Below are positions 1-64,000 of a stretch of 64,000 nucleotides of DNA, in pieces. A program made the translations under genes and the position numbers. The stretch comes from Rugalucina vietnamica (lineage: Eukaryota > Mollusca > Bivalvia > Lucinida > Lucinidae): positions 402,501 to 466,500 of the forward strand of contig OZ024878.1 of NCBI GenBank assembly GCA_964017185.1, given 5' to 3'. The notes beneath the pieces were generated by a model. That model was given only the letters and a program-made list of their open reading frames with translations, did not search any database and was not told where the DNA came from. Position 1 is the first letter of the stretch; each line of letters starts with the position of its first letter.

Positions 1-888
1 ATGCCATTTGGAATGAAGAACTCGCCTGCGACTTTTCAGCGGCTGGTCAACAGTTTGATTTCCAATCTGGATGGCTGTAAAGCCTATATCGACGACGCTA
101 TTATCTTCAGCGAGGAGTGGCAACAACACTTGCAGACAATCAGAACATTCTTTGACCGGCTAAGTGATGCTAAACTAACTGTGAACTTGGCAAAAAGTGA
201 ATTTTGCCATGCAAACTTGACATTTCTTGGACACATTGTAGGTCAAGGTCAGGTAAAACCTGTAGAAGCTAAAGTTGAGGCTATCTCAGATTTTCCTGTA
301 CCTACTAGCAAAAGACAACTGATGCGCTTTCTGGGTATGGCTGGATATTACAGGAAATTCTGCAACAACTTCTCGGCTATAGCTGAGCCTCTGACAAACT
401 TGCTTGGTAAGAAGGCCAAGTATGTTTGGACAGATGACTGCCAGAAGTCATTTGATAAGCTCAAGGCCATACTTAGAAGTGCTCCGGTTCTCTTAGCACC
501 AAGTTTTGACAAAGAGTTCAAGTTGGCTGTAGATGCCAGTGATGTTGGTGCAGGCAGTGTATTGTTGCAAGAAGATGACAATGGTGTTGACCATCCTGTT
601 TGTTATTTTTCCAAAATGTTTAACAAGCATCAGAGAAATTACTCTACCATAGAGAAAGAATGCCTATCTCTAATCCTTGCGCTTCAGCACTTTGAAGTTT
701 ACTTAGCTTCTTCACATGCACCAATTGTTGTCTTCAGTGACCACAATCCACTGACTTTCATACATAAAATGAAAAACAAGAACCAGCGTTTACTCAGGTG
801 GAGTCTCATGTTGCAAGAGCACAATCTTGACATCAGACATATCCAAGGAAGAGATAATATCATTCCAGACACCCTAAGCAGAGCTTAA
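1..888 (+). CDS. Ty3/gypsy retrotransposon Pol, reverse transcriptase-RNase H (5' partial)
   Basis: This is the 3' end of a Ty3/gypsy pol frame, open from the first base and so cut off by the window edge. It starts in RT with the PFGMKNSPATFQ block and carries the catalytic YIDD box at about residues 29-32 (YVDD or YLDD in most relatives). The thumb FLGMAGYYRKF follows, then an RNase H domain with its acidic residues visible in DASDVGAG, EKECLSL and FSDHNPL. It stops at the usual RNase H end (DTLSRA). There is no integrase downstream: the polypurine tract and LTR follow within about 150 bp. Either the integrase was deleted, or it lies upstream of RT as in Gmr1-like Ty3/gypsy elements. The frame has no internal stop, so the copy may be fairly young. 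The family call is firm; the subclade is inference. Confidence 0.93.
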   Translation: MPFGMKNSPATFQRLVNSLISNLDGCKAYIDDAIIFSEEWQQHLQTIRTFFDRLSDAKLTVNLAKSEFCHANLTFLGHIVGQGQVKPVEAKVEAISDFPVPTSKRQLMRFLGMAGYYRKFCNNFSAIAEPLTNLLGKKAKYVWTDDCQKSFDKLKAILRSAPVLLAPSFDKEFKLAVDASDVGAGSVLLQEDDNGVDHPVCYFSKMFNKHQRNYSTIEKECLSLILALQHFEVYLASSHAPIVVFSDHNPLTFIHKMKNKNQRLLRWSLMLQEHNLDIRHIQGRDNIIPDTLSRA

Positions 889-1023
889 GTGCCTCTACAA
901 TGCTGATGTCCAGCTTTGTGCTGTTGTATTTGATTAGTTTTGCACAAATTTTGCTAAACATATTGTATACAATTATCCAGTATTGCAAAAGAAAGCTTTA
1001 TTTTATAAAACTTTCTTTTCTTT

Positions 1024-1035
1024 GAAGAGGGGAAG
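1024..1035 (+). promoter_or_regulatory. Polypurine tract of the Ty3/gypsy element
   Basis: GAAGAGGGGAAG lies immediately 5' of the TGTTA start of the LTR, the standard place for the plus-strand primer of an LTR retrotransposon. Confidence 0.75.
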
Positions 1036-1852
1036 TGTTATGTATGACAGTTACTTGTTGAAAGATGTGCATTCAGTACTGGTAAACTTCCCAAGGGAGT
1101 ATGCCCAGGAAAGTATGATGTTATACATATGATGTTTACTTGTTGTCCTTAGCAATTATTTACTTTTAGTGTCCCAGATATTGGACATAAACAGGTTGTT
1201 TACTTCAGAATTTTCTAGAAATTTCAAATTGTTCTTTGACGGAAAAATCTGGAAGAACCAAAGATGTAGAATCTTCTAGAAAAATCTTTTTTATGTCAAA
1301 AGAATATTGTGGAATTTTCTGGAAGGATAATGGCCTCTCTACAATATTCCAGAACATTAAATTTTGGTAAACAACTTGTTATTTTTAGTATATGATATCA
1401 TAGAATTTGCTGGAAGAATCCTGAATGTTCCTCAGTGCTATATAAGGGCTACAAATTTTCATAAGGACAATCTTTGGGTACTGTTACTATTAAGAAGTCA
1501 AAATCTATCTTACTGGAATTTAAACTTATTCTTGGATTACTTTGTGATATTCGATTCTGGATTGGGACATAGTGCTATTTTGAAACAAACTTTAATTCTT
1601 GGGATCAGAAACTGATACAGACTTGTGTTAAAAAATTCTGAGGGACATTCAGACATTCTTTAAGGGAATTAACATCTTGAAAGGTATTGTACATTCATTT
1701 TTGTTTGATTGTATATATGCTTTTGATTGTTTCACATGTAATAACTGGTTAAATCACTTCTAAATAGATTTGTTAAATTTTAAACAAAGCTTGTTGCTGG
1801 CTAACCAACTTGTTGGTTTCCTTAATCTTCTAGTTACGCCTGGCACGTAACA
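1036..1852 (+). repeat. 3' LTR of the Ty3/gypsy element
   Basis: An 817-bp block begins TGTTATGTATGACAG and ends GCACGTAACA, so the ends form a TGTTA/TAACA inverted pair. It directly follows the polypurine tract. A TATATAAG box at about 1439-1447 could be the LTR promoter. The 5' LTR would lie left of the window, so the limits rest on the termini and the tract, not on comparison of two LTRs. Confidence 0.75.
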
Positions 1853-2597
1853 CTACAGTAAGTCAAACAACAAATATAATCTATTTTAAAATAATAAATC
1901 ATTTTGACCACTGAAACCTTCTACACTATACCCCCTGTCTAGGGCCATCTCACATATTACAAAAACATTTATAAGATAAAATGGAGAAAAAAAAATTGAC
2001 ATGTATTTTTTGCACACAAATGCTAAGACAACGACAAGTAGCATCGTTTCATGTAAAGTAGTGTTAAATAGTGGAATATCTTATTTATCTAGTCGGTCCA
2101 TATTTCTGACATTTATGTGTTTATATTCGGCTGTATCACGGATTTCGCTTGAACTCATGGAGGTAAGAGCATCCAAAACACTAAAATTCGTCATTTTTTT
2201 CATGGGGCTTATCTTCTTATTGGCGTTCTGTAAGACTAAAATTTTAGGCTTTAGAAATAAAGAATGACTCTAATTAGTGCCACCGACAAATATTTTGGAC
2301 AAAATCATGCTTATTGTCTCTCCAGTGTGATGGCCAGAAAAGTGTCAACACCGTCCAAAAATGGCATATGTGTATGTATACTTTTGATTTACCTTAAGCC
2401 CTTATTAAATGGTAGTTTAATAAATATCGTCCTTGCAGAACGAAAACGAAAGCAAAATATGTTTAAATTGTTCATTGTCCGCACTGTCCGCTTTTGAAGG
2501 AAGGCGTTTCGACACTTCCAAAACGAATGTTAGTGATTCTGTGATTTGTTTTAGCAAAAAAAATATAATAGCGTCCAGAATGACTTAATTTGAATTT
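1853..2597. other. AT-rich DNA with no recognised feature
   Basis: Several short open frames occur (for example 2001-2267) but none matches a family I know, and none has convincing splice or start context. Nothing supported here. Confidence 0.5.
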
Positions 2598-2760
2598 TAG
2601 CTCACTTGAGCCGAAGGCTCATAGGTGAGTTTAAAAGATAAGCAGGGACCCTGCGTCCGTCCATGAACATTTTCAAACGACTTCTCTAAAGTCGTGAGGC
2701 TGATTGCTTTAATATTAATCATGTAGCATCTACAGGTAGGCAAACGAATAATTGTGCTCT
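2598..2760. repeat. Dispersed hairpin-ended repeat (GAGCC-GAA-GGCTC family)
   Basis: The segment starts with AGCTCACTTGAGCC, GAA, then GGCTCATAGGTGAG, an imperfect inverted repeat, followed by a CGTCCGTCC stretch and CATTTTCAAACGACTTCTC. The same hairpin and flank recur at 20597-20770 and, inverted, at 36360-36466. It is a dispersed non-autonomous repeat. Confidence 0.6.
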
Positions 2761-2775
2761 TGTTCTGATCGGATA

Positions 2776-3085
2776 AAAAAGGTACCAGTAGGCATTGATC
2801 AGGAAAACGTGCAATCAGAATGAAATCCCCATTCCAAAAACCGAGGTTGGAAAAATATTTTGTCAATTAGGTACTTATAAATATAGCACATATCGTAGGC
2901 CGAGTGAGCAGCTTTTTCCCAATAGACGGCCACTCAGTTACCCGAACTAAACTAAAACTATGAAAACGTACACAAGGTTCAAACAGCACACAAATTCGAC
3001 TCCAAAACATTAAAGAAATGGAACCACAACAGAAGTATCGTCTTGGAACGATCAGTAACATAAAATTACTGGGGGGCTCAGTAAT
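2776..3085 (-). mobile_element. Old Naiad 3'-terminal fragment
   Basis: This diverged minus-strand copy of the Naiad 3' end has the recognisable blocks CCGAGGTTGG, GAGCAGCTTTTTCCCAATAG, GGCCACTCAGTTACC and GATCAGTAACATAAAATTACT. It is much more diverged than the 12-16 kb copies, so it belongs to an older wave. Confidence 0.8.
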
Positions 3086-3660
3086 ATACGATTACTGGAA
3101 AATCTGCAAGAATTTTGTCAAAGGTTGTTGAATCCTTCCAAGATAGGCAACGCGTTTTGTTTATTAGAAATTTAAAATGGCATTGTTAATGTTTTAAATC
3201 GTTAGACAGGATATATAACCTAATAGGTCTCCTATTTACCTCACGACGTCAACTGTACTCTGGTTTCTTTGACAGCAAATACCCTAATTTATTTATTGGA
3301 ATTGATGACTACGCTTCAAGCAGTGCACATTAGTTTTCGTTTCATTTGTCACGCAAGTGCCTAGCCGGGCTTTACCATCAAGCCACATAAAATAGTTTGC
3401 TTACGGCAGCCATTTCATTTATTTACTTCTTTGTTCTTTCATTAAGTGCAACAGAGTTAGCGTGTTCTTTAAGTTTTGGTCTTTGACTAGAATGAGATGG
3501 GCATTTTGTATTGTTGTTTCATTATTTCATGTAAGATGAAGAAGAAAGTTCAGACGATTCGTATAAAGACGTAATCGAAAACCTAAAGAGCGTTTTGCTC
3601 TACAAATTAGTGCATTAAACTAATGGCTTAATATTTTATTCGTATGTTGAAACTTCCTAC
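3086..3660. other. Intergenic or intronic DNA with no recognised feature
   Basis: No coding, RNA or repeat signal was recognised apart from AT-rich sequence. Confidence 0.4.
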
Positions 3661-3664
3661 GATC

Positions 3665-4033
3665 CTGTCTTACTGCTATCAAATATTATGTCATAAGATA
3701 CTGTGAGACGGTGTATGAAACGTCAAAGAAAAACTGATTTTGGTCAATAAAAAAATTCTGGCGCTCAGAAAACTGAGGTGTAGAGGGTTCCGTGCCGACG
3801 AGCTTGTCCACATACGATTTTTCTACACTGTATACCACATTGCCACATAATCTGATTAAAGAAAACTTCTCGATTTGATAGAGTGGACCTTCAAAAACAT
3901 TTAATAAACTATGGTTCAATTTATTTGGCATGTAATGACAGAAAAGCTTTTTTCACTTCCTCTGACCAAAGTCGATATACACTTTTTGGTCATATGCATG
4001 CCAGAATGTATGCGATGCCTTATCCTATCTCCT
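3665..4033 (+). pseudogene. Decayed Naiad reverse-transcriptase fragment
   Basis: Nucleotide similarity to the RT core of the intact copies runs from the LTAIKS block through [15 protein letters not shown] and [18 protein letters not shown] to LSYLL, with frameshifts and stops. It ends about 18 bp before the acceptor of cyclase exon 1, so the insertion reaches almost to the splice site. Confidence 0.8.
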
Positions 4034-4051
4034 GGTTTCCTATGTTTTCAG

Positions 4052-4129
4052 GGTACACAGGTTTATATCCAGAAGCCGAAAATTAAGAGTTTGTCAGTTG
4101 ATAGAAAACTTCTGCTCGAACTGAAACAG
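4052..4129 (+). CDS. Guanylate cyclase exon 1 seen here (kinase-homology N-lobe)
   Basis: TTTTCAG precedes the exon and GTGGGT follows it. It has 26 codons, phase 0 at both ends, and includes the [12 protein letters not shown] helix typical of the N-lobe just before the 'H.NL' segment. Decayed Naiad RT sequence ends 18 bp upstream. Confidence 0.8.
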
Positions 4130-7100
4130 GTGGGTAGGATTTATAACATAGTGGTCATTCCTTCCAGGTCCAACAAAATACGAGTACATATGTACATCGT
4201 ATGATATTACATGGATTGATGCTCGTGTTAGGTTGGGAACATGAACTGTTAATTGTATTATATCTAACTCTTAAAACACCACGAGGACCGAACAGCGAAC
4301 TAAATGTTGTGAACCACTGCAGAAGAAGAAGGTGAGTTAAGGCGCCTGTAAAATCGGTTTAAGCCCATCCCCCGTATTTTTTTTATTACTGATCGTTCCG
4401 ATCGTTTTTTTATTTCAATTTGTTTTATGTTTTGGATATTGCGTTGATGAGGTTTTAATATCCGACATCACAATAAAAAGGTACACGCAGGCAATGATCA
4501 AGAAAAGGTGCAAACAGAAAGAAATTCCCACTCAGAAAACCAAGGTTGGAAAAAACTAAATTGACATTTAGGTACTTATACATAGAAAACATATCGTAAG
4601 CCGAGTGAGAAGCTATTCCCCATTAGACGGCCACTCAGTTACCGGAACTTACAAAAGGTACATAAAGTTCAAATAGCACACAATTCGACTGCAAAACATA
4701 AGACAAATGGAACCACAACAGACGTATCGCCTTGGAACTATCAGTGATATAAAAATACTGGGGGCTTAAATCAGATTTACTGGGCCCTTAACTCACCCTC
4801 ATCTTCTGCAGTGGTTCAAAGCACTTATGTATCATCCATTCTTTCAATCCATTTAAAATCTAATTAAGAGTATTTGATGTCGTTTCTGTCGTGCCCTTGA
4901 AGCTACCTTATTATACTGTTACAGATGCGTGACGTGACAAACCCTAACCTAACAAGACTGATAGGAATATGTCCAGAGCCAACTATATCTGTATTATGTC
5001 ATACTGTTACAACCCTAACCTAACAATGTCCCGAGCGTAATTGTATGTGTAGTGTCTCATATTGTTACAGATGCGTGACGTGACAAGCCCAAACCTAACA
5101 AGACTGATAGGGATATGTCCAGAGCCAAACTGTATTTGTATTATCTCAGAATACTGTTCAAGGGGAAGTCTTCAGGTAAGCAGATACTTCAGTATGACAA
5201 GATACAAGTAGGCAAAGATCTGGAAAAGGCGCAATCAGAAAAAGATTCCCACTCCAAAAACCGAGGTGGCTAGATTTATTTTGACTAGGAAAAATTCAAA
5301 TCTATAACAATTTTAAAACATAAGCTCCAAGTTACATTTGAACCGCCGCTATTACAAGTTTGAGTGTTTCGATCAATTGTATTACTACGACTAAATATCT
5401 CAATTTCCCTTGATTCGCAACCAAGAGACAAAGAGATGATGGGAAAAATGCATAGTTTTTCTGCTTCTATTTTGCATTTACTCATGACAAGGGGATAGAT
5501 GGCTTACCTGTTACTTGTTTTCAGCTTGAGAGTAAATTATAGAAGATCTGTCACGATGAGTAAAGCAGTGTCTTATAAGTAACGATTATAACAGTTCCGA
5601 TGATGCTAAACCGTCATGTGACCGTATGCGTACAGCACTATACCGTACAGAACAATAAATGGTAGAACGGCTACAGCAACGGCATTGGAGAGTCGGGGTC
5701 TAATTACCCAATATATTATTTAATGGTCGCTTAATGTTGATTTCAAACATTTTTTATCAACCCTTTTTTCAGGATATATTGCAGAATGAGTCAATCCAGC
5801 TTGACTGGGACTTCAGAATTTCTCTAATAACAGATATAGTCCAGGTAAGTACAAACACAGATACACAATGTCTTTTTTATTCCATTTGAGGTGCTGGTCC
5901 GAAATTGAGCAACTCAGTATATAAATAGATAGTTACATGCTCACTCATGAAATGCATAGCAAATTTGTCGCGAAGCTGGCATGACAAAAAGGTACAAGTA
6001 GGCAAAGATCAGGAAAAGGCGCAATCAGAAAAAGATTCCCACTCCAAAAACCGAGGTGGGAAAAAACCAAACTAACAATCAGGTACTTATACCATGAAAC
6101 ACACCGCAAGCCGAATGAGCAGCTATTTTCCCAATAGGTGGCCACTCAGTTACCTTAACTTAACTAAAAATATGAAAACATACATAAGGCGCCAACAGCA
6201 CAAAAAATGTTATACACCAAGACATAAAACAAAAAGAACCACCACAGAAGTATCGACTTGGAACGATCAGTAACACAAAGTTACTGGCGGGCTTAAACCG
6301 GTTTTACATGGCCATAACCTCACCCTAAGCTTCTGCAGTGGTTCATAACATTTAGTTAGTTATTTGGTCCTCGTGGTGAATCTCTAACTAGTCAATGAAT
6401 CATCAAGAACAAACAAATAAATCATGATAAACATCCTGATGAATCAAAAACCAGGACTCACAGACTGAGTAAGCTGCCCGACGATGGAGATCCCTGGGCG
6501 CCGAATAACCTACTAACTCCGGAGCAAAAGAAAAACACCAGTTGGACCCCGGTGGGCCAAGCAACAGACAAGAAGCTCCAGCCCCAACCAACTAAAATGA
6601 ATAGCTTTATGTCGGGGCCATCATAGAGTCTGACGCCCGACCCACCGGCGTGCAATTAAAGAAGGCAGCATAGTTATCAACCATGATTTGGTTAAAAACT
6701 AAGCATGCAGACTGTCGCATAACATTCAAGTTATAACCTATACGTTTGTAACGTGTTATGATTTTTCTGAACTGAAAAGAAAAATCATTAATTCCTTTAA
6801 GTTTCTTAAATTTGTAAACCAAGTCACCATAAAATTCAGGTTCCGAAAGGCCCTCACTTAAAAGCGTCTTTAACCCAACATTATATTTGGAAATCAATTC
6901 ATAGTGTCTACGATAAAATTTAGAAAATGTTTTTCGAAGTTTATGATACCGATAGCCCTGTTGGAGAAGTTTTGCCGTTAAACATTTATTTCGAGCGTTG
7001 AAGTCTGCAACATGATTGCAGACTCTAGCAAACCTAATAAGTTGCGAAATGTATACACCATAAGAAGCACGACGAGGAACGTCACCATCCAAAAAAGGAA

Positions 7101-10100
7101 AATTTACTATATCAAAATCAAAGTCATCGCGCTTATCATAAATTTTAGAAGAAACAAATCCATTTGCAACAGATAGATGTAGATCTAAAAAGGGGGCTTC
7201 AGTATCTGTGATATTGGCTTTGTTCAACTGAAGTTCAGGTGGATAAATTTGATTGACCATACCTTCAAAATAAGGGTTGTCAATGTTCAAAAGGTCATCG
7301 AGGTACCTAGATGTGGAATTAAAAGCCTCGATAACATCAGCTTGATTATCATGGTTAAGTGAATCCATGAAATCTCTTTCGTAGCAGTATAAAAATAAAT
7401 CAGCTACGAGAGGTGCGCAATTTGTACCCATCGGAATTCCAACAATTTGTCTGTACAACTTGGTCCCAAATCTAATATAAATATTATCAAGGAGATAGGA
7501 TAAGGCATCGCATACATTCTGACATGACCAAAGTGTATACCGACTTTGGTCAGAGGAAGTGAAAAAAGCCTTTCTGTCATTACATGCCAAATAAAGTGAA
7601 CCATAGTTTTTTAATGCCCTTTTGAAGGTCCACTCTATCAAATCCAGAAGTTTTTCTTTTATTAGATTATGTGGTAATGTTGTATACAGAGTAGAAAAAT
7701 CATATGTGGACAAGCTTGTCGCACGGAACCCTCTACACTTCAATTTACTGAGCACCTCACCAGAATTTTTAATTGACCAAAACCAATTTTTATTTGAAGT
7801 TTCATACACTGTCTCACAGTATCTTATAACATGAGATTTGATAGCAGTAAGACAGGAAGTTAATAATTTAGAAAGTTCAGTGGTAGTACAAGAGCTAGAA
7901 TTTGCAATAAATCTAGCTTTGTATGGTCTTTTGTGAAGCTTAGGTAACCAATACATCGTAGGAAGTTTGTCTTGGCCTTCATTGACACAAACAGAAAACT
8001 TAACAGGTAAATCGTTTAAGTGGGCATTAACTACAGACACCTCATCAGTATCTGTCTCCAGATAAGCCATGGTACCATCAAGCTCCTGTTTTAAGGTGTT
8101 AACGTAGTGAAGCCTACAAACGACAACAACAAGTTTGTTAGTGTATGTTTTCTCTTGTACAAAAGACTGCTGTGATTTCAAAGGTTTAATCCAACACGTA
8201 TTACGGAATCGTTTGGAATCGGTTAAAGGAATGGATTCGGAACCGCATAAGACGCCGTATGTATACGTAAAATACCATCATAAATTCATTCCTGGTACAA
8301 GAGAATGCATATCGGGTTTGTTACGCAAAATATTCGTATTCAAAGTTGGGAAACCTTCGTTTTTTCCTGCATCTGAGTGAATCGCCATCTTTATCGGGTA
8401 TGGTTACCGGTTTATCGATAATTACACGGTGAACGCGGTAACCAGTATAAAGCTGTGACGTCACTCACTCACTTTCTCTTTTTAAGCCGCTCATTTCAAT
8501 TGCAAGACGTTCAAATATTCTCGCGATAATTTCGTTATTTTATTTTGTATTTGTGGATATTTTCTGCGTTAAACTTGATAGAAGTGTTTATGTGATAATA
8601 CCGGAGAATAATAATTACCGAAGATGCCTCAGTGCCAGGCAATTAACTGTTAAAACAAGCCACAGAAAGGAGGTGAAAGTTTTTTCCAGATACCTGTCGT
8701 CGGCTTTTCGCTTTCCCAAAAGCGATAAAAAATCGTAGGTGTAGACATTTTCACTATTTCTTATTAATAATCCAGTATAAATGGAATGGAATTACTGTTA
8801 CATGTATCTACGAACAGTAGTTTTTATTCCGAATTTTGGCATTTCACATACAATTCGTCAAAGAATCGCGCACAAAAGAAAAAGAATAGGAATTCGCAAA
8901 TTTTTCATCCATTTTATTCCAAAAAACGAAATCGGTACACACTCCAGGGGTAATCTCACTTTTTTTTCTTTTTTTTTTCTTTTTTTTTTTTAAATAATTT
9001 GATTAATTTTCTTCAGTTATTTCTATTTTAGTTAAATTTATAATCGGAGATGAACCGATGCGCATGCGTTTCTAATTTGTTTGCCACCAATCCAGGAAAG
9101 ATTTTCATTCATGCAGATAATTATTTTTAGCATGTGACACGGTAAACACGCCTTAAACGGTCAGCTGACCTGTCACCAATGACTGCAATTAAAGTTGTTT
9201 ACATAAAGACAATCGCCATCAAAAGATGCGACCGCGCTTCATTAAATCGTTTGATCGCCATTATAAGTTGTTTACATAAAGACGCGCACCATCAAAAGAT
9301 GCGACCGCCATTCTTAATTCGTTTGATCACCAACATACGTACGAAAGATTATTGACTACCCAACTATCGTAACATAATTTTGATTGGATACATCATAAAG
9401 GTGCGAAAAACACTCGGATGGCTCACAGACAACAAAACATTGGTAAATATTGGGACGTATCGCGACAAAAACAACTTGCGCCCCGGGAATCACCACTTCG
9501 GAAAACCATGTGTCTGAGCCCAGATTTACTCGACCCGGGACGCCGGGTCCTGCGTCCGCGAGATCCCTGTGACAGATGACATTTTTTTTTCTAATTTTCT
9601 TTTTTTTTTCTCTTACCTTAATCTGCGAATTTTATCGATAAAATGAAGTGGAGTACGATCGCTTATCAATGGCTCTCAACCGAAAGTGAGTGAGTGACGT
9701 CACAGGTAAACAAATATGGCGACAACCTTCGCGATTCGAGACGCATTTTAGCGTAATTTTCAATCGATGATTGTATACTTATTATGGGGTAAATCGTTGG
9801 AATTTGATTTGTAACACGTACTGTAACATCTAAATGAATATGTACAGGGCCAAATATGCGTTTCCGAATCGATTCCTTTAAGTAATAAACCTTGTTAGCT
9901 ATAGATTATGAAAACAAGTTTTACTAGGACGTGCATCCATTATATTTGGTTACCAATTCCATGGTTTCTGAGACTGCTTGTACAGATGTTGTTGGAAATT
10001 CTGAGACACATATCTATTTTATTTTCTTTTTGATAGAGATTATTAGTTAACACCCATATCCATGCATCGATCCACACTCACATATACTTTAAACCATTAA

Positions 10101-13100
10101 AACGCAACTGTTGAAATTGGTATTTGTATATATCAGGAATATGGCACACTTAGCTTAAGCTTGCCAATCGTTCGAGAATATTTCAGCAAAAGCTCTACCC
10201 CATTTGGCACTTCCGGTTGATTTTTGTGTGAAAAATGACAAAATCATCCATTTTAAACCCATCGAACCTTATATCGCAATCCAATTTCAATGTGTAAATA
10301 TGCGGTCGATCCCCAACAACAAGAAAAAAGTGTAAAACTGAAAATTCCATCTATGTTAACGACCTGCATTAATGTAACATTTATGTTAAACGTAAAAGTA
10401 AGCAATGGTCAGGAAATTTTAAACTTTCGAAAAATTACCGCTGAGTTTGAGAATCTTTCGAAAACCCAATAAAACGAAATCATATTACTACTCGTATATT
10501 TGGGACGCAGAAATTGGTACGTTCTAACATATTAACCTAATGTATGACATTATAGTTTACGGTTAAAATTACATTCTTGGCTATACTTCCGGTTTTCATG
10601 TTCGAACTTTGATGACCATGTTTGAAAGATCAAAACTTGACAGAAGGTAGTGTGCAGTTTGGTATGCAAAGAATTGAGGTGTGTCCCTTTATCAACAAAT
10701 GCAGATCGCTTTACTCAATTTCTTTTATTAGCACCAGAAAAGTATGGTCTTCATATTGGTAAGATATTTTCATGATTTCATTTGATAACAATGTGAAAAT
10801 ATCTTAGAATCTAGGGAACGTTTTATGGTAAAAGTTGCGTTTTACTGGCCTCAAGTATAGTTTATTTGGCATGTAATGACAGAAAGGCTTTGAACAAAGC
10901 CAATATCTCAGATACTGAAGCCCCCTTTTTAGATCTACATCTTTCTGTTGCAAATGGATTTGTTTCTTCTAAAATTTATGATAAGCGCGATGACTTTGAT
11001 TTTGATATAGTAAATTTTCCTTTTTTGGATGGTGACGTTCCTCGTCGTGCTTCTTATGGTGTATACATTTCGCAACTTATTAGGTTTGCTAGAGTCTGCA
11101 ATCATGTTACAGACTTCAACGCTCGAAATAAATGTTTAACGGCAAAACTTCTCCAACAGGGCTATCGGTATCATAAACTTCGAAAAACATTTTCTAAATT
11201 TTATCGTAGACACTATGAATTGATTTCCAAATATAATGTTGGGTTAAAGACGCTTTTAAGTGAGGGCCTTTCGGAACCTGAATTTTATGGTGACTTGGTT
11301 TACAAATTTAAGAAACTTAAAGGAATTAATGATTTTTCTTTTCAGTTCAGAAAAATCATAACACGTTACAAACGTATAGGTTATAACTTGAATGTTATGC
11401 GACAGTCTGCATGCTTAGTTTTTAACCCAATCATGGTTGATAACTATGCTGCCTTCTTTCATTGCACGCCGGTGGGTCGGGCGTCAGACTGTATGATGGC
11501 CCCGACATAAAGCTATTCATTTTAGTTGGTTGGGGCCGGAGCTTCTTGTCTGTTGCTTGGCCCACCGGGGTCCAACTGGTGTTTTTCTTTTGCTCCGGAG
11601 TTAGTAGGTTATTCGGCGCCCAGGGATCTCCATCGTCGGGCAGCTTACTCAGTCTGTGAGTCCTGGTTTTTGATTCATCAGGATGTTTATCATGATTTAT
11701 TTGTTTGTTCTTGATGATTCATTGACTAGTTAGAGATTCACCACGAGGACCGAATAACTAACTAAATGTTATGAACCACTGCAGAAGCTGAGGGTGAGGT
11801 TATGGCCATGTAAAACCGGTTTAAGCCCGCCAGTAACTTTGTGTTACTGATCGTTCCAAGTCGATACTTCTGTGGTGGTTCTTTTTGTTTTATGTCTTGG
11901 TGTTTAAAAATTTTTTGTGCTGTTGGCGCCTTATGTATGTTTTTATATTTTTAGTTAAGTTAAGGTAACTGAGCGGCCAACTATTGGGAAAATAGCTGCC
12001 CATTCGGCTTACGATTGTTTCATGGTATAAGTACCTGATTGTTAGTTTGGTTTTTTTTCCCACCTCGGTTTTTGGAGTGGGAATCTTTTTCTGATTGCGC
12101 CTTTTCCTGATCTTTGCCTACTTGTACCTTTTTTTTTTCACATCCTCTGACCAAAGTCGGTATACACTTTGATCATGTCAGAATGTGTGCGACGCCTTAT
12201 CCTATCTCCTGGATAATATTTATATTAGATTTGGGACCAAGTTATACAGACAAATTGTTGGAATTCCGATGGGTACAAATTGCGCACCTCTCGTAGCTGA
12301 TTTATTTTTATACTGCTACGAAAGAGATTTCATGGATTCTCTTAACCATGATAATCAAGCTGATGTTATCGAGGCTTTTAATTCCACTTCTAGGTACCTC
12401 GATGACCTTTTGAACATTGACAACCCTTATTTTGAAGGTATGGTCAATCAAATTTATCCATCTGAACTACAGTTGAACAAAGCCAATATCTCGGATACCG
12501 AAGCCCCCTTTTTAGATCTACATCTTTCTGTTGCAAATGGATTTGTTTCTTCTAAAATTTATGATAAGCGCGATGACTTTGATTTTGATATAGTAAATTT
12601 TCCGTTTTTGGATGGTGACGTTCCTCGTCGTGCTTCTTATGGTGTATACATTTCGCAACTTATTAGGTTTGCTAGAGTCTGCAATCATGTTACAGACTTC
12701 AACGCTCGAAATAAATCTTTAACGGCCAAACTTCTCCAACAGGGCTATCGGTATCATAAACTTCGAAAAACCTTTTCTAAATTTTATCGTAGACACTATG
12801 AGTTGATTTCCAAATATAATGTTGGGTTAAAGACGCTTTTAAGTGAGGGTCTTTCGGAACCAGAATTTTATGGTGACTTGGTTTACAAATTTAAGAAATT
12901 TATAGGAAGTAAAAAGGTACAAGTAGGCAAAGATCAGGAAAAGGCGCAATCAGAAAAATATTCCCACTCCAAAAACCGAGGTGGGAAAAAAACAAACTAA
13001 CAATCAGGTACTTATACCATGAAACATATCGTAAGCCGAATGAGCAGCTATTTTCCCAATAGGTGGCCACTCAGTTACCTTAACTAAAAATATGAAAACA

Positions 13101-16100
13101 TACATAAGGCGCCAACAGCACAAAAAATTTAAACACCAAGACATAAAACAAAAAGAACCACTACAGAAGTATCGACTTGGAACGATCAGTAACACAAAGT
13201 TACTGGCGGGCTTAAACCGGTTTTACAGGTACCTAACCTCACCCTCAGCTTCTGCAGTAGTTCACAACATTTAGTTAGTTCTTCGGTCCTCGTGGTGAAT
13301 CTCTAACTAGTCAATGAATCATCAAGAACAAACAAATAAATCATGATAAACATCCTGATGAATCAAAAACCAGGACTCACAGATTGAGTAAGCTGCCCGA
13401 CGATGGAGATCCCTGGGCGCCGAATAACCTACTAACTCCGGAGCAAAAGAGAAACACCAGTTGGACCCCGGTGGGCCAAGCAACAGACAAGAAGCTCCGG
13501 CCCCAACCAACTAAAATGAATAGCTTTAAGTCGGGGCCATCATAGAGTCTGACGTCCGACCCACCGGCGTGCAATTAAAGAAGGCAGCATAGTTATCAAC
13601 CATGATTGGGAAAAAAACTATGCATGCAGACTGTCGCGGGTTAGGGTTAGGGTTACCCTAACCCTAACCCTAACCCTTACCATACGTCTGTAACGTGTTA
13701 TGATTTTTCCGAACTGAAAAGAAAAATCATTTATTCCTTTAAGTTTCTTTAATTTGTAAACCAAGTCACCATAAAATTCAGGTTCCGAAAGGCCCTCACT
13801 TAAAAGTGTCTTTAACCCAACACTATATTTGGAAATCAATTCATAGTGTCTACGATAAAATTTAGAAATAGAAAAGGTTTTTCGAAGTTTATGATACCGA
13901 TAGCCCTGTTGGAGAAGTTTTGCCGTTAAACATTTATTTCGAGCGTTGAAGTCTGTAACATGATTGCAGACTCTAGCAAACCTAATAAGTTGCGAAATGT
14001 ATACACCATAAGAAGCACGACGAGGAACGTCACCATCCAAAAAAGGAAAATTTACTATATCAAAATCAAAGTCATCGCGCTTATCATAAATTTTAGAAGA
14101 AACAAATCCATTTGCAACAGAAAGATGTAGATCTAAAAAGGGGGCTTCGGTATCTGAGATATTAGCTTTGTTCAACTGAAGTTCAGGTGGAAAAAGGTAC
14201 AAGTAGGCAAAGATCAGGAAAAGGCGCAATCAGAAAAAGATTCCCACTCCAAAAACCGAGGCGGGAAAAAACCAAACCAACAATCAGGTACTTATACCAT
14301 GAAACATAAAATGAATTTGATTGACCATGCCTTCAAAATAAGGGTTGTCAATGTTCAAAAGGTCATCGAGGTACCTAGATGTGGAATTAAAAGCCTCGAT
14401 AACATCAGCTTGATTATCATGGTTAAGAGAATCCATGAAATCTCTTTCGTAGCAGTATAAAAATAAATCAGCTACGAGAGGTGCGCAATTTGTACCCATC
14501 GGAATTCCAACAATTTGTCTGTATAACTTGGTCCCAAATCTAATATAAATATTATCAAGGAGATAGGATAAGGCGTCGCACACATTCTGACATGACCAAA
14601 GTGTATACCGACTTTGGTCAGAGGAAGTGAAAAAAGCCTTTCTGTCATTACATGCCAAATAAAGTGAACCATAGTTTTTTAATGCCCTTTTGAAGGTCCA
14701 CTCTATCAAATCCAGAAGTTTTTCTTTAATTAGATTATGTGGTAATGTTGTATACAGAGTAGAAAAATCATATGTGGACAAGCTTGTCGCACGGAACCCT
14801 CTACACTTCAATTTACTGAGCACCTCACCAGAATTTTTTATTGACCAAAACCAATTTTTATTTGAAGTTTCATACACTGTCTCACAGTATCTTATAACAT
14901 GAGATTTGATAGCAGTGAGACAAGAAGTTAATAATTTAGAAAGTTCAGTGGTAGTACAAGAGCTAGAATTTGCAATAAATCTAGCTTTGTATGGTCTTTT
15001 GTGAAGCTTAGGTAACCAATACATCGTAGGAAGTTTGTCTTGGCCTTCATTGACACAAACAGAAAACTTAACAGGTAAATCGTTTAAGTGGGCATTTACT
15101 ACAGACACCTCATCAGTATCTGTCTCCAGATAAGCCCTGGTACCATCAAGCTCCTGTTTTAAGGTGTTAACGTAGTGAAGTCTACAAACGACAACAACAT
15201 TGTTTGCGGCTTTATCTGCCGAAACCAAGACATACTTTCTATTAAATTCTTGGATACCCTGCTTCAAATGCCTAAATGACGATTTGGGTTTAGGAGGTAA
15301 AAGATTAGTATTTTGTGAATAAAACTTAATACGTTTATCCACGATAGTGAAGATACTTCTTTTCCATTCTTTAAGAGCATTATCCTCAACACCCTCTCGT
15401 TTACACCATCGATTACCGAAATCATTTAATGCATATGCATATGTAATGATTTTTCTTTTCAGTTTAGAAAAATCATAACACGTTACAAACGTATAGGTTA
15501 TAACTTGAATGTTATGCGACAGTCTGCATGCTTAGTCTTTAACCCAATCACGGTTGATAACTATGCTGCCTTCTTTAATTGCACGCCGGTGGGTCGGGCG
15601 TCAGACTCTATGATGGCCCCGACTTAGAGCTATTCATTTTAGTTGGTTGGGGCCGGAGCTTCTTGTCTGTTGCTTGGCCCACCGGGGTCCAACTGATGTT
15701 TTTCTTTAGCTCCGGAGTTAGTAAGTTATTTGGCGCCCAGGGATCTCCATCGTCGGGCAGCTTACTGAATCTGTGAGTCCTGGTTTTTGATTCATTAGGA
15801 TGTTTATCATGATTTATTTGTTTGTTCTTGATGATTCATTTACTAGTTAGAGATTCACCACGAGGACCGAAGAACTAAATAAATGTTATGAACCACTGCA
15901 GAAGCTGAGGGTGAGGTTACGGCCGTGTAAAATCGATTTAAACCCGCCAGTAACTTTGTGTTAATGATCGTTCCAAGTCGATACTTCTGTGGTGGTTCTT
16001 TTTGTTTTATGTTTTGGTGTTTGAAATATTTTTGTGCTGTTGGCGCCTTATGTATGTTTGCATATTTTTAGTTAAGTTAAGGTAACTGAGTGGCCACCTA

Positions 16101-19100
16101 TTGGGAAAATAGCTGCTCATTCGGCTTACGAAATGTTTCCATGGTATAAGTGCCTGATTGTTAGTTTGGTTTTTTCCCACCTTGGTTTTTGGAGTGGGAG
16201 TCTTTTTCTGATTGCGCCTTTGCCTGATCTTTGCCTACTTGTACTTTTTTTTTAAATGGTTGAAATCATTTCTGTGACAGAGTAATATAAAAGGATACTA
16301 CCCTTGAGAATTTGATCTTGAAACGTATGGAAACATAAGATACCTATTTCTTGCGCTACATCTGCTTAATTTTGTCGTAAGGCAGTGTATATCACATAAA
16401 GATACAAATTGATATATACAGGGGATGTATTATATACATACGAGTCCAATAGAAGTCCATGGTCGCTTGACAAGTTCTAGATGTGTGATCGACAGTCGGT
16501 TCGTCTTGAAGATCACAGGATACGGACTAAAGAGTCTGACAAATCTCTCAGACGCTGAAAAGGGCAAGAATAAAACATACCGGTGTAGTGAGTGTTCTAT
16601 GGTCTGACATAATAATATGTAGTCTTCTTACTCTTTCTTTACATAGCTTACCTTATTCGTTCTAATGAGCACAAAGTCACCAATAAGCGCACACCCTGGT
16701 CTTTTCCGAAAAGTGTACATAAGCGCACACTGCATGGCTGACCTCTAGGTATTTTCCAACGGTTTTGCCACCGATATATAGTAGGTATATTCAAACTAAG
16801 TTTAAAATGATTTATACACTTTCACAAAAACATTATATTTTATTAGCAAGCATGTACAAGTATTGCGCCTATACATCTGCCTGTATAGATGAGCATCAAG
16901 TGCTTCAGCAATCTGAATTGCCATATATTTCAGTGAGTCCTGAACTCCTGTGGATGGCCCCCGAAAGTTTGCGTGGATACCCACCGCGACAATACACACA
17001 ATCTGGTGATGTCTACAGTTTTGCGATTATCCTGTATGAGATGTGCACGAGAAAAGAGCCCTATGTTACAGAGGACTGGTACGAAACGGTAGAGGGTATG
17101 TTGATGAACGTTAAATATATACCGCTAGCATCAGCTATAATGAAAAATGTAATGAACAGGAAATGGCGCAATCAGAAAGAAATTCCTACTTCATCACTTT
17201 GTCGTAAAAGCGCATGAAATCCAACATTAAATTCCATAGTGTCTGTGATAAAATTGATGTTCCAGTTGCAATAATAAAAACTTACTTCATTAATGATAGA
17301 TACGCCTATACAAAAGTGCCGCTTTCTTTTTATTTTAATATTTCAACATCACGATTACTGCCACTTTTTATAGTCGTTAAGGAGAAAAGGAACAATTTAA
17401 CACAAAGGCGTGTACTTGAAACGAAAAAAGTGGCATACCATAGACAATTAAAACTTCTTTATGATCTGCAATAAATAACTTGATATTTTAACTAGCTTAA
17501 GCTGTAACAGTTGACATCCCTGTGATTTTGTACAATGGTTTAATTTTTTTTTTTCGGATTTAATATGGATTCTCTAACTCTCAAAATAAAAACAAAATGA
17601 TGTGCTTTGGCTCTTACCAAGATTCAACAATGGAAAAATATATCATCACATGAGCCGCCTCAACAATCTGCATATGCGAAAACAAAGACGCAGATCAGCT
17701 TCGCGCCTCTGTTTTCGCTACACGGATAGTACACTTCCTCTTCTTCTTAAATCCGAAATTTCAAGCTTCTAACCTACTTCTGTGACTGTACAGTCTGATT
17801 TGTGTGGGGCCTGTTCGGAAACCACATTGTTGGTTTTCCCACGAGGCGGCTCAGCCGAGGCGGTTCTAGCGTGTACCCACAATCTATGTGTCATGTTTCA
17901 GACACAGTAAAGCGGATACGGGGACAGAATCAGCGACCCCTCCGTCCAGACTTTGGGGACAAGAACTCCGAGTTACGACGGCTTACTGAGGCATGCTGGG
18001 ACGAGGACCCGGACGCTAGACCATCATTTGCTGCAATCAAGAAGAATCTACAAACTCTGCGGAGGTATTGTTTACGCGAATATTATAGTTAATGCTTCCG
18101 TTCGGTTTATTGGCGTGCCCGTACTTCTGTTGTGGTTCTTTTTGTTTTATGTCTTGGTGTTGATTTTTGTGTTATTTGCACCTTAAGTGCGTTTTCATAT
18201 TTTATTAAGGTTAAGGTAACTGAGTGGCCGCCTATTGGAAAATAGCTGTTCACTCGGCTTACAATATGTTTTCTTACTACGGGTGTCTAATTGTCAATTT
18301 AGTTGTTTTCTCACTTCAGTTTTCGGAGTGGGAATTTCTTTCTGATTGCGCCTTTTCCTTATCATTGCCTGCTTGTACTGTTTTACAAACCGCATTTTAT
18401 TTGCATACTAAGTGTGAAATGTGCTTAAATACATAGTGCTCTTTTATCAAGTCAATTCAATATTATAAATAGGTTCCAAATCTTAAAACAATTAAACAGT
18501 CAATAGGGCTGATTTTCAACTATTCTGCCAGAAACTGTGGCGAGTTCCTCATTGCTACACATTTTCTGGCTGCTTTTTACCATTTCATGTTTTTTGTTTT
18601 TTTTTTTTTTTTTTTTTTTTTTTGTTTTTTGTTTTTTTTTCTTAAAATCAGTGCGAAATAATTAAGTATGATCTCATCATAAAACATGTAATATCTTGGC
18701 ATTATTGCATTTCTTAAAAGACAAACTTGTATCTTTCGACAGGGGGTCCAAACGTGGTCGAAATATCCTGGACACGTTGTTGCAGAGAATGGAACATTAC
18801 GCCAATAATCTAGAAGGCCTGGTGGAGGAACGGACCCGAGCCTTCTTGGAGGAGAAGAAGAAATCAGAGGAACTACTGTACCAGGTGCTGCCGAGGTATA
18901 TGTAAATCACTGTACCAGTTCTCTTTAATTCAGTTTTACGTCTCTTTCAAGATTATTTCAGCTCATATGAGACGGACCAATCAATAGGTGGGCGAAAACG
19001 GGAGAACCCAGAGAAAAAATTCCTGGCACACTCGCAAGCAGAACTTGGCTTGTCTCATGTGTAGCCATAGCGGGGCTCGAACCCACACCAGACACAGCGG

Positions 19101-22100
19101 TGAGATGATCGAGTTACTAACCCTGCGCTCTTTAGGGGATGTCAATTGTCAAAAACTAATACTTGTATAATTTTTACCTGTATAAAGAAAAATGACAATT
19201 TTCCAATGAGACTGGATATTTTTGAAACATTCTTGTATGAGTCATTCAAACATCGAATACAGATTTTTTATGCCCCAAAACCTCAGCCCTAGAGATCTTA
19301 GCAACACGCTTATCAGCATTGTTCAAGTTACTTCCTGGTTTGATTCCGTTTTCATCTGTCTGGCATGCTGGATAAATTTTACTAAAAACTACCACCGTAA
19401 ACATGATCTCCAAAAGCCAGACAACAATCTTTGAAAGTTTGTCTACTCAGAGATTATTTCTTCTTGAGTAAAACATGGCATTTATCATATATGCTGAAAA
19501 CTTTTTACAGCAGATACAGTAAACAGTAAGATTTCTCTCAAAATATTATTTCTTCTTGAGTAAAACATGGCATTTATGCTGAAAACTTTTTACAGCAGAT
19601 ACAGTAAACAGTAAGATTTCTCTCAAAATATTATTTCTTCTTGAGTAAAACATGGCATTTATCATATATGCTGAAAACTTTTTACAGCAGATACAGTAAA
19701 CAGTAAGATTTCTCTCAAAATATTGACTTTTTGTTCGAAATACTTTCAAAGATTGAAGTCAGTGGTAGATCATGTTTATGGCGATCGCTTCTAGTAAAAT
19801 TTATCCAGCATGCCAGACGGATGAAAACGGAATCAAACCAGGAAGTAACTTGAACAATGCTAATAAGCGTGTTGCTGAGCCCTTTAGAGCTGAGTTTTGG
19901 GGCATAAAATAATCTGTATTCGATGTTTGAATGACTCATACAAAAATGTGTCAAGAATATCCAGTCTCCTTGGTAAAATTGTCATTTTTCTTTATACAGG
20001 TAAAAATTATACAAGTATTAGTTTTTGACAATTGGCATCCCCTTAACCGCTCGTTAACAGAGGCCGCCACCAGGCTTTGAAACAGTGTCAAGTAAGATGA
20101 TGCAATGATCAGGTACTGGTGCAGTGAGAACCAAAGTCCCACCCTTAAACACAGGATAGAAAAAACGATATGACAAATAGGTTCTCATGCAAAGAAAACA
20201 AACATTAAGCCATATGAGCAAGAGACTATTTCACTAAAGGTGGCAAATCAGTTACATGATTGCGAATATAGATTAATACGTACGATAAAGGTGCAACGAG
20301 CCTAAAAATCGACACAAAGACGTAAAAAGAGGACCACAGCAGAAATCAAATAACAAAAAAAAAACAAAAAAAAAAAAAAAAAAACTTGTTGGCCGGAACA
20401 ATGGTATGACCCATCCCTTTCTCATTAATATGTTCACTGCTCTTAAAGAATTCCAAATTAAATATTTTTTGGTATGACCAAGATTTTCCTAGCCGTATAA
20501 CAATTGATTTTCAACAATCGAGGTATCAAATTGTCATGTTTATCACAATCAGATGGTACATTTCACCTTATAACCTTAAACGCAATGCATATAATTAGCT
20601 CACCTGAGCCGAAGGCTCACAGGTGAGCTTATAGTATAGTGGTCGAGCCGGCGTCCGTCCGTCGTCCTTCGTCGTCGTCGTCGTCCGTCGTCCGTCGTCG
20701 TCAACATTTTCAAACAGCTTCTCCTCTGAAGCTGCCAGGCCGAATCTTTTCATATTTCACATATAGCATCTATATATATTCTTGTCTGTTGCTTGGCCCA
20801 CCGGGGTCCAACTGGTGTTTTTCTTTTGCTCCGGAGTTAGTAGGTTATTCGGCGCCCAGGGATCTCCATCGTCGGGCAGCTTACTCACTCTGTGAGTCCT
20901 TGATTTTGATTCATCAGGATGTTTATCATGATTTATTTGTTTGTTCTTGATGATTCATTGACTAGTTAGAGATTCACCACGAGGACCGAAGAACTTACTA
21001 AATGTTATGAACCACTGCAGAAGCTGAGGGTGAGGTTAGGATCCTGTAAAACCGGTTTAAGCCCGCCAGTAACTTTGTGTTACTGATCGTTCCAAGGCGA
21101 TACTTCTGTGGTGGTTCTTTTTGTTTTATGTCTTGGTGTTTAAAATTTTTTGTGCTGTTGGCGTCTTATGTATGTTTTCATATTTTTAATTAAGTTAAGG
21201 TAACTGAGTTGCCACCTATTGGGAAAATAGCTGCTCATTCGGCTTACGATATGTTTCATGGTATAAGTTCCTGATTGTTAGTTTGGTTTTTTCCCACCTC
21301 GGTTTTTGGAGTGGGAATCTCTTTCTGATTGCGCCTTTCCTGATGGGGGGAACGAATATTTGAGTTTTTTATTTCGATCGGATAAGAACTCTGGTTGCTA
21401 TGGCAACTTATGCTTCCCATAGACTTATAATGGAGAAAAGTGAAAATTGCCTATTTTTGCTGTCTTGTTTGAGATATTTGAATTTTGTTTTTGCAGAAAT
21501 GTTTATTGAGTAGTCCTCTACGTTTCATGAGACTTTTGTCCTAATCCTTCATTTTGATTGGTTGCAAAATGGGCAAAATTTCGAAAAACATTCAAAAATG
21601 TTCTTCTCAGAAACTGTCAAGGGGATGAAGCCTTTACTTTGTATACATGTTCCTGACAGTGGCCTCTACATAATTTATGTTTTTATTCCAGGCGGATAAG
21701 AACTCTGGTTGCTATGGCAACTTGAAGTTTCCATAGACTTATAATGGGAAAAAAGTGGAAATCGGCTATTTTTTCGCTAAAATTGCAGACACTTGAATTT
21801 TATTTTTGCAGAAATGTTTATTGAGTAGTGTTTGACGTTTCTTGCTAGTTTTGTCCTAATCCTTTATTTTGATTGGTTGCTGGGGCCCCATAAAGCGCAA
21901 AATTTTGAAAAAAAAAAAAAATTCAGAAATCTTCTCCTCACAAACTGTCAAGTGGATGAATCCTGTACTTTGTATACATGTTCCTGACAGTAGCCTCTAC
22001 ATAATTTGTGTTGTGTTTTTTATTCCAGTCGGATAAGAACTCTGGTTGCTATGGTAACTTTGTTTCCATAGACTTATAATGGGAAAAGTGGAAATTAGCT

Positions 22101-25100
22101 ATTTTTTGAAAACTATTGCAGCCTGAGATCTGAAACGTGGTAGATGCAAACAACTAATGGATTAGATGAAGGTATATGATTAATTTAGGTCAAGGTCATC
22201 TCTTGACCTTGGCCGGTCTGTCGTCCATACACTCTTTTCAAAGATTTTTTTTCTCTGAAACCACTTGGCCAATCAAAGCTAAATTTTATATGAAGCATCT
22301 ATAGGAAGTGGGAACCAATGTGTATATAAATAATCCAGGTCACATGACCAAGATGGCCGCCATGCCCATGTATAGTAAAAACCATTAAAATATCTTCTTC
22401 TCCAGAACCGGTGAACCGATTTCAATGAAACTTTGCACGAAGTATGGATGACTCAAGTACTACAATGTATATATAAAACATGACCCTGTGGTGACCTTGA
22501 CCTATTTTATGGCAAGGTCAACATAGGTCATCAATGCATTTGAATGAGAAAAACTTTTAAAATGTCATTTTAAGTGAATGTCTTGCAGGAAATGGGCAGT
22601 AGGACTGAAATTTAATGATTCTGAAAAAATGGACCCCAGGAGCCCATCTGCTTTTAAAATGTTATTTTTTGAAAACTATTGCAGCCTGAGAACTGAAAAG
22701 TGATAGATGCAAACGACTGATAGAGTAGATGAAGGTATATGATTAATGTAGGTAAAGGTCGATTTTGGAAACATAGGCAAACATGGAAACATGGGAAAAA
22801 GTGACAACTATAGTAAGGGTGCCAGCCATCAGAAAAATGGTAATAGGTGGTCGGAGAGAAGCAAAAATTTCATTCATACCCCCTGGCAGAGGACCCCATT
22901 GGAAGCTTGAAAACCAATGTTTGGTCAATTTTAAGTCTTGCAAAAGTGTTGAATTTAACGGATGTATAACGCAACACATGACAATCTAAAACATGGTATT
23001 CGAGGATGGGGGTGTACATACGAAACAGCTCATATCGCAACTAATACTTATCTTAGACCGATGAATTTGCTGTCCTGTTACAGCTTATATACTGTCCTTT
23101 CATTCAGTTGTGGGAAATGACAATAAACTCACTTGCATCATTCATGCATATTCATGAAATATCAAATATAAGGGATATCAATTATAAACTATTTTCTGAC
23201 CCATTCTATCCTTCTTGACCATAATTTGACTGATGTTATAGCTCAGTGATACAATTTCACAATTTCTTTAATGCAATAGGCTACATATGTATGAAAATCA
23301 TCACAGCTGTATTTTCATGAATATTAATGAAAAAATGTGTCCTTGGTCACCAACAATATGAAAATGAATGGGTGCCTACATACGAAAATGCTCACATCTG
23401 AGCAGACAATTGTTGTGAAGATGACTAAAATTGAAACCACAGGAATGCATGGATATAGAGCTGTCTTTCCGGTTGTCAATAATGCAAATACTTACTAGTA
23501 CCTTGTATATTCATGATGAATATGTGTAATGGTATATATCAATAAAATCACAAAAATCATTAAAGCCCAAAAATAAACTCATTCCAGGCCCAAGCTATCA
23601 TCATGACATACTGTTGTTGCACCACTGATGCCATTTGGCAACTTTACAGATATCAAAGTCCTGTTTTAGAATCATCTCATTTGCATATTCATGATTATTA
23701 TTCATAAAAGCCTAAGAAAACTTGAGAAAAAAATGCTAAAAACTTAAAGAGTAAACTTACTAAATCACTTGTATCTGACCTTTAAATTGACACGGGATGC
23801 TGAAAGTGGTATTGAATGAATTCTTAGACTATAAACTGTTGCCTTAAAGTAAAAAAATATGAATTATTTGCTTTTCACTTTCAAGAATATTAATGTTATG
23901 GTAAGAATATTGGTTAAAAACACAGAAAAGTTAAAAAGGTACACCTTCAAAATAATTTGTATCTTCACTTCTGATAGCATAAGAGTGCAGAAATTGGTAG
24001 CAAATGGTTGCTTTGAGAATGTACCTTAACTGTGTAATCTGATTTTCTGATCTTATGTCTCATGAATATTAATGAAAACTTCAGAAGTAAGAAAAAAGGT
24101 TTGAAAAATGAAGGGATATACCAATTAAATCACTGATAGCTCGGATGACCATTGCCTTTGAATGCTGAAAATAACATCAAAGGATAGCTAGGTCAATTTA
24201 TTATTGCCATGCGGTCTCTTATACGAATTCTTTGAGATTTGGTTTCATTGATATTAAGTAAAACATTTAAACAAATAGAAAATGTCAGACTAGTAAAGAA
24301 TGTCCATCCACAAAAAGCTTGTATTTTGGTTGCTTACTCATATGCTTTGTGGTATATCTGACAACTTGGCAATATAACATTCTTATAGCAATTAGCTGAT
24401 GCTATTTTGAGCTCTAAAAGGTCATTGCCAGGAGAGAAATAGACGATTTTGTTGGGTTATCCAGTTTACATTTCAGCATTGTTTCTCTCATTTCTGGAGT
24501 TCTCATTAAATTCATGAAACAAACATTCATATGATTTAATCATAAGATTACATGGTTAAAGCGTATTTGTCCTGGCAATCAGTTTATACCAATTTCAGCT
24601 CCATATGGCTATCAGTAGCCAATATACATAGTGGTTAAGTAGGTATATCCCACTTAATTCTTCCACAATTTTTCTGCAGTATCTAAAGATTTCATTAATA
24701 CTCATGAAATCCAAAAAGTCAAATGGCTTGCATATTATAGTACATGCTTATTGAAAACTGCCCTAGCAGTTGTTTGGTACCATTTTCAGCACAGTAAGGA
24801 TTTTGGTGCTTGAGTTCTATGTCATTTTGCAGGTACATTCACTTAATTCTTCTGTGGTGTTTTCTCCATTTTTAATTTTCAAAAAAAAATAATTATAAAA
24901 AGATTATATTTCTATAAAGCTAGAGGGCAACAGTACATTGCATTAATCATCTGTTTGATACCACTATAAGCAATCTAGGTCTGTAAACAGCCCAGGCACA
25001 AAACTTTGTTATTTTGTATGTATATCCTTTATTTTCCAAAGTTTTCTGCGATTTCCTAAGTTTTTATTCGTCTTGATTAGGATGCAAATTAAATGGTTTG

Positions 25101-27075
25101 CTTCTTAAGTATTAAGGAAAAAGTGCTACGCCCATGGATGCCTTTGATGAAGATTAGTTTGGGGTCACTTCAATTGATGTTTTGTTCAAGATGAAGCATC
25201 TTCTCTGCTCTACATATATTTCAGTATTAGAAAGGCAGTATTTGAATACCCTTTATTCTATACATAGATTCATAGGAATGATTTTTAGAAATGAATAAGT
25301 AATATCTGTTGTTTTATTTACATTAAAGACTTTCAATTACTCATAAGAAACATACAGTCATCACATTGTTTTGAAATATAACATGTAGACAGCGACCTTC
25401 TTTATTCATAATATGTAATGTTACATGTGTTACATTATTCAGTAAGATCTCTGAGCCTAGGTTCTTTGTAACAGTCACAACAGTTGTTCAAAGCTTTGTT
25501 ACCCAACTATCGAGGAAGCATCAAAATCATAAGATATAACCACTTTTCCAAAGAAATACATGTAACATGTTATAGGTAAATAGTAATACATCATTTGGCA
25601 TATGAGACTGGGGTTAGGCTGCTGAATACTTCATTTTAGACAATGCATATAAGAAAGAAAAAATAAATCGTGCGTGTCATTTGAACATGGTAATTGGAAA
25701 TAAATATCTTGTTTTTGGCAAAATGCATAAAACTACCGCAAAAGTGAATGAAGTCTCGTAAAATTGTGTTTTTCAAAGGATGTTTTAATTTACATACCAT
25801 GTAAACATTACAGTCAGTGGAGGTCAGAAGTTTGTTCAAACAGCTTTAATAAGAGTATGTAACATAGATATGCAGAATGCAGATCTTATGAGTAACTTGA
25901 GTAAAATGAGAAAGTGCTGTCATTTTTCTGTAGCTCAAACAGTCATATCATATTTTCACATTTACCAGTAATGTATGTAACGGCCTATTACATGATAATG
26001 CCCCGATGCTGAGAGTGCAAACTTCTCTTATTCAACCAAGCTTGAGTTTTCTCTAAGATAAATGCTTTTATATTGTCCAAAGACAGTACTCAACACCTGT
26101 TCCAGCAAAAATTGACTAACCAAAGTGATATTATGAAGCTATTTCTTTGTTTTGAGCCTTACCTATTGACAAATTAACTCTGTTACATACGTTACATGTC
26201 ACAAAAAGCAAAAAAAAAAAATAAAATAAAAAAAATGGCCAAACATAAATTTTGTAAAAAAATATTTTGCTAGCTTCGTTTTCGAAGATATTGGCTTTAA
26301 GATTTTTTTAAAATGAATTTTCAAGTTGACGGGTCACTATAGAATGACGCAAATACAGGGATTTATTCTGTTTATAATGTTACACTATCGACAATTATTT
26401 ATACTGTAAGGATCTATAACCTTCCATTATCTTAAAATAGTCTATTACTTTCTAAAGTTTAATGCAGAATCAAACAATTAGGCAAAGTGAACCAATGAAC
26501 AAAAGACTATAATTTACAATTCAAAATAAAATTTTAGACATCTCTTAAAGATGGCGTAGTTACGTCCTTAAAGTCGTATGTAACTTTATTTTTGTTTTAA
26601 AAAGCATATTCAAGTCTCACTAGCAACTATATGTAATTACTAGCAGCTGCAAAGAAAACATATTGCATGAACATGAAAATAGGCAATATATTTATGGTTT
26701 GGGAATCTGCTGGCTGTACTAGAAGTCACGGAACAACAGAGCTGGGGTATGCCATTTTAACCCACAATAAAAGTACTTTTGCAAGACCGAAAAAAATTAA
26801 AACATTGGTTTTCATACTTCCCAAAGACAGTACTAAACAACTATACAAAGGAAATTTTTGCTAAACAGGTGGCCACCTAAAGTGTATTTTTGGTGGCTTT
26901 TTCGCATCTGGCACCCTCACTACTAGGTCTCGGGTAAGCATTTACAGGACCAATGATCCTATGGAAACCATTGCAGCTATATGCCTGAAACTTGACCAAG
27001 ATGACCGTCATACCCATATATGAAAAAAAAAACACTTTGTCCAGTGACTGTACTTGTTGACTCTCAGGTGAGCGA

Positions 27076-27106
<31 letters not shown>

Positions 27107-30100
27107 CTCGAGGTGTCATGTTTTCTTAATCATGCACTCTCTAAACCATAAAACGAAGTTATGACTTTACTTCAGGAGTGTAGCTAATCAACTTCGGAGC
27201 GGCCAACCAGTTATCCCCGAGGCGTATGATAGTGTCACCATATACTTCAGTGATATTGTCGGTTTTACTGCCATGTCGTCGGATAGCACGCCTTTCCAGG
27301 TAATAGCACACCTTTCCAAGTGAATAAATAAATAATCCTGCGTTAATTAACAATAATTTATCTCGAGCCTATGGCGATTCAGCTTTTCTGATTTGTCTTA
27401 ATTATACCTAGTCTAGTTAAGAGCTAAATCAAATAAAATTCGTATATTCATGCAGTGTAACATATCAGAGATTTGCTGTATAACCAGCTAAATTAACAAT
27501 GTAGACAAATGACCACACACTACATAAAAGCAATAGGTATGTTACATTTTTGTTCAATGAATAATAGAAGTTACACTTCACTATCAAACGGAATGCAGTC
27601 ATTCAATAAGAAATGCCACAACATCTGTATGATATGTGTTTTGTTGTTCCAGTTATTTCCCTTCATGCGATTCAGAATCAAAACTAACCTAGATGAAAAA
27701 CTCTTAACAGTCCCAGGGATACATCCCCGAAAAAATATAATACGTCAAAAACTTCTAGCGAGACCGTCTTAAAAGGAAACATTGGCTCCCTGCACATCAT
27801 CCATAGAGCAGAATATAGTTTTCTTTTGGTCCTTTGAGATCAGCGAGGACATTCTGAGAAATCAGAAAACTTTTATCGCTTAGATACATTTTCTAACCAA
27901 GATTTAATATATTTTGCCCCGTTTGGAAAATACTAGTCTTTGTATCGATCACTCCGGGCCTGTTGAAAGTTACTAAATTACAGTACATGTTGCCAAATAT
28001 AAAGGGTCACTGACGTGAGTCTATGTTTGGGTAGTGCATCAGCTCCTGTCTTCCTTCTGTCTATTGTCTATTATTTTTTTTTTTTTCGGAAAAGTTCATT
28101 CATAATGCTTTAACTTCAGATATGTCTTGTTAGTTTCAATGAAGTGAAAAATACACACATGTACTGCGCATTGGCGCAAAAACGTAATCACAAATTTTTG
28201 ATACTTTATACTCATTTGGTTTAAAACTGTTTTATTCGAAGTTGAATTAAAATTTACAATTACACGTATGTATTATTTCCACATCTGTAAATACACGTTA
28301 CAAAGTGATGTAAAAGTAAACATAAAGTCCAAACAGTTTGTAAATATACATGTATCTGTGTATGTATGCATGTATGCTATGAAAATGAAATAAAATAAAA
28401 TAAATAATAATAATGTGATATCATCATCAACTCATTATCATTCATCAAATAAAAATCTTTCTGTCTTTTCATGTCATCTTCATCCCTCGGAGAAGCCTGA
28501 GAAAAAGAATTAAAGGGTCACTGACGAGGCAAAAGAAGCCGAAACCATGGCATGGGGCTCATCCCATTTCTCATTAATAAATTCATTGTGTTTACAGAAT
28601 CTCAGTTTAAATTTCTACATTTAATTGTTCCAGGTTGTTGACTTACTGAATGATGTTTACACTTGTTTTGACGAAATCATTGACGAGTTTGATGTTTATA
28701 AGGTATGTTTTATTTATTTATTATTTTTTTTTTTGGCTTGTGATTCGTTAAGCAAGTGCATCGTTTTAGTGTAAGGGTAATAGTCTTCAGAAGTAAATGT
28801 TCATAAATACTGTAAATATCTCAAATGCGATGGTGAAAATCTCTTTATGACGCTTGTTTAAATGTTGATTGTCTATCATCGTTTAAATTTGGTCCTGGCC
28901 ATTGCTTAAGGAACTTTGTTGGTATCTGTGATGGTCTCACAAATATATGTATGTTTTAATGACCAAAAATGATAAAAATACTTCCTAAGCGAATTTTAAT
29001 TTCCAAATCCATTGACAATTTCGGATATTAATATCGGCATATTATTATAGGCATTATTATTATCATTATTATTATTATTATTAATTTCAGGTTGAAACTA
29101 TCGGGGACGCATATATGGTTGTCTCAGGCCTTCCGGTTAGGAACGGCAATGAGCATGCGCGTCATATAGCTAGGATGTCGCTAAGAATACTGGCCCAGGT
29201 TAATCAATTTACCATAAGACATCTACCTGAGATCCCATTGAGGGTCAGGATAGGTATTCATTCAGGTGTGTATCACAGATATTTACGCTTTAAAATTTTG
29301 GGTCTCTCTGTCTATTTATTAGGACTGCAAGGTGCAAAACAAAAGGACTGCACTATGTGTAGGTATTAGTATTTATATATAAATTCACAACCATTTTCAG
29401 TGTTTCAACATAGTCTTTGAGATGGCTTAATTGTGAGTAATAACGCAAAATATAGAACGATTTTCATATTTCTGCAACACCTTAACAATTTAGGACTTTT
29501 TCTTAAATGTGACGCATTGCTTTTGTGTGAGATTCTTCTAAGTGGGAATATAATTAAATAAACTATAAAATATTGATCCTCTTGAAGTAGTAAAAAGGGA
29601 GGTAGTATGGACCATATTGCGTAATTTCGGATACTGAACCCTCATCAGTGGTCCTTTATAATAAAATAATACTGAGATCCTTTAAGAGCAGTGAACATAT
29701 TAATGAGAAAGGGGATGGGCCATACCATGGTTTCGGCTACTTAAGCCTCTTCAGTGACCCTCTAGATTTGGCAACATGGAGCCAAGATTATGACTGTGAT
29801 TTAAAATTGGCGACGATAGCTAGATACATGTAAATATATGCTACAATTTCAAAACTTTATACAAGGGATGTCTAAATAAAAGACACATGCATAAACTGGG
29901 TCAAATAATTGAAACATTGTTCCTCGTTGTGCTTTTTATGGTGTATAAATTTCTCAACTTATTAGGTTTGCTAGAGACTACACTCATGTTACGGACTTCA
30001 ACGCCCGAAATAAATCTTTAACAGCCAAACTTCTCCAACAGGGTTATCGGTATCATAAACTTCGAAAAAACATTTCTAAATTTTATCGTAGACACTATGA

Positions 30101-33100
30101 ATTGATTCCAAATACAATGTTGGGTTAAAGACGCTTTAATGTGAGGGCCTTTCGGAACCAGAATTTTATGGGGACTTGGTTTACAAATTTAAGAAACTTA
30201 TAGGAAGTAATGATTTTTGTTTTCAGTTCAGAAAAATCATTACACGTTACAGACGTATAGGTTATAACTTGAATGTTATGCGACAGTCTGCATGCTTAGT
30301 TTTTAACCCTATCATGGTTGATAACTATGCTGCCTTCTTTAATTGCACGCCGGCGGGTCGGGCGTCAGTCTCTATGATGGCCCCGACTTTAAGCTATTCA
30401 TTTTAGTTGGTTGGGGCCGGAGCTTCTTGTCTTTTGCTAGGTCCACCGGGGTCCAACTGGTGTTTTTCTTTTGCTCCTGAGTTAGTAAGTTATTCGGCGC
30501 CCAGGGATCTCCATCGTCGGGCAGCTTACTGAATCTGTTAAGTCTTCGTTTTTGATTCATCGGGATCTTTATCTTGATTTATCTGTCTGTTCTTGATGAT
30601 TCATTGACTAGTTAGTGTTTCATCACGAGGACCGAAGAACTAACTAAATGTTATGAACCACTGCAGAAGCTGAGGGTGAGGTTATGGCCATGTAAAATCG
30701 ATTTAAGCCCGCCAGTAATTTTATACTACTGATCGTTCCAAGGCGATATTTCTGTGGTGGTTCTTTCGTTTTATGTCTTGGTGTTTAAAAAAATTTTGAA
30801 TCAGAAAATCAGAAAAAGATTCCCACTCCAAAAACCGAGGTGGGAAAAAACTGAATTAACAATCAGGTACTTATACCATTAAAAACATATCGTAAGCCGA
30901 ATGAGCAGCTATTTTCCCAATAGGTGGCCACTCAGTTACCTAAACTTAACTTAAATATGATAACATACATAAGGCGCCAAAAGCACATAAAAATTAAACG
31001 CCAGCACATAAAACAATAAGAACAACCACAGAAATATCGCCTTGGAACGATCAGTAATATAAATTACTGGCGAGCTTAAACCAGCTTTACAGGTACCTAT
31101 TCTCATCCTCAGCTGCTGCAGTGGTTAACATTCAGTTATTTATTTGGTTCTCGTGGTGAATCTAACTAATCAATGAATCATCATGGACAAACAAATAAAT
31201 CATGATAAACAACATGATGAAACAAAAAAGAGTACTCACAGATTGAGTAAGCTGCCCGACGATGGAGATCCCTGGGCGCCCAATAACTTACTAATTCCAG
31301 AGCAAAAGAAAAACACCAGTTGGACCCCGGTGGGCCAAGCAACAGACAAGAAGCTCCGGCCCCAACCAACTAATAGCTTGAAGTCGGGGCCATCTGTTAT
31401 CTGTTATCTTCACCGCCTGTATAGGCGAACCTCGTTTTGACCCACGAGTACGGGTAACCCTTTACCTAACCATTACCACTCCGCAGTGACAGGATTAATG
31501 CCCGCCACCAGTACCATGATAACCCTAACACATATTTGAATCATGTCAATGCAGATTTCCCTCCCTTGTGCCTTAACCTTAAACACGTAACTGTTGTACC
31601 ATACTACCCAAAGCCCATTTTCCCCAGATGCAACAGTGACGTGGGCTGCCTGAGGTGGAGGAAAGCCAGGGCATATCTCGGCATACCCGGAATATGCCTG
31701 TGAAACCACCGCGTCCGCCTGGCGACAGCCAGACCACATACATTTCGACGGGTTAATTCAGTTTTATTCAAAACCAGGACTCGGTGGGCCAAGCAACAGA
31801 CAAGAAGCTCCGGCCCCAACCAACTAAAAAGAATAGCTTTATGTCGGGGCCATCATAGAGTCTGACGCCCGACCCACCGGCATGTCATTAAAGAATGCAG
31901 CATAGTTATCAACCATGATTGTGTTAAATACTAAGCATTGTCGCATAACATTTATATCCTATACGTCTGTAACGCGTAATGGTTTTTCTGAATTGAAAAG
32001 AAAAATCATTCCTTCCTATCAGTTTCTTAAATTTATAAACCAAGTCTACTAACTTCCCCATTTTATTTCAGGGGAGTGGTGGGTTTTAAAATTAAACGCT
32101 TGTGTAAAACAGATGAGACTTTGAACCAAGTCCCCGACTCTGTATCACTTAAGATATTTGATCCGAATAAAGTTGTGATGCTGATATCTTGGAACATTGC
32201 TTTTATATATTCAGGTGGGGTCTGTGCTGGAGTTGTAGGTAGAAAGATGCCGAGATATTGTTTATTTGGAGATACTGTAAACACTGCGTCGAGGATGGAG
32301 TCAAACGGAGAGGGTAAATTTCTTATTATATTTTAGTGATGAGTATTCTTAACGGAAAGTCCAAATAGCGACCGTGAATAACACAGCATCACCTTTAACA
32401 CCTGTCGTGTTTCTTAAAGGACCTGGGCAATATTATTTTCTCTGTTTATTTACATTTAGTATGAAAACATCACATCAACTTCCATTTAGCTAGTACTTTC
32501 CCTTGTTATTCTATATAACAGATCTAACGTCAAGTACGCTTACTTTCAGCTATGAAGATTCATATAAGTAGCTCTACCAAAGACCTGCTCGACTACTTCG
32601 TTGGATCCTTTGTAACGGAAGAAAGGGGATTTATCAATATAAAGGTAAAAACTTGAGCACGCATAGCATGCCTTGGATTTTAAAAGGTACAAGTAGGCAA
32701 AGATCAGGAAAAGGCACAATCAGAAAGAGATTCCCACTCCAAAAACCGAGGTGGGAAAAAACAAACTAACAATCAGGCACTTATACCATGAAACATATCG
32801 TAAGCCGAATGAGCAGCTATTCTCCCAATAGGTGGCCACTCAGTTACCTTAACTTAATTAAAAATATGAAAACATACATAAGGCGCCAACAGCACAAAAA
32901 AATAAACACCAAGACATAAAACAAAAATAACCACCACAGAAGTATCGCCTTGGAACGATCAGTAACACAAAGTTACTGGCGGGCTTGAACCGGTTTTACA
33001 GGATCCTAACCTCACCCTCAGCTTCTGCAGTGGTTCATAACATTTAGTAAGTTCTTCGGTCCTCGTGGTGAATCTCTAACTAGTCAATGAATCATCAAGA

Positions 33101-36100
33101 ACAAACAAATAAATCATGATAAACATCCTGATGAATCAAAAACAAGGACTCACAGATTGAGTAAGTTGCAAATAATATAAAACAAAATGTCCATTACTAA
33201 CCAAAGCCTGTATTAACCGGGTGGTTGAAAAGAAAACAAACATTCTTGCTTAATACGCTATTCTCGAAAAACTTCGAACTTTATTCTCATTATATTTATG
33301 ACTAATAATAGACATTTTTCACTTTTGAACGTAAATGTTGCTGGCGCGTGCGGTTACGATTTTCGGTGTGATGGGGGACGACTCATGAGGGCATATTTGA
33401 GACGATGACGAGGGGCGATATGAATAATTACTTGGTCAAAACTACCTATAGCCTAACGGAGACCAATTAAACAAGACAGGCAAAAAAGAAATAGTCCACT
33501 ACGTCTTACTCTGTAGCTCAGTAAGTAGCATGTATGGAATAAAACAAAAAGGTCCTGGGTTCGAGTCCGGCTAGGACAAAAATTCTTTTTCTATTCTTAA
33601 TTGCTTCCTTTTTTCGCATCTGTGACAATATAGCTTAGAAAATGAAAAAGAAAAGAAAATAAAAAAAAAAAGAAAAAAATGCAAAACTCACAAAATGCAC
33701 TACTGCATTTAATACTTAAATCGTTAATTTGTGGATTAAAGTGTGTAGTGAGAAGGCAGTCCGCACGTATACATGGTTATCGGCAGAAGAGCGGACCCGC
33801 GACCGATCCTCACGTCAACATTTATTTTCTGAAGGCTGGTACAGATAATGCGGCTAGGATAAGTTAACCGCCTCTAATGACTTAGCGGCCCCCGTGGCCG
33901 AGCGGTTGAGAGCGCTGTTTCTTAATCACTCATTCATCTCACCGCTGTGTCTTGTGTGTGTTCGAGCCCCACACTGGCCACATATAATACAAGCCAAGTT
34001 CAACTTGCGGGAGTGCCAGGTGGTTTTTCTTAGGGTGCTCACGTTTTCACCCCACCTGCTGATTGGTGAGCTGAAATAATCTTGAAAGGGACGTAAAACT
34101 GAACTAAAATGCGCAAGACAATAAATCAAATAGTATAGTGTACATGTTCAGATACATGTATATCTGTGTTTATTAGATGTAAAACTACAGTTTCACGTGC
34201 TGTCTCGTGAGCGAACATAATTCATTCTGTTTATATTTCAAACAGATTATCAGCTTGATGTCGAAGTTTCGCTCATTCGACAGTCATCTGCATGCCATAC
34301 GAAGTGCGATGGAGGCAACATCCTACATGTAGCTACATTTCGCCAAGCCAGACAACTAATTTTGTTTATTGTAGACCTTCAACAGTAATTCAGCCATATC
34401 CAGTGTGCTGGTTTAAAACGATGTAGTAAATTAATTTGGCAAGACATAAGTTTTCTTTTTGATCCATATTTATTCTGTGTGATATTGTATGCGTGTTGTT
34501 TACCTGGTTGAATTCAAATAATTATAATTAAAATAAAACTAACACAATATTATTTTTATGAGTTGTTAAAGTGTTTCCATAAAGCACTCCATGTCGTAGT
34601 GGTTCAATCAGTCGCCTCGTAAAACGGGCCGCGCGTTCAATCCAACGCGTAACTCCGTCAAGGTGGGGGGGGAGGGGAGAACCCTGAGAAAACGACTTGG
34701 CACACCCACAAGCAGAATTTGGTTTGTGTTACCTGTGATTGTAAGACTGATCAATTGGGCAGCAACCTACGACGAAGTGTTCATCGTCTTGGTGATGGTT
34801 GTTGCCAAAGCGATATTGCTTTTTTCAATTACTCCATTTTATCACATGTTGTGTGATGTTGCATCAATCTTTGCTGTAAGGACTTTTGTTGTATCGCAGG
34901 CATTTACGATGGTGCTTATACTGATAGACAATTCCTGAATATACATATTCATGCACAGTATATCACGCAGACATTTTACGTGCTCAATTTACCGGCTTTT
35001 TACATGTAAACAAACGAAACGACATCCGTGAACCTAATATTGTGCTGTGTTTGGCTGTTGAATTTTTGTCCCACGGCCCCTCGAAAAAAACAACAACAAA
35101 AAACAAAGATTTTATCAAGCAGGATCAGTTATCAAACCACATTGCTGCTTGACAAGCCGAAAACAGTTAGTGTTAACGGCATGTGTTCGTCCTTTTAAAC
35201 CAGGGACCGCGGGTTTGATCCCGGGATCCTTAAGTCTGTCGGATGATACTATAAACTGATGTCTCGTTTCCATATGACCTTTGCTGTTGGATTAACGTTA
35301 AACCTCAAATCAACAAACCAATTAGATTTATTATTTATGTAAATTCTGATTGAGCAAGAAGCTTATGCGCATTTATGCTCGCCCGATTCCGGACGCAAAA
35401 AATGCCCATATGAGTAAGGTTAAGAATGATCAAGGTGTTGTACATGTAGCTCTGTTGTCAGCATGTGTAATACATGTGCACTAAAACGGTGCCGTGTATC
35501 TTGACGCTAGCATAACAAAACCTTAACAAGCAATATACAGTGTTTTTAAAGTTGTAAAAAAGTGAAAATTTTCAGTTCAACATTTTTATCTTTTTATTTT
35601 GCTTAAAACATAGATTGTTGGTACACGCTAAAACTGCCTCGCAGAGGCAGTTCTAACGAGCGCTCACAATCTGTGTTTTTAGATGCATGGGCATCCTAAG
35701 TTGACCTTGCCGTAAAATAGGTCAATATCATCCCTGGGTCATGATTTAGGCCATGTATAAACTTTGTAGATGCTTAATGCCAAGTTTCAAAATCATAGGC
35801 CTACTGGTTCTGAAGAACATTTTAAAGGTTTTTGCAGTTTATAGCCATGGCGGCCATTCATACAATCTTTCGTTCCCTTTCCATGAAGTGTGGCTTTGAT
35901 CGGCCATGCGGCTGCAGAGATGTTTGAATATTTTGGTCATATGCATGTATATAGCCCCCGGGCAGGAGCAGACACACCCCTGGGGACTAAATGTTTTCAT
36001 GGACATAAATCTTCAGTACCTTTGCATACTCATCGCGAGTTTCCACACATTTAATTACATTTAACTTATTTTCCCCATTTAAATGCATGGGCGACCTAAA

Positions 36101-38688
36101 TTGACCTTGCCATAAAATAGGTCAAGGTCATCCCAGCATTATGATGTATACCAACTTTGTAGAACTCTATTGCCTGATGCTTCAAACTTTCAAAATCATA
36201 GGACTTCTGCTTCTGGGAAGAAATTGTTTTAAAGGTTTTTGCTATTTATAGCTATGGCGACCATCTTAGTCATGTGACCTGGGTCATTTATGCAAACTTT
36301 CGTTCCCCCTTCCTAAGAATGCTCCGCAAGCAGTTTAACTTTGGTTTGCCATTTGGTTTCAGAGGAGAATATCATGGAAATTGTTGACGGACGACGTCGG
36401 ACGGACGACGGGGGCATGGTCATCCTATAAGCTCGCTTTTTGAGCCGAAGGGCTCATGTGAGCTTAAAATAGGTATTCCCATGCATACCAAAGTTTTGCT
36501 GTATAAAAGTGTGGTTCATGGGGTTTCACGGACACGTTATTCTGATATGGATAACCGACCATGCTCGAGATGACTTGAAATATGTCAAAACGTTGTAAGG
36601 CGTAGAATTATGTTTCAAATCGTAAATCATGCCATGTATACATGTATAAAGTTTTCTGTGCGTTCACGAAAAACACGTGAAAATGTAGCTTAGCAGAACC
36701 AATGTACGTATATACATAAGCCAGTATGTAAAATGTCACAAGGCGATAACAAATAGTTGATATTGGTTTTTCCCACCAACAGTTATGGTCATATGAAGCC
36801 GGGACCTCGGTTTATCGAACGAGTGACGCCTAGTTATACACACGAGTGTCTAAAATAATCAAATTCTGCATTGGAAGCTGTTAAAATGGAGGCATTTTAT
36901 TCGCGCCAAGCATTTGTAAATCCGACTCGCATTGAACGAGTAACGCATCTTTAATGGCAAACATGATAAGTGATATATATATGATGCGGTTTTAGAAAAT
37001 ATTTCGTGTCAAAGGTCACTTCTGGTTCCTTGTTCCGTCAGAATTAGACAGTTTAACGGAAAGACAACAATTTTCATTTGTAGGCGTTTCCTTCTCGCGC
37101 TCAACCTGCGAAATGTTCTTATTAAAATCATTTTGTACCTATCAATTACGTATTTATTTTTGCCATGTGATTTTAAAAGGCGACTGACTGAGCCACTGCG
37201 AGACAAAGTCCTCTACGGAACGTGTTTGCGTGAGTGTGTGTTTGTGAGTTAGAGTGCGTATGCGCGCTTAAAATTCAGAATATTGTTGTCCTGTTTTAGG
37301 GTTAAGCAAGGTTCGCAGCACGTTTGATCAGCTGGCTAACCTGCACTCCGATACACTTTTTTCTGTGTATGGAGAGGTCTAACAGAATACCGATGGCAAT
37401 ATTCCGTCTAGCAGCATGTAATGAAATCCAGAGGACCAATGGTCCTGTAAACGCTCACCGGGGGTCCGATACCCCCGCCCCTCCTCCTGGAATCTGAAAA
37501 GTTTACTTTTTGTTTGCAAAAATCATCTAAAATTCGTAATTATCGCACTCAATATGGCTGAAATACTGTTGAAGGCCTACAAAACCTCAAATTATTAGTA
37601 TGGCTATATGCATAATGTAGTTAGGATATCGCCCTTATGACATGCAGATGGGTGTTGTATGGGATCAAAACGAAACATCAACCAAATAAACCCCAAGCTT
37701 TCGAGTATCTGTTTGAAATACATGTATAAACATGCCAGCTCACGAGACAGCACGTGAAACTGTAGTTTTTACACCTTATAAATATACATATGTCTGTACA
37801 GGTACACTATACTATTTGAGTTAGTGCCTTACGTCCGCGGAAAACATTTAAAGTCATTCAGGGTGGCTAACTTATCCTAGCCACATTATTCCTGTACAAG
37901 CCTTCAGAATATGAACATTTTTATGTCCCCAAGAAAGAAATATTGACATGAGGATCGCTCGAAGATCAGCTCTTCTACCAAAACAAATACGATCGAGCTG
38001 TCGATTTCAACAGGTTAAAAGTCAACAAGAGAGAAACATTAATGTGAGGTGCCGTCTCGCACTTCAATTCCTTTACGATTTTAAGTATTTTATGCACAAG
38101 GGTATTTCCTGATTCTTGCATTCGCCAATAAATATAATCAGCTGATAATACATTTTTTTATTTCCTTAGCTATATTGTCACAGGGGAGACAAACAAAGAA
38201 AAGAAAAAAAATGCGGTTCGACCAGGAATCGAACCCAGAACCTTTCGTTTTGACTCCTAGCTTGCTACCTACTGAGCTACAGAGATAGACGTCCTACACT
38301 ATTTATTGCATGTCTTATTTAATTCGTCTCCGTTGGGCTGTTGGTAGTTTTCACTCTGTAATTCTTCATATTGCCCCTCGTCTTAGTCTCACATATGCCC
38401 TCACGAGTCGTCCCCCATCACACAGAAAGTCGTAACCGCACGCACCAGCAGCATTTACGTTCAAAAGTGAAAAATGTCTAATAGTAATAACTCATCCGTG
38501 ATTTTTGTGCATATTTGTCCATGTCACATTTATACGACTATTTTATCTCTTACACTGAGTAATATCTGATTGTATACATATAAATTTGAACTGGGCGCGT
38601 AGGCCATATCGATAGTTTGTTCTTTTTACAGGGCAAAGGTGCAATGTCAACGTTTTGGCTTATCGACGAGATTGCATCAATATTCTAA
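4052..38688 (+). CDS. Receptor-type guanylate cyclase, cytoplasmic half, 13 exons (5' partial)
   Basis: The product makes cGMP from GTP on the cytoplasmic face of a membrane. Exons: 4052-4129, 5071-5175, 5773-5844, 16422-16584, 16934-17095, 17902-18064, 18743-18895, 27176-27299, 28634-28702, 29091-29265, 32215-32313, 32550-32644 and 38632-38688. All have AG acceptors and GT donors, all phases agree, and the sum is 505 codons. Order: kinase-homology domain (exons 1-6), dimerisation coiled coil (exon 7), cyclase (exons 8-13). Visible catalytic residues are the metal aspartates in FSDIVGFT and TIGDAYMV, the guanine-selecting Glu (KVETIGD) and Cys (YCLFGD), and the Asn and Arg of NTASRME. The kinase-like domain has HGR for HRD and GYG for DFG, as expected of a pseudokinase. 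Ectodomain and membrane exons are not seen. Introns are large and loaded with retroelements. Confidence 0.93.
4277..4470 (+). mobile_element. Old Naiad 3'-region fragment, plus strand
   Basis: The blocks ACCACGAGGACCGAA, GTGAACCACTGCAGAAG and TACTGATCGTTCC match the 3' region of the intact element. It lies just before an opposite-strand copy, making an inverted pair. Confidence 0.75.
4476..4820 (-). mobile_element. Old Naiad 3'-region fragment, minus strand
   Basis: It begins with the element's 3' terminus (AAAAAGGTACACGCAGGC, RC) and runs through the CCACTCAGTTACC and CTTCTGCAGTGGTTC blocks with many differences from the young copies. Confidence 0.8.
4925..5070 (+). pseudogene. Partial tandem duplication of cyclase exon 2 with its acceptor
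   Basis: A unit of about 146 bp ahead of exon 2 repeats its acceptor (TGTTACAG) and the 5' two thirds of its coding sequence, reading [19 protein letters not shown] against [19 protein letters not shown] in the real exon. It lacks the EYCSRGSLQ end and a donor. A second, shorter echo (ACAACCCTAACCTAACAA) starts near 5005. As it stands it cannot serve as an exon. Confidence 0.8.
5071..5175 (+). CDS. Guanylate cyclase exon 2 (kinase-homology domain)
   Basis: TGTTACAG acceptor, GTAAGC donor, 35 codons, phase 0. It carries the [10 protein letters not shown] strand-helix and the hinge-like [11 protein letters not shown] motif typical of receptor guanylate cyclases. Confidence 0.9.
5200..5270 (-). 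mobile_element. Short Naiad 3'-terminal fragment
   Basis: About 70 bp matching the extreme 3' end of the element (ACAAGTAGGCAAAGATC through CCAAAAACCGAGGTGG), with only a few changes. Confidence 0.8.
5271..5772. other. Intron remainder, nothing recognised
   Basis: This is the rest of the intron between exons 2 and 3. No repeat or coding motif was recognised. Confidence 0.4.
5773..5844 (+). CDS. Guanylate cyclase exon 3 (kinase-homology domain)
   Basis: TTTTTTCAG acceptor, GTAAGT donor, 24 codons, phase 0. It encodes [14 protein letters not shown] then [10 protein letters not shown], the family's 'LDW.F..SLI.DI' helix. Confidence 0.92.
5986..8126 (-). mobile_element. Naiad Penelope-like element, 5'-truncated copy
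   Basis: The copy has an intact 3' terminus at the left (AAAAAGGTACAAGTAGGC), the 3' region to about 6606, then RT coding sequence. Homology to the full element stops just upstream of the [11 protein letters not shown] block, so the endonuclease half is missing, the usual 5' truncation of target-primed insertions. The SECIS-like stem-loop lies at 6561-6636 with one compensating wobble (GGGGCU). Confidence 0.9.
6607..8126 (-). pseudogene. Naiad reverse transcriptase, truncated but open
   Basis: An uninterrupted RT frame of about 500 codons, nearly identical to the RT of the full copy at 56862-58529. It carries [13 protein letters not shown], the motif A region [28 protein letters not shown] and the catalytic RYLDDLL. 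It lacks the GIY-YIG and CxC parts and has no start of its own; residues upstream of the VVVVCRLH block come from flanking DNA. It is one of the youngest-looking copies and sits inside the cyclase intron between exons 3 and 4, in the opposite sense. Confidence 0.9.
8127..8623. other. Unassigned DNA with a CRE-like palindrome
   Basis: No gene was recognised. A GTGACGTCAC palindrome at 8456-8465 lies within a 24-bp sequence (8453-8476) that recurs, perfectly inverted, at 9682-9705. Confidence 0.4.
8453..8476 (+). repeat. Left copy of a 24-bp perfect inverted repeat
   Basis: It starts CTGTGACGTCACTCA and ends ACTTTC; its exact reverse complement lies at 9682-9705. The 1.2-kb interval holds a THAP-like fragment, so these could be transposon ends or paired promoter elements. 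Confidence 0.7.
8624..8700 (+). pseudogene. THAP-like zinc-finger N-terminus, broken
   Basis: From the ATG at about 8624 the frame reads MPQCQAINC, a TAA stop, then [14 protein letters not shown]. This resembles the start of THAP domains (M-P-x-C-x-A-x-x-C ... G-x-S-F-x-x-(F/I)-P). The stop falls inside the motif and the rest of the C2CH domain is not visible, so it is probably a relic of a THAP gene or a THAP-bearing DNA transposon. The match is short. Confidence 0.4.
9193..9335 (+). repeat. Two-copy tandem repeat, 73-bp unit
   Basis: AGTTGTTTACATAAAGAC starts at 9193 and again at 9266, each followed by CATCAAAAGATGCGACCGC and TCGTTTGATC. Confidence 0.8.
9682..9705 (-). repeat. Right copy of the 24-bp perfect inverted repeat
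   Basis: Exact reverse complement of 8453-8476, again including GTGACGTCAC. Confidence 0.7.
9706..10861. other. AT-rich intron sequence, nothing recognised
   Basis: It lies inside the cyclase intron between exons 3 and 4. No family motif or repeat shared with the rest of the window was seen. Confidence 0.4.
10862..12135 (+). mobile_element. Naiad copy with internal RT deletion, plus strand
   Basis: RT sequence jumps from LACNDRKA straight to [12 protein letters not shown], deleting the catalytic core (the YLDD region). The thumb-side RT then runs open to a stop in ACATAA at about 11508-11510. The SECIS-like stem-loop is at 11481-11556 and a complete 3' region ends in a T-run at about 12135. 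A second plus-strand copy follows directly. Confidence 0.88.
12136..12911 (+). mobile_element. Naiad RT fragment, plus strand, in tandem
   Basis: It starts at the SSDQSRYTL part of RT and runs through [17 protein letters not shown] and the thumb to [11 protein letters not shown]. There it ends abruptly against the 3' terminus of a minus-strand copy, making a tail-to-tail inversion junction. A D-loop-like frameshift (missing TTGG) near 12172 breaks the frame at its left end. Confidence 0.85.
12912..14193 (-). mobile_element. Naiad copy with telomeric insert, minus strand
   Basis: Intact 3' terminus at 12912, 3' region, SECIS-like stem-loop at 13480-13555, then RT thumb-side coding sequence. 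About 20 bp of RT sequence is replaced at 13638-13676 by a palindrome of telomeric repeats. The copy is cut at 14193 by a 3'-terminal fragment of another Naiad; its RT resumes at about 14312. Confidence 0.88.
13638..13676. repeat. Palindromic interstitial telomeric repeat
   Basis: Three GGGTTA units are followed directly by three CCCTAA units and CCC, giving 15-nt arms around a TTA centre. Read on the plus strand this is G-strand then C-strand, the arrangement expected of two telomere ends joined. It sits within Naiad RT sequence and happens to keep the frame open. Confidence 0.9.
14194..14310 (-). mobile_element. Naiad 3'-terminal fragment inserted in another Naiad's RT
   Basis: About 115 bp of the element's 3' end (AAAAAGGTACAAGTAGGC through ACCATGAAACAT) separates the RT codons for VNQI and PPELQ, which are adjacent in the intact copies. 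Confidence 0.88.
14311..15438 (-). pseudogene. Naiad reverse transcriptase N-terminal part, minus strand
   Basis: An open RT segment from the linker ([15 protein letters not shown]) through [34 protein letters not shown] and RYLDDLL to MVNQI, interrupted there by the 14194-14310 fragment. It is 5'-truncated at about 15438, where TATGCATATG joins it to an opposite-strand copy. The CxC motif and endonuclease are missing. Confidence 0.88.
15439..16255 (+). mobile_element. Naiad 3' part, plus strand
   Basis: RT C-terminus from [12 protein letters not shown] to the stop, SECIS-like stem-loop at 15598-15673 (apical TTAAA altered to TTAGA), and a full 3' region ending CTTGTAC plus T-run. It forms a head-to-head inversion with the preceding copy and ends about 165 bp before cyclase exon 4. 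Confidence 0.88.
16422..16584 (+). CDS. Guanylate cyclase exon 4 (kinase-homology catalytic loop)
   Basis: TATATACAG acceptor. It encodes [16 protein letters not shown], then [22 protein letters not shown] replaces the HRD of active kinases, and GYG replaces the DYG/DFG normally kept here. Two overlapping donors exist (GGTGTAG); the one after 16584 gives phase 1 and matches exon 5, so I chose it. Confidence 0.9.
16934..17095 (+). CDS. Guanylate cyclase exon 5 (kinase-homology C-lobe)
   Basis: ATTTCAG acceptor, GGTATG donor. It encodes [11 protein letters not shown] and [13 protein letters not shown], the most recognisable C-lobe motifs of receptor guanylate cyclases. Phase 1 at both ends. 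Confidence 0.95.
17156..17260 (-). mobile_element. Tiny old Naiad scraps
   Basis: GGCGCAATCAGAAAGAAATTCC (17165-17186) matches the element's 3' end, and CATAGTGTCTGTGATAAAAT (17236-17255) matches minus-strand RT. Both are short and diverged. Confidence 0.5.
17261..17820. other. Intron sequence, nothing recognised
   Basis: AT-rich intron 5 with no identified element. Confidence 0.4.
17828..17895 (+). repeat. Short hairpin repeat (GAGGCGGTTCTAGCG family)
   Basis: CGAGGCGGCTCAGCCGAGGC then GGTTCTAGCG and CACAATCTATGTG. A sister copy with a perfect AACTGCCTC/GAGGCAGTT hairpin is at 35628-35690. It lies just upstream of the exon 6 acceptor. Confidence 0.55.
17902..18064 (+). CDS. Guanylate cyclase exon 6 (end of kinase-homology domain)
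   Basis: TGTTTCAG acceptor, AG/GTATTG donor. It encodes RPLRPDF and [13 protein letters not shown], the kinase subdomain XI 'CW..DP..RP.F' motif. Starts phase 1, ends phase 2, matching its neighbours. Confidence 0.95.
18112..18400 (+). mobile_element. Old Naiad 3'-region fragment
   Basis: Plus-strand match from GTACTTCTGTTGTGGTTC to the terminal GCCTGCTTGTACT, with many substitutions. Confidence 0.8.
18594..18641. repeat. Interrupted poly-T tract
   Basis: Runs of T broken by single G or C. Confidence 0.95.
18743..18895 (+). CDS. Guanylate cyclase exon 7 (dimerisation coiled coil)
   Basis: TTCGACAG acceptor, AG/GTATAT donor. It encodes [20 protein letters not shown] then [11 protein letters not shown], the signalling helix that joins the kinase-homology and cyclase domains. 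Phase 2 at both ends. Confidence 0.96.
19135..20042. mobile_element. Harbinger-like foldback (MITE-type) element
   Basis: Ends are GGGGATG and CATCCCC, flanked by TTA on both sides (19132-19134 and 20043-20045), fitting the 3-bp TTA/TAA target duplications and G-rich ends of PIF/Harbinger elements. The terminal inverted repeats are about 305 bp each (to about 19438 and from about 19738). Between them lie three tandem units. There is no transposase, so it is non-autonomous. Superfamily assignment is inference from target site and ends. Confidence 0.8.
19453..19722 (+). repeat. Three-copy tandem repeat inside the foldback element
   Basis: ATTATTTCTTCTTGAG starts at 19453, 19545 and 19630. Units of 85-92 bp differ mainly by a short insertion (CATATATGC). 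Confidence 0.92.
20080..20345 (-). mobile_element. Very old Naiad 3'-region fragment
   Basis: Weak but ordered matches: GCAATGATCAGGTACTGG, AAGCCATATGAGCAAGAGAC, AATCAGTTACATG and GAGGACCACAGCAGAA. Confidence 0.6.
20597..20703. repeat. Hairpin-ended dispersed repeat with CGTC-rich tract
   Basis: AGCTCACCTGAGCC, GAA, GGCTCACAGGTGAGCT forms a near-perfect hairpin, followed by a (GTC)/(GTCC) microsatellite at 20650-20703. Same family as 2598-2760. Confidence 0.75.
20781..21345 (+). mobile_element. Naiad 3'-region copy (no RT)
   Basis: Plus-strand copy starting at TTGTCTGTTGCTTGGCCC and running almost to the 3' terminus (GATTGCGCCTTTCCTGAT). Close to the young copies in sequence. Confidence 0.88.
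21372..22130 (+). repeat. Tandem repeat, about 315-335 bp units, diverged
   Basis: CGGATAAGAACTCTGGTTGC starts at about 21379, 21693 and 22030. Each is followed by CCATAGACTTATAATGG, and the first two by GCAGAAATGTTTATTGAGTAG. Confidence 0.85.
22102..22760 (+). repeat. Dispersed repeat bounded by about 95-bp direct repeats
   Basis: TTTTTTGAAAACTATTGCAG, then GATGAAGGTATATGATTAAT, occurs at about 22102-22196 and 22667-22760. Between them are blocks (CAAGATGGCCGCCATGCCC, GACCTTGACCTATTTTATGG) shared, inverted, with 35690-36466. Confidence 0.65.
22985..25110 (+). repeat. Degenerate tandem array, period about 165-200 bp
   Basis: A motif close to CATGAATATTAATGAAA recurs near 23153, 23318, 23505, 23684, 23880, 24062, 24246, 24503 and 24693. 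Between these, in register, come lines such as AAATCACTTGTATCTGACC and TTGGTACCATTTTCAGC. It looks like an old satellite-like array in the intron between exons 7 and 8. Boundaries are approximate. Confidence 0.55.
25111..26875. other. AT-rich intron, nothing recognised
   Basis: Includes A-runs near 26207-26235. No coding or repeat-family signal was recognised. Confidence 0.45.
26876..27110. repeat. Repeat remnant ending in poly-T
   Basis: Contains CTTGACCAAGATGACCGTCATACCCATATATG (two blocks of the 22-kb repeat family), CTCAGGTGAGCGATC and a T-run at 27078-27106. Confidence 0.55.
27176..27299 (+). CDS. Guanylate cyclase exon 8 (first metal-binding motif)
   Basis: TACTTCAG acceptor, GTAATA donor. 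It encodes [20 protein letters not shown] then [11 protein letters not shown]; the Asp of FSDIVGFT is one of the two metal ligands of class III cyclases. Starts in phase 2, ends phase 0. Confidence 0.97.
27300..28633. other. Intron 8 with a repeat-family stretch
   Basis: About 27780-28020 (TTGGTCCTTTGAGATCAGCGAGGA, AAAGGGTCACTGACG, in two blocks) matches a dispersed family also present near 45254-45500, and 28511-28600 repeats its right part. A TAAA/TAATAA-rich tract lies near 28388-28415. No other feature. Confidence 0.5.
28634..28702 (+). CDS. Guanylate cyclase exon 9
   Basis: TGTTCCAG acceptor, GTATGT donor, 23 codons, phase 0: [20 protein letters not shown], then VYK. This is the conserved cyclase helix between the two metal-site motifs. 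Confidence 0.96.
29041..29082. repeat. ATT microsatellite next to exon 10
   Basis: An imperfect (ATT)n run forms the stretch just before the TTTCAG acceptor. Confidence 0.9.
29091..29265 (+). CDS. Guanylate cyclase exon 10 (second metal site, guanine selection)
   Basis: AATTTCAG acceptor, GTGTGT donor. It encodes [20 protein letters not shown] through [10 protein letters not shown]. The Glu of VETIGD is the purine-selecting residue of guanylate (not adenylate) cyclases and the Asp is the second metal ligand. Ends phase 1. Confidence 0.97.
29540..29905 (+). repeat. Diverged single copies of the 376-bp repeat family
   Basis: TGATCCTCTTGAAGTAGTAA, GGGAGGTAGTATGGACCATA and TGAACCCTCATCAGTG match the unit that is tandem at 61206-62020, with a second decayed part from about 29665. 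Confidence 0.7.
29925..30800 (+). mobile_element. Naiad RT C-terminal fragment with 3' region, decayed
   Basis: Plus strand, from the [12 protein letters not shown] region (frameshifted) to a full thumb, stop (TTTAAG in place of the usual TTAAAG) and 3' region. It has several indels and a degraded SECIS-like loop near 30359-30434. It ends in an inversion junction with the next copy. Confidence 0.85.
30801..31396 (-). mobile_element. Naiad 3'-region copy, minus strand
   Basis: Minus-strand 3' region lacking the last 30 or so bases of the terminus, ending inside the SECIS-like loop (GTCGGGGCCATC). Confidence 0.85.
31397..31770. other. Non-Naiad spacer between two Naiad pieces
   Basis: About 375 bp without similarity to the flanking element. 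It was not recognised; open frames here are not convincing. Confidence 0.5.
31771..32048 (-). mobile_element. Naiad RT 3' end, minus strand, decayed
   Basis: Contains the SECIS-like stem-loop (31793-31868) and RT C-terminal codons up to the YKFKK block. It lies about 165 bp upstream of cyclase exon 11. Confidence 0.85.
32215..32313 (+). CDS. Guanylate cyclase exon 11 (catalytic Asn/Arg)
   Basis: ATATTCAG acceptor, GGTAAA donor, phase 1 at both ends. It encodes [20 protein letters not shown] then [12 protein letters not shown]. The Cys of YCLFGD marks guanine specificity, and Asn and Arg of NTASRME are the transition-state residues. Confidence 0.98.
32550..32644 (+). CDS. Guanylate cyclase exon 12
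   Basis: CTTTCAG acceptor, GTAAAA donor. It encodes [17 protein letters not shown] and the end [11 protein letters not shown], standard cyclase C-terminal motifs. Starts phase 1, ends phase 0. Confidence 0.96.
32683..33172 (-). mobile_element. Naiad 3'-region copy in the last intron
   Basis: Intact 3' terminus at 32683 and good similarity to young copies. It stops at GAGTAAGTTG (33172), part way through the 3' region, so it is a very short 5'-truncated insertion. Confidence 0.88.
33502..33577 (+). other. tRNA-like sequence (probably a pseudogene)
   Basis: A-box-like TAGCTCAGTAAGTAGC and B-box GGGTTCGAGTCC with acceptor-like ends GTCTTAC/CTAGGAC. The anticodon arm is A-rich and does not fold, so a functional tRNA is unlikely. 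The inverted counterpart is at 38217-38288. Confidence 0.5.
33885..34110 (+). mobile_element. tRNA-derived SINE, full length
   Basis: The tRNA head has box A (GTGGCCGAGCGGTTGAGAGC) and box B (GTTCGAGCCCCAC), followed by a body with AAGTTCAACTTGCGGGAGTG and a 3' end GGGACGTAAAACTGAAC. The other arm of the inverted repeat lacks it, marking an empty site. Confidence 0.82.
34246..34332 (+). other. Possible small terminal exon, unassigned
   Basis: After TTTCAAACAG a phase-0 frame of 28 codons plus TAG starts [14 protein letters not shown]. It could splice in phase to cyclase exon 12 as an alternative end, but it resembles no cyclase C-terminus I know. Weak. Confidence 0.15.
34585..34745. repeat. 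SINE-related fragment
   Basis: A minus-strand SINE body (GGGAGAACCCTGAGAAAACG, CACAAGCAGAATTTGG) lies beside a tRNA-like box pair (TAGTGGTTCAATCAGTCG, GCGTTCAATCC) on the plus strand. Confidence 0.55.
35190..35325 (+). repeat. tRNA-derived SINE fragment, second family
   Basis: Box B-like GCGGGTTTGATCCCGG, then a tail ending GGATTAACGTTAAACCTCAA, a common mollusc SINE tail form. Confidence 0.5.
35628..35690 (+). repeat. Short hairpin repeat with perfect 9-bp stem
   Basis: AACTGCCTC, GCA loop, GAGGCAGTT, then CTAACGAGCG and CACAATCTGTGT. Sister copy at 17828-17895. Confidence 0.6.
35690..36466 (-). repeat. Hairpin-ended dispersed repeat, two tandem units
   Basis: Two units of nearly 400 bp each start TGCATGGGC.(A/C)CCTAA.TTGACC and include AGCCATGGCGGCCATT or a similar box. 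The right end has GACGGACGACG runs and the terminal hairpin AAGCTCGC...GAGCCGAAGGGCTC...GTGAGCTT. Related to 2598, 20597 and 22102. Confidence 0.7.
36467..37737. other. Intron sequence, nothing recognised
   Basis: Contains a short repeat-like CACCGGGGGTCCGATACCCC (37458-37477) but no gene. Confidence 0.4.
37738..38490 (-). repeat. Right arm of the large inverted repeat
   Basis: Inverted counterpart of 33299-34212, including CACGTGAAACTGTAGTTTTT and CTAACTTATCCTAGCCAC, without the SINE. It ends about 140 bp before the last cyclase exon. Confidence 0.82.
38217..38288 (-). other. tRNA-like sequence, minus strand
   Basis: Reverse complement shows TAGCTCAGTAGGTAGC and GGGTTCGATTCC with a better-paired T arm than its partner at 33502. 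The ends do not form an acceptor stem, so it is probably a pseudogene or SINE head. Confidence 0.5.
38632..38688 (+). CDS. Guanylate cyclase exon 13 with stop codon
   Basis: TTTTTACAG acceptor, phase 0. It encodes [18 protein letters not shown] and stops at TAA (38686-38688). GKG.M.T.WL is the usual C-terminal motif. A polyadenylation signal follows. Confidence 0.96.
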   Translation, partial: GKGAMSTFWLIDEIASIF

Positions 38689-38727
38689 CTCAGTTTTGTC
38701 TGTTGCTCTAATGTTGGGCTGGTATGG

Positions 38728-38733
38728 AATAAA
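38728..38733 (+). terminator. Likely polyadenylation signal of the cyclase gene
   Basis: AATAAA lies 40 bp after the stop codon. A 3' UTR this short is plausible but other signals may be used. Confidence 0.5.
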
Positions 38734-39439
38734 AATGCCATGTTAACAGCTATCTGACACGATTGTCGAGCATCACCATTACCGCATATAATTATTTCTA
38801 AGGAACAATTCCGTTTCATCAGTCACCATAATCAGTGTCAGTGTCAGTTTCTCTTGTTAATACAATGTGTTTGTGTTATGTGAAAATTAAAACTTCACGT
38901 TTGAACATTATGTCTGCTTTATTGTACTTTATTGAACCTTTACCATGACAATGTACACATCACAAGAATAATCAGAAATTGGTTGATGGTAGTAACAAGA
39001 AAACAAAACAAGAGTTAAATATGCGCAAAAAGTATACGATATATTTAGGTTAAAACGACAGGTAAAAGTAAGTAGTTGTAAATCAAATCTTAGTGCTATA
39101 ATCCATATGTACAGAGACGCGTCCGTGATAAATAACTTCAAATAAGGGAAGTGGGCTCAAGCGCTTTAAAGTAGTAAGCATCAATTGCCTATTATATACT
39201 AAAGGAATAAACAGACTCAGCAAACACCTTAGATCATTGTAGGCTGGCTTTGCAATACAAGCCTTTGGTGTAACTGATCGTATTACATGAAAGCAATATC
39301 TAAACGTCAAATTACAGCATATAAAGACACTATGTCTGCATGCTTGATAGCGTGCGCATAATCTCATTGACTGACAGTAGCACACCATTGAAACATGACC
39401 AATTAAAGTATTTGAACCAAAACCAATTTTAGGTTTCTA
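38734..39439. other. Intergenic DNA, nothing recognised
   Basis: No gene or repeat was recognised. Confidence 0.4.
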
Positions 39440-39442
39440 AAA

Positions 39443-39727
39443 GGGTACAAGTAGGCAACGATCAGGAAAAGGCGCAATCAGAAAAAGATTCCCAAACCAA
39501 AAAAACGAAGCGGGAAAAACCAAACTAACAATAAGGTGCGTATACCATGAAAACATTTCGTAAGCCGAATGAGCAGCTATTTTCCCAATACGTGGCCACT
39601 CAGTTACCTAAACTTAACTTAAATATGATAACAATAATAAGACGCCAAAAGCACACAAAAAATAAATTCCAAGACGTAAAACAATAAGAACCACCACAGA
39701 AGTATCGCCTTGGAGCGATCAGTAATG
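39443..39727 (-). mobile_element. Naiad 3'-terminal fragment
   Basis: Minus strand, from AAGGGTACAAGTAGGC to GGAGCGATCAGTAAT; moderately diverged. Confidence 0.85.
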
Positions 39728-39826
39728 AAAGTCAAGGAACCGACATCGTATATCCTAGCTCATAAAAATCCGTAATAGCATTGACGAATACGAGATATGT
39801 ATCCATACAGGCATACAGGCATGGAC

Positions 39827-39858
39827 CCTTCCCCCCCCCCACCCCCACCCCCCCCCCC

Positions 39859-39901
<43 letters not shown>
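39827..39901. repeat. Poly-C then poly-A low-complexity tract
   Basis: C-runs with single A interruptions pass into a run of about 40 A. Frames translated through it are meaningless. Confidence 0.95.
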
Positions 39902-39902
<1 letters not shown>

Positions 39903-40315
39903 AAGGAGGTGTGATCAGATGTTCGCAAAGGGTGAGCATCACCTGCCAGTTATAGTGCACCCGCCATGTTCATATGACGTAGTTACAGCAGGCTCTAGCA
40001 TAGCGAACTAGCTGAGAGACATATACTTCGTAAGCAGGTGTGAGTGAATATTGCTACTCATAGATGGAAAGTTAACCACTGGGAAATTAAAGCCATCCCT
40101 CTTGTCATAAAGCCTAGTAATAAGCTTTCCATTGTCAATATTGAGATAACAATCTAGATACTGGACTCGGTTGTGTCCTTAATATCAAGTTTACATGGAT
40201 AGATGACATCAATAAACTACGAATTTTGTTAATTATTCTGAGATTAAACATCATCTATGTATCTGTATGTGAAATTGAATTGTTGTGCAAAATGTTTACA
40301 GATGTTTACTATCTC
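39902..40315. other. Intergenic DNA, nothing recognised
   Basis: No element was recognised. Confidence 0.35.
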
Positions 40316-40486
40316 TAAACTGAGTGGCCACCTATTGGGAAAATAGCTGCTCATTCGGCTTACGATATGTTTCATGGTATAAGTGCCTGATTGTTGGTTT
40401 GGTTTTTTCCCACCTCGGTTTTTGGAGTGGGAATCTTTTTCTGATTGCGTCTTTTCCTGATCTTTGCCTACTTATACCTTTTTACA
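40316..40486 (+). mobile_element. Naiad 3'-terminal fragment
   Basis: The last 170 bp of the element on the plus strand, ending GATCTTTGCCTACTTATACC plus T-run. Confidence 0.88.
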
Positions 40487-41189
40487 GATGTAACCATTGA
40501 CCAATTGGAAGCATTAGATTATGGTTTGGGGCGTTTGACGTTACCAACGTCAGTGCCAAAAACGAAACGCTAGGTGCACATTTCTATGGTACCTTTGATT
40601 TCATTATTGCTTGAAACGCATGTCATGTCGTCTCTCGGTTTGATAAATACTGAAGTAGCACAAAAGGCCCACATCGTATAACCTAAATGACGTTAATTGC
40701 TCATTATTCATTATTGTTCATTGTTGCCTTCCGTTAATCAGTTTTGATGTAACATTAGATGGCACCCAAGTATGCACTTTATTGCACATTATCAAGTCGA
40801 TGTCAGATTACCAAACATGCTCAATATTTGAAATCGTCACATTCGCCCCGGCCTTACGTCGCAATTTGCTTTTTTCATGTTTTTACGTGTTGACGTTAAT
40901 TGAATCAATAAATGGCGTTTTCGCATTTCATCACAATAAATATTGACGTTTTCGCATTTCATCACATTCCACAAGCAGTCTGCAAGACATTTCTATAACA
41001 TATTTCAGCTTTCTTTTTATTCATTAAAACGTCAGATACATATGTTAAAGTTGAATTTTTATGTGTTGCGTATTTTAATTCCTTAAGTATATGTCCACCA
41101 TGACGTTTTAGTTGATTTAAAACTGAAAGGATATGAAAGTCCGAAATAGATGCTATTTTAGGCAATTAATAAGGTAAAAACAAGTTTAA
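40487..41189. other. Intergenic DNA, nothing recognised
   Basis: A 26-bp direct repeat (TTTTCGCATTTCATCACA..) occurs at 40917 and 40949. Otherwise no feature. Confidence 0.4.
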
Positions 41190-41229
41190 AAAAATTCAGA
41201 ACCTCCTATTTTCCAAAAAAAGTTTCCAA

Positions 41230-43269
41230 AATTCAGAACCTCCTATTATTTGTTACAAATATAACAAACCAATCAGAAATACTATTTTTAATTTCAATAA
41301 ACTTGTTTCTGATCTTGATATCCATGCTAATACTCCTAAGTCTTGAGATTGTAAAGATTCAAAATATGTTTATCAACCAGCTGGACATATAGTTACTGGA
41401 AATTTAAAGATAATTTCGGATTCTAGAATTCGCAAAATTGTTTCTAAAGGTCCGAAATATAGATTCCCTTCCTACATTAATTTCGACAAATGTAGAGAGG
41501 AGATTGCATCTGCATTAAATGATTTCGGTAATCGATGGTGTAAACGAGAGGGTGTTGAGGATAATGCTCTTAAAGAATGGAAAAGAAGTATCTTCACTAT
41601 CGTGGATAAACGTATTAAGTTTTATTCACAAAATACTAATCTTTTACCTCCTAAACCCAAATCGTCATTTAGGCATTTGAAGCAGGGTATCCAAGAATTT
41701 CATAGAAAGTATGTCTTGGTTCCGGCAGATAAAGCCGCAAACAATGTTGTTGTCGTTTGTAGACTTCACTACGTTAACACCTTAAAACAGGAGCTTGATG
41801 GTACCAGGACTTATCTGGAGACAGATACTGATCAGGTGTCTGTAGTAAATGCCCACTTAAACGATTTACCTGTTAAGTTTTCTGTTTGTGTCAATGAAGG
41901 CCAAGACAAACTTCCTACGATGTATTGGTTACCTAAGCTTCACAAAAGACCATACAAAGCTAGATTTATTGCAAATTCTAGCTCTTGTACTACCACTGAA
42001 CTTTCTAAATTATTAACTTCTTGTCTTACTGCTATCAAATCTCATGTTATAAGATACTGTGAGACAGTGTATGAAACTTCAAATAAAAATTGGTTTTGGT
42101 CAATAAAAAATTCTGGTGAGGTGCTCAGTAAATTGAAGTGTAGAGGGTTCCGTGCGACAAGCTTGTCCACATATGATTTTTCTACTCTGAATACAACATT
42201 ACCACATAATCTAATTAAAGAAAAACTTCTGGATTTGATAGAGTGGACCTTCAAAAGGGCATTAAAAAACTATGGTTCACTTTATTTGGCATGTAATGAC
42301 AGAAAGGCTTTTTTCACTTCCTCTGACCAAAGTCGGTATACCCTTTGGTCATGTCAGAATGTGTGCGACGCCTTATCCTATCTCCTTGATAATATTTATA
42401 TTAGATTTGGGACCAAGTTATACAGACAAATTGTTGGAATTCCGATGGGTACAAATTGCGCACCTCTCGTAGCTGATTTATTTTTATACTGCTACGAAAG
42501 AGATTTCATGGATTCTCTTAACCATGATAATCAAGCTGATGTTATCGAGGCTTTTAATTCCACATCTAGGTACCTCGATGACCTTTTGAACATTGACAAC
42601 CCTTATTTTGAAGGTATGGTCAATCAAATTTATCCATCTGAACTTCAGTTGAACAAAGCTAATATCTCAGATACCGAAGCCCCCTTTTTAGATCTACATC
42701 TTTCTGTTGCAAATGGATTTGTTTCTTCTAAAATTTATGATAAGCGCGATGACTTTGATTTTGATATAGTAAATTTTCCTTTTTTGGATGGTGACGTTCC
42801 TCGTCGTGCTTTTTATGGTGTATACATTTCGCAACTTATTAGGTTTGCTAGAGTCTGCAATCATGTTACAGACTTCAACGCTCGAAATAAATGTTTAACG
42901 GCAAAACTTCTCCAACAGGGCTATCGGTATCATAAACTTCGAAAAACCTTTTCTAAATTTTATAGTAGACACTATGAATTGATTTCCAAATATAATGTTG
43001 GGTTAAAGACACTTTTAAGTGAGGGCCTTTCGGAACCTGAATTTTATGGTGACTTGGTTTACAAATTAAAGAAATTTAAAGGAATAAATGATTTTTCTCT
43101 TCAGTTCGGAAAAATCATATCACGTTACAGACGTATAGGTTATAACTTGAATGTTATGCGACAGTCTGCATGCTTAGTTTTTAACCCAATCATGGTTGAT
43201 AACTATGCTGCCTTCTTTAATTGCACGCCGGTGGGTCGGGCGTCAGACTCTATGATGGCCCCGACTTAA
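41230..43269 (+). CDS. Naiad CxC linker and reverse transcriptase, with one in-frame TGA
   Basis: The frame is open from 41230 to the TAA at 43267-43269 except for TGA at 41344-41346, exactly the first Cys of the CxC motif (TPKS-TGA-DCKDS). RT blocks follow: [25 protein letters not shown], motif A (YDFSTLNTTLP, an L-N change from the usual LYTTLP), [16 protein letters not shown] and RYLDDLL. The apparent start at 41602 is a GTG inside the domain, not a real start. The endonuclease half is missing, so this copy alone cannot make the full protein. With selenocysteine read at the TGA, it has no disabling change in RT. Confidence 0.9.
41344..41346 (+). other. In-frame TGA at the CxC motif (candidate selenocysteine)
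   Basis: Same codon and context as 58785-58787 in the full-length copy. Confidence 0.8.
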
Positions 43270-43315
43270 AGCTATTCATTTTAGTTGGTTGGGGCCGGAG
43301 CTTCTTGTCTGTTGC
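43240..43315 (+). promoter_or_regulatory. SECIS-like stem-loop overlapping the RT stop codon
   Basis: Lower stem GCGTCAGAC (43240-43248) pairs GTCTGTTGC (43307-43315) with one mismatch. ATGA is at 43252-43255 and the opposing GA at 43298-43299. Upper stem GGCCCCGAC pairs GTTGGGGCC (nine pairs, one wobble). The apical loop starts TTAAA, whose TAA is the stop codon. Twelve nucleotides separate ATGA from the apical AA. A mini-stem AGCTA/TAGTT may make it type II. Confidence 0.72.
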
Positions 43316-43949
43316 TTGGCCCACCGGGGTCCAACTGGTGTTTTTCTTTTGCTCCGGAGTTAGTAGGTTATTCGGCGCCCAGGGATCTCCATCGTCGGGC
43401 AGCTTACTCAATCTGTGAGTCCTGGTTTTTGATTCATCGGGATGTTTATCATGATTTATTTGTTTGTTCTTGATGATTCATTGACTAGTTAGAGATTCAC
43501 CACGAGGACCGAAGAACTAACTAAATGTTGTGAACCACTGCAGAAGCTGAGGGTGAGGTTAGGTACCTGTAAAACCGGTTTAAGCCCGCCAGTAACTTTG
43601 TGTTACTGATCGTTCCAAGTCGATACTTCTGTAGTGGTTCTTTTTGTTTTATGTCTTGGTGTTTAAAATTTTTTGTGCTGTTGGCGCCTTATGTATGTTT
43701 TCATATTTTTAGTTAAGTTAAGGTAACTGAGTGGCCACCTATTGGGAAAATAGCTGCTCATTCGGCTTACGATATGTTTCATGGTATAAGTACCTGATTG
43801 TTAGTTTGGTTTTTTCCCACCTCGGTTTTTGGAGTGGGAATCTTTTTCTGATTGCGCCTTTTCCTGATCTTTGCCTACTTGTACCTTTTTAAGCACAGTC
43901 ACGAGTAGGAATGGAAAATCATATGGTCTTCAGTAGAACGTTTAGGTAT

Positions 43950-44400
43950 TGAATAAAATACAAGTAGGCAACGATAAGGAAAAGGAGCAATCAAAAAAAG
44001 ATTCCAACTCCAAAAACCGAGACGGGAAAAACTAAATTAACAACCAGTACTTATACCATGAAAACATATCGTAAGCCGAATGGGCAGCTATTTTCCCAAT
44101 AGGTACAAGAAGGCAACGATCAGGAAAAGGCGCAATCAGAAAAAGATTCCCACTCCAAAAACCGAGGTGGGAAAAAACAAACTAACAATCAGATACTTTA
44201 TACCATGAAACATATCGTAAGCCGAATGAGCAATAGGTGGCCACTCAGTTACCTTAACTTAACTAAAAATATGAAAACATACATAAGGCGCTAACAGCAC
44301 AAAAAGACATAAAACAAAAAGAACCACTACAGAAGTATCGACTTGGAACGATCAGTAACACAAAGTTACTGGCGGGCTTAAACCGGTTTTACCGGTTAAA
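43950..44400 (-). mobile_element. Two nested Naiad 3'-terminal pieces, minus strand
   Basis: A first fragment (about 43955-44102) stops at CCCAATAGG and a second begins at GGTACAAGAAGGC (44102), running to the ACCGGTTTTACC block at about 44395. Confidence 0.85.
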
Positions 44401-44471
44401 AACCCGCCAGTAACTTTGTGTTACTGATCGTTCCAAGCAAAACCCGCCAGTAACTTTGTGTTACTGATCGT
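44400..44471 (+). repeat. Two tandem copies of a Naiad 3'-region hairpin, inverted
   Basis: AACCCGCCAGTAACTTTGTG, then TTACTGATCG, occurs twice (44401 and 44441) on the plus strand between minus-strand Naiad pieces. Each contains the stem CAGTAAC/GTTACTG. Confidence 0.85.
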
Positions 44472-44865
44472 AAGCTGCCCGACGATGGAGATCCCTGGGC
44501 GCCGAATAACCTACTAACTCCGGAGCAAAAGAAAAACACCAGTTGGACCCCGGTGGGCCAAGCAACAGACAAGAAGCTCCGGCCCCAACCAACTAAAATG
44601 AATAGCTTTAAGTCGGGGCCATCATAGAGTCTGACGCCCGACCCACCGGCGTGCAATTAAAGAAGGCAGCATAGTTATCAACCATGATTGGGTTAAAACT
44701 AAGCATGCAGACTGTCGCATAACATTCAAGTTATAACCTATACGTCTGTAACGTGTTATGATTTTTCTTAACTGAAAAGAAAAATCGTAAATTCCTTTAA
44801 GTTTCTTAAAGTAAACCAAGTCACCATAAAATTCAGGTTCCGAAAGGCCCTCATTATGAAACTCA
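44472..44865 (-). mobile_element. Naiad RT 3' end piece, minus strand
   Basis: 3' region, SECIS-like stem-loop (44562-44637) and RT C-terminal codons back to [12 protein letters not shown], with a small deletion. Confidence 0.88.
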
Positions 44866-44889
44866 TAATTGGAATAACTTAGATAAGTG

Positions 44890-45000
44890 TGAACCACAAC
44901 AGCAGTACCGCCTTGGAACGATCAGTAAAATAAAATTACTGGCGGGCTTCCGATTTCAGAGGTTCCTAACCTCACCCTCAGCTTCTGCAGTGGTGACACA
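44890..45000 (-). mobile_element. Naiad 3'-region scrap
   Basis: From GAACCACAACAGCAGTACCG to CTTCTGCAGTGG, with a sister sequence at about 56083. Confidence 0.8.
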
Positions 45001-45778
45001 AGATTTGCTTTGCAACAATCCCTCAAGGATGATTTGTTAGTAGCCCTTGATAATTATAGTTCTTTGCTTCCCTAATGTAGCTATAATTTTCCTTATTAAG
45101 AATCTTGAATCGTATTGATGAATAGAAAAAGTGTTCTACTTTTACCTGATCCCACTCCTTTATTTAGGTACCTTTGATTTATGAACGCGTTTGTAATTTG
45201 CACTACATTGTTCATGTTTAATCTCTAATCTACGTCTAAAAATTAAATCCCTGAAACCAGATAATAGATATGCTTTGGGTCCTTTAAGATCAACGAGGAT
45301 ACTAGACCTTTGGTCCTTTGAGAATATTCTGAGAAATCAAATAAAATATTGGTTAAGATACTTTTTTCTAACCAAAGTTTATACATTTGTTCCGATTTGG
45401 ATAATACCAGTCATTGTGTCGACTACCCTGTTGAAAGGGGAAAACTTCCAGTAATTCCCCATGGATCCATGTCATAAAATCTAAAGGGTCACCGACGAGG
45501 CTTATTTAATAAGGGACAGGACACTAGAAAACCTAGTGGCCTGATAATGACAAAGAATACAGGTAGGGGCCAAAACAGATAAACCAATATTGATTGCAGA
45601 TAGAGGCAGTTTTATTGCACAGGTTATCAGGAATCATTAAACCAATATAAAGTGGAACTACAGGTATTATCCTTTAGGGGCCTCATGAACCGAATAAATA
45701 GTGGTACCAATATAGCTCCTTCAGGAGCTAAGTCTTTTAGTAGCTGAAACTATGGCATAGCCCATCCACTTTCTCATT
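45001..45778. repeat. Dispersed repeat-family DNA
   Basis: 45254-45500 matches 27780-28020 (GGTCCTTT.AGATCA.CGAGGA, ATTCTGAGAAATCA, AAAGGGTCACCGACGAGG), and 45745-45790 matches 28540-28590 and 20400-20440. No coding signal. Confidence 0.55.
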
Positions 45779-46560
45779 AGTATGTTCTTTGGCCTAAAGG
45801 CAAAATTAGGTAATGACCAGGAAATTGCGCAATCAGAAAGAAATTCCCACTAACAATCAGGTACTAAGACTAAAACTAAGAAAACATATCGCAAGCTGAG
45901 TCTGCAACTATTTCCTAATAGGCGGCCACTGTGACTCAAATTTAGTTTGTCGGGGCCGGAGCTTGATGTCTGTTGCTTGGCCTCTTGTCTGTTGCTTGGC
46001 CCACCGGAGTTCCACTGGTGTTTTTCGTTAGCACCGGGTTTCAGTGAGCTATTCGGCGCCCAGGGATCTCCATCGTCGGGCAGTTTAATGAATCTGTTGA
46101 GTCCTCGTTTTTCACTCATCAGGGAGATTATCATGATTTATTCGTTTGTCCTTGATGATTCATTGACTAGTTAGAGATTCACCACGAGGACCGAACAACT
46201 TACTAAATGTTGTGAACCACTGCAGAAGATGAGGGTGAGGTTAGGCGCGTGTAAAACCGGTTTAAGCCCTCAGTAATTTTATAGTACTGATCGTACCAAG
46301 GCGATACTTCTGTTGTGGTTCTAATTGTTTTGTGTTTTGGGGTCGAATTATTAAGCTGTTTGAGCCTTATGTGTGTTTTCATATTTTAAGTTCAGTTCGG
46401 GTAACTAAGTGACCGCCTATTTGGGAATAGCTGCTCATTCGGCTTACTCTTGGTATAAGTACCTAGGTTGTTTTTAGAGTTTTCCCATCCCTCGGTTTAT
46501 GGAGTGGGAATTTCTTTCTGATTGCGTCATTTCCTGATCATTGCGTACTTGTACCTTTTA
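45779..46560. mobile_element. Inverted pair of older Naiad 3' regions
   Basis: Minus-strand fragment 45805-45920, then a plus-strand 3' region from GTCGGGGCCGGAGCTTGATG (45949) to CTTGTACCTTTT (46558). Intermediate divergence. Confidence 0.82.
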
Positions 46561-46597
46561 AACTAAAATATGAATACGCACATAAATTTAGCTTTAT

Positions 46598-46702
46598 AAG
46601 GTCTTTTGTGCTGCTTAGGTAACCAATACATCGTAGGAAGTCTGTCCTGGCCTTCATTGACACAAACAGAAAACTAAGCAGGTAATTCGTTTAAAGGGCT
46701 AC
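46598..46702 (-). pseudogene. Naiad RT scrap
   Basis: Minus-strand fragment of the [20 protein letters not shown] region. Confidence 0.8.
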
Positions 46703-47188
46703 CTGGAGCATAAAAGTCCGAATAAGACACCAACCTGTCAACATCTCTCTGAGCTTTCCAATATACAACAATAGCAATAGTAAATTCTGCTTGGATATTG
46801 CTTTATGGAGAAAAGCTACCTGTGGAATTATTGACAGCTCTTATCAGCAGATTAAATATTACAGGTATTCCAATTGGCTTATTATTCCTGGGCCAGTAGT
46901 TAATAGTCAATGTCGAATTGGCCAAAAAAGCCGTCCCGTGGGAGTTTCATGACGATTTATGTCGACCTACTTTAAATCAAACTTTGGGGCATATGCAACA
47001 ATCTAAACCTGTTCGTCGCCCTGAGACCCGCGTTTTGGCTTAACTATGACGTCATTCAAATGGTGACCAGTGCACTCATAATATGCATTTTGAGCAACCA
47101 TTTGCATACTACGCTTGACAGATAAAATTTGATTTCAAGCTTCTCGCTGTTTTTAAAATGGATGGATTTTACCAATTGTATTTACAAA
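46703..47188. other. Intergenic DNA, nothing recognised
   Basis: No gene or repeat was recognised. Confidence 0.4.
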
Positions 47189-47735
47189 AAGGTACAAGTA
47201 GGCAACGATCTGGAAAAGACGCAATCAGAAAAAGATTCCCACTCCAAAAACCGGGGCGGAAAAAAACAAACTAACAATAAGGTACTTAGACCATGAATAC
47301 ATTTAGTAAGCCGAATGACCAGCTATTTCCTAATAGGTGGCCGCTCAGTTACCTAAACTTAACTAAAATATGATGACATACATAAGGCGCGGACAGCACA
47401 AAAAAATTAAACACAAAGACATAAAACAATAAGAACCACAACAGAAGTATCGCCTTGGAACGATCAGTAATATAAAATTACTGGCGGGCTGAAACCGGTT
47501 TTACAGGATCCTAACCTCACCCTCAGCTTCTGAAGTGGTTCATAATATTTAGTTAGTTGTTCGGTCCTCGTAGTGAATCTCTAACTAGTCAATGAATCAT
47601 CATGGACAAACAAATAAATCATGATAAATTCCACGATGAATCAAAAACGGGGACTCACATATTGAGTAAGCTGCCTGACGATGGAGATCCCTGGGCGCCG
47701 AATAACTTACTCACTCCGGAGCAAAAGAAAACCAC
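47189..47735 (-). mobile_element. Naiad 3' region truncated at the LINE junction
   Basis: Complete 3' terminus at 47189. Similarity ends at ACCACCAGT (about 47735), where LINE sequence starts. Confidence 0.88.
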
Positions 47736-50603
47736 CAGTAGAGACCAATGTTTCCTTGATTTCATTGAATATAATAATATGGTGTCATTAAGCTCACTGG
47801 ATATACGAACGGGCCCCATCTCGACATTTGTATCATTTGACGGTAAATCGGAGAGTCATATAGACCACATACTTATGCCGTATGAAAAATCGGACCTCAT
47901 ATCAAGTTGTGATATTCCTGATGATTCCTCCTTGAATGTTTCAAGTCATAGACCTATTCTGTGTTCTTTCCAACTTCCGCATGTACTCTCATGTTTGAAC
48001 ACACAGATAACTGATGTTATAAACTGGTCCAAGGTAAGACAAGAAGATAAGTATTTATATACTGAATCCTTACAAACTAGTGCTGTTCTAAACGACGCCT
48101 TATCAGAGGAAATCAAAAGTGTTGCTGATATAGACAATATGTATAACCAACTTGTGAGCAGTTTAAATTATGCGGCGAAAACGCACAATCCAAGATCAAG
48201 GTTTAAGCCTCATCTTAAGCCTTACTGGAATAAGGATCTAACGGAAGCTCATAAATAATGACATATAATTTATGGATAATAAATGGCAAACCACGCGGTT
48301 TGATTCATATATCATACCGAGACTATAAACAAGTCAAAGCTGTTTTTCGAAAACAACATAGAAAGGTTGTGTCACAATACCTCAAAACTTTAGATGATCA
48401 GATAAATATTGCCGCTGAAATAGATGTTAAACGATTCTGGAAACTTATAAAGTCGCGAAGGTCTAAAACAGGACCTAGTGCCACGTCAGAAATCATTTTC
48501 AATGGGACAACATACAGGGACCCACAAGAAATAAACGAGCAGTGGCAAATCTACTTTTCTCAGCTATATACGCCTGACGAAAATGAAATATTCGATAATA
48601 ATGTGAAAGTTGAAATTGAAAATGAACTTCGTCAAATAGAATAAGACTGTGCTGGTATCTCTACTTCTTTAACAATCGACAGAGATTTAGTGGTTGGTGC
48701 AATTAAGAGCAGTAAACTAGGTCGTGCTTGTGGAGAGGATAGACTTTATTATGAAAGCATAAAATATGGAGGCACAATTGTGATAAATATTTTGTTAAAA
48801 CTGTTTACCGCAATGCTTAATTTTTCCCATAGATTGATGAAAAGAGGTATCATAATTACTTTGTATAAAGGCGGGAATAAAAAGAAGAATGATCCGAATA
48901 GCTATAGAGCAATTACCTTATCCTCGGTGGTACTTAAAGTATACGAGAAAGTTCTTCTGACTTTATGTAAAGAGGACGGAAAAGCTAATTTGAATAAGCT
49001 ACAAACTGGTTTCCAGCCTAATATGGGTTGCATGATGACTGCGTTTATGGTAAGAGAATCGATGCACTTTACGGCGGAATTGGGTTCAAAACTATACATG
49101 TGTTTTCTTGATATTCGGCAAGCTCTCGACCGCGTGTGGCAGGACTTGTTAATGGTTAAACTCTATCGCAGAGGCTTCAATACGTCGCTTATTAAAGCTA
49201 TTATTGACCTTTATGAAGATATGTTTAGCTGTGTTAGGTCGCAGGGTATTGAGTCAGATTGGTTCCCCGTGAAACAGGGCACGAGACAGGGTGGTTGTTT
49301 GAGCCCATACCTGTATCTCGTCTTTGGGAACGACTTACTGGATGAACTTAACAAGTGCGCGTACTGTTTTATGATGTACGGGATACAGTGTGGATTTCCT
49401 GCCTATGCTGACGATCTGTTGCTCCTGTCTTTATTAAAGCGAGGCATGGACTGCTTGATGGATATTTGTTTCGCAAATTCTATAGTTGAACGATGTTTAT
49501 ACCATTATCTTAAGACAAATGTTGTGGTCGCGAATGAATCGAAACCAAAGTATCTGGAATCCACACGTACATGGTCATTAGGTGGAAATATTATCGAAGA
49601 AACAGAGTCCTACACTCATTTAGGCGTCATATGTGACAAGTATTTGAACTTGAATAGTGCTATTGACGATAGTTGCAAGAAAATCAGAAGTACATTTTTC
49701 AGCTTGATAAATAGTGGCGTCCACGAAGATGGATTCCTACCTCTTACCTCAAAACATTTGTATCAAACAATAGTATTGCCCAAGGCTTTGTATGGGTGTG
49801 AACTCTGGAATAATCTGAAACAAGAGCATATCGATAAATTGGAAACAGCGCATCGATTCTGTTTAAAGTATATGCAATCCCTCCCAAAGGACACAAGAAC
49901 GATAATCGCATTGAGCTGCGTCGGTGCCGTTTCTATTGAAACAGAAATTGACAGACGTAAGTTGATATTTTTCGGTCAGCTGTGCAACCTATCACCAGAT
50001 TTGAGAGTGAAGGAAATCTTTGTATATCGCCTTATCCATTACATGTAATGACCCTTGTTCGATCACTGGTTTCTTCCCTGATATTCACAGAGTTCTTGGT
50101 AAATATGGATTAGACACTTACATGTACTCATTCACAACTACTGGAGAATTTCCTTCGAAACAGTCGTGGAAACGCCTAGTAGTTCGTAATATTCTGAATG
50201 CTGAAACTATTAATTTCCAGTGTGCAATAGTTAATAAACAGTCATTGAACGGATTTGATATTATCCATGGGGAAGTTAGCCTATGTCATATATGGGAATT
50301 CAGTAGAGAAAATCGGGAACATACAAACCGAAGTATAACAGTCATGGTTCTACTGAGTAGAATGTTCGGTTTTAGTTATGATAAGATGTGCATATTATGC
50401 GGAGTGCAAACAGATTCCATCGCAGTTCATCTTATCATGTACTGTCGAAATAACTGCTCAGTCCGGTCAAGACTGTGGAACACTCTTTACATGTATCTAG
50501 GACGATTTAATTATGAACGCTTTATTGAACTTACGCCTAGAGAACAGTGTATCGAGATGCTCGCTTCTTTGCCGTCATTTGCTCTTCCTGACTCGACACG
50601 TAA
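47736..50603 (+). pseudogene. Non-LTR retrotransposon (LINE) ORF2, broken
   Basis: The remains of one ORF2 with the endonuclease C-terminus first (about 47740-47990: SHIDHILMPYE, then NVSSHRPILCSF, the APE-type SDH box as SSH). RT follows: KGGNKKKNDPNSYRAITLSS, FLDIRQALDRVW, GTRQGGCLSPYLY and the catalytic AYADD at 49401-49415. A C-terminal C-x2-C...H...C finger is at about 50389-50443. It is disabled by frameshifts near 48250 and 50045 and a TAA at 48642-48644. The 5' endonuclease part is missing and both ends abut minus-strand Naiad sequence. APE endonuclease plus this RT suggests a CR1/L2/Jockey-type LINE, not resolved further. Confidence 0.9.
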
Positions 50604-51178
50604 AAAGGTACAAGTAGGCAAAGATCAGGAAAAGGCGCAATCAGAAAAAGATTCCCACTCCAAAAACCGAGGTGGGAAAAAACCAAACTAACAATCAGGT
50701 ACTTATACCATGAAACATATCGTAAGCCGAATGAGCAGCTATTTTCCCAATAGGAGGCCACTCAGTTACCTTAACTTAACTAAAAATATGAAAACATACA
50801 TAAGGCGCCAACAGCACAAAAAATGTTATACACCAAGACATAAAACAAAAAGAACCACCACAGAAGTATCGACTTGGAACGATCAGTAACACAAAGTTAC
50901 TGGCGGGCTTAAACCGGTTTTACATGGCCATAACCTCACCCTCAGCTTCTGCAGTGGTTCATAACATTTACTTAGTTATTTGGTCTTCGTGGTGAATCTC
51001 TAACTAGTCAATGAATCATCAAGAACAAACAAATAAATCATGATAAACATCCTGATGAATCAAAAACCAGGACTCACAGACTGAGTAAGCTGCCCGGCGA
51101 TGGAGATCCCTGGGCGCCGAATAACCTACTAACTCCGGAGCAAAAGAAAAACACCAGTTGGACCCCGGTGGGCTGTTT
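50604..51178 (-). mobile_element. Naiad 3' region beside the LINE
   Basis: Intact 3' terminus (AAAAAGGTACAAG) touching the LINE 3' part; truncated at CCCCGGTGGGC. Confidence 0.9.
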
Positions 51179-51228
51179 CACCCAGATCATTATTTTGTTT
51201 CATAAACTTGGTAACAGTTTGAGAAAAA

Positions 51229-52068
51229 AGGTACAAGTAGGCAAAGATCAGGAAAAGGCGCAATCAGAAAAAGATTCCCACTCCAAAAACCGAGGTGGGA
51301 AAAAACCAAACTAACAATCAGGTACTTATACCATGAAACAATCGTAAGCCGAATGGGCAGCTATTTTCCCAATAGGTGGCCACTCAGTTACCTTAACTTA
51401 ACTAAAAATATGAAAACATACATAAGGCGCCAACAGCACAAAAATTTTTTTTAAAACACCAAGACATAAAACTAAAAGAACCACCACAGAAGTATCGACT
51501 TGGAACGATCAGTAACACAAAGTTACTGGCGGGCTTAAACCGGTTTTACATGGCCATAACCTCACCCTCAGCTTCCGCAGTGGTTCATAACATTTAGTTA
51601 GTTATTCGGTCCTCGTAGTGAATCTCTAACTAGTCAATGAATCATCAAGAATAAACAAATAAATCATGATAAAAATCCAGATGAATCAAAAACCAGGACT
51701 CACAGACTGAGTAAGCTGCCCGACGATGAAAATCCCTGGGCGCCGAATAACCTACTAACTCCGGAGCAAAAGAAAAACACCAGTTGGACCCCGGTGGGCC
51801 AAGCAACAGACAAGAAGCTCCGGCCCCAACCAACTAAAATGAATAGCTTTATGTCGGGGCCATCATAGAGTCTGACGCCCGACCCACCGGCGTGCAATTA
51901 AAGAAGGCAGCATAGTTATCAACCATGATTGGGTTAAAAACTAAGCATGCAGACTGTCGCATAACATTCAAGTTATAACCTATACGTTTGTAACGTGTTA
52001 TGATTTTTCTGAACTGAAAAGAAAAATCATTAATTCCTTTAAGTTTCTTAAATTTGTAAACCAAGTCT
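51229..52068 (-). mobile_element. Naiad 3' part, minus strand
   Basis: Intact 3' terminus, 3' region, SECIS-like stem-loop (51803-51878) and 70 codons of RT C-terminus ending at LVYKFKK. About 50 bp of other DNA separates it from the previous copy. Confidence 0.9.
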
Positions 52069-52560
52069 TACATATAAATGGGGTTCTGGAATACTACAGT
52101 AGCTCGCAGTTGCCTTTATCAAATTTCTTTAATGGTGTAATTACAGAATAATATTCTACAGTAGTCTTGTAACCGAGGCGTTGGCGCTGTTTGCGTCGGA
52201 TTATTACGTCCCCAGAGTACATGAGCAACATTCTGTGATGGGTGTATTAGTAACGTTCATTTTCCTTACACCTTATATTTCGTTTCGGTAAGGAACAGGA
52301 GAGTGCTGCCTATGATATACACGTTGCGTAGCGTGTTGCTTTTCGGTGATCCTTTGAGCGGCTGGACTGTTGGCCTGCATCCTCTCTGGCAAGAGGTGAT
52401 TCAGGACTGGCTTCTTGTCGCTCCAGGGACCGTTGAAATTGGGGTCGCAAGAAGTCATAATGAAAGTATGTCATATACATATAAGTTTACATATGAAGAT
52501 GCATGTTTGTTGTTACGTTGTTGGGTATAAATTACACAAACAGAAAGCTCGAAACCAACC
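52069..52560. other. Intergenic DNA, nothing recognised
   Basis: A 75-codon frame (52303-52530) exists but matches nothing I know. Confidence 0.4.
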
Positions 52561-53048
52561 CGTATCACGAGGACCGAAGAACTAACGAGGACTCACCACG
52601 AGGACCGAAGAACTAACTAAATGTTGTGAACCACTGCAGAAGCTGAATGTTCTTCACCACGAGGACCGAAGAACTAACTAAATGTTGTGAACCACTGCAG
52701 AAGCTGAGGGTGAGGTTAGGTACCTGTAAAACCGGTTTAAGCCCGCCAGTAACTTTGTGTTACTGATCGTTCCAAGTCGATACTTCTGTAGTGGTTCTTT
52801 TTGTTTTATGTCTTGGTGTTTAAAATTTTTTGTGCTGTTGGCGCCTTATGTATGTTTTCATATTTTTAGTTAAGTTAAGGTAACTGAGTGGCCACCTATT
52901 GGGAAAATAGCTGCTCATTCGGCTTACGATATGTTTCATGGTATAAGTACCTGATTGTTAGTTTGGTTTTTCCCACCTCGGTTTTTGGAGTGGGAATCTT
53001 TTTCTGATTGCGCCTTTTCCTGATCTTTGCCTACTTGTACCTTTTTCT
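52561..53048 (+). mobile_element. Naiad 3' region with repeated 5' edge
   Basis: The block CACGAGGACCGAAGAACTAA occurs three times (52567, 52600, 52662) with GTGAACCACTGCAGAAGCTG twice, then a normal 3' region to CTTGTACCTTTTT. It looks like a stuttering or template-jumping start of an insertion. Confidence 0.88.
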
Positions 53049-53275
53049 ACCATTAGTCGAGACGCATTTCATGTACATATGCGTTACAAATCTACCATCT
53101 TTGTACATATCTTTTGTATCATATGATTTAATTGCTCTTGGACTTATTTGACACTTTGACAATTCTTTTGATTACGTATTTACATTCATATGTTTCATGT
53201 CTGTAATGTCATATATGTTTTAATATGCTCTCCCTCGAGGAGGAAATAAAAGAATCAATCAAACCAACTAAAATG

Positions 53276-53578
53276 ATACATGTAGGCAAAGATCAGGAAA
53301 AGGCGCAATCAGAAAAAGATTCCCACTCCAAAAACCGAGGTGGGAAAAAAACCAAACTAACAATCAGGTACTTATACCATGAAACATATCGTAAGCCGAA
53401 TGAGCAGCTATTTTCCCAATAGGTGGCCACTCAGTTACCTTAACTTAATTAAAAATATGAAAACATACATAAGACGTCAACAGCACAAAACATCAAGACA
53501 TAAAACAAAAAGAACCACCACAGAAGTATCGACTTGGAACGATCAGTAACACAAAGTTACTGGCGGGCTTAAACCGGT
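53276..53578 (-). mobile_element. Naiad 3'-region piece, minus strand
   Basis: From TACATGTAGGCAAAGATC to GCTTAAACCGGT, where it flips directly into a plus-strand RT. Confidence 0.88.
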
Positions 53579-55195
53579 CATTTAGGCATTTGAAGCAGGG
53601 TATCCAAGAATTTCACAGAAAATTTCACAGAAAATATGTCTTGGTTCCGGCAGACAAAGCCGCAAACAATGTTGTTGTTGTTTGTAGGCTTCACTTCGTT
53701 AACACCTTAAAAACAGGAGCTGGAGGGTACCAGGGCTTATCTGGAGACAGATACTGATGAGGTGTCTGTAGTAAATGCCCACTTAAACGATTTACCTGTT
53801 AAGTTTTCTGTTTGTGTCAATGAAGGCCAAGACAAACTTCCTACGATGTATTGGTTACCTAAGCTTCACAAAAGACCATACAAAGCAAGATTTATTGCAA
53901 ATTCTAGCTCTTGTACTACTACTGAACTTTCTAAATTATTAACTTCCTGTCTTACTGCTATCAAATCTCATGTTATAAGATACTGTGAGACAGTGTATGA
54001 AACTTCAAATAAAAATTGGTTTTGGTCAATAAAAAATTCTGGTGATGTGCTCAATAAATTGAAGTGTAGAGGGTTCCGTGCGACGAGCTTGTCCACATAT
54101 GATTTATCTACTCTGTATACAACTTTACCACATAATCTAATTAAAGAAAAACTTCTGGATTTGATAGAGTGGACCTTCAAAAGGGCATTAAAAAACTATG
54201 GTTCACTTTATTTGGCATGTAATGACAGAAAGGCATTTTTCACATCCTCTGACCAAAGTCGGTATACACTTTGGTCATGTCAGAATGTGTGCGACGCCTT
54301 ATCCTATCTCCTGGATAATATTTATATTAGATTTGGGACCAAGTTATACAGACAAATTGTTGGAATTCCGATGGGTACAAATTGCGCACCTCTCGTAGCT
54401 GATTTATTTTCATACTGCTACGAAAGAGATTTCATGGATTCTCTTAACCATGATAATCAAGCTGATGTTATCGAGGCTTTTAATTCCACTTCTAGGTACG
54501 TCGATGACCTTTTGAGCATTGACAACCCTTATTTTGACGGTATGGTCAATCAAATTTATCCATCTGAACTACAGTTGAACAAAGCCAATATCTCGGATAC
54601 CGAAGCCCCCTTTTTAGATCTACATCTTTCTGTTGCAAATGGATTTGTTTCTTCTAAAATTTATGATAAGCGCGATGACTTTGATTTTGATATAGTAAAT
54701 TTTCCGTTTTTGGATGGTGACGTTCCTCGTCGTGCTTCTTATGGTGTATACATTTCGCAACTTATTAGGTTTGCTAGAGTCGGCAATCATGTTACAGACT
54801 TCAACGCTCGAAATAAATGTTTAACGGCCAAACTTCTCCAACAGGGCTATCGGTATCATAAACTTCGAAAAACCTTTTCTAAATTTTATTGCAGACACTA
54901 TGAATTGATTTCCAAATATAATGTTGGGTTAAAGACGCTTTAAAGTGAGGGTCTTTCTGAACCAGAATTTTATGGTGACTTGGTTTACAAATTTAAGAAA
55001 CCTATAGGAAGTAATGATTTTTCTTTTCAGTTTAGAAAAATCATAACACGTTACAGACGTATAGGTTATAACTTGAATGTTATGCGACAGTCTGCATGCT
55101 TAGTTTTTAACCCAATCATGGTTGATAACTATGCTGCCTACTTTAATTGCACGCCGGTGGGTCGGGCGTCAGACTCTATGATGGCCCCGACTTAA
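53579..55195 (+). pseudogene. Naiad reverse transcriptase, disabled
   Basis: Near-identical to the RT of the full copy but with a frameshift near 53710 (extra A, AAAACAGG) and a nonsense change at about 54941-54943 (CTT TTA to CTT TAA). The catalytic box is RYVDDLL instead of RYLDDLL. No endonuclease half. Confidence 0.9.
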
Positions 55196-55815
55196 AGCTA
55201 TTCATTTTAGTTGGTTGGGGCCGGAGCTTCTTGTCTGTTGCTTGGCCCACCGCGATCCAACTGATGTTTTTCTTTAGCTCCGGAGCTAGTAAGTTATTTG
55301 GCGCCCAGGGATCTCCATCGTCGGGCAGCTTACTGAATCTGTGAGTCCTGGTTTTTGATTCATCAGGATGTTTATCATGATTTATTTGTTTGTTCTTGAT
55401 GATTCATTTACTAGTTAGAGATTCACCACGAGGACCGAAGAACTAACTAAATGTTATGAACCACTGCAGAAGCTGAGGGTGAAGTTACGGCCGTGTAAAA
55501 TCGATTTAAACCCGCCAGTAACTTTGTGTTACTGATCGTTCCAAGTCGATACTTCTGTGGTGGTTCTTTTTGCTTTATGTCTTAGTGTTTAAAATATTTT
55601 TGTGCTGTTGGCGCCTTATGTATGTTTGCATATTTTTAGTTTAGGTAACTGAGTGGCCACCTATTGGGAAAATAGCTGCTCATTCGGCTTACGAAATGTT
55701 TTCATGGTATAAGTACCTGATTGTTAGTTTGGTTTTTTTCCCACCTTGGTTTTTGGAGTGGGAGTCTTTTTCTGATTGCGCCTTTTCCTAATCTTTGCCA
55801 ACGTGTACTTTTTAC
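53579..55815 (+). mobile_element. Naiad copy, RT to 3' end, plus strand
   Basis: Starts at the [12 protein letters not shown] part of RT with a 13-bp local duplication (AGAAAATTTCACA). SECIS-like stem-loop at 55166-55241 and complete 3' region ending about 55812. Confidence 0.9.
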
Positions 55816-56244
55816 AGGTACCTAACCTCACCCTCAGCTTCTGCAGTGGTTCAGTGATAAACAAGAAATAAGAAATTATATTAAGAAACTACTAAACATA
55901 GATTCCAACGTTTAACATGAATAACGGAAAGCAGAGCGAGCAGCTATTGAAGGTATTAGGTGGTCACAGTGCTAGCTTGGACAAAACAAGTAAATGCAGA
56001 GGGCTAAGTGAACAGCCATTATATTCGGGTGGTCACAAAGCCATGCAACATGAAACTCGTAATTGGAATAACTTTGATAAGTGTGAACCAGAACAGCAGT
56101 ACCGCCTTGGTTCGGTCAGTTATAAAATAACTGGGGGGCTTAAACCGGTTTTACAGGTACCTAACCATCCCTCAGCTTCTGCAGTGGTTCATAACATTTA
56201 GTTAGTTCTTCGGTCCTCGTGGTGAACCTCTAACTAGTCATGAA
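55816..56244 (-). mobile_element. Naiad 3'-region scraps, minus strand
   Basis: 55812-55855 (ACAGGTACCTAACCTCACCC to GCAGTGGTTC) and 56083-56244 (from CAGCAGTACCGCC), with about 225 bp of unrelated DNA between. Confidence 0.8.
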
Positions 56245-56815
56245 AAGGTACAAGTAGGCAAAGATCAGGAAAAGGCGCAATCAGAAAAAGATTCCCACTC
56301 CAAAAACCGAGGTGGGAAAAAACCAAACTAACAATCAGGTACTTATACCATGAAACAATCGTAAGCCGAATGGGCAGCTATTTTCCCAATAGGTGGCCAC
56401 TCAGTTACCTTAACTTAACTAAAAATATGAAAACATACATAAGGCGCCAACAGCACAAAAAAATTTTAAACACCAAGACATAAAACAAAAAGAACCACCA
56501 CAGAAGTATCGACTTGGAACGATCAGTAACACAAAGTTACTGGCGGGCTTAAACCGGTTTTACATGGCCATAACCTCACCCTCAGCTTCTGCAGTGGTTC
56601 AAAACATTTAGTTAGTTATTCGGTCCTCGTGGTGAATCTCTAACTAGTCAATGAATCATCAAGAACAAACAAATAAATCATGATAAACATCCTGATGAAT
56701 CAAAAACCAGGACTCACAGACTGAGTAAGCTACCCGACGATGGAGATCCCTGGGCGCCGAATAACCTACTAACTCCGGAGCAAAAGAAAAACACCAGTTG
56801 GACCCCGTGGGCCAA

Positions 56816-56891
56816 GCAACAGACAAGAAGCTCCGGCCCCAACCAACTAAAACGAATAGCTTTATGTCGGGGCCATCATAGAGTCTGACGC
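56816..56891 (-). promoter_or_regulatory. SECIS-like stem-loop of the full-length Naiad
   Basis: Same fold as 43240-43315: lower stem GCGTCAGAC/GTCTGTTGC, ATGA at 56879-56876 (minus strand), upper stem GGCCCCGAC/GTTGGGGCC, apical ATAAA containing the stop TAA (56864-56862), opposing GA at 56833-56832. The ATGA and GA sides face each other as in the SECIS quartet. Confidence 0.72.
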
Positions 56892-59800
56892 CCGACCCAC
56901 CGGCGTGCAATTAAAGAAGGCAGCATAGTTATCAACCATGATTGGGTTAAAAACTAAGCATGCAGACTGTCGCATGACATTCAAGTTATAACCTATACGT
57001 TTGTAACGTGTTATGATTTTTCTGAACTGAAAAGAAAAATCATTAATTCCTTTAAGTTTCTTAAATTTGTAAACCAAGTCACCATAAAATTCAGGTTCCG
57101 AAAGGCCCTCACTTAAAAGCGTCTTTAACCCAACATTATATTTGGAAATCAATTCATAGTGTCTACGATAAAATTTAGAAAATGTTTTTCGAAGTTTATG
57201 ATACCGATAGCCCTGTTGGAGAAGTTTTACCGTTAAACATTTATTTCGAGTGTTGAAGTCTGTAACATGATTGCAGACTCTAGCAAACCTAATAAGTTGC
57301 GAAATGTATACACCATAAGAAGCACAACGAGGAACGTCACCATCCAAAAAAGGAAAATTTACTATATCAAAATCAAAGTCATCGCGCTTATCATAAATTT
57401 TAGAAGAAACAAATCCATTTGCAACAGAAAGATGTAGATCTAAAAAGGGGGCTTCAGTATCTGAGATATTGGCTTTGTTCAACTGAAGTTCAGGTGGATA
57501 AATTTGATTGACCATACCTTCAAAATAAGGGTTGTCAATGTTCAATAGGTCATCGAGGTACCTAGATGTGGAATTAAAAGCCTCGATAACATCAGCTTGA
57601 TTATCATGGTTAAGAGAATCCATGAAATCTCTTTCGTAGCAGTATAAAAATAAATCAGCTACGAGAGGTGCGCAATTTGTACCCATCGGAATTCCAACAA
57701 TTTGTCTGTATAACTTGGTCCCAAATCTAATATAAATATTATCAAGGAGATAGGATAAGGCGTCGCATACATTCTGACATGACCAAAGTGTATACCGACT
57801 TTGGTCAGAGGAAGTGAAAAAAGCCTTTCTGGCATTACATGCCAAATAAAGTGAACCATAGTTTTTTGATGCCCTTTTGAAGGTCCACTCTATCAAATCC
57901 AGAAGTTTTTCTTTAATTAGATTATGTGGTAATGTTGTATACAGAGTAGAAAAATCATATGTGGACAAGCTTGTCGCACGGAACCCTCTACACTTCAATT
58001 TACTGAGCACTTCACCAGAATTTTTAATTGACCAAAACCAATTTTTATTTGAAGTTTCATACACTGTCTCACAGTATCTTATAACATGAGATTTGATAGC
58101 AGTAAGACAGGAAGTTAATAATTTAGAAAGTTCAGTGGTAGTACAAGAGCTAGAATTTGCAATAAATCTAGCTTTGTATGGTCTTTTGTGAAGCTTAGGT
58201 AACCAATACATCGTAGGAAGTTTGTCTTGGCCTTCATTGACACAAACAGAAAACTTAACAGGTAAATCGTTTAAGTGGGCATTAACTACAGACACCTCAT
58301 CAGTATCTGTCTCCAGATAAGCCCTGGTACCATCAAGCTCCTGTTTTAAGGTGTTAACGTAGTGAAGCCTACAAACGACAACAACATTGTTTGCGGCTTT
58401 ATCTGCCGGAATCAAGACATACTTTCTATGAAATTCTTGGATACCCTGCTTCAAATGCCTAAATGACGATTTGGGTTTAGGAGGTAAAAGATTAGTATTT
58501 TGTGAATAAAACTTAATACGTTTATCCACGATAGTGAAGATACTTCTTTTCCATTCTTTAAGAGCATTATCCTCAACACCCTCTCGTTTACACCATCGAT
58601 TACCGAAATCATTTAATGCAGATGAAATCTCCTCTCTACATTTGTCGAAATTAATGTAGGAAGGGAATCTATATTTCGGACCTTTAGAAACAATTTTGCG
58701 AATTCTAGAATCCGAAATTATTTTTAAATTTCCAGTAACAATATGTCCAGCGGGTTGATAAACATATTTTGAATCTTTACAATCTCAAGACTTAGGAGTA
58801 TTAGCATGGATATCAAGATCAGAAACAAGTTTATTGAAATTAAAAATTGTATTTCTGATTGGTTTGTTATATTTGTAACAAATAATAGGAGGTTCTGAAT
58901 TTTGGAAGTAGGTAGGTATAGACTGTATCACTGATTTATCCTGGAATATGCTTGGTAAATCAATAAAGTCAATTCCTTTATTGATGAAAGGAATTTTAAT
59001 AAAACTTCTAATGTGATTGGATTCGGAATCGATAAATGGACGAAGAGCATGCTGAGTATAACATCTTGTTAACAGTGCAGCGTCATACATTTGATGATTT
59101 CTATCGTAAAATCTATTAGCCTCTGTGTCCAAGGAACGTAATGCAGCAATAGGTAGAGAACTAAGATACGACAGCATTGGATGTCGACCGTGAATCCTTA
59201 GTTTAACAGCTAAATCATTAAGAGAAATGTTCAATTTCAATGCAGCACACCGTTTACGTTTGTCATTACCCCTTTTCCGTATACCATGAGATCTAGATTT
59301 ACGTTTACGAGAGTCCGAAAGTGTAAGTACATCAAAATCGGGCATTTTGGAAATATTGCCTTCATGGTAAATGTTGTCGTTAAATCCCAGTGGAAAGGGT
59401 GTTTGCAGTAATTTTATCCATTTAAGTTCAGTTTCAAATCGTTTAATGTTTTTGAATCTAACTGAAGAATTTTCATCATATGAGATTTTCTCCACTGGTT
59501 GAACTTTAACATCATTGGGAGAATGACCAGTGCGCTTAAAATGCTGGTACAGAAAGGTATCATTATTTTTGGGTTTTCTGATTCTACGATAGTGCTCACC
59601 AAATCGTTTTTGCAAAGTTCGACAAGTTTGTCCAACATATTGCATCCTACAATTGTTTGTATTTCAAGTAAGAACATATACAAGATCCATTGATTTTCAG
59701 TCTAAATCAGAATCATTAACCACTGAAAATGTCCTACCATTCACAGATGAAGTGATAGTAGTCTTAGAGCATAAATGATTGCAACAGTTGCACTTCTTGG

Positions 59801-60095
59801 CATTGCACTTAGAAATACTAGGGTACATTCCAGGTCTCTTGAACGGATTAATATATTTACGTAAAATTGGTGATTTGAGTGGAGATAACCTAATCTGAAG
59901 ATTATTACGAAACATATTAGAATTAGAAGCTCCGTGTAGATTAACAGTAGATGCCGAAAATAAATTAAGAGGTGTCACCCTTACAGTAGGTAATAAATTT
60001 TGAAAATTGTTAGTTGAATGAGGAATCCGTACAGTAGACGCGGCATGCAACCTAAGGGGAGTTAATGTAATTCCTAATCTTTTTGTGATAGTCAT
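56862..60095 (-). CDS. Naiad GIY-YIG endonuclease-reverse transcriptase, candidate selenoprotein
   Basis: A 1077-residue retrotransposon protein that would nick DNA and prime reverse transcription. Start chosen at the first ATG of the frame (60095); a stop lies upstream at about 60168. Order: basic N-terminus; Cys cluster at 97-109 (KCNAKKCNCCNHLC); GIY-YIG endonuclease from about 133 (VYV at 139-141, YVGQT at 153-157, then LQKRFGEHYRR); linker; CxC motif at 437-439; RT with motif A Asp714 ([11 protein letters not shown]), [16 protein letters not shown], and YLDD at 846-849; stop TAA at 56864-56862. TGA codons at residues 133, 144 and 437 fall where relatives have Cys (the 'C.s.n.VY.ltC' pair and the CxC). 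Endonuclease before RT is the Naiad/Chlamys order, the reverse of Penelope and Neptune. No other stop or frameshift breaks it. Confidence 0.9.
58785..58787 (-). other. In-frame TGA, residue 437 (candidate selenocysteine in the CxC motif)
   Basis: Context HANTPKS-TGA-DCKDSKYVY; the linker motif becomes U-D-C. Also present at 41344-41346 in a separate copy. Confidence 0.85.
59664..59666 (-). other. In-frame TGA, residue 144 (candidate selenocysteine in the endonuclease)
   Basis: Context DLVYVLT-TGA-NTNNCRMQYVGQT. Penelope-like GIY-YIG domains have Cys here ('VY.ltC..C...YVG'). Confidence 0.82.
59697..59699 (-). other. In-frame TGA, residue 133 (candidate selenocysteine in the endonuclease)
   Basis: Context VVNDSDLD-TGA-KSMDLVYVL. 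The family has Cys four or five residues before the GIY-like strand. Confidence 0.82.
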
Positions 60096-60302
60096 AGTTG
60101 GGAGTATTGTGTTGATACTGCCAAAAGGAGCGCGACACTCATACCGGTTATAGAATAAATAATGCACTTAATCGTAATGCAAAATCTTTCGAATGAAAGA
60201 AAAAGGTATAACCGAAACCCACACCTCAGGTCCATGTCTAATACAAGTCCATGGATAGAAACGTAAGAATCGCTTATACAACGAGATATAGCTTTCATGA
60301 AT

Positions 60303-60960
60303 GGCCATCAAAGAGTCTGACGCCCGACCCACCGGCGTGCAATTAAAGAAGCCAGCATAGTTATCAACCGTGATTGGGTTTAAAACTAAGCATGAAGACT
60401 GTCGCATTACATTTAAGTTATATCCTATGCGTCTGTAACGCGTAATGATTTTTCTGAATTGAAAAGAAAAGTCATTCCTTGCAATAAGTTTCTTAAATTT
60501 GTAAACCAAGTCACCATTAAATTCTGGTTCCGAAAGGCCCTCACGTAAAAGGGTCTTTAGCCTTACAATAAATTTGGAAATCAGTTCATAGTGTCTGTGA
60601 TAAAATTTAGAAAAGGTTTTTCGAAGTTTATGATACCTATAGCCCTGCTGAAGAAGTTTGGCTGTTAAACATTTATTTCGTGCATTGAAATCCGCAACAT
60701 GATTGCAGACTCTAGCAAACCTAATAAGTTTTGAAATGTATACGCCATAAGAAGCACGGCGAGGAACGTCAACATCCAAAAACAGAAAGTTTTCTATATC
60801 AAAATCAAAGTCATCACGTTTATCATAAAGTTTAGAAGAAACGAATCCATTTGCAATAGAAAGATGTAAGTCTAAAAATGGGGCTTCGGTATCTGTGTTG
60901 TTTGCTTTATTCAACTGTAGTTCAGGGGGATAATTTTGTTTGACCATGCCTTCGAAATAA
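60303..60960 (-). mobile_element. Older Naiad RT fragment in tandem with the full copy
   Basis: Open RT thumb-side sequence ([20 protein letters not shown] to [14 protein letters not shown]), clearly more diverged than the other copies. Its 3' end is cut inside the SECIS-like loop (GACTCTTTGATGGCC), where it joins the 5' UTR of the full copy. The left part of its long frame (60302-60168) is 5' UTR of the next element, not RT. Confidence 0.88.
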
Positions 60961-60962
60961 GG

Positions 60963-61105
60963 ACAAAAGCTATTTTAGCACAAAAATATCTCTCACAAGG
61001 AGCATAGCATTGATAGATTTTTCCAACTGTATTTATAAAAGCTATTTTAGCACAAAAATATCTCACACAAGGAGCATAGCATTGAAAATATGAGTAGTGG
61101 AAGTA
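60963..61105 (+). repeat. Two-copy tandem repeat, 72-bp unit
   Basis: AAAAGCTATTTTAGCACAAA starts at 60965 and 61037; both continue to AAGGAGCATAGCATTGA. Confidence 0.9.
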
Positions 61106-61205
61106 AACTGAAGATCTGAATGTCAGGGTTGTTTTATGTATCTGTTTTTCTAATATCGATTATTTATAAGCTGGTAACCAGCTGATAATACAATATTTAA
61201 ATGAG

Positions 61206-62020
61206 ATAAAATATAAAGGTTTGATCCTTTGGAAGCAGTAAAAACATTCAAAGGGAGATAGTATGGACTATATTGCGCAATTTCGGGTAATGAACCCTCG
61301 TCAGTAGCCCTTTTTAAACCGGCAACGAACGCCAGGCTATAATTGTTCTGCAATTTCGAGAATTTACACGAGGAGTCTAAATCAAAGACATATTCCTAAA
61401 TTGGGTCAAATAATTAAAAAATGCTTAGAAGTATGTTTCTAAACGTGAGTGTTTTGAACACTCTGAATATCTTTACTGATCTCAAAGGACCGAAATAAAA
61501 ATAAAATCTGCACTATGGATGATGTACGGGGAGACTTTTTACGGCCGCCACACGGCACAACACCAGCTGCAGTAATAGCAAATAAAATATAAAGGTTTGA
61601 TCCTTTGGAAGCAGTAAAAACATTCAAAGGGAGATAGTATGGACTATATTGCGCAATTTCGGGTAATGAACCCTCGTCAGTAGCCCTTTTTAAACCGGCA
61701 ACGAACGCCAGACTATAATTGTTCTGCAATTTCGAGAATTTACACGAGGAGTCTAAATCAAAGACATATTCCTAAATTGGGTCAAATAATTAAAAAATGC
61801 TTAGAAGTATGTTTCTAAACGTGAGTGTTTTGAACACTCTGAATATCTTTACGGATCTCAAAGGACCGAAATAAAAATAAAATCTGCACTATGGATGATG
61901 TACGGGGAGACTTTTTACGGCCGCCACACGGCACAACACCAGCTGCAGTAATAGCAAATAAAATATAAAGGTTTGATCCTTTGGAAGCAGTAAAAACATT
62001 CAAAGGGAGATGATCTTTGA
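61206..62020 (-). repeat. 376-bp tandem repeat, about 2.1 units
   Basis: ATAAAATATAAAGGTTTGAT occurs at 61206, 61582 and 61958, exactly 376 bp apart. The units are nearly identical, implying a recent duplication. Strand is arbitrary. Confidence 0.93.
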
Positions 62021-62225
62021 TTGGTCTAACAAGTGTTGATTAACCGAAATTAAACAAAAACTTATTATATATTAGTTAATTTTTGTTATCTGATTGGCTC
62101 TGTACTGTGCCTTTAGGATTAGACTAATTCACATAGCTTACACACGTCTTATTGTTTAAGACCTGTAATAACGTCCCAGGTAATCCTGGGAAAGATGGTG
62201 CAAATTACACAGTAATTTTTGTGAA

Positions 62226-62266
62226 AATAATGATTGCGCCTTTTTCTGATCGTTGCCTACTTGTAT
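62226..62266 (+). mobile_element. Naiad 3'-terminal scrap
   Basis: TGATTGCGCCTTTTTCTGAT then CGTTGCCTACTTGTA: the last 40 bp of the element. Confidence 0.75.
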
Positions 62267-62568
62267 AATTTTTCCTATTACTGTATTAAGTCACATTTGA
62301 GTAATGAACTAGTTTTAAATTGCAGTGCATTACGGTTTGTTTAATTTCTAATCTTTGTCATTTGTCAATAATCCATGGAATAAGATAACGGTTATGCTTG
62401 TTTAAGTTTATAATTATCTGACGATGCAGAAAAATAAGACAAATTGACCTCATTATTAGCATGAGGATTGAATCATGCAATAGTGTGTGCATTTGCACAA
62501 TCAATCAAACATTTATCCGCATGATCATCATATCATTTCGAAAGATACCAAACCACCTTATAATTAGA

Positions 62569-63005
62569 GATGAAATATAAAGTTAGATCCTTTGGAAGCA
62601 GTAAAAATATATACAAGTAAGATAGTGGGCCATATAGCGCTATTTCGGGTAATGAACCCTCCTCAGTGACCCTTAACAAACCGGCAACGAAAGCCAGATA
62701 ATGACACTGCAATTTCAAGACTTTAAACCAGGACAGTCTAAATAAAAGACAAATAGAATTCCAAAATAGGACCAAAGGAGTAAAGGATAATTAGAAAATG
62801 TTTCTAATTATATTATGGTGTTTTTGAGTACTCAGATATTCTTACTGATCTCAAAGGACCAAAAGAAAAATATAATCGGCACTATGGATGATGTACGGGG
62901 AGACTTTTTACGGCCGCCACACGGCACAACACCAGCTGCAGTAATAGGAAATGAAATATAAAGTTAGATCCTTTGGAAGCAGTAAAATATATACAAGTTA
63001 GATAG
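62569..63005 (-). repeat. Diverged copy of the 376-bp repeat family
   Basis: AAATATAAAGTTAGATCCTT at 62573 and 62953, with the CTATGGATGATGTACGGGGA block almost unchanged (62883) but the left half clearly diverged. Confidence 0.85.
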
Positions 63006-63730
63006 AGAACCGGTATTTTTCCCGTGTCAAAGTAACATTTTGATTTATGTCCCTTCGGGAACAAAATTTAAAATTCTTGTGACCTAGATATCTCAAAATG
63101 TACTTGAGCTTAAGCCTTCATGTTTGGTATTCAGTATTCTGTTTGGCGCTGAGTAGTAGATCACCTGATTGACGTTTGATACCTGTATATCAAATTTTGA
63201 CAAAACTATGTAAATTTGTACTTTTCTGTGAAAATAAACATATAAACTGCGTGAGTATAGTGGCAAGCATATGTCATACAAACACATATTTGTAGTTAAT
63301 GCTTTTCTCCACGAAAACCATATCAACTAACAAAAATCACTGCAGAAACAACGGGCAAAGTCGGGTAACAGGTTAAGCGACTAAACCGACTTATATTGTG
63401 TTTTTGTTCCCTTCTAACCTGCAAGATTTATTTGAAACCTTGATTTACGACCAATCAGTGATGAAGCATTTGATATATTTTCAAAGGTTTATCCATCAAG
63501 CTTAACTGAAACAAAAGCTTATGTACTTATTTTTCAGCTGCCATTTAAACAGGTAGTCTACGTAAATTGAATAAATTGGCTTTTTGCAAGGTGACGATTG
63601 TATCGTAAGCTATGCTTGTAGGTTACATGAATGCGTATTTTTATTCATAATTGCATTGAATGCTCCAGTTTTTACAATTGTACAATATATTCAGCAAAAT
63701 ATTATCGAGCTATGATTTGCAAGTAAACAA
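63006..63730. other. Intergenic DNA, nothing recognised
   Basis: No gene or repeat was recognised. Confidence 0.4.
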
Positions 63731-63860
63731 AAAGGTACAAGTAGGCAATGATCAGTAAATGGAGCAATCAGAAAGAAAATCACACTCCAAAAACCGAGGT
63801 GGGAAAAACTGAAATGACAATAAGGTACTTAGACTAAGAAAACGTATCGTAAGCCGAGAA
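63731..63860 (-). mobile_element. Old Naiad 3'-terminal fragment
   Basis: AAAAGGTACAAGTAGGCAAT to CGTATCGTAAGCCGAG, with several changes. Confidence 0.82.
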
Positions 63861-63950
63861 TGTTTATGCGTATACAACACAATATCATATATAAATAATT
63901 ATCGTACAGCGTTTACGATTTGCCATGTTGGTCATTGTTATATATGTTTT

Positions 63951-64000
63951 AAAAGGTACAAGTAGGCAATGATTAGGAAATGACGCGATCAGAAAAAAAT
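63951..64000 (-). mobile_element. Naiad 3' terminus, cut by the window end
   Basis: AAAAGGTACAAGTAGGCAAT, then GATTAGGAAATGACGCGATCAG in two blocks, at the last bases of the window. Confidence 0.8.

Follow-up and report, generated by a model that had tools for sequence, protein, structure and literature searches.

A stretch of 64,000 nucleotides from the lucinid clam Rugalucina vietnamica (contig OZ024878.1, positions 402,501 to 466,500; hereafter the window) carries, on its minus strand, a long reading frame of a retrotransposon that is interrupted by three TGA codons. The locus raises the question of whether these codons are ordinary stops in a decaying copy or are read as selenocysteine (Sec). 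The features on which the analysis is based are collected in Table 1.

Three in-frame TGA codons in a long open reading frame

The minus-strand frame from 60095 to 56862 was found to be open over 1077 codons except for codons 133 (window position 59699), 144 (59666) and 437 (58787), TGA each time, which bears out what the original prediction had stated. Its description of the copy as apparently intact has to be qualified: the copy begins at approximately 60288, abutting there a 3' fragment (60288-60962) that belongs to an older subfamily, whereas array copies lie about 4.23 kb apart, and a single base is missing from the margin of the stem that surrounds the SECIS element described below.

There are 477 single-base routes from a sense codon to a stop in the ORF, and 29 of them begin at Cys codons. 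Under random one-step decay, the probability that three of three stops fall at Cys sites is therefore low (P ~2e-4), as had been argued on the ground that decay would not pick Cys sites alone; this value presupposes Cys at all three sites, and genome sequence showed Cys for 437 alone.

Table 1. Location of the features identified in the window.
Feature	Position	Strand	Remarks
ORF of the putative Naiad-type element, 1077 codons + TAA, three in-frame TGA	56862..60095	-	frame reading
TGA codon 133, predicted Sec	59697..59699	-	Cys-rich segment, 5 residues ahead of Pfam GIY-YIG match
TGA codon 144, predicted Sec	59664..59666	-	within GIY-YIG match (VYVLT-U)
TGA codon 437, predicted Sec	58785..58787	-	CxC linker residue 1 (S-U-D-C)
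TAA stop codon, inside SECIS	56862..56864	-	AA + next A = AAA motif
GIY-YIG endonuclease core, residues 138-192	59520..59684	-	PF01541, 27.1 bits, cut-off 22.6
YLDD, presumed reverse transcriptase catalytic motif, residues 846-849	57549..57560	-	motif recognition
SECIS element, RF00031	56820..56887	-	Rfam SECIS_1, 37.4 bits (gathering 35); first 26 nt = ORF end including stop
Longer stem enclosing SECIS, limits approximate	56807..56900	-	predicted fold
Older-subfamily 3' fragment, ~88% identical	60288..60962	-	directly upstream of window copy
5'-truncated family copy, tail-to-tail inverted	53577..55250	+	own SECIS at 55170-55237
Truncated family copy	41224..43332	+	SECIS at 43244-43311
Truncated family copy	6544..8137	-	SECIS at 6565-6632

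Protein domains and element class

The GIY-YIG endonuclease core was recognized above the Pfam cut-off when residues 81-288 were scanned alone, with Cys placed at the TGAs; GIY-YIG was absent from the matches reported for the whole-protein Pfam scan. Of the two N-terminal TGAs, which had been assigned to this domain, codon 144 lies inside the Pfam match and codon 133 lies 5 residues ahead of it. Structure prediction for residues 81-288 from the single sequence gave a mean pLDDT of 32.7, too low for use.

Downstream, where a Naiad-type element would have its telomerase-like reverse transcriptase, the ORF contains YLDD and, at residue 801, GIPMG, which we take to be reverse transcriptase motifs. 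For this part of the protein no Pfam family scored above its cut-off, and the PDB sequence search with the element protein returned one match, which was irrelevant (E 0.1). Nothing usable was obtained when relatives were sought in viral contigs, genome contigs and plasmids.

A short CxC linker between the endonuclease and the reverse transcriptase is diagnostic of Naiad-type Penelope-like elements, and elements of this type are not known to carry a hammerhead ribozyme. In the window ORF, U437-D-C439 matches by spacing the C-S-C of a relative (locus L075), within a 140-residue alignment, and neither the window nor any of 40 loci scanned gave a hammerhead match that reached the Rfam gathering score. 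The family also forms head-to-tail arrays, in which neighbouring copies are mostly 4223-4230 bases apart, with wider spacings too and with partial upstream copies; head-to-tail tandem units (pseudo-LTRs) are among the features described for Penelope-like elements (PMC11167929). The N-terminal GIY-YIG, the CxC linker, the tandem units and the lack of a hammerhead support the assignment of the ORF to a Naiad-type Penelope-like element.

Other elements were noticed in the course of this work. A second reverse transcriptase ORF (RVT_1, 83 bits) occupies 48645-50048 on the plus strand, between two open frames that have no Pfam match. At 39976-40285 (minus strand) there is a fragment of a second family, for which 211 first-look candidates were found in the genome and 40 were scored; the Cys-type CxC of L075 is located 0.8 kb from a match of this fragment on contig C1, so that the second family is probably a Cys-type Naiad. 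Elsewhere in the genome, a GIY-YIG match of the Penelope-like type lies within a 2741-codon open frame (G000:C9:58718891-58719175). Positions 61206-62963 of the window contain direct repeats with a 376-base spacing, two 300-nt copies being 99% identical and more copies being partial and diverged.

Copies of the family in the genome

The genome (1.09 Gb, 47 contigs) was searched with residues ~90-500 of the element protein. This yielded 3615 first-look candidates, the best 101 of which, including the window copy, were scored; across three family searches the first-look candidates numbered from 1692 to 6359, with 40-101 of them scored. Among the best 101 of the 3615 matches, 99 contained three TGAs, one contained four TGAs and one contained three TGAs and one TAG, the scored matches being the best ones and hence biased towards young copies. 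The stop-to-stop frame was 1101 codons long, with TGA read through, in 41 of these 101.

Twenty young copies were fetched from among these matches, mostly chosen for their long frame; five have shorter or damaged frames. TGA was present at 133, 144 and 437 in every one of them, and the stops at other positions amounted, for the 20 copies pooled, to one TGA and one TAG. In those of the best 101 matches that were not fetched, the TGAs presumably occupy the same three sites. Because the copies are related by descent, neither 20 of 20 nor 101 of 101 represents independent observations, and it is the selection test below that bears the weight.

The older subfamily is ~10% diverged from the young family. 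From 22 loci fetched, four reach the TGA sites and 18 do not; one of the four, L043, aligns as three pieces. TGA was found at 133 in three of the four (AGA in the other), at 144 in three (TGG in the other) and at 437 in all, that is, in 10 of the 12 readable cells when the three sites are pooled. At other positions, the 22 loci contain 14 TAA, 8 TGA and 5 TAG, in agreement with the expectation that random decay gives TAA and TAG as well. At the three sites themselves, TAA, TAG and frameshifts do not predominate in the copies examined, which represent the highest-scoring members of the family. The three TGAs are thus a property common to the spreading, young, recently active family.

Some loci carrying a SECIS showed 48-73% protein identity and were considered as candidates for divergent families. 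They were rejected as such: the DNA around their SECIS belongs to the family of the window copy, and frameshifts account for the low protein identity.

Within the window, the segments 53577-55250 (plus strand) and 56800-60288 (minus strand) form a large inverted repeat with a SECIS on each side. Its arms measure 1251 nt within the searched stretch and are 96% complementary.

Residues at the three sites in relatives

A linker bait was used to search the genome, and 150 places were scored and listed. Among these, 142 had one TGA, one had two TGAs, one had a TGA and a TAG, and six had none. In the relative L075, with 36% identity across 140 residues, C-S-C takes the place of the U-D-C of the window family; the BLAST alignment has a one-residue gap opposite 437, and the Cys was assigned to this site from its distance to the second Cys in the CxC. 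Four other TGA-free linker places have TTA, GGG, TCA and TGG at 437, as expected of dead copies. Codons for residues other than Cys or Sec (AGA, TGG, TTA, GGG, TCA) do occur at the three sites, but in scattered single copies alone.

A GIY-YIG bait gave 150 places scored and listed, 147 of them stop-free, two with one TAA and one with one TGA. When the window GIY-YIG domain was aligned to this bait, both UGA codons fell opposite Cys of the bait motif, which makes it likely that relatives have Cys at 133 and 144. The proposal that all three TGAs lie at Cys sites is therefore supported for 437 by L075, through spacing, and for 133 and 144 by the Cys of the bait motif.

Selection on the protein beyond the TGA codons

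Near-fixed differences between the two subfamilies were defined by at least 80% agreement in the 20 young and at least 70% in the 22 older loci, and were compared with changes private to single loci. In codons 438-1077, beyond the last TGA, the near-fixed differences comprised 84 synonymous and 23 nonsynonymous changes and no stop (dN/dS 0.074). In contrast, the private changes of single older loci numbered 106 (synonymous), 260 (nonsynonymous) and 19 (stop), with an N/S per site of 0.66; for single young loci the figures were 35, 43 and 1, respectively (N/S per site 0.33). The difference between near-fixed and private changes was significant by Fisher's test against older (P 4e-20) and young (P 3e-6) loci.

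Most of this signal came from codons 701-1077, with 60 synonymous, 11 nonsynonymous and no stop changes near-fixed (dN/dS 0.049; P 1e-17 for older, 3e-6 for young). For codons 438-700 the corresponding numbers were 24, 12 and 0 (P 2e-4 versus older singletons, 0.17 versus young). For codons 145-436 they were 40, 24 and 1 (P 4e-4 versus older singletons, 0.15 versus young), the young singletons of this segment being few and mostly synonymous (15, 3 and 1); ahead of codon 437, the older subfamily was represented in the test by 2-4 copies. For codons 1-132, the comparison of near-fixed with private changes was without significance. The low dN/dS after the UGAs indicates that the protein past all three of them was made, and selected, while the UGAs remained.

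This result bears on the possibility that the UGAs are mainly regulatory stops, in which case products of 132, 143 or 436 residues would dominate and the full-length protein would be a rare by-product. Two UGAs located 11 codons apart near the N terminus fit such an arrangement, as does the competition between UGA read-out and termination that is reported for known selenoproteins (PMC9599142). The frame after codon 437 is, however, under strong selection, so that the full-length protein matters, and we consider this explanation unlikely. Truncation at the UGAs as a means of regulating dose could be compatible with a selenoprotein that is also made at full length.

One further copy of the window family was observed with TGT (Cys) at site 437. 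Loci L076, which carries this codon, and L081 (G000:C1:77688250-77689650 and C1:77690520-77690860) are taken as one copy that has no GIY-YIG part and has lost ~207 codons in frame; its frame of 2022 nt (674 codons) reaches the SECIS stop. The copy was picked for lacking the TGA. Its private changes over 301 codons comprise 13 synonymous, 10 nonsynonymous and no stop (P 0.009 versus older-subfamily singletons), and it is possibly a Cys-reverted derivative or a domesticated gene.

A SECIS element across the stop codon

The reading of the UGAs as Sec, already part of the original prediction, is supported by a feature that was absent from it and that we regard as deciding: a SECIS element at the 3' end of the ORF. 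The element extends across the 3' boundary of the ORF and takes the UAA stop into its AAA motif (56863-56861, the AA of UAA and the following base); the AUGA motif (56879-56876) lies in two adjacent Met codons close to the C terminus. The predicted fold, with z -3.6 over 141 nt and z -3.3 over 68 nt, is stable and extends into the longer stem.

Nine SECIS_1 matches were found in the window, that of the window copy among them. A SECIS scoring above gathering was present at the 3' end of 19 of the 20 young loci (L024 was below) and of 5 of the 20 older loci scanned, the other 15 being below; the scores are modest. In the genome, at least 16 matches had an E value of 0.001 or better (150 scored of 42,234 candidates), and all of them belong to this family: 15 of the 16 end a recognizable stretch of element protein and the sixteenth, L058, carries the family's SECIS sequence.

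A 137-nt stretch surrounding the SECIS contained no near-fixed subfamily differences (permutation P 0.0095), nor did the SECIS itself (P 0.014), and near-fixed synonymous changes affected 0 of 26 sites in the last 39 codons, compared with 60 of the 213 sites in codons 701-1038 (P 5e-4), these P values being generous since the gap was spotted after viewing the data. The placement of the SECIS across the stop codon is unusual and may be a new detail.

Decoding of UGA by the host

Two genes for tRNA-Sec with anticodon TCA were identified in the genome, scoring 79 and 71 bits and so exceeding the cut-off. The search for glutathione peroxidase (GPx) gave 18 matches. Ten span the active-site half of the profile, each with exactly one TGA; of the remaining eight, seven are stop-free and one has a TAG. 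Judging from the tRNA-Sec(TCA) genes and the UGA-containing GPx exons, the host itself is predicted to read UGA as Sec. No SepSecS candidate was obtained in the genome search, which is a weak test for an exon-split gene in a large genome. Weaker tRNA-Sec-like matches were also listed, 22 in number at 40-46 bits, several of them clustered on contigs C2 and C3.

The sequence alone does not name the residue inserted, and the UGAs might be read by another tRNA through stop suppression, or UGA might be a sense codon genome-wide, with no Sec in either case. Against this stand the downstream SECIS with its nucleotide constraint, the UGA in host GPx exons and the relative that has Cys, not Trp or Arg, at site 437; we hold such a decoding to be very improbable. 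The explanation that the three TGAs are ordinary premature stops of a decaying copy can practically be set aside: many copies are indeed truncated or damaged, 18 of the 22 older loci falling short of the TGA sites, and old copies do acquire stops, but the same three TGAs recur in all 20 fetched young copies, at least three are present in each of the best 101 matches, dN/dS between the subfamilies after the TGAs is 0.07, and random stops elsewhere include TAA and TAG.

A predicted selenoprotein of a Penelope-like retrotransposon

We conclude that the ORF very probably encodes a selenoprotein and constitutes the only gene of a Naiad-type Penelope-like retrotransposon that was active recently. 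The shared TGAs, the purifying selection after them, the SECIS, the Sec-decoding host, the Cys at 437 in L075 and the GIY-YIG domain all agree with the initial claim of Sec in a Naiad-type element.

Translation would most likely start at the AUG at 60095, or at an in-frame AUG no more than 24 codons ahead of it. The host's tRNA-Sec, together with its Sec elongation factor and SECIS-binding protein, would decode UGA 133, 144 and 437 as selenocysteine. In the resulting product of 1077 residues, Sec would occupy two Cys positions of the GIY-YIG region and residue 1 of the CxC linker, where it probably assumes a metal-binding or redox role of Cys. Termination would take place at the UAA within the SECIS. 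Since each UGA competes with termination, the full-length protein, and hence new insertions, would depend on selenium supply.

A more tentative proposal, which we put forward as possible rather than probable, is that the stop codon has become fused with the recoding signal: the UAA contributes to the AAA motif, the terminal 26 nt of the ORF belong to the SECIS, and near-fixed synonymous changes are absent from the final 39 codons. If copying proceeds from the 3' end of the RNA, even badly 5'-truncated copies would keep the SECIS, and activity would be gated by selenium supply.

The selection test after the UGAs provides sequence-level evidence that an abundant retrotransposon needs UGA as a sense codon, very probably for selenocysteine. 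A question that follows is whether selenium supply limits transposition. The SECIS across the stop codon raises another: how ribosomes terminating inside the SECIS are reconciled with the binding of its obligatory factor. The dispersed SECIS copies, if transcribed, could tap host SECIS-binding proteins, and they may mislead selenoprotein prediction in this genome.

Comparison with known systems

In a search of literature largely outside the subscription journals, none of the titles and abstract openings listed dealt with a selenoprotein retrotransposon. Naiads reportedly have an N-terminal GIY-YIG and a CxC linker, and those of spiders and clams are said to be independently evolved selenoproteins with several Sec residues. 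The window element resembles the Naiads reported by Craig et al. 2021 in its N-terminal GIY-YIG, CxC linker and single ORF, and also in its head-to-tail arrays and its several in-frame UGAs at Cys sites. Selenium-using jumping genes of such type are thus already described, and the window copy is mainly a well-supported new example of them.

In fowlpox GPX4, the SECIS is located inside the ORF, and in-frame SECIS elements are functional in mammalian cells, according to the account in PMC6769590. As far as that account goes, the two systems are alike in that the SECIS is not limited to the 3' UTR; the SECIS of the window element differs in that it straddles the stop, contains the UAA and belongs to a retrotransposon, in which it would act on three UGAs. 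Selenoprotein P, for which 10 UGAs and two SECIS elements in the 3' UTR are described (PMC5133445), is similar to the window element in that several UGAs are read as Sec from one mRNA. From that description, it is a host gene with both SECIS elements in its 3' UTR, unlike the retrotransposon of the window.
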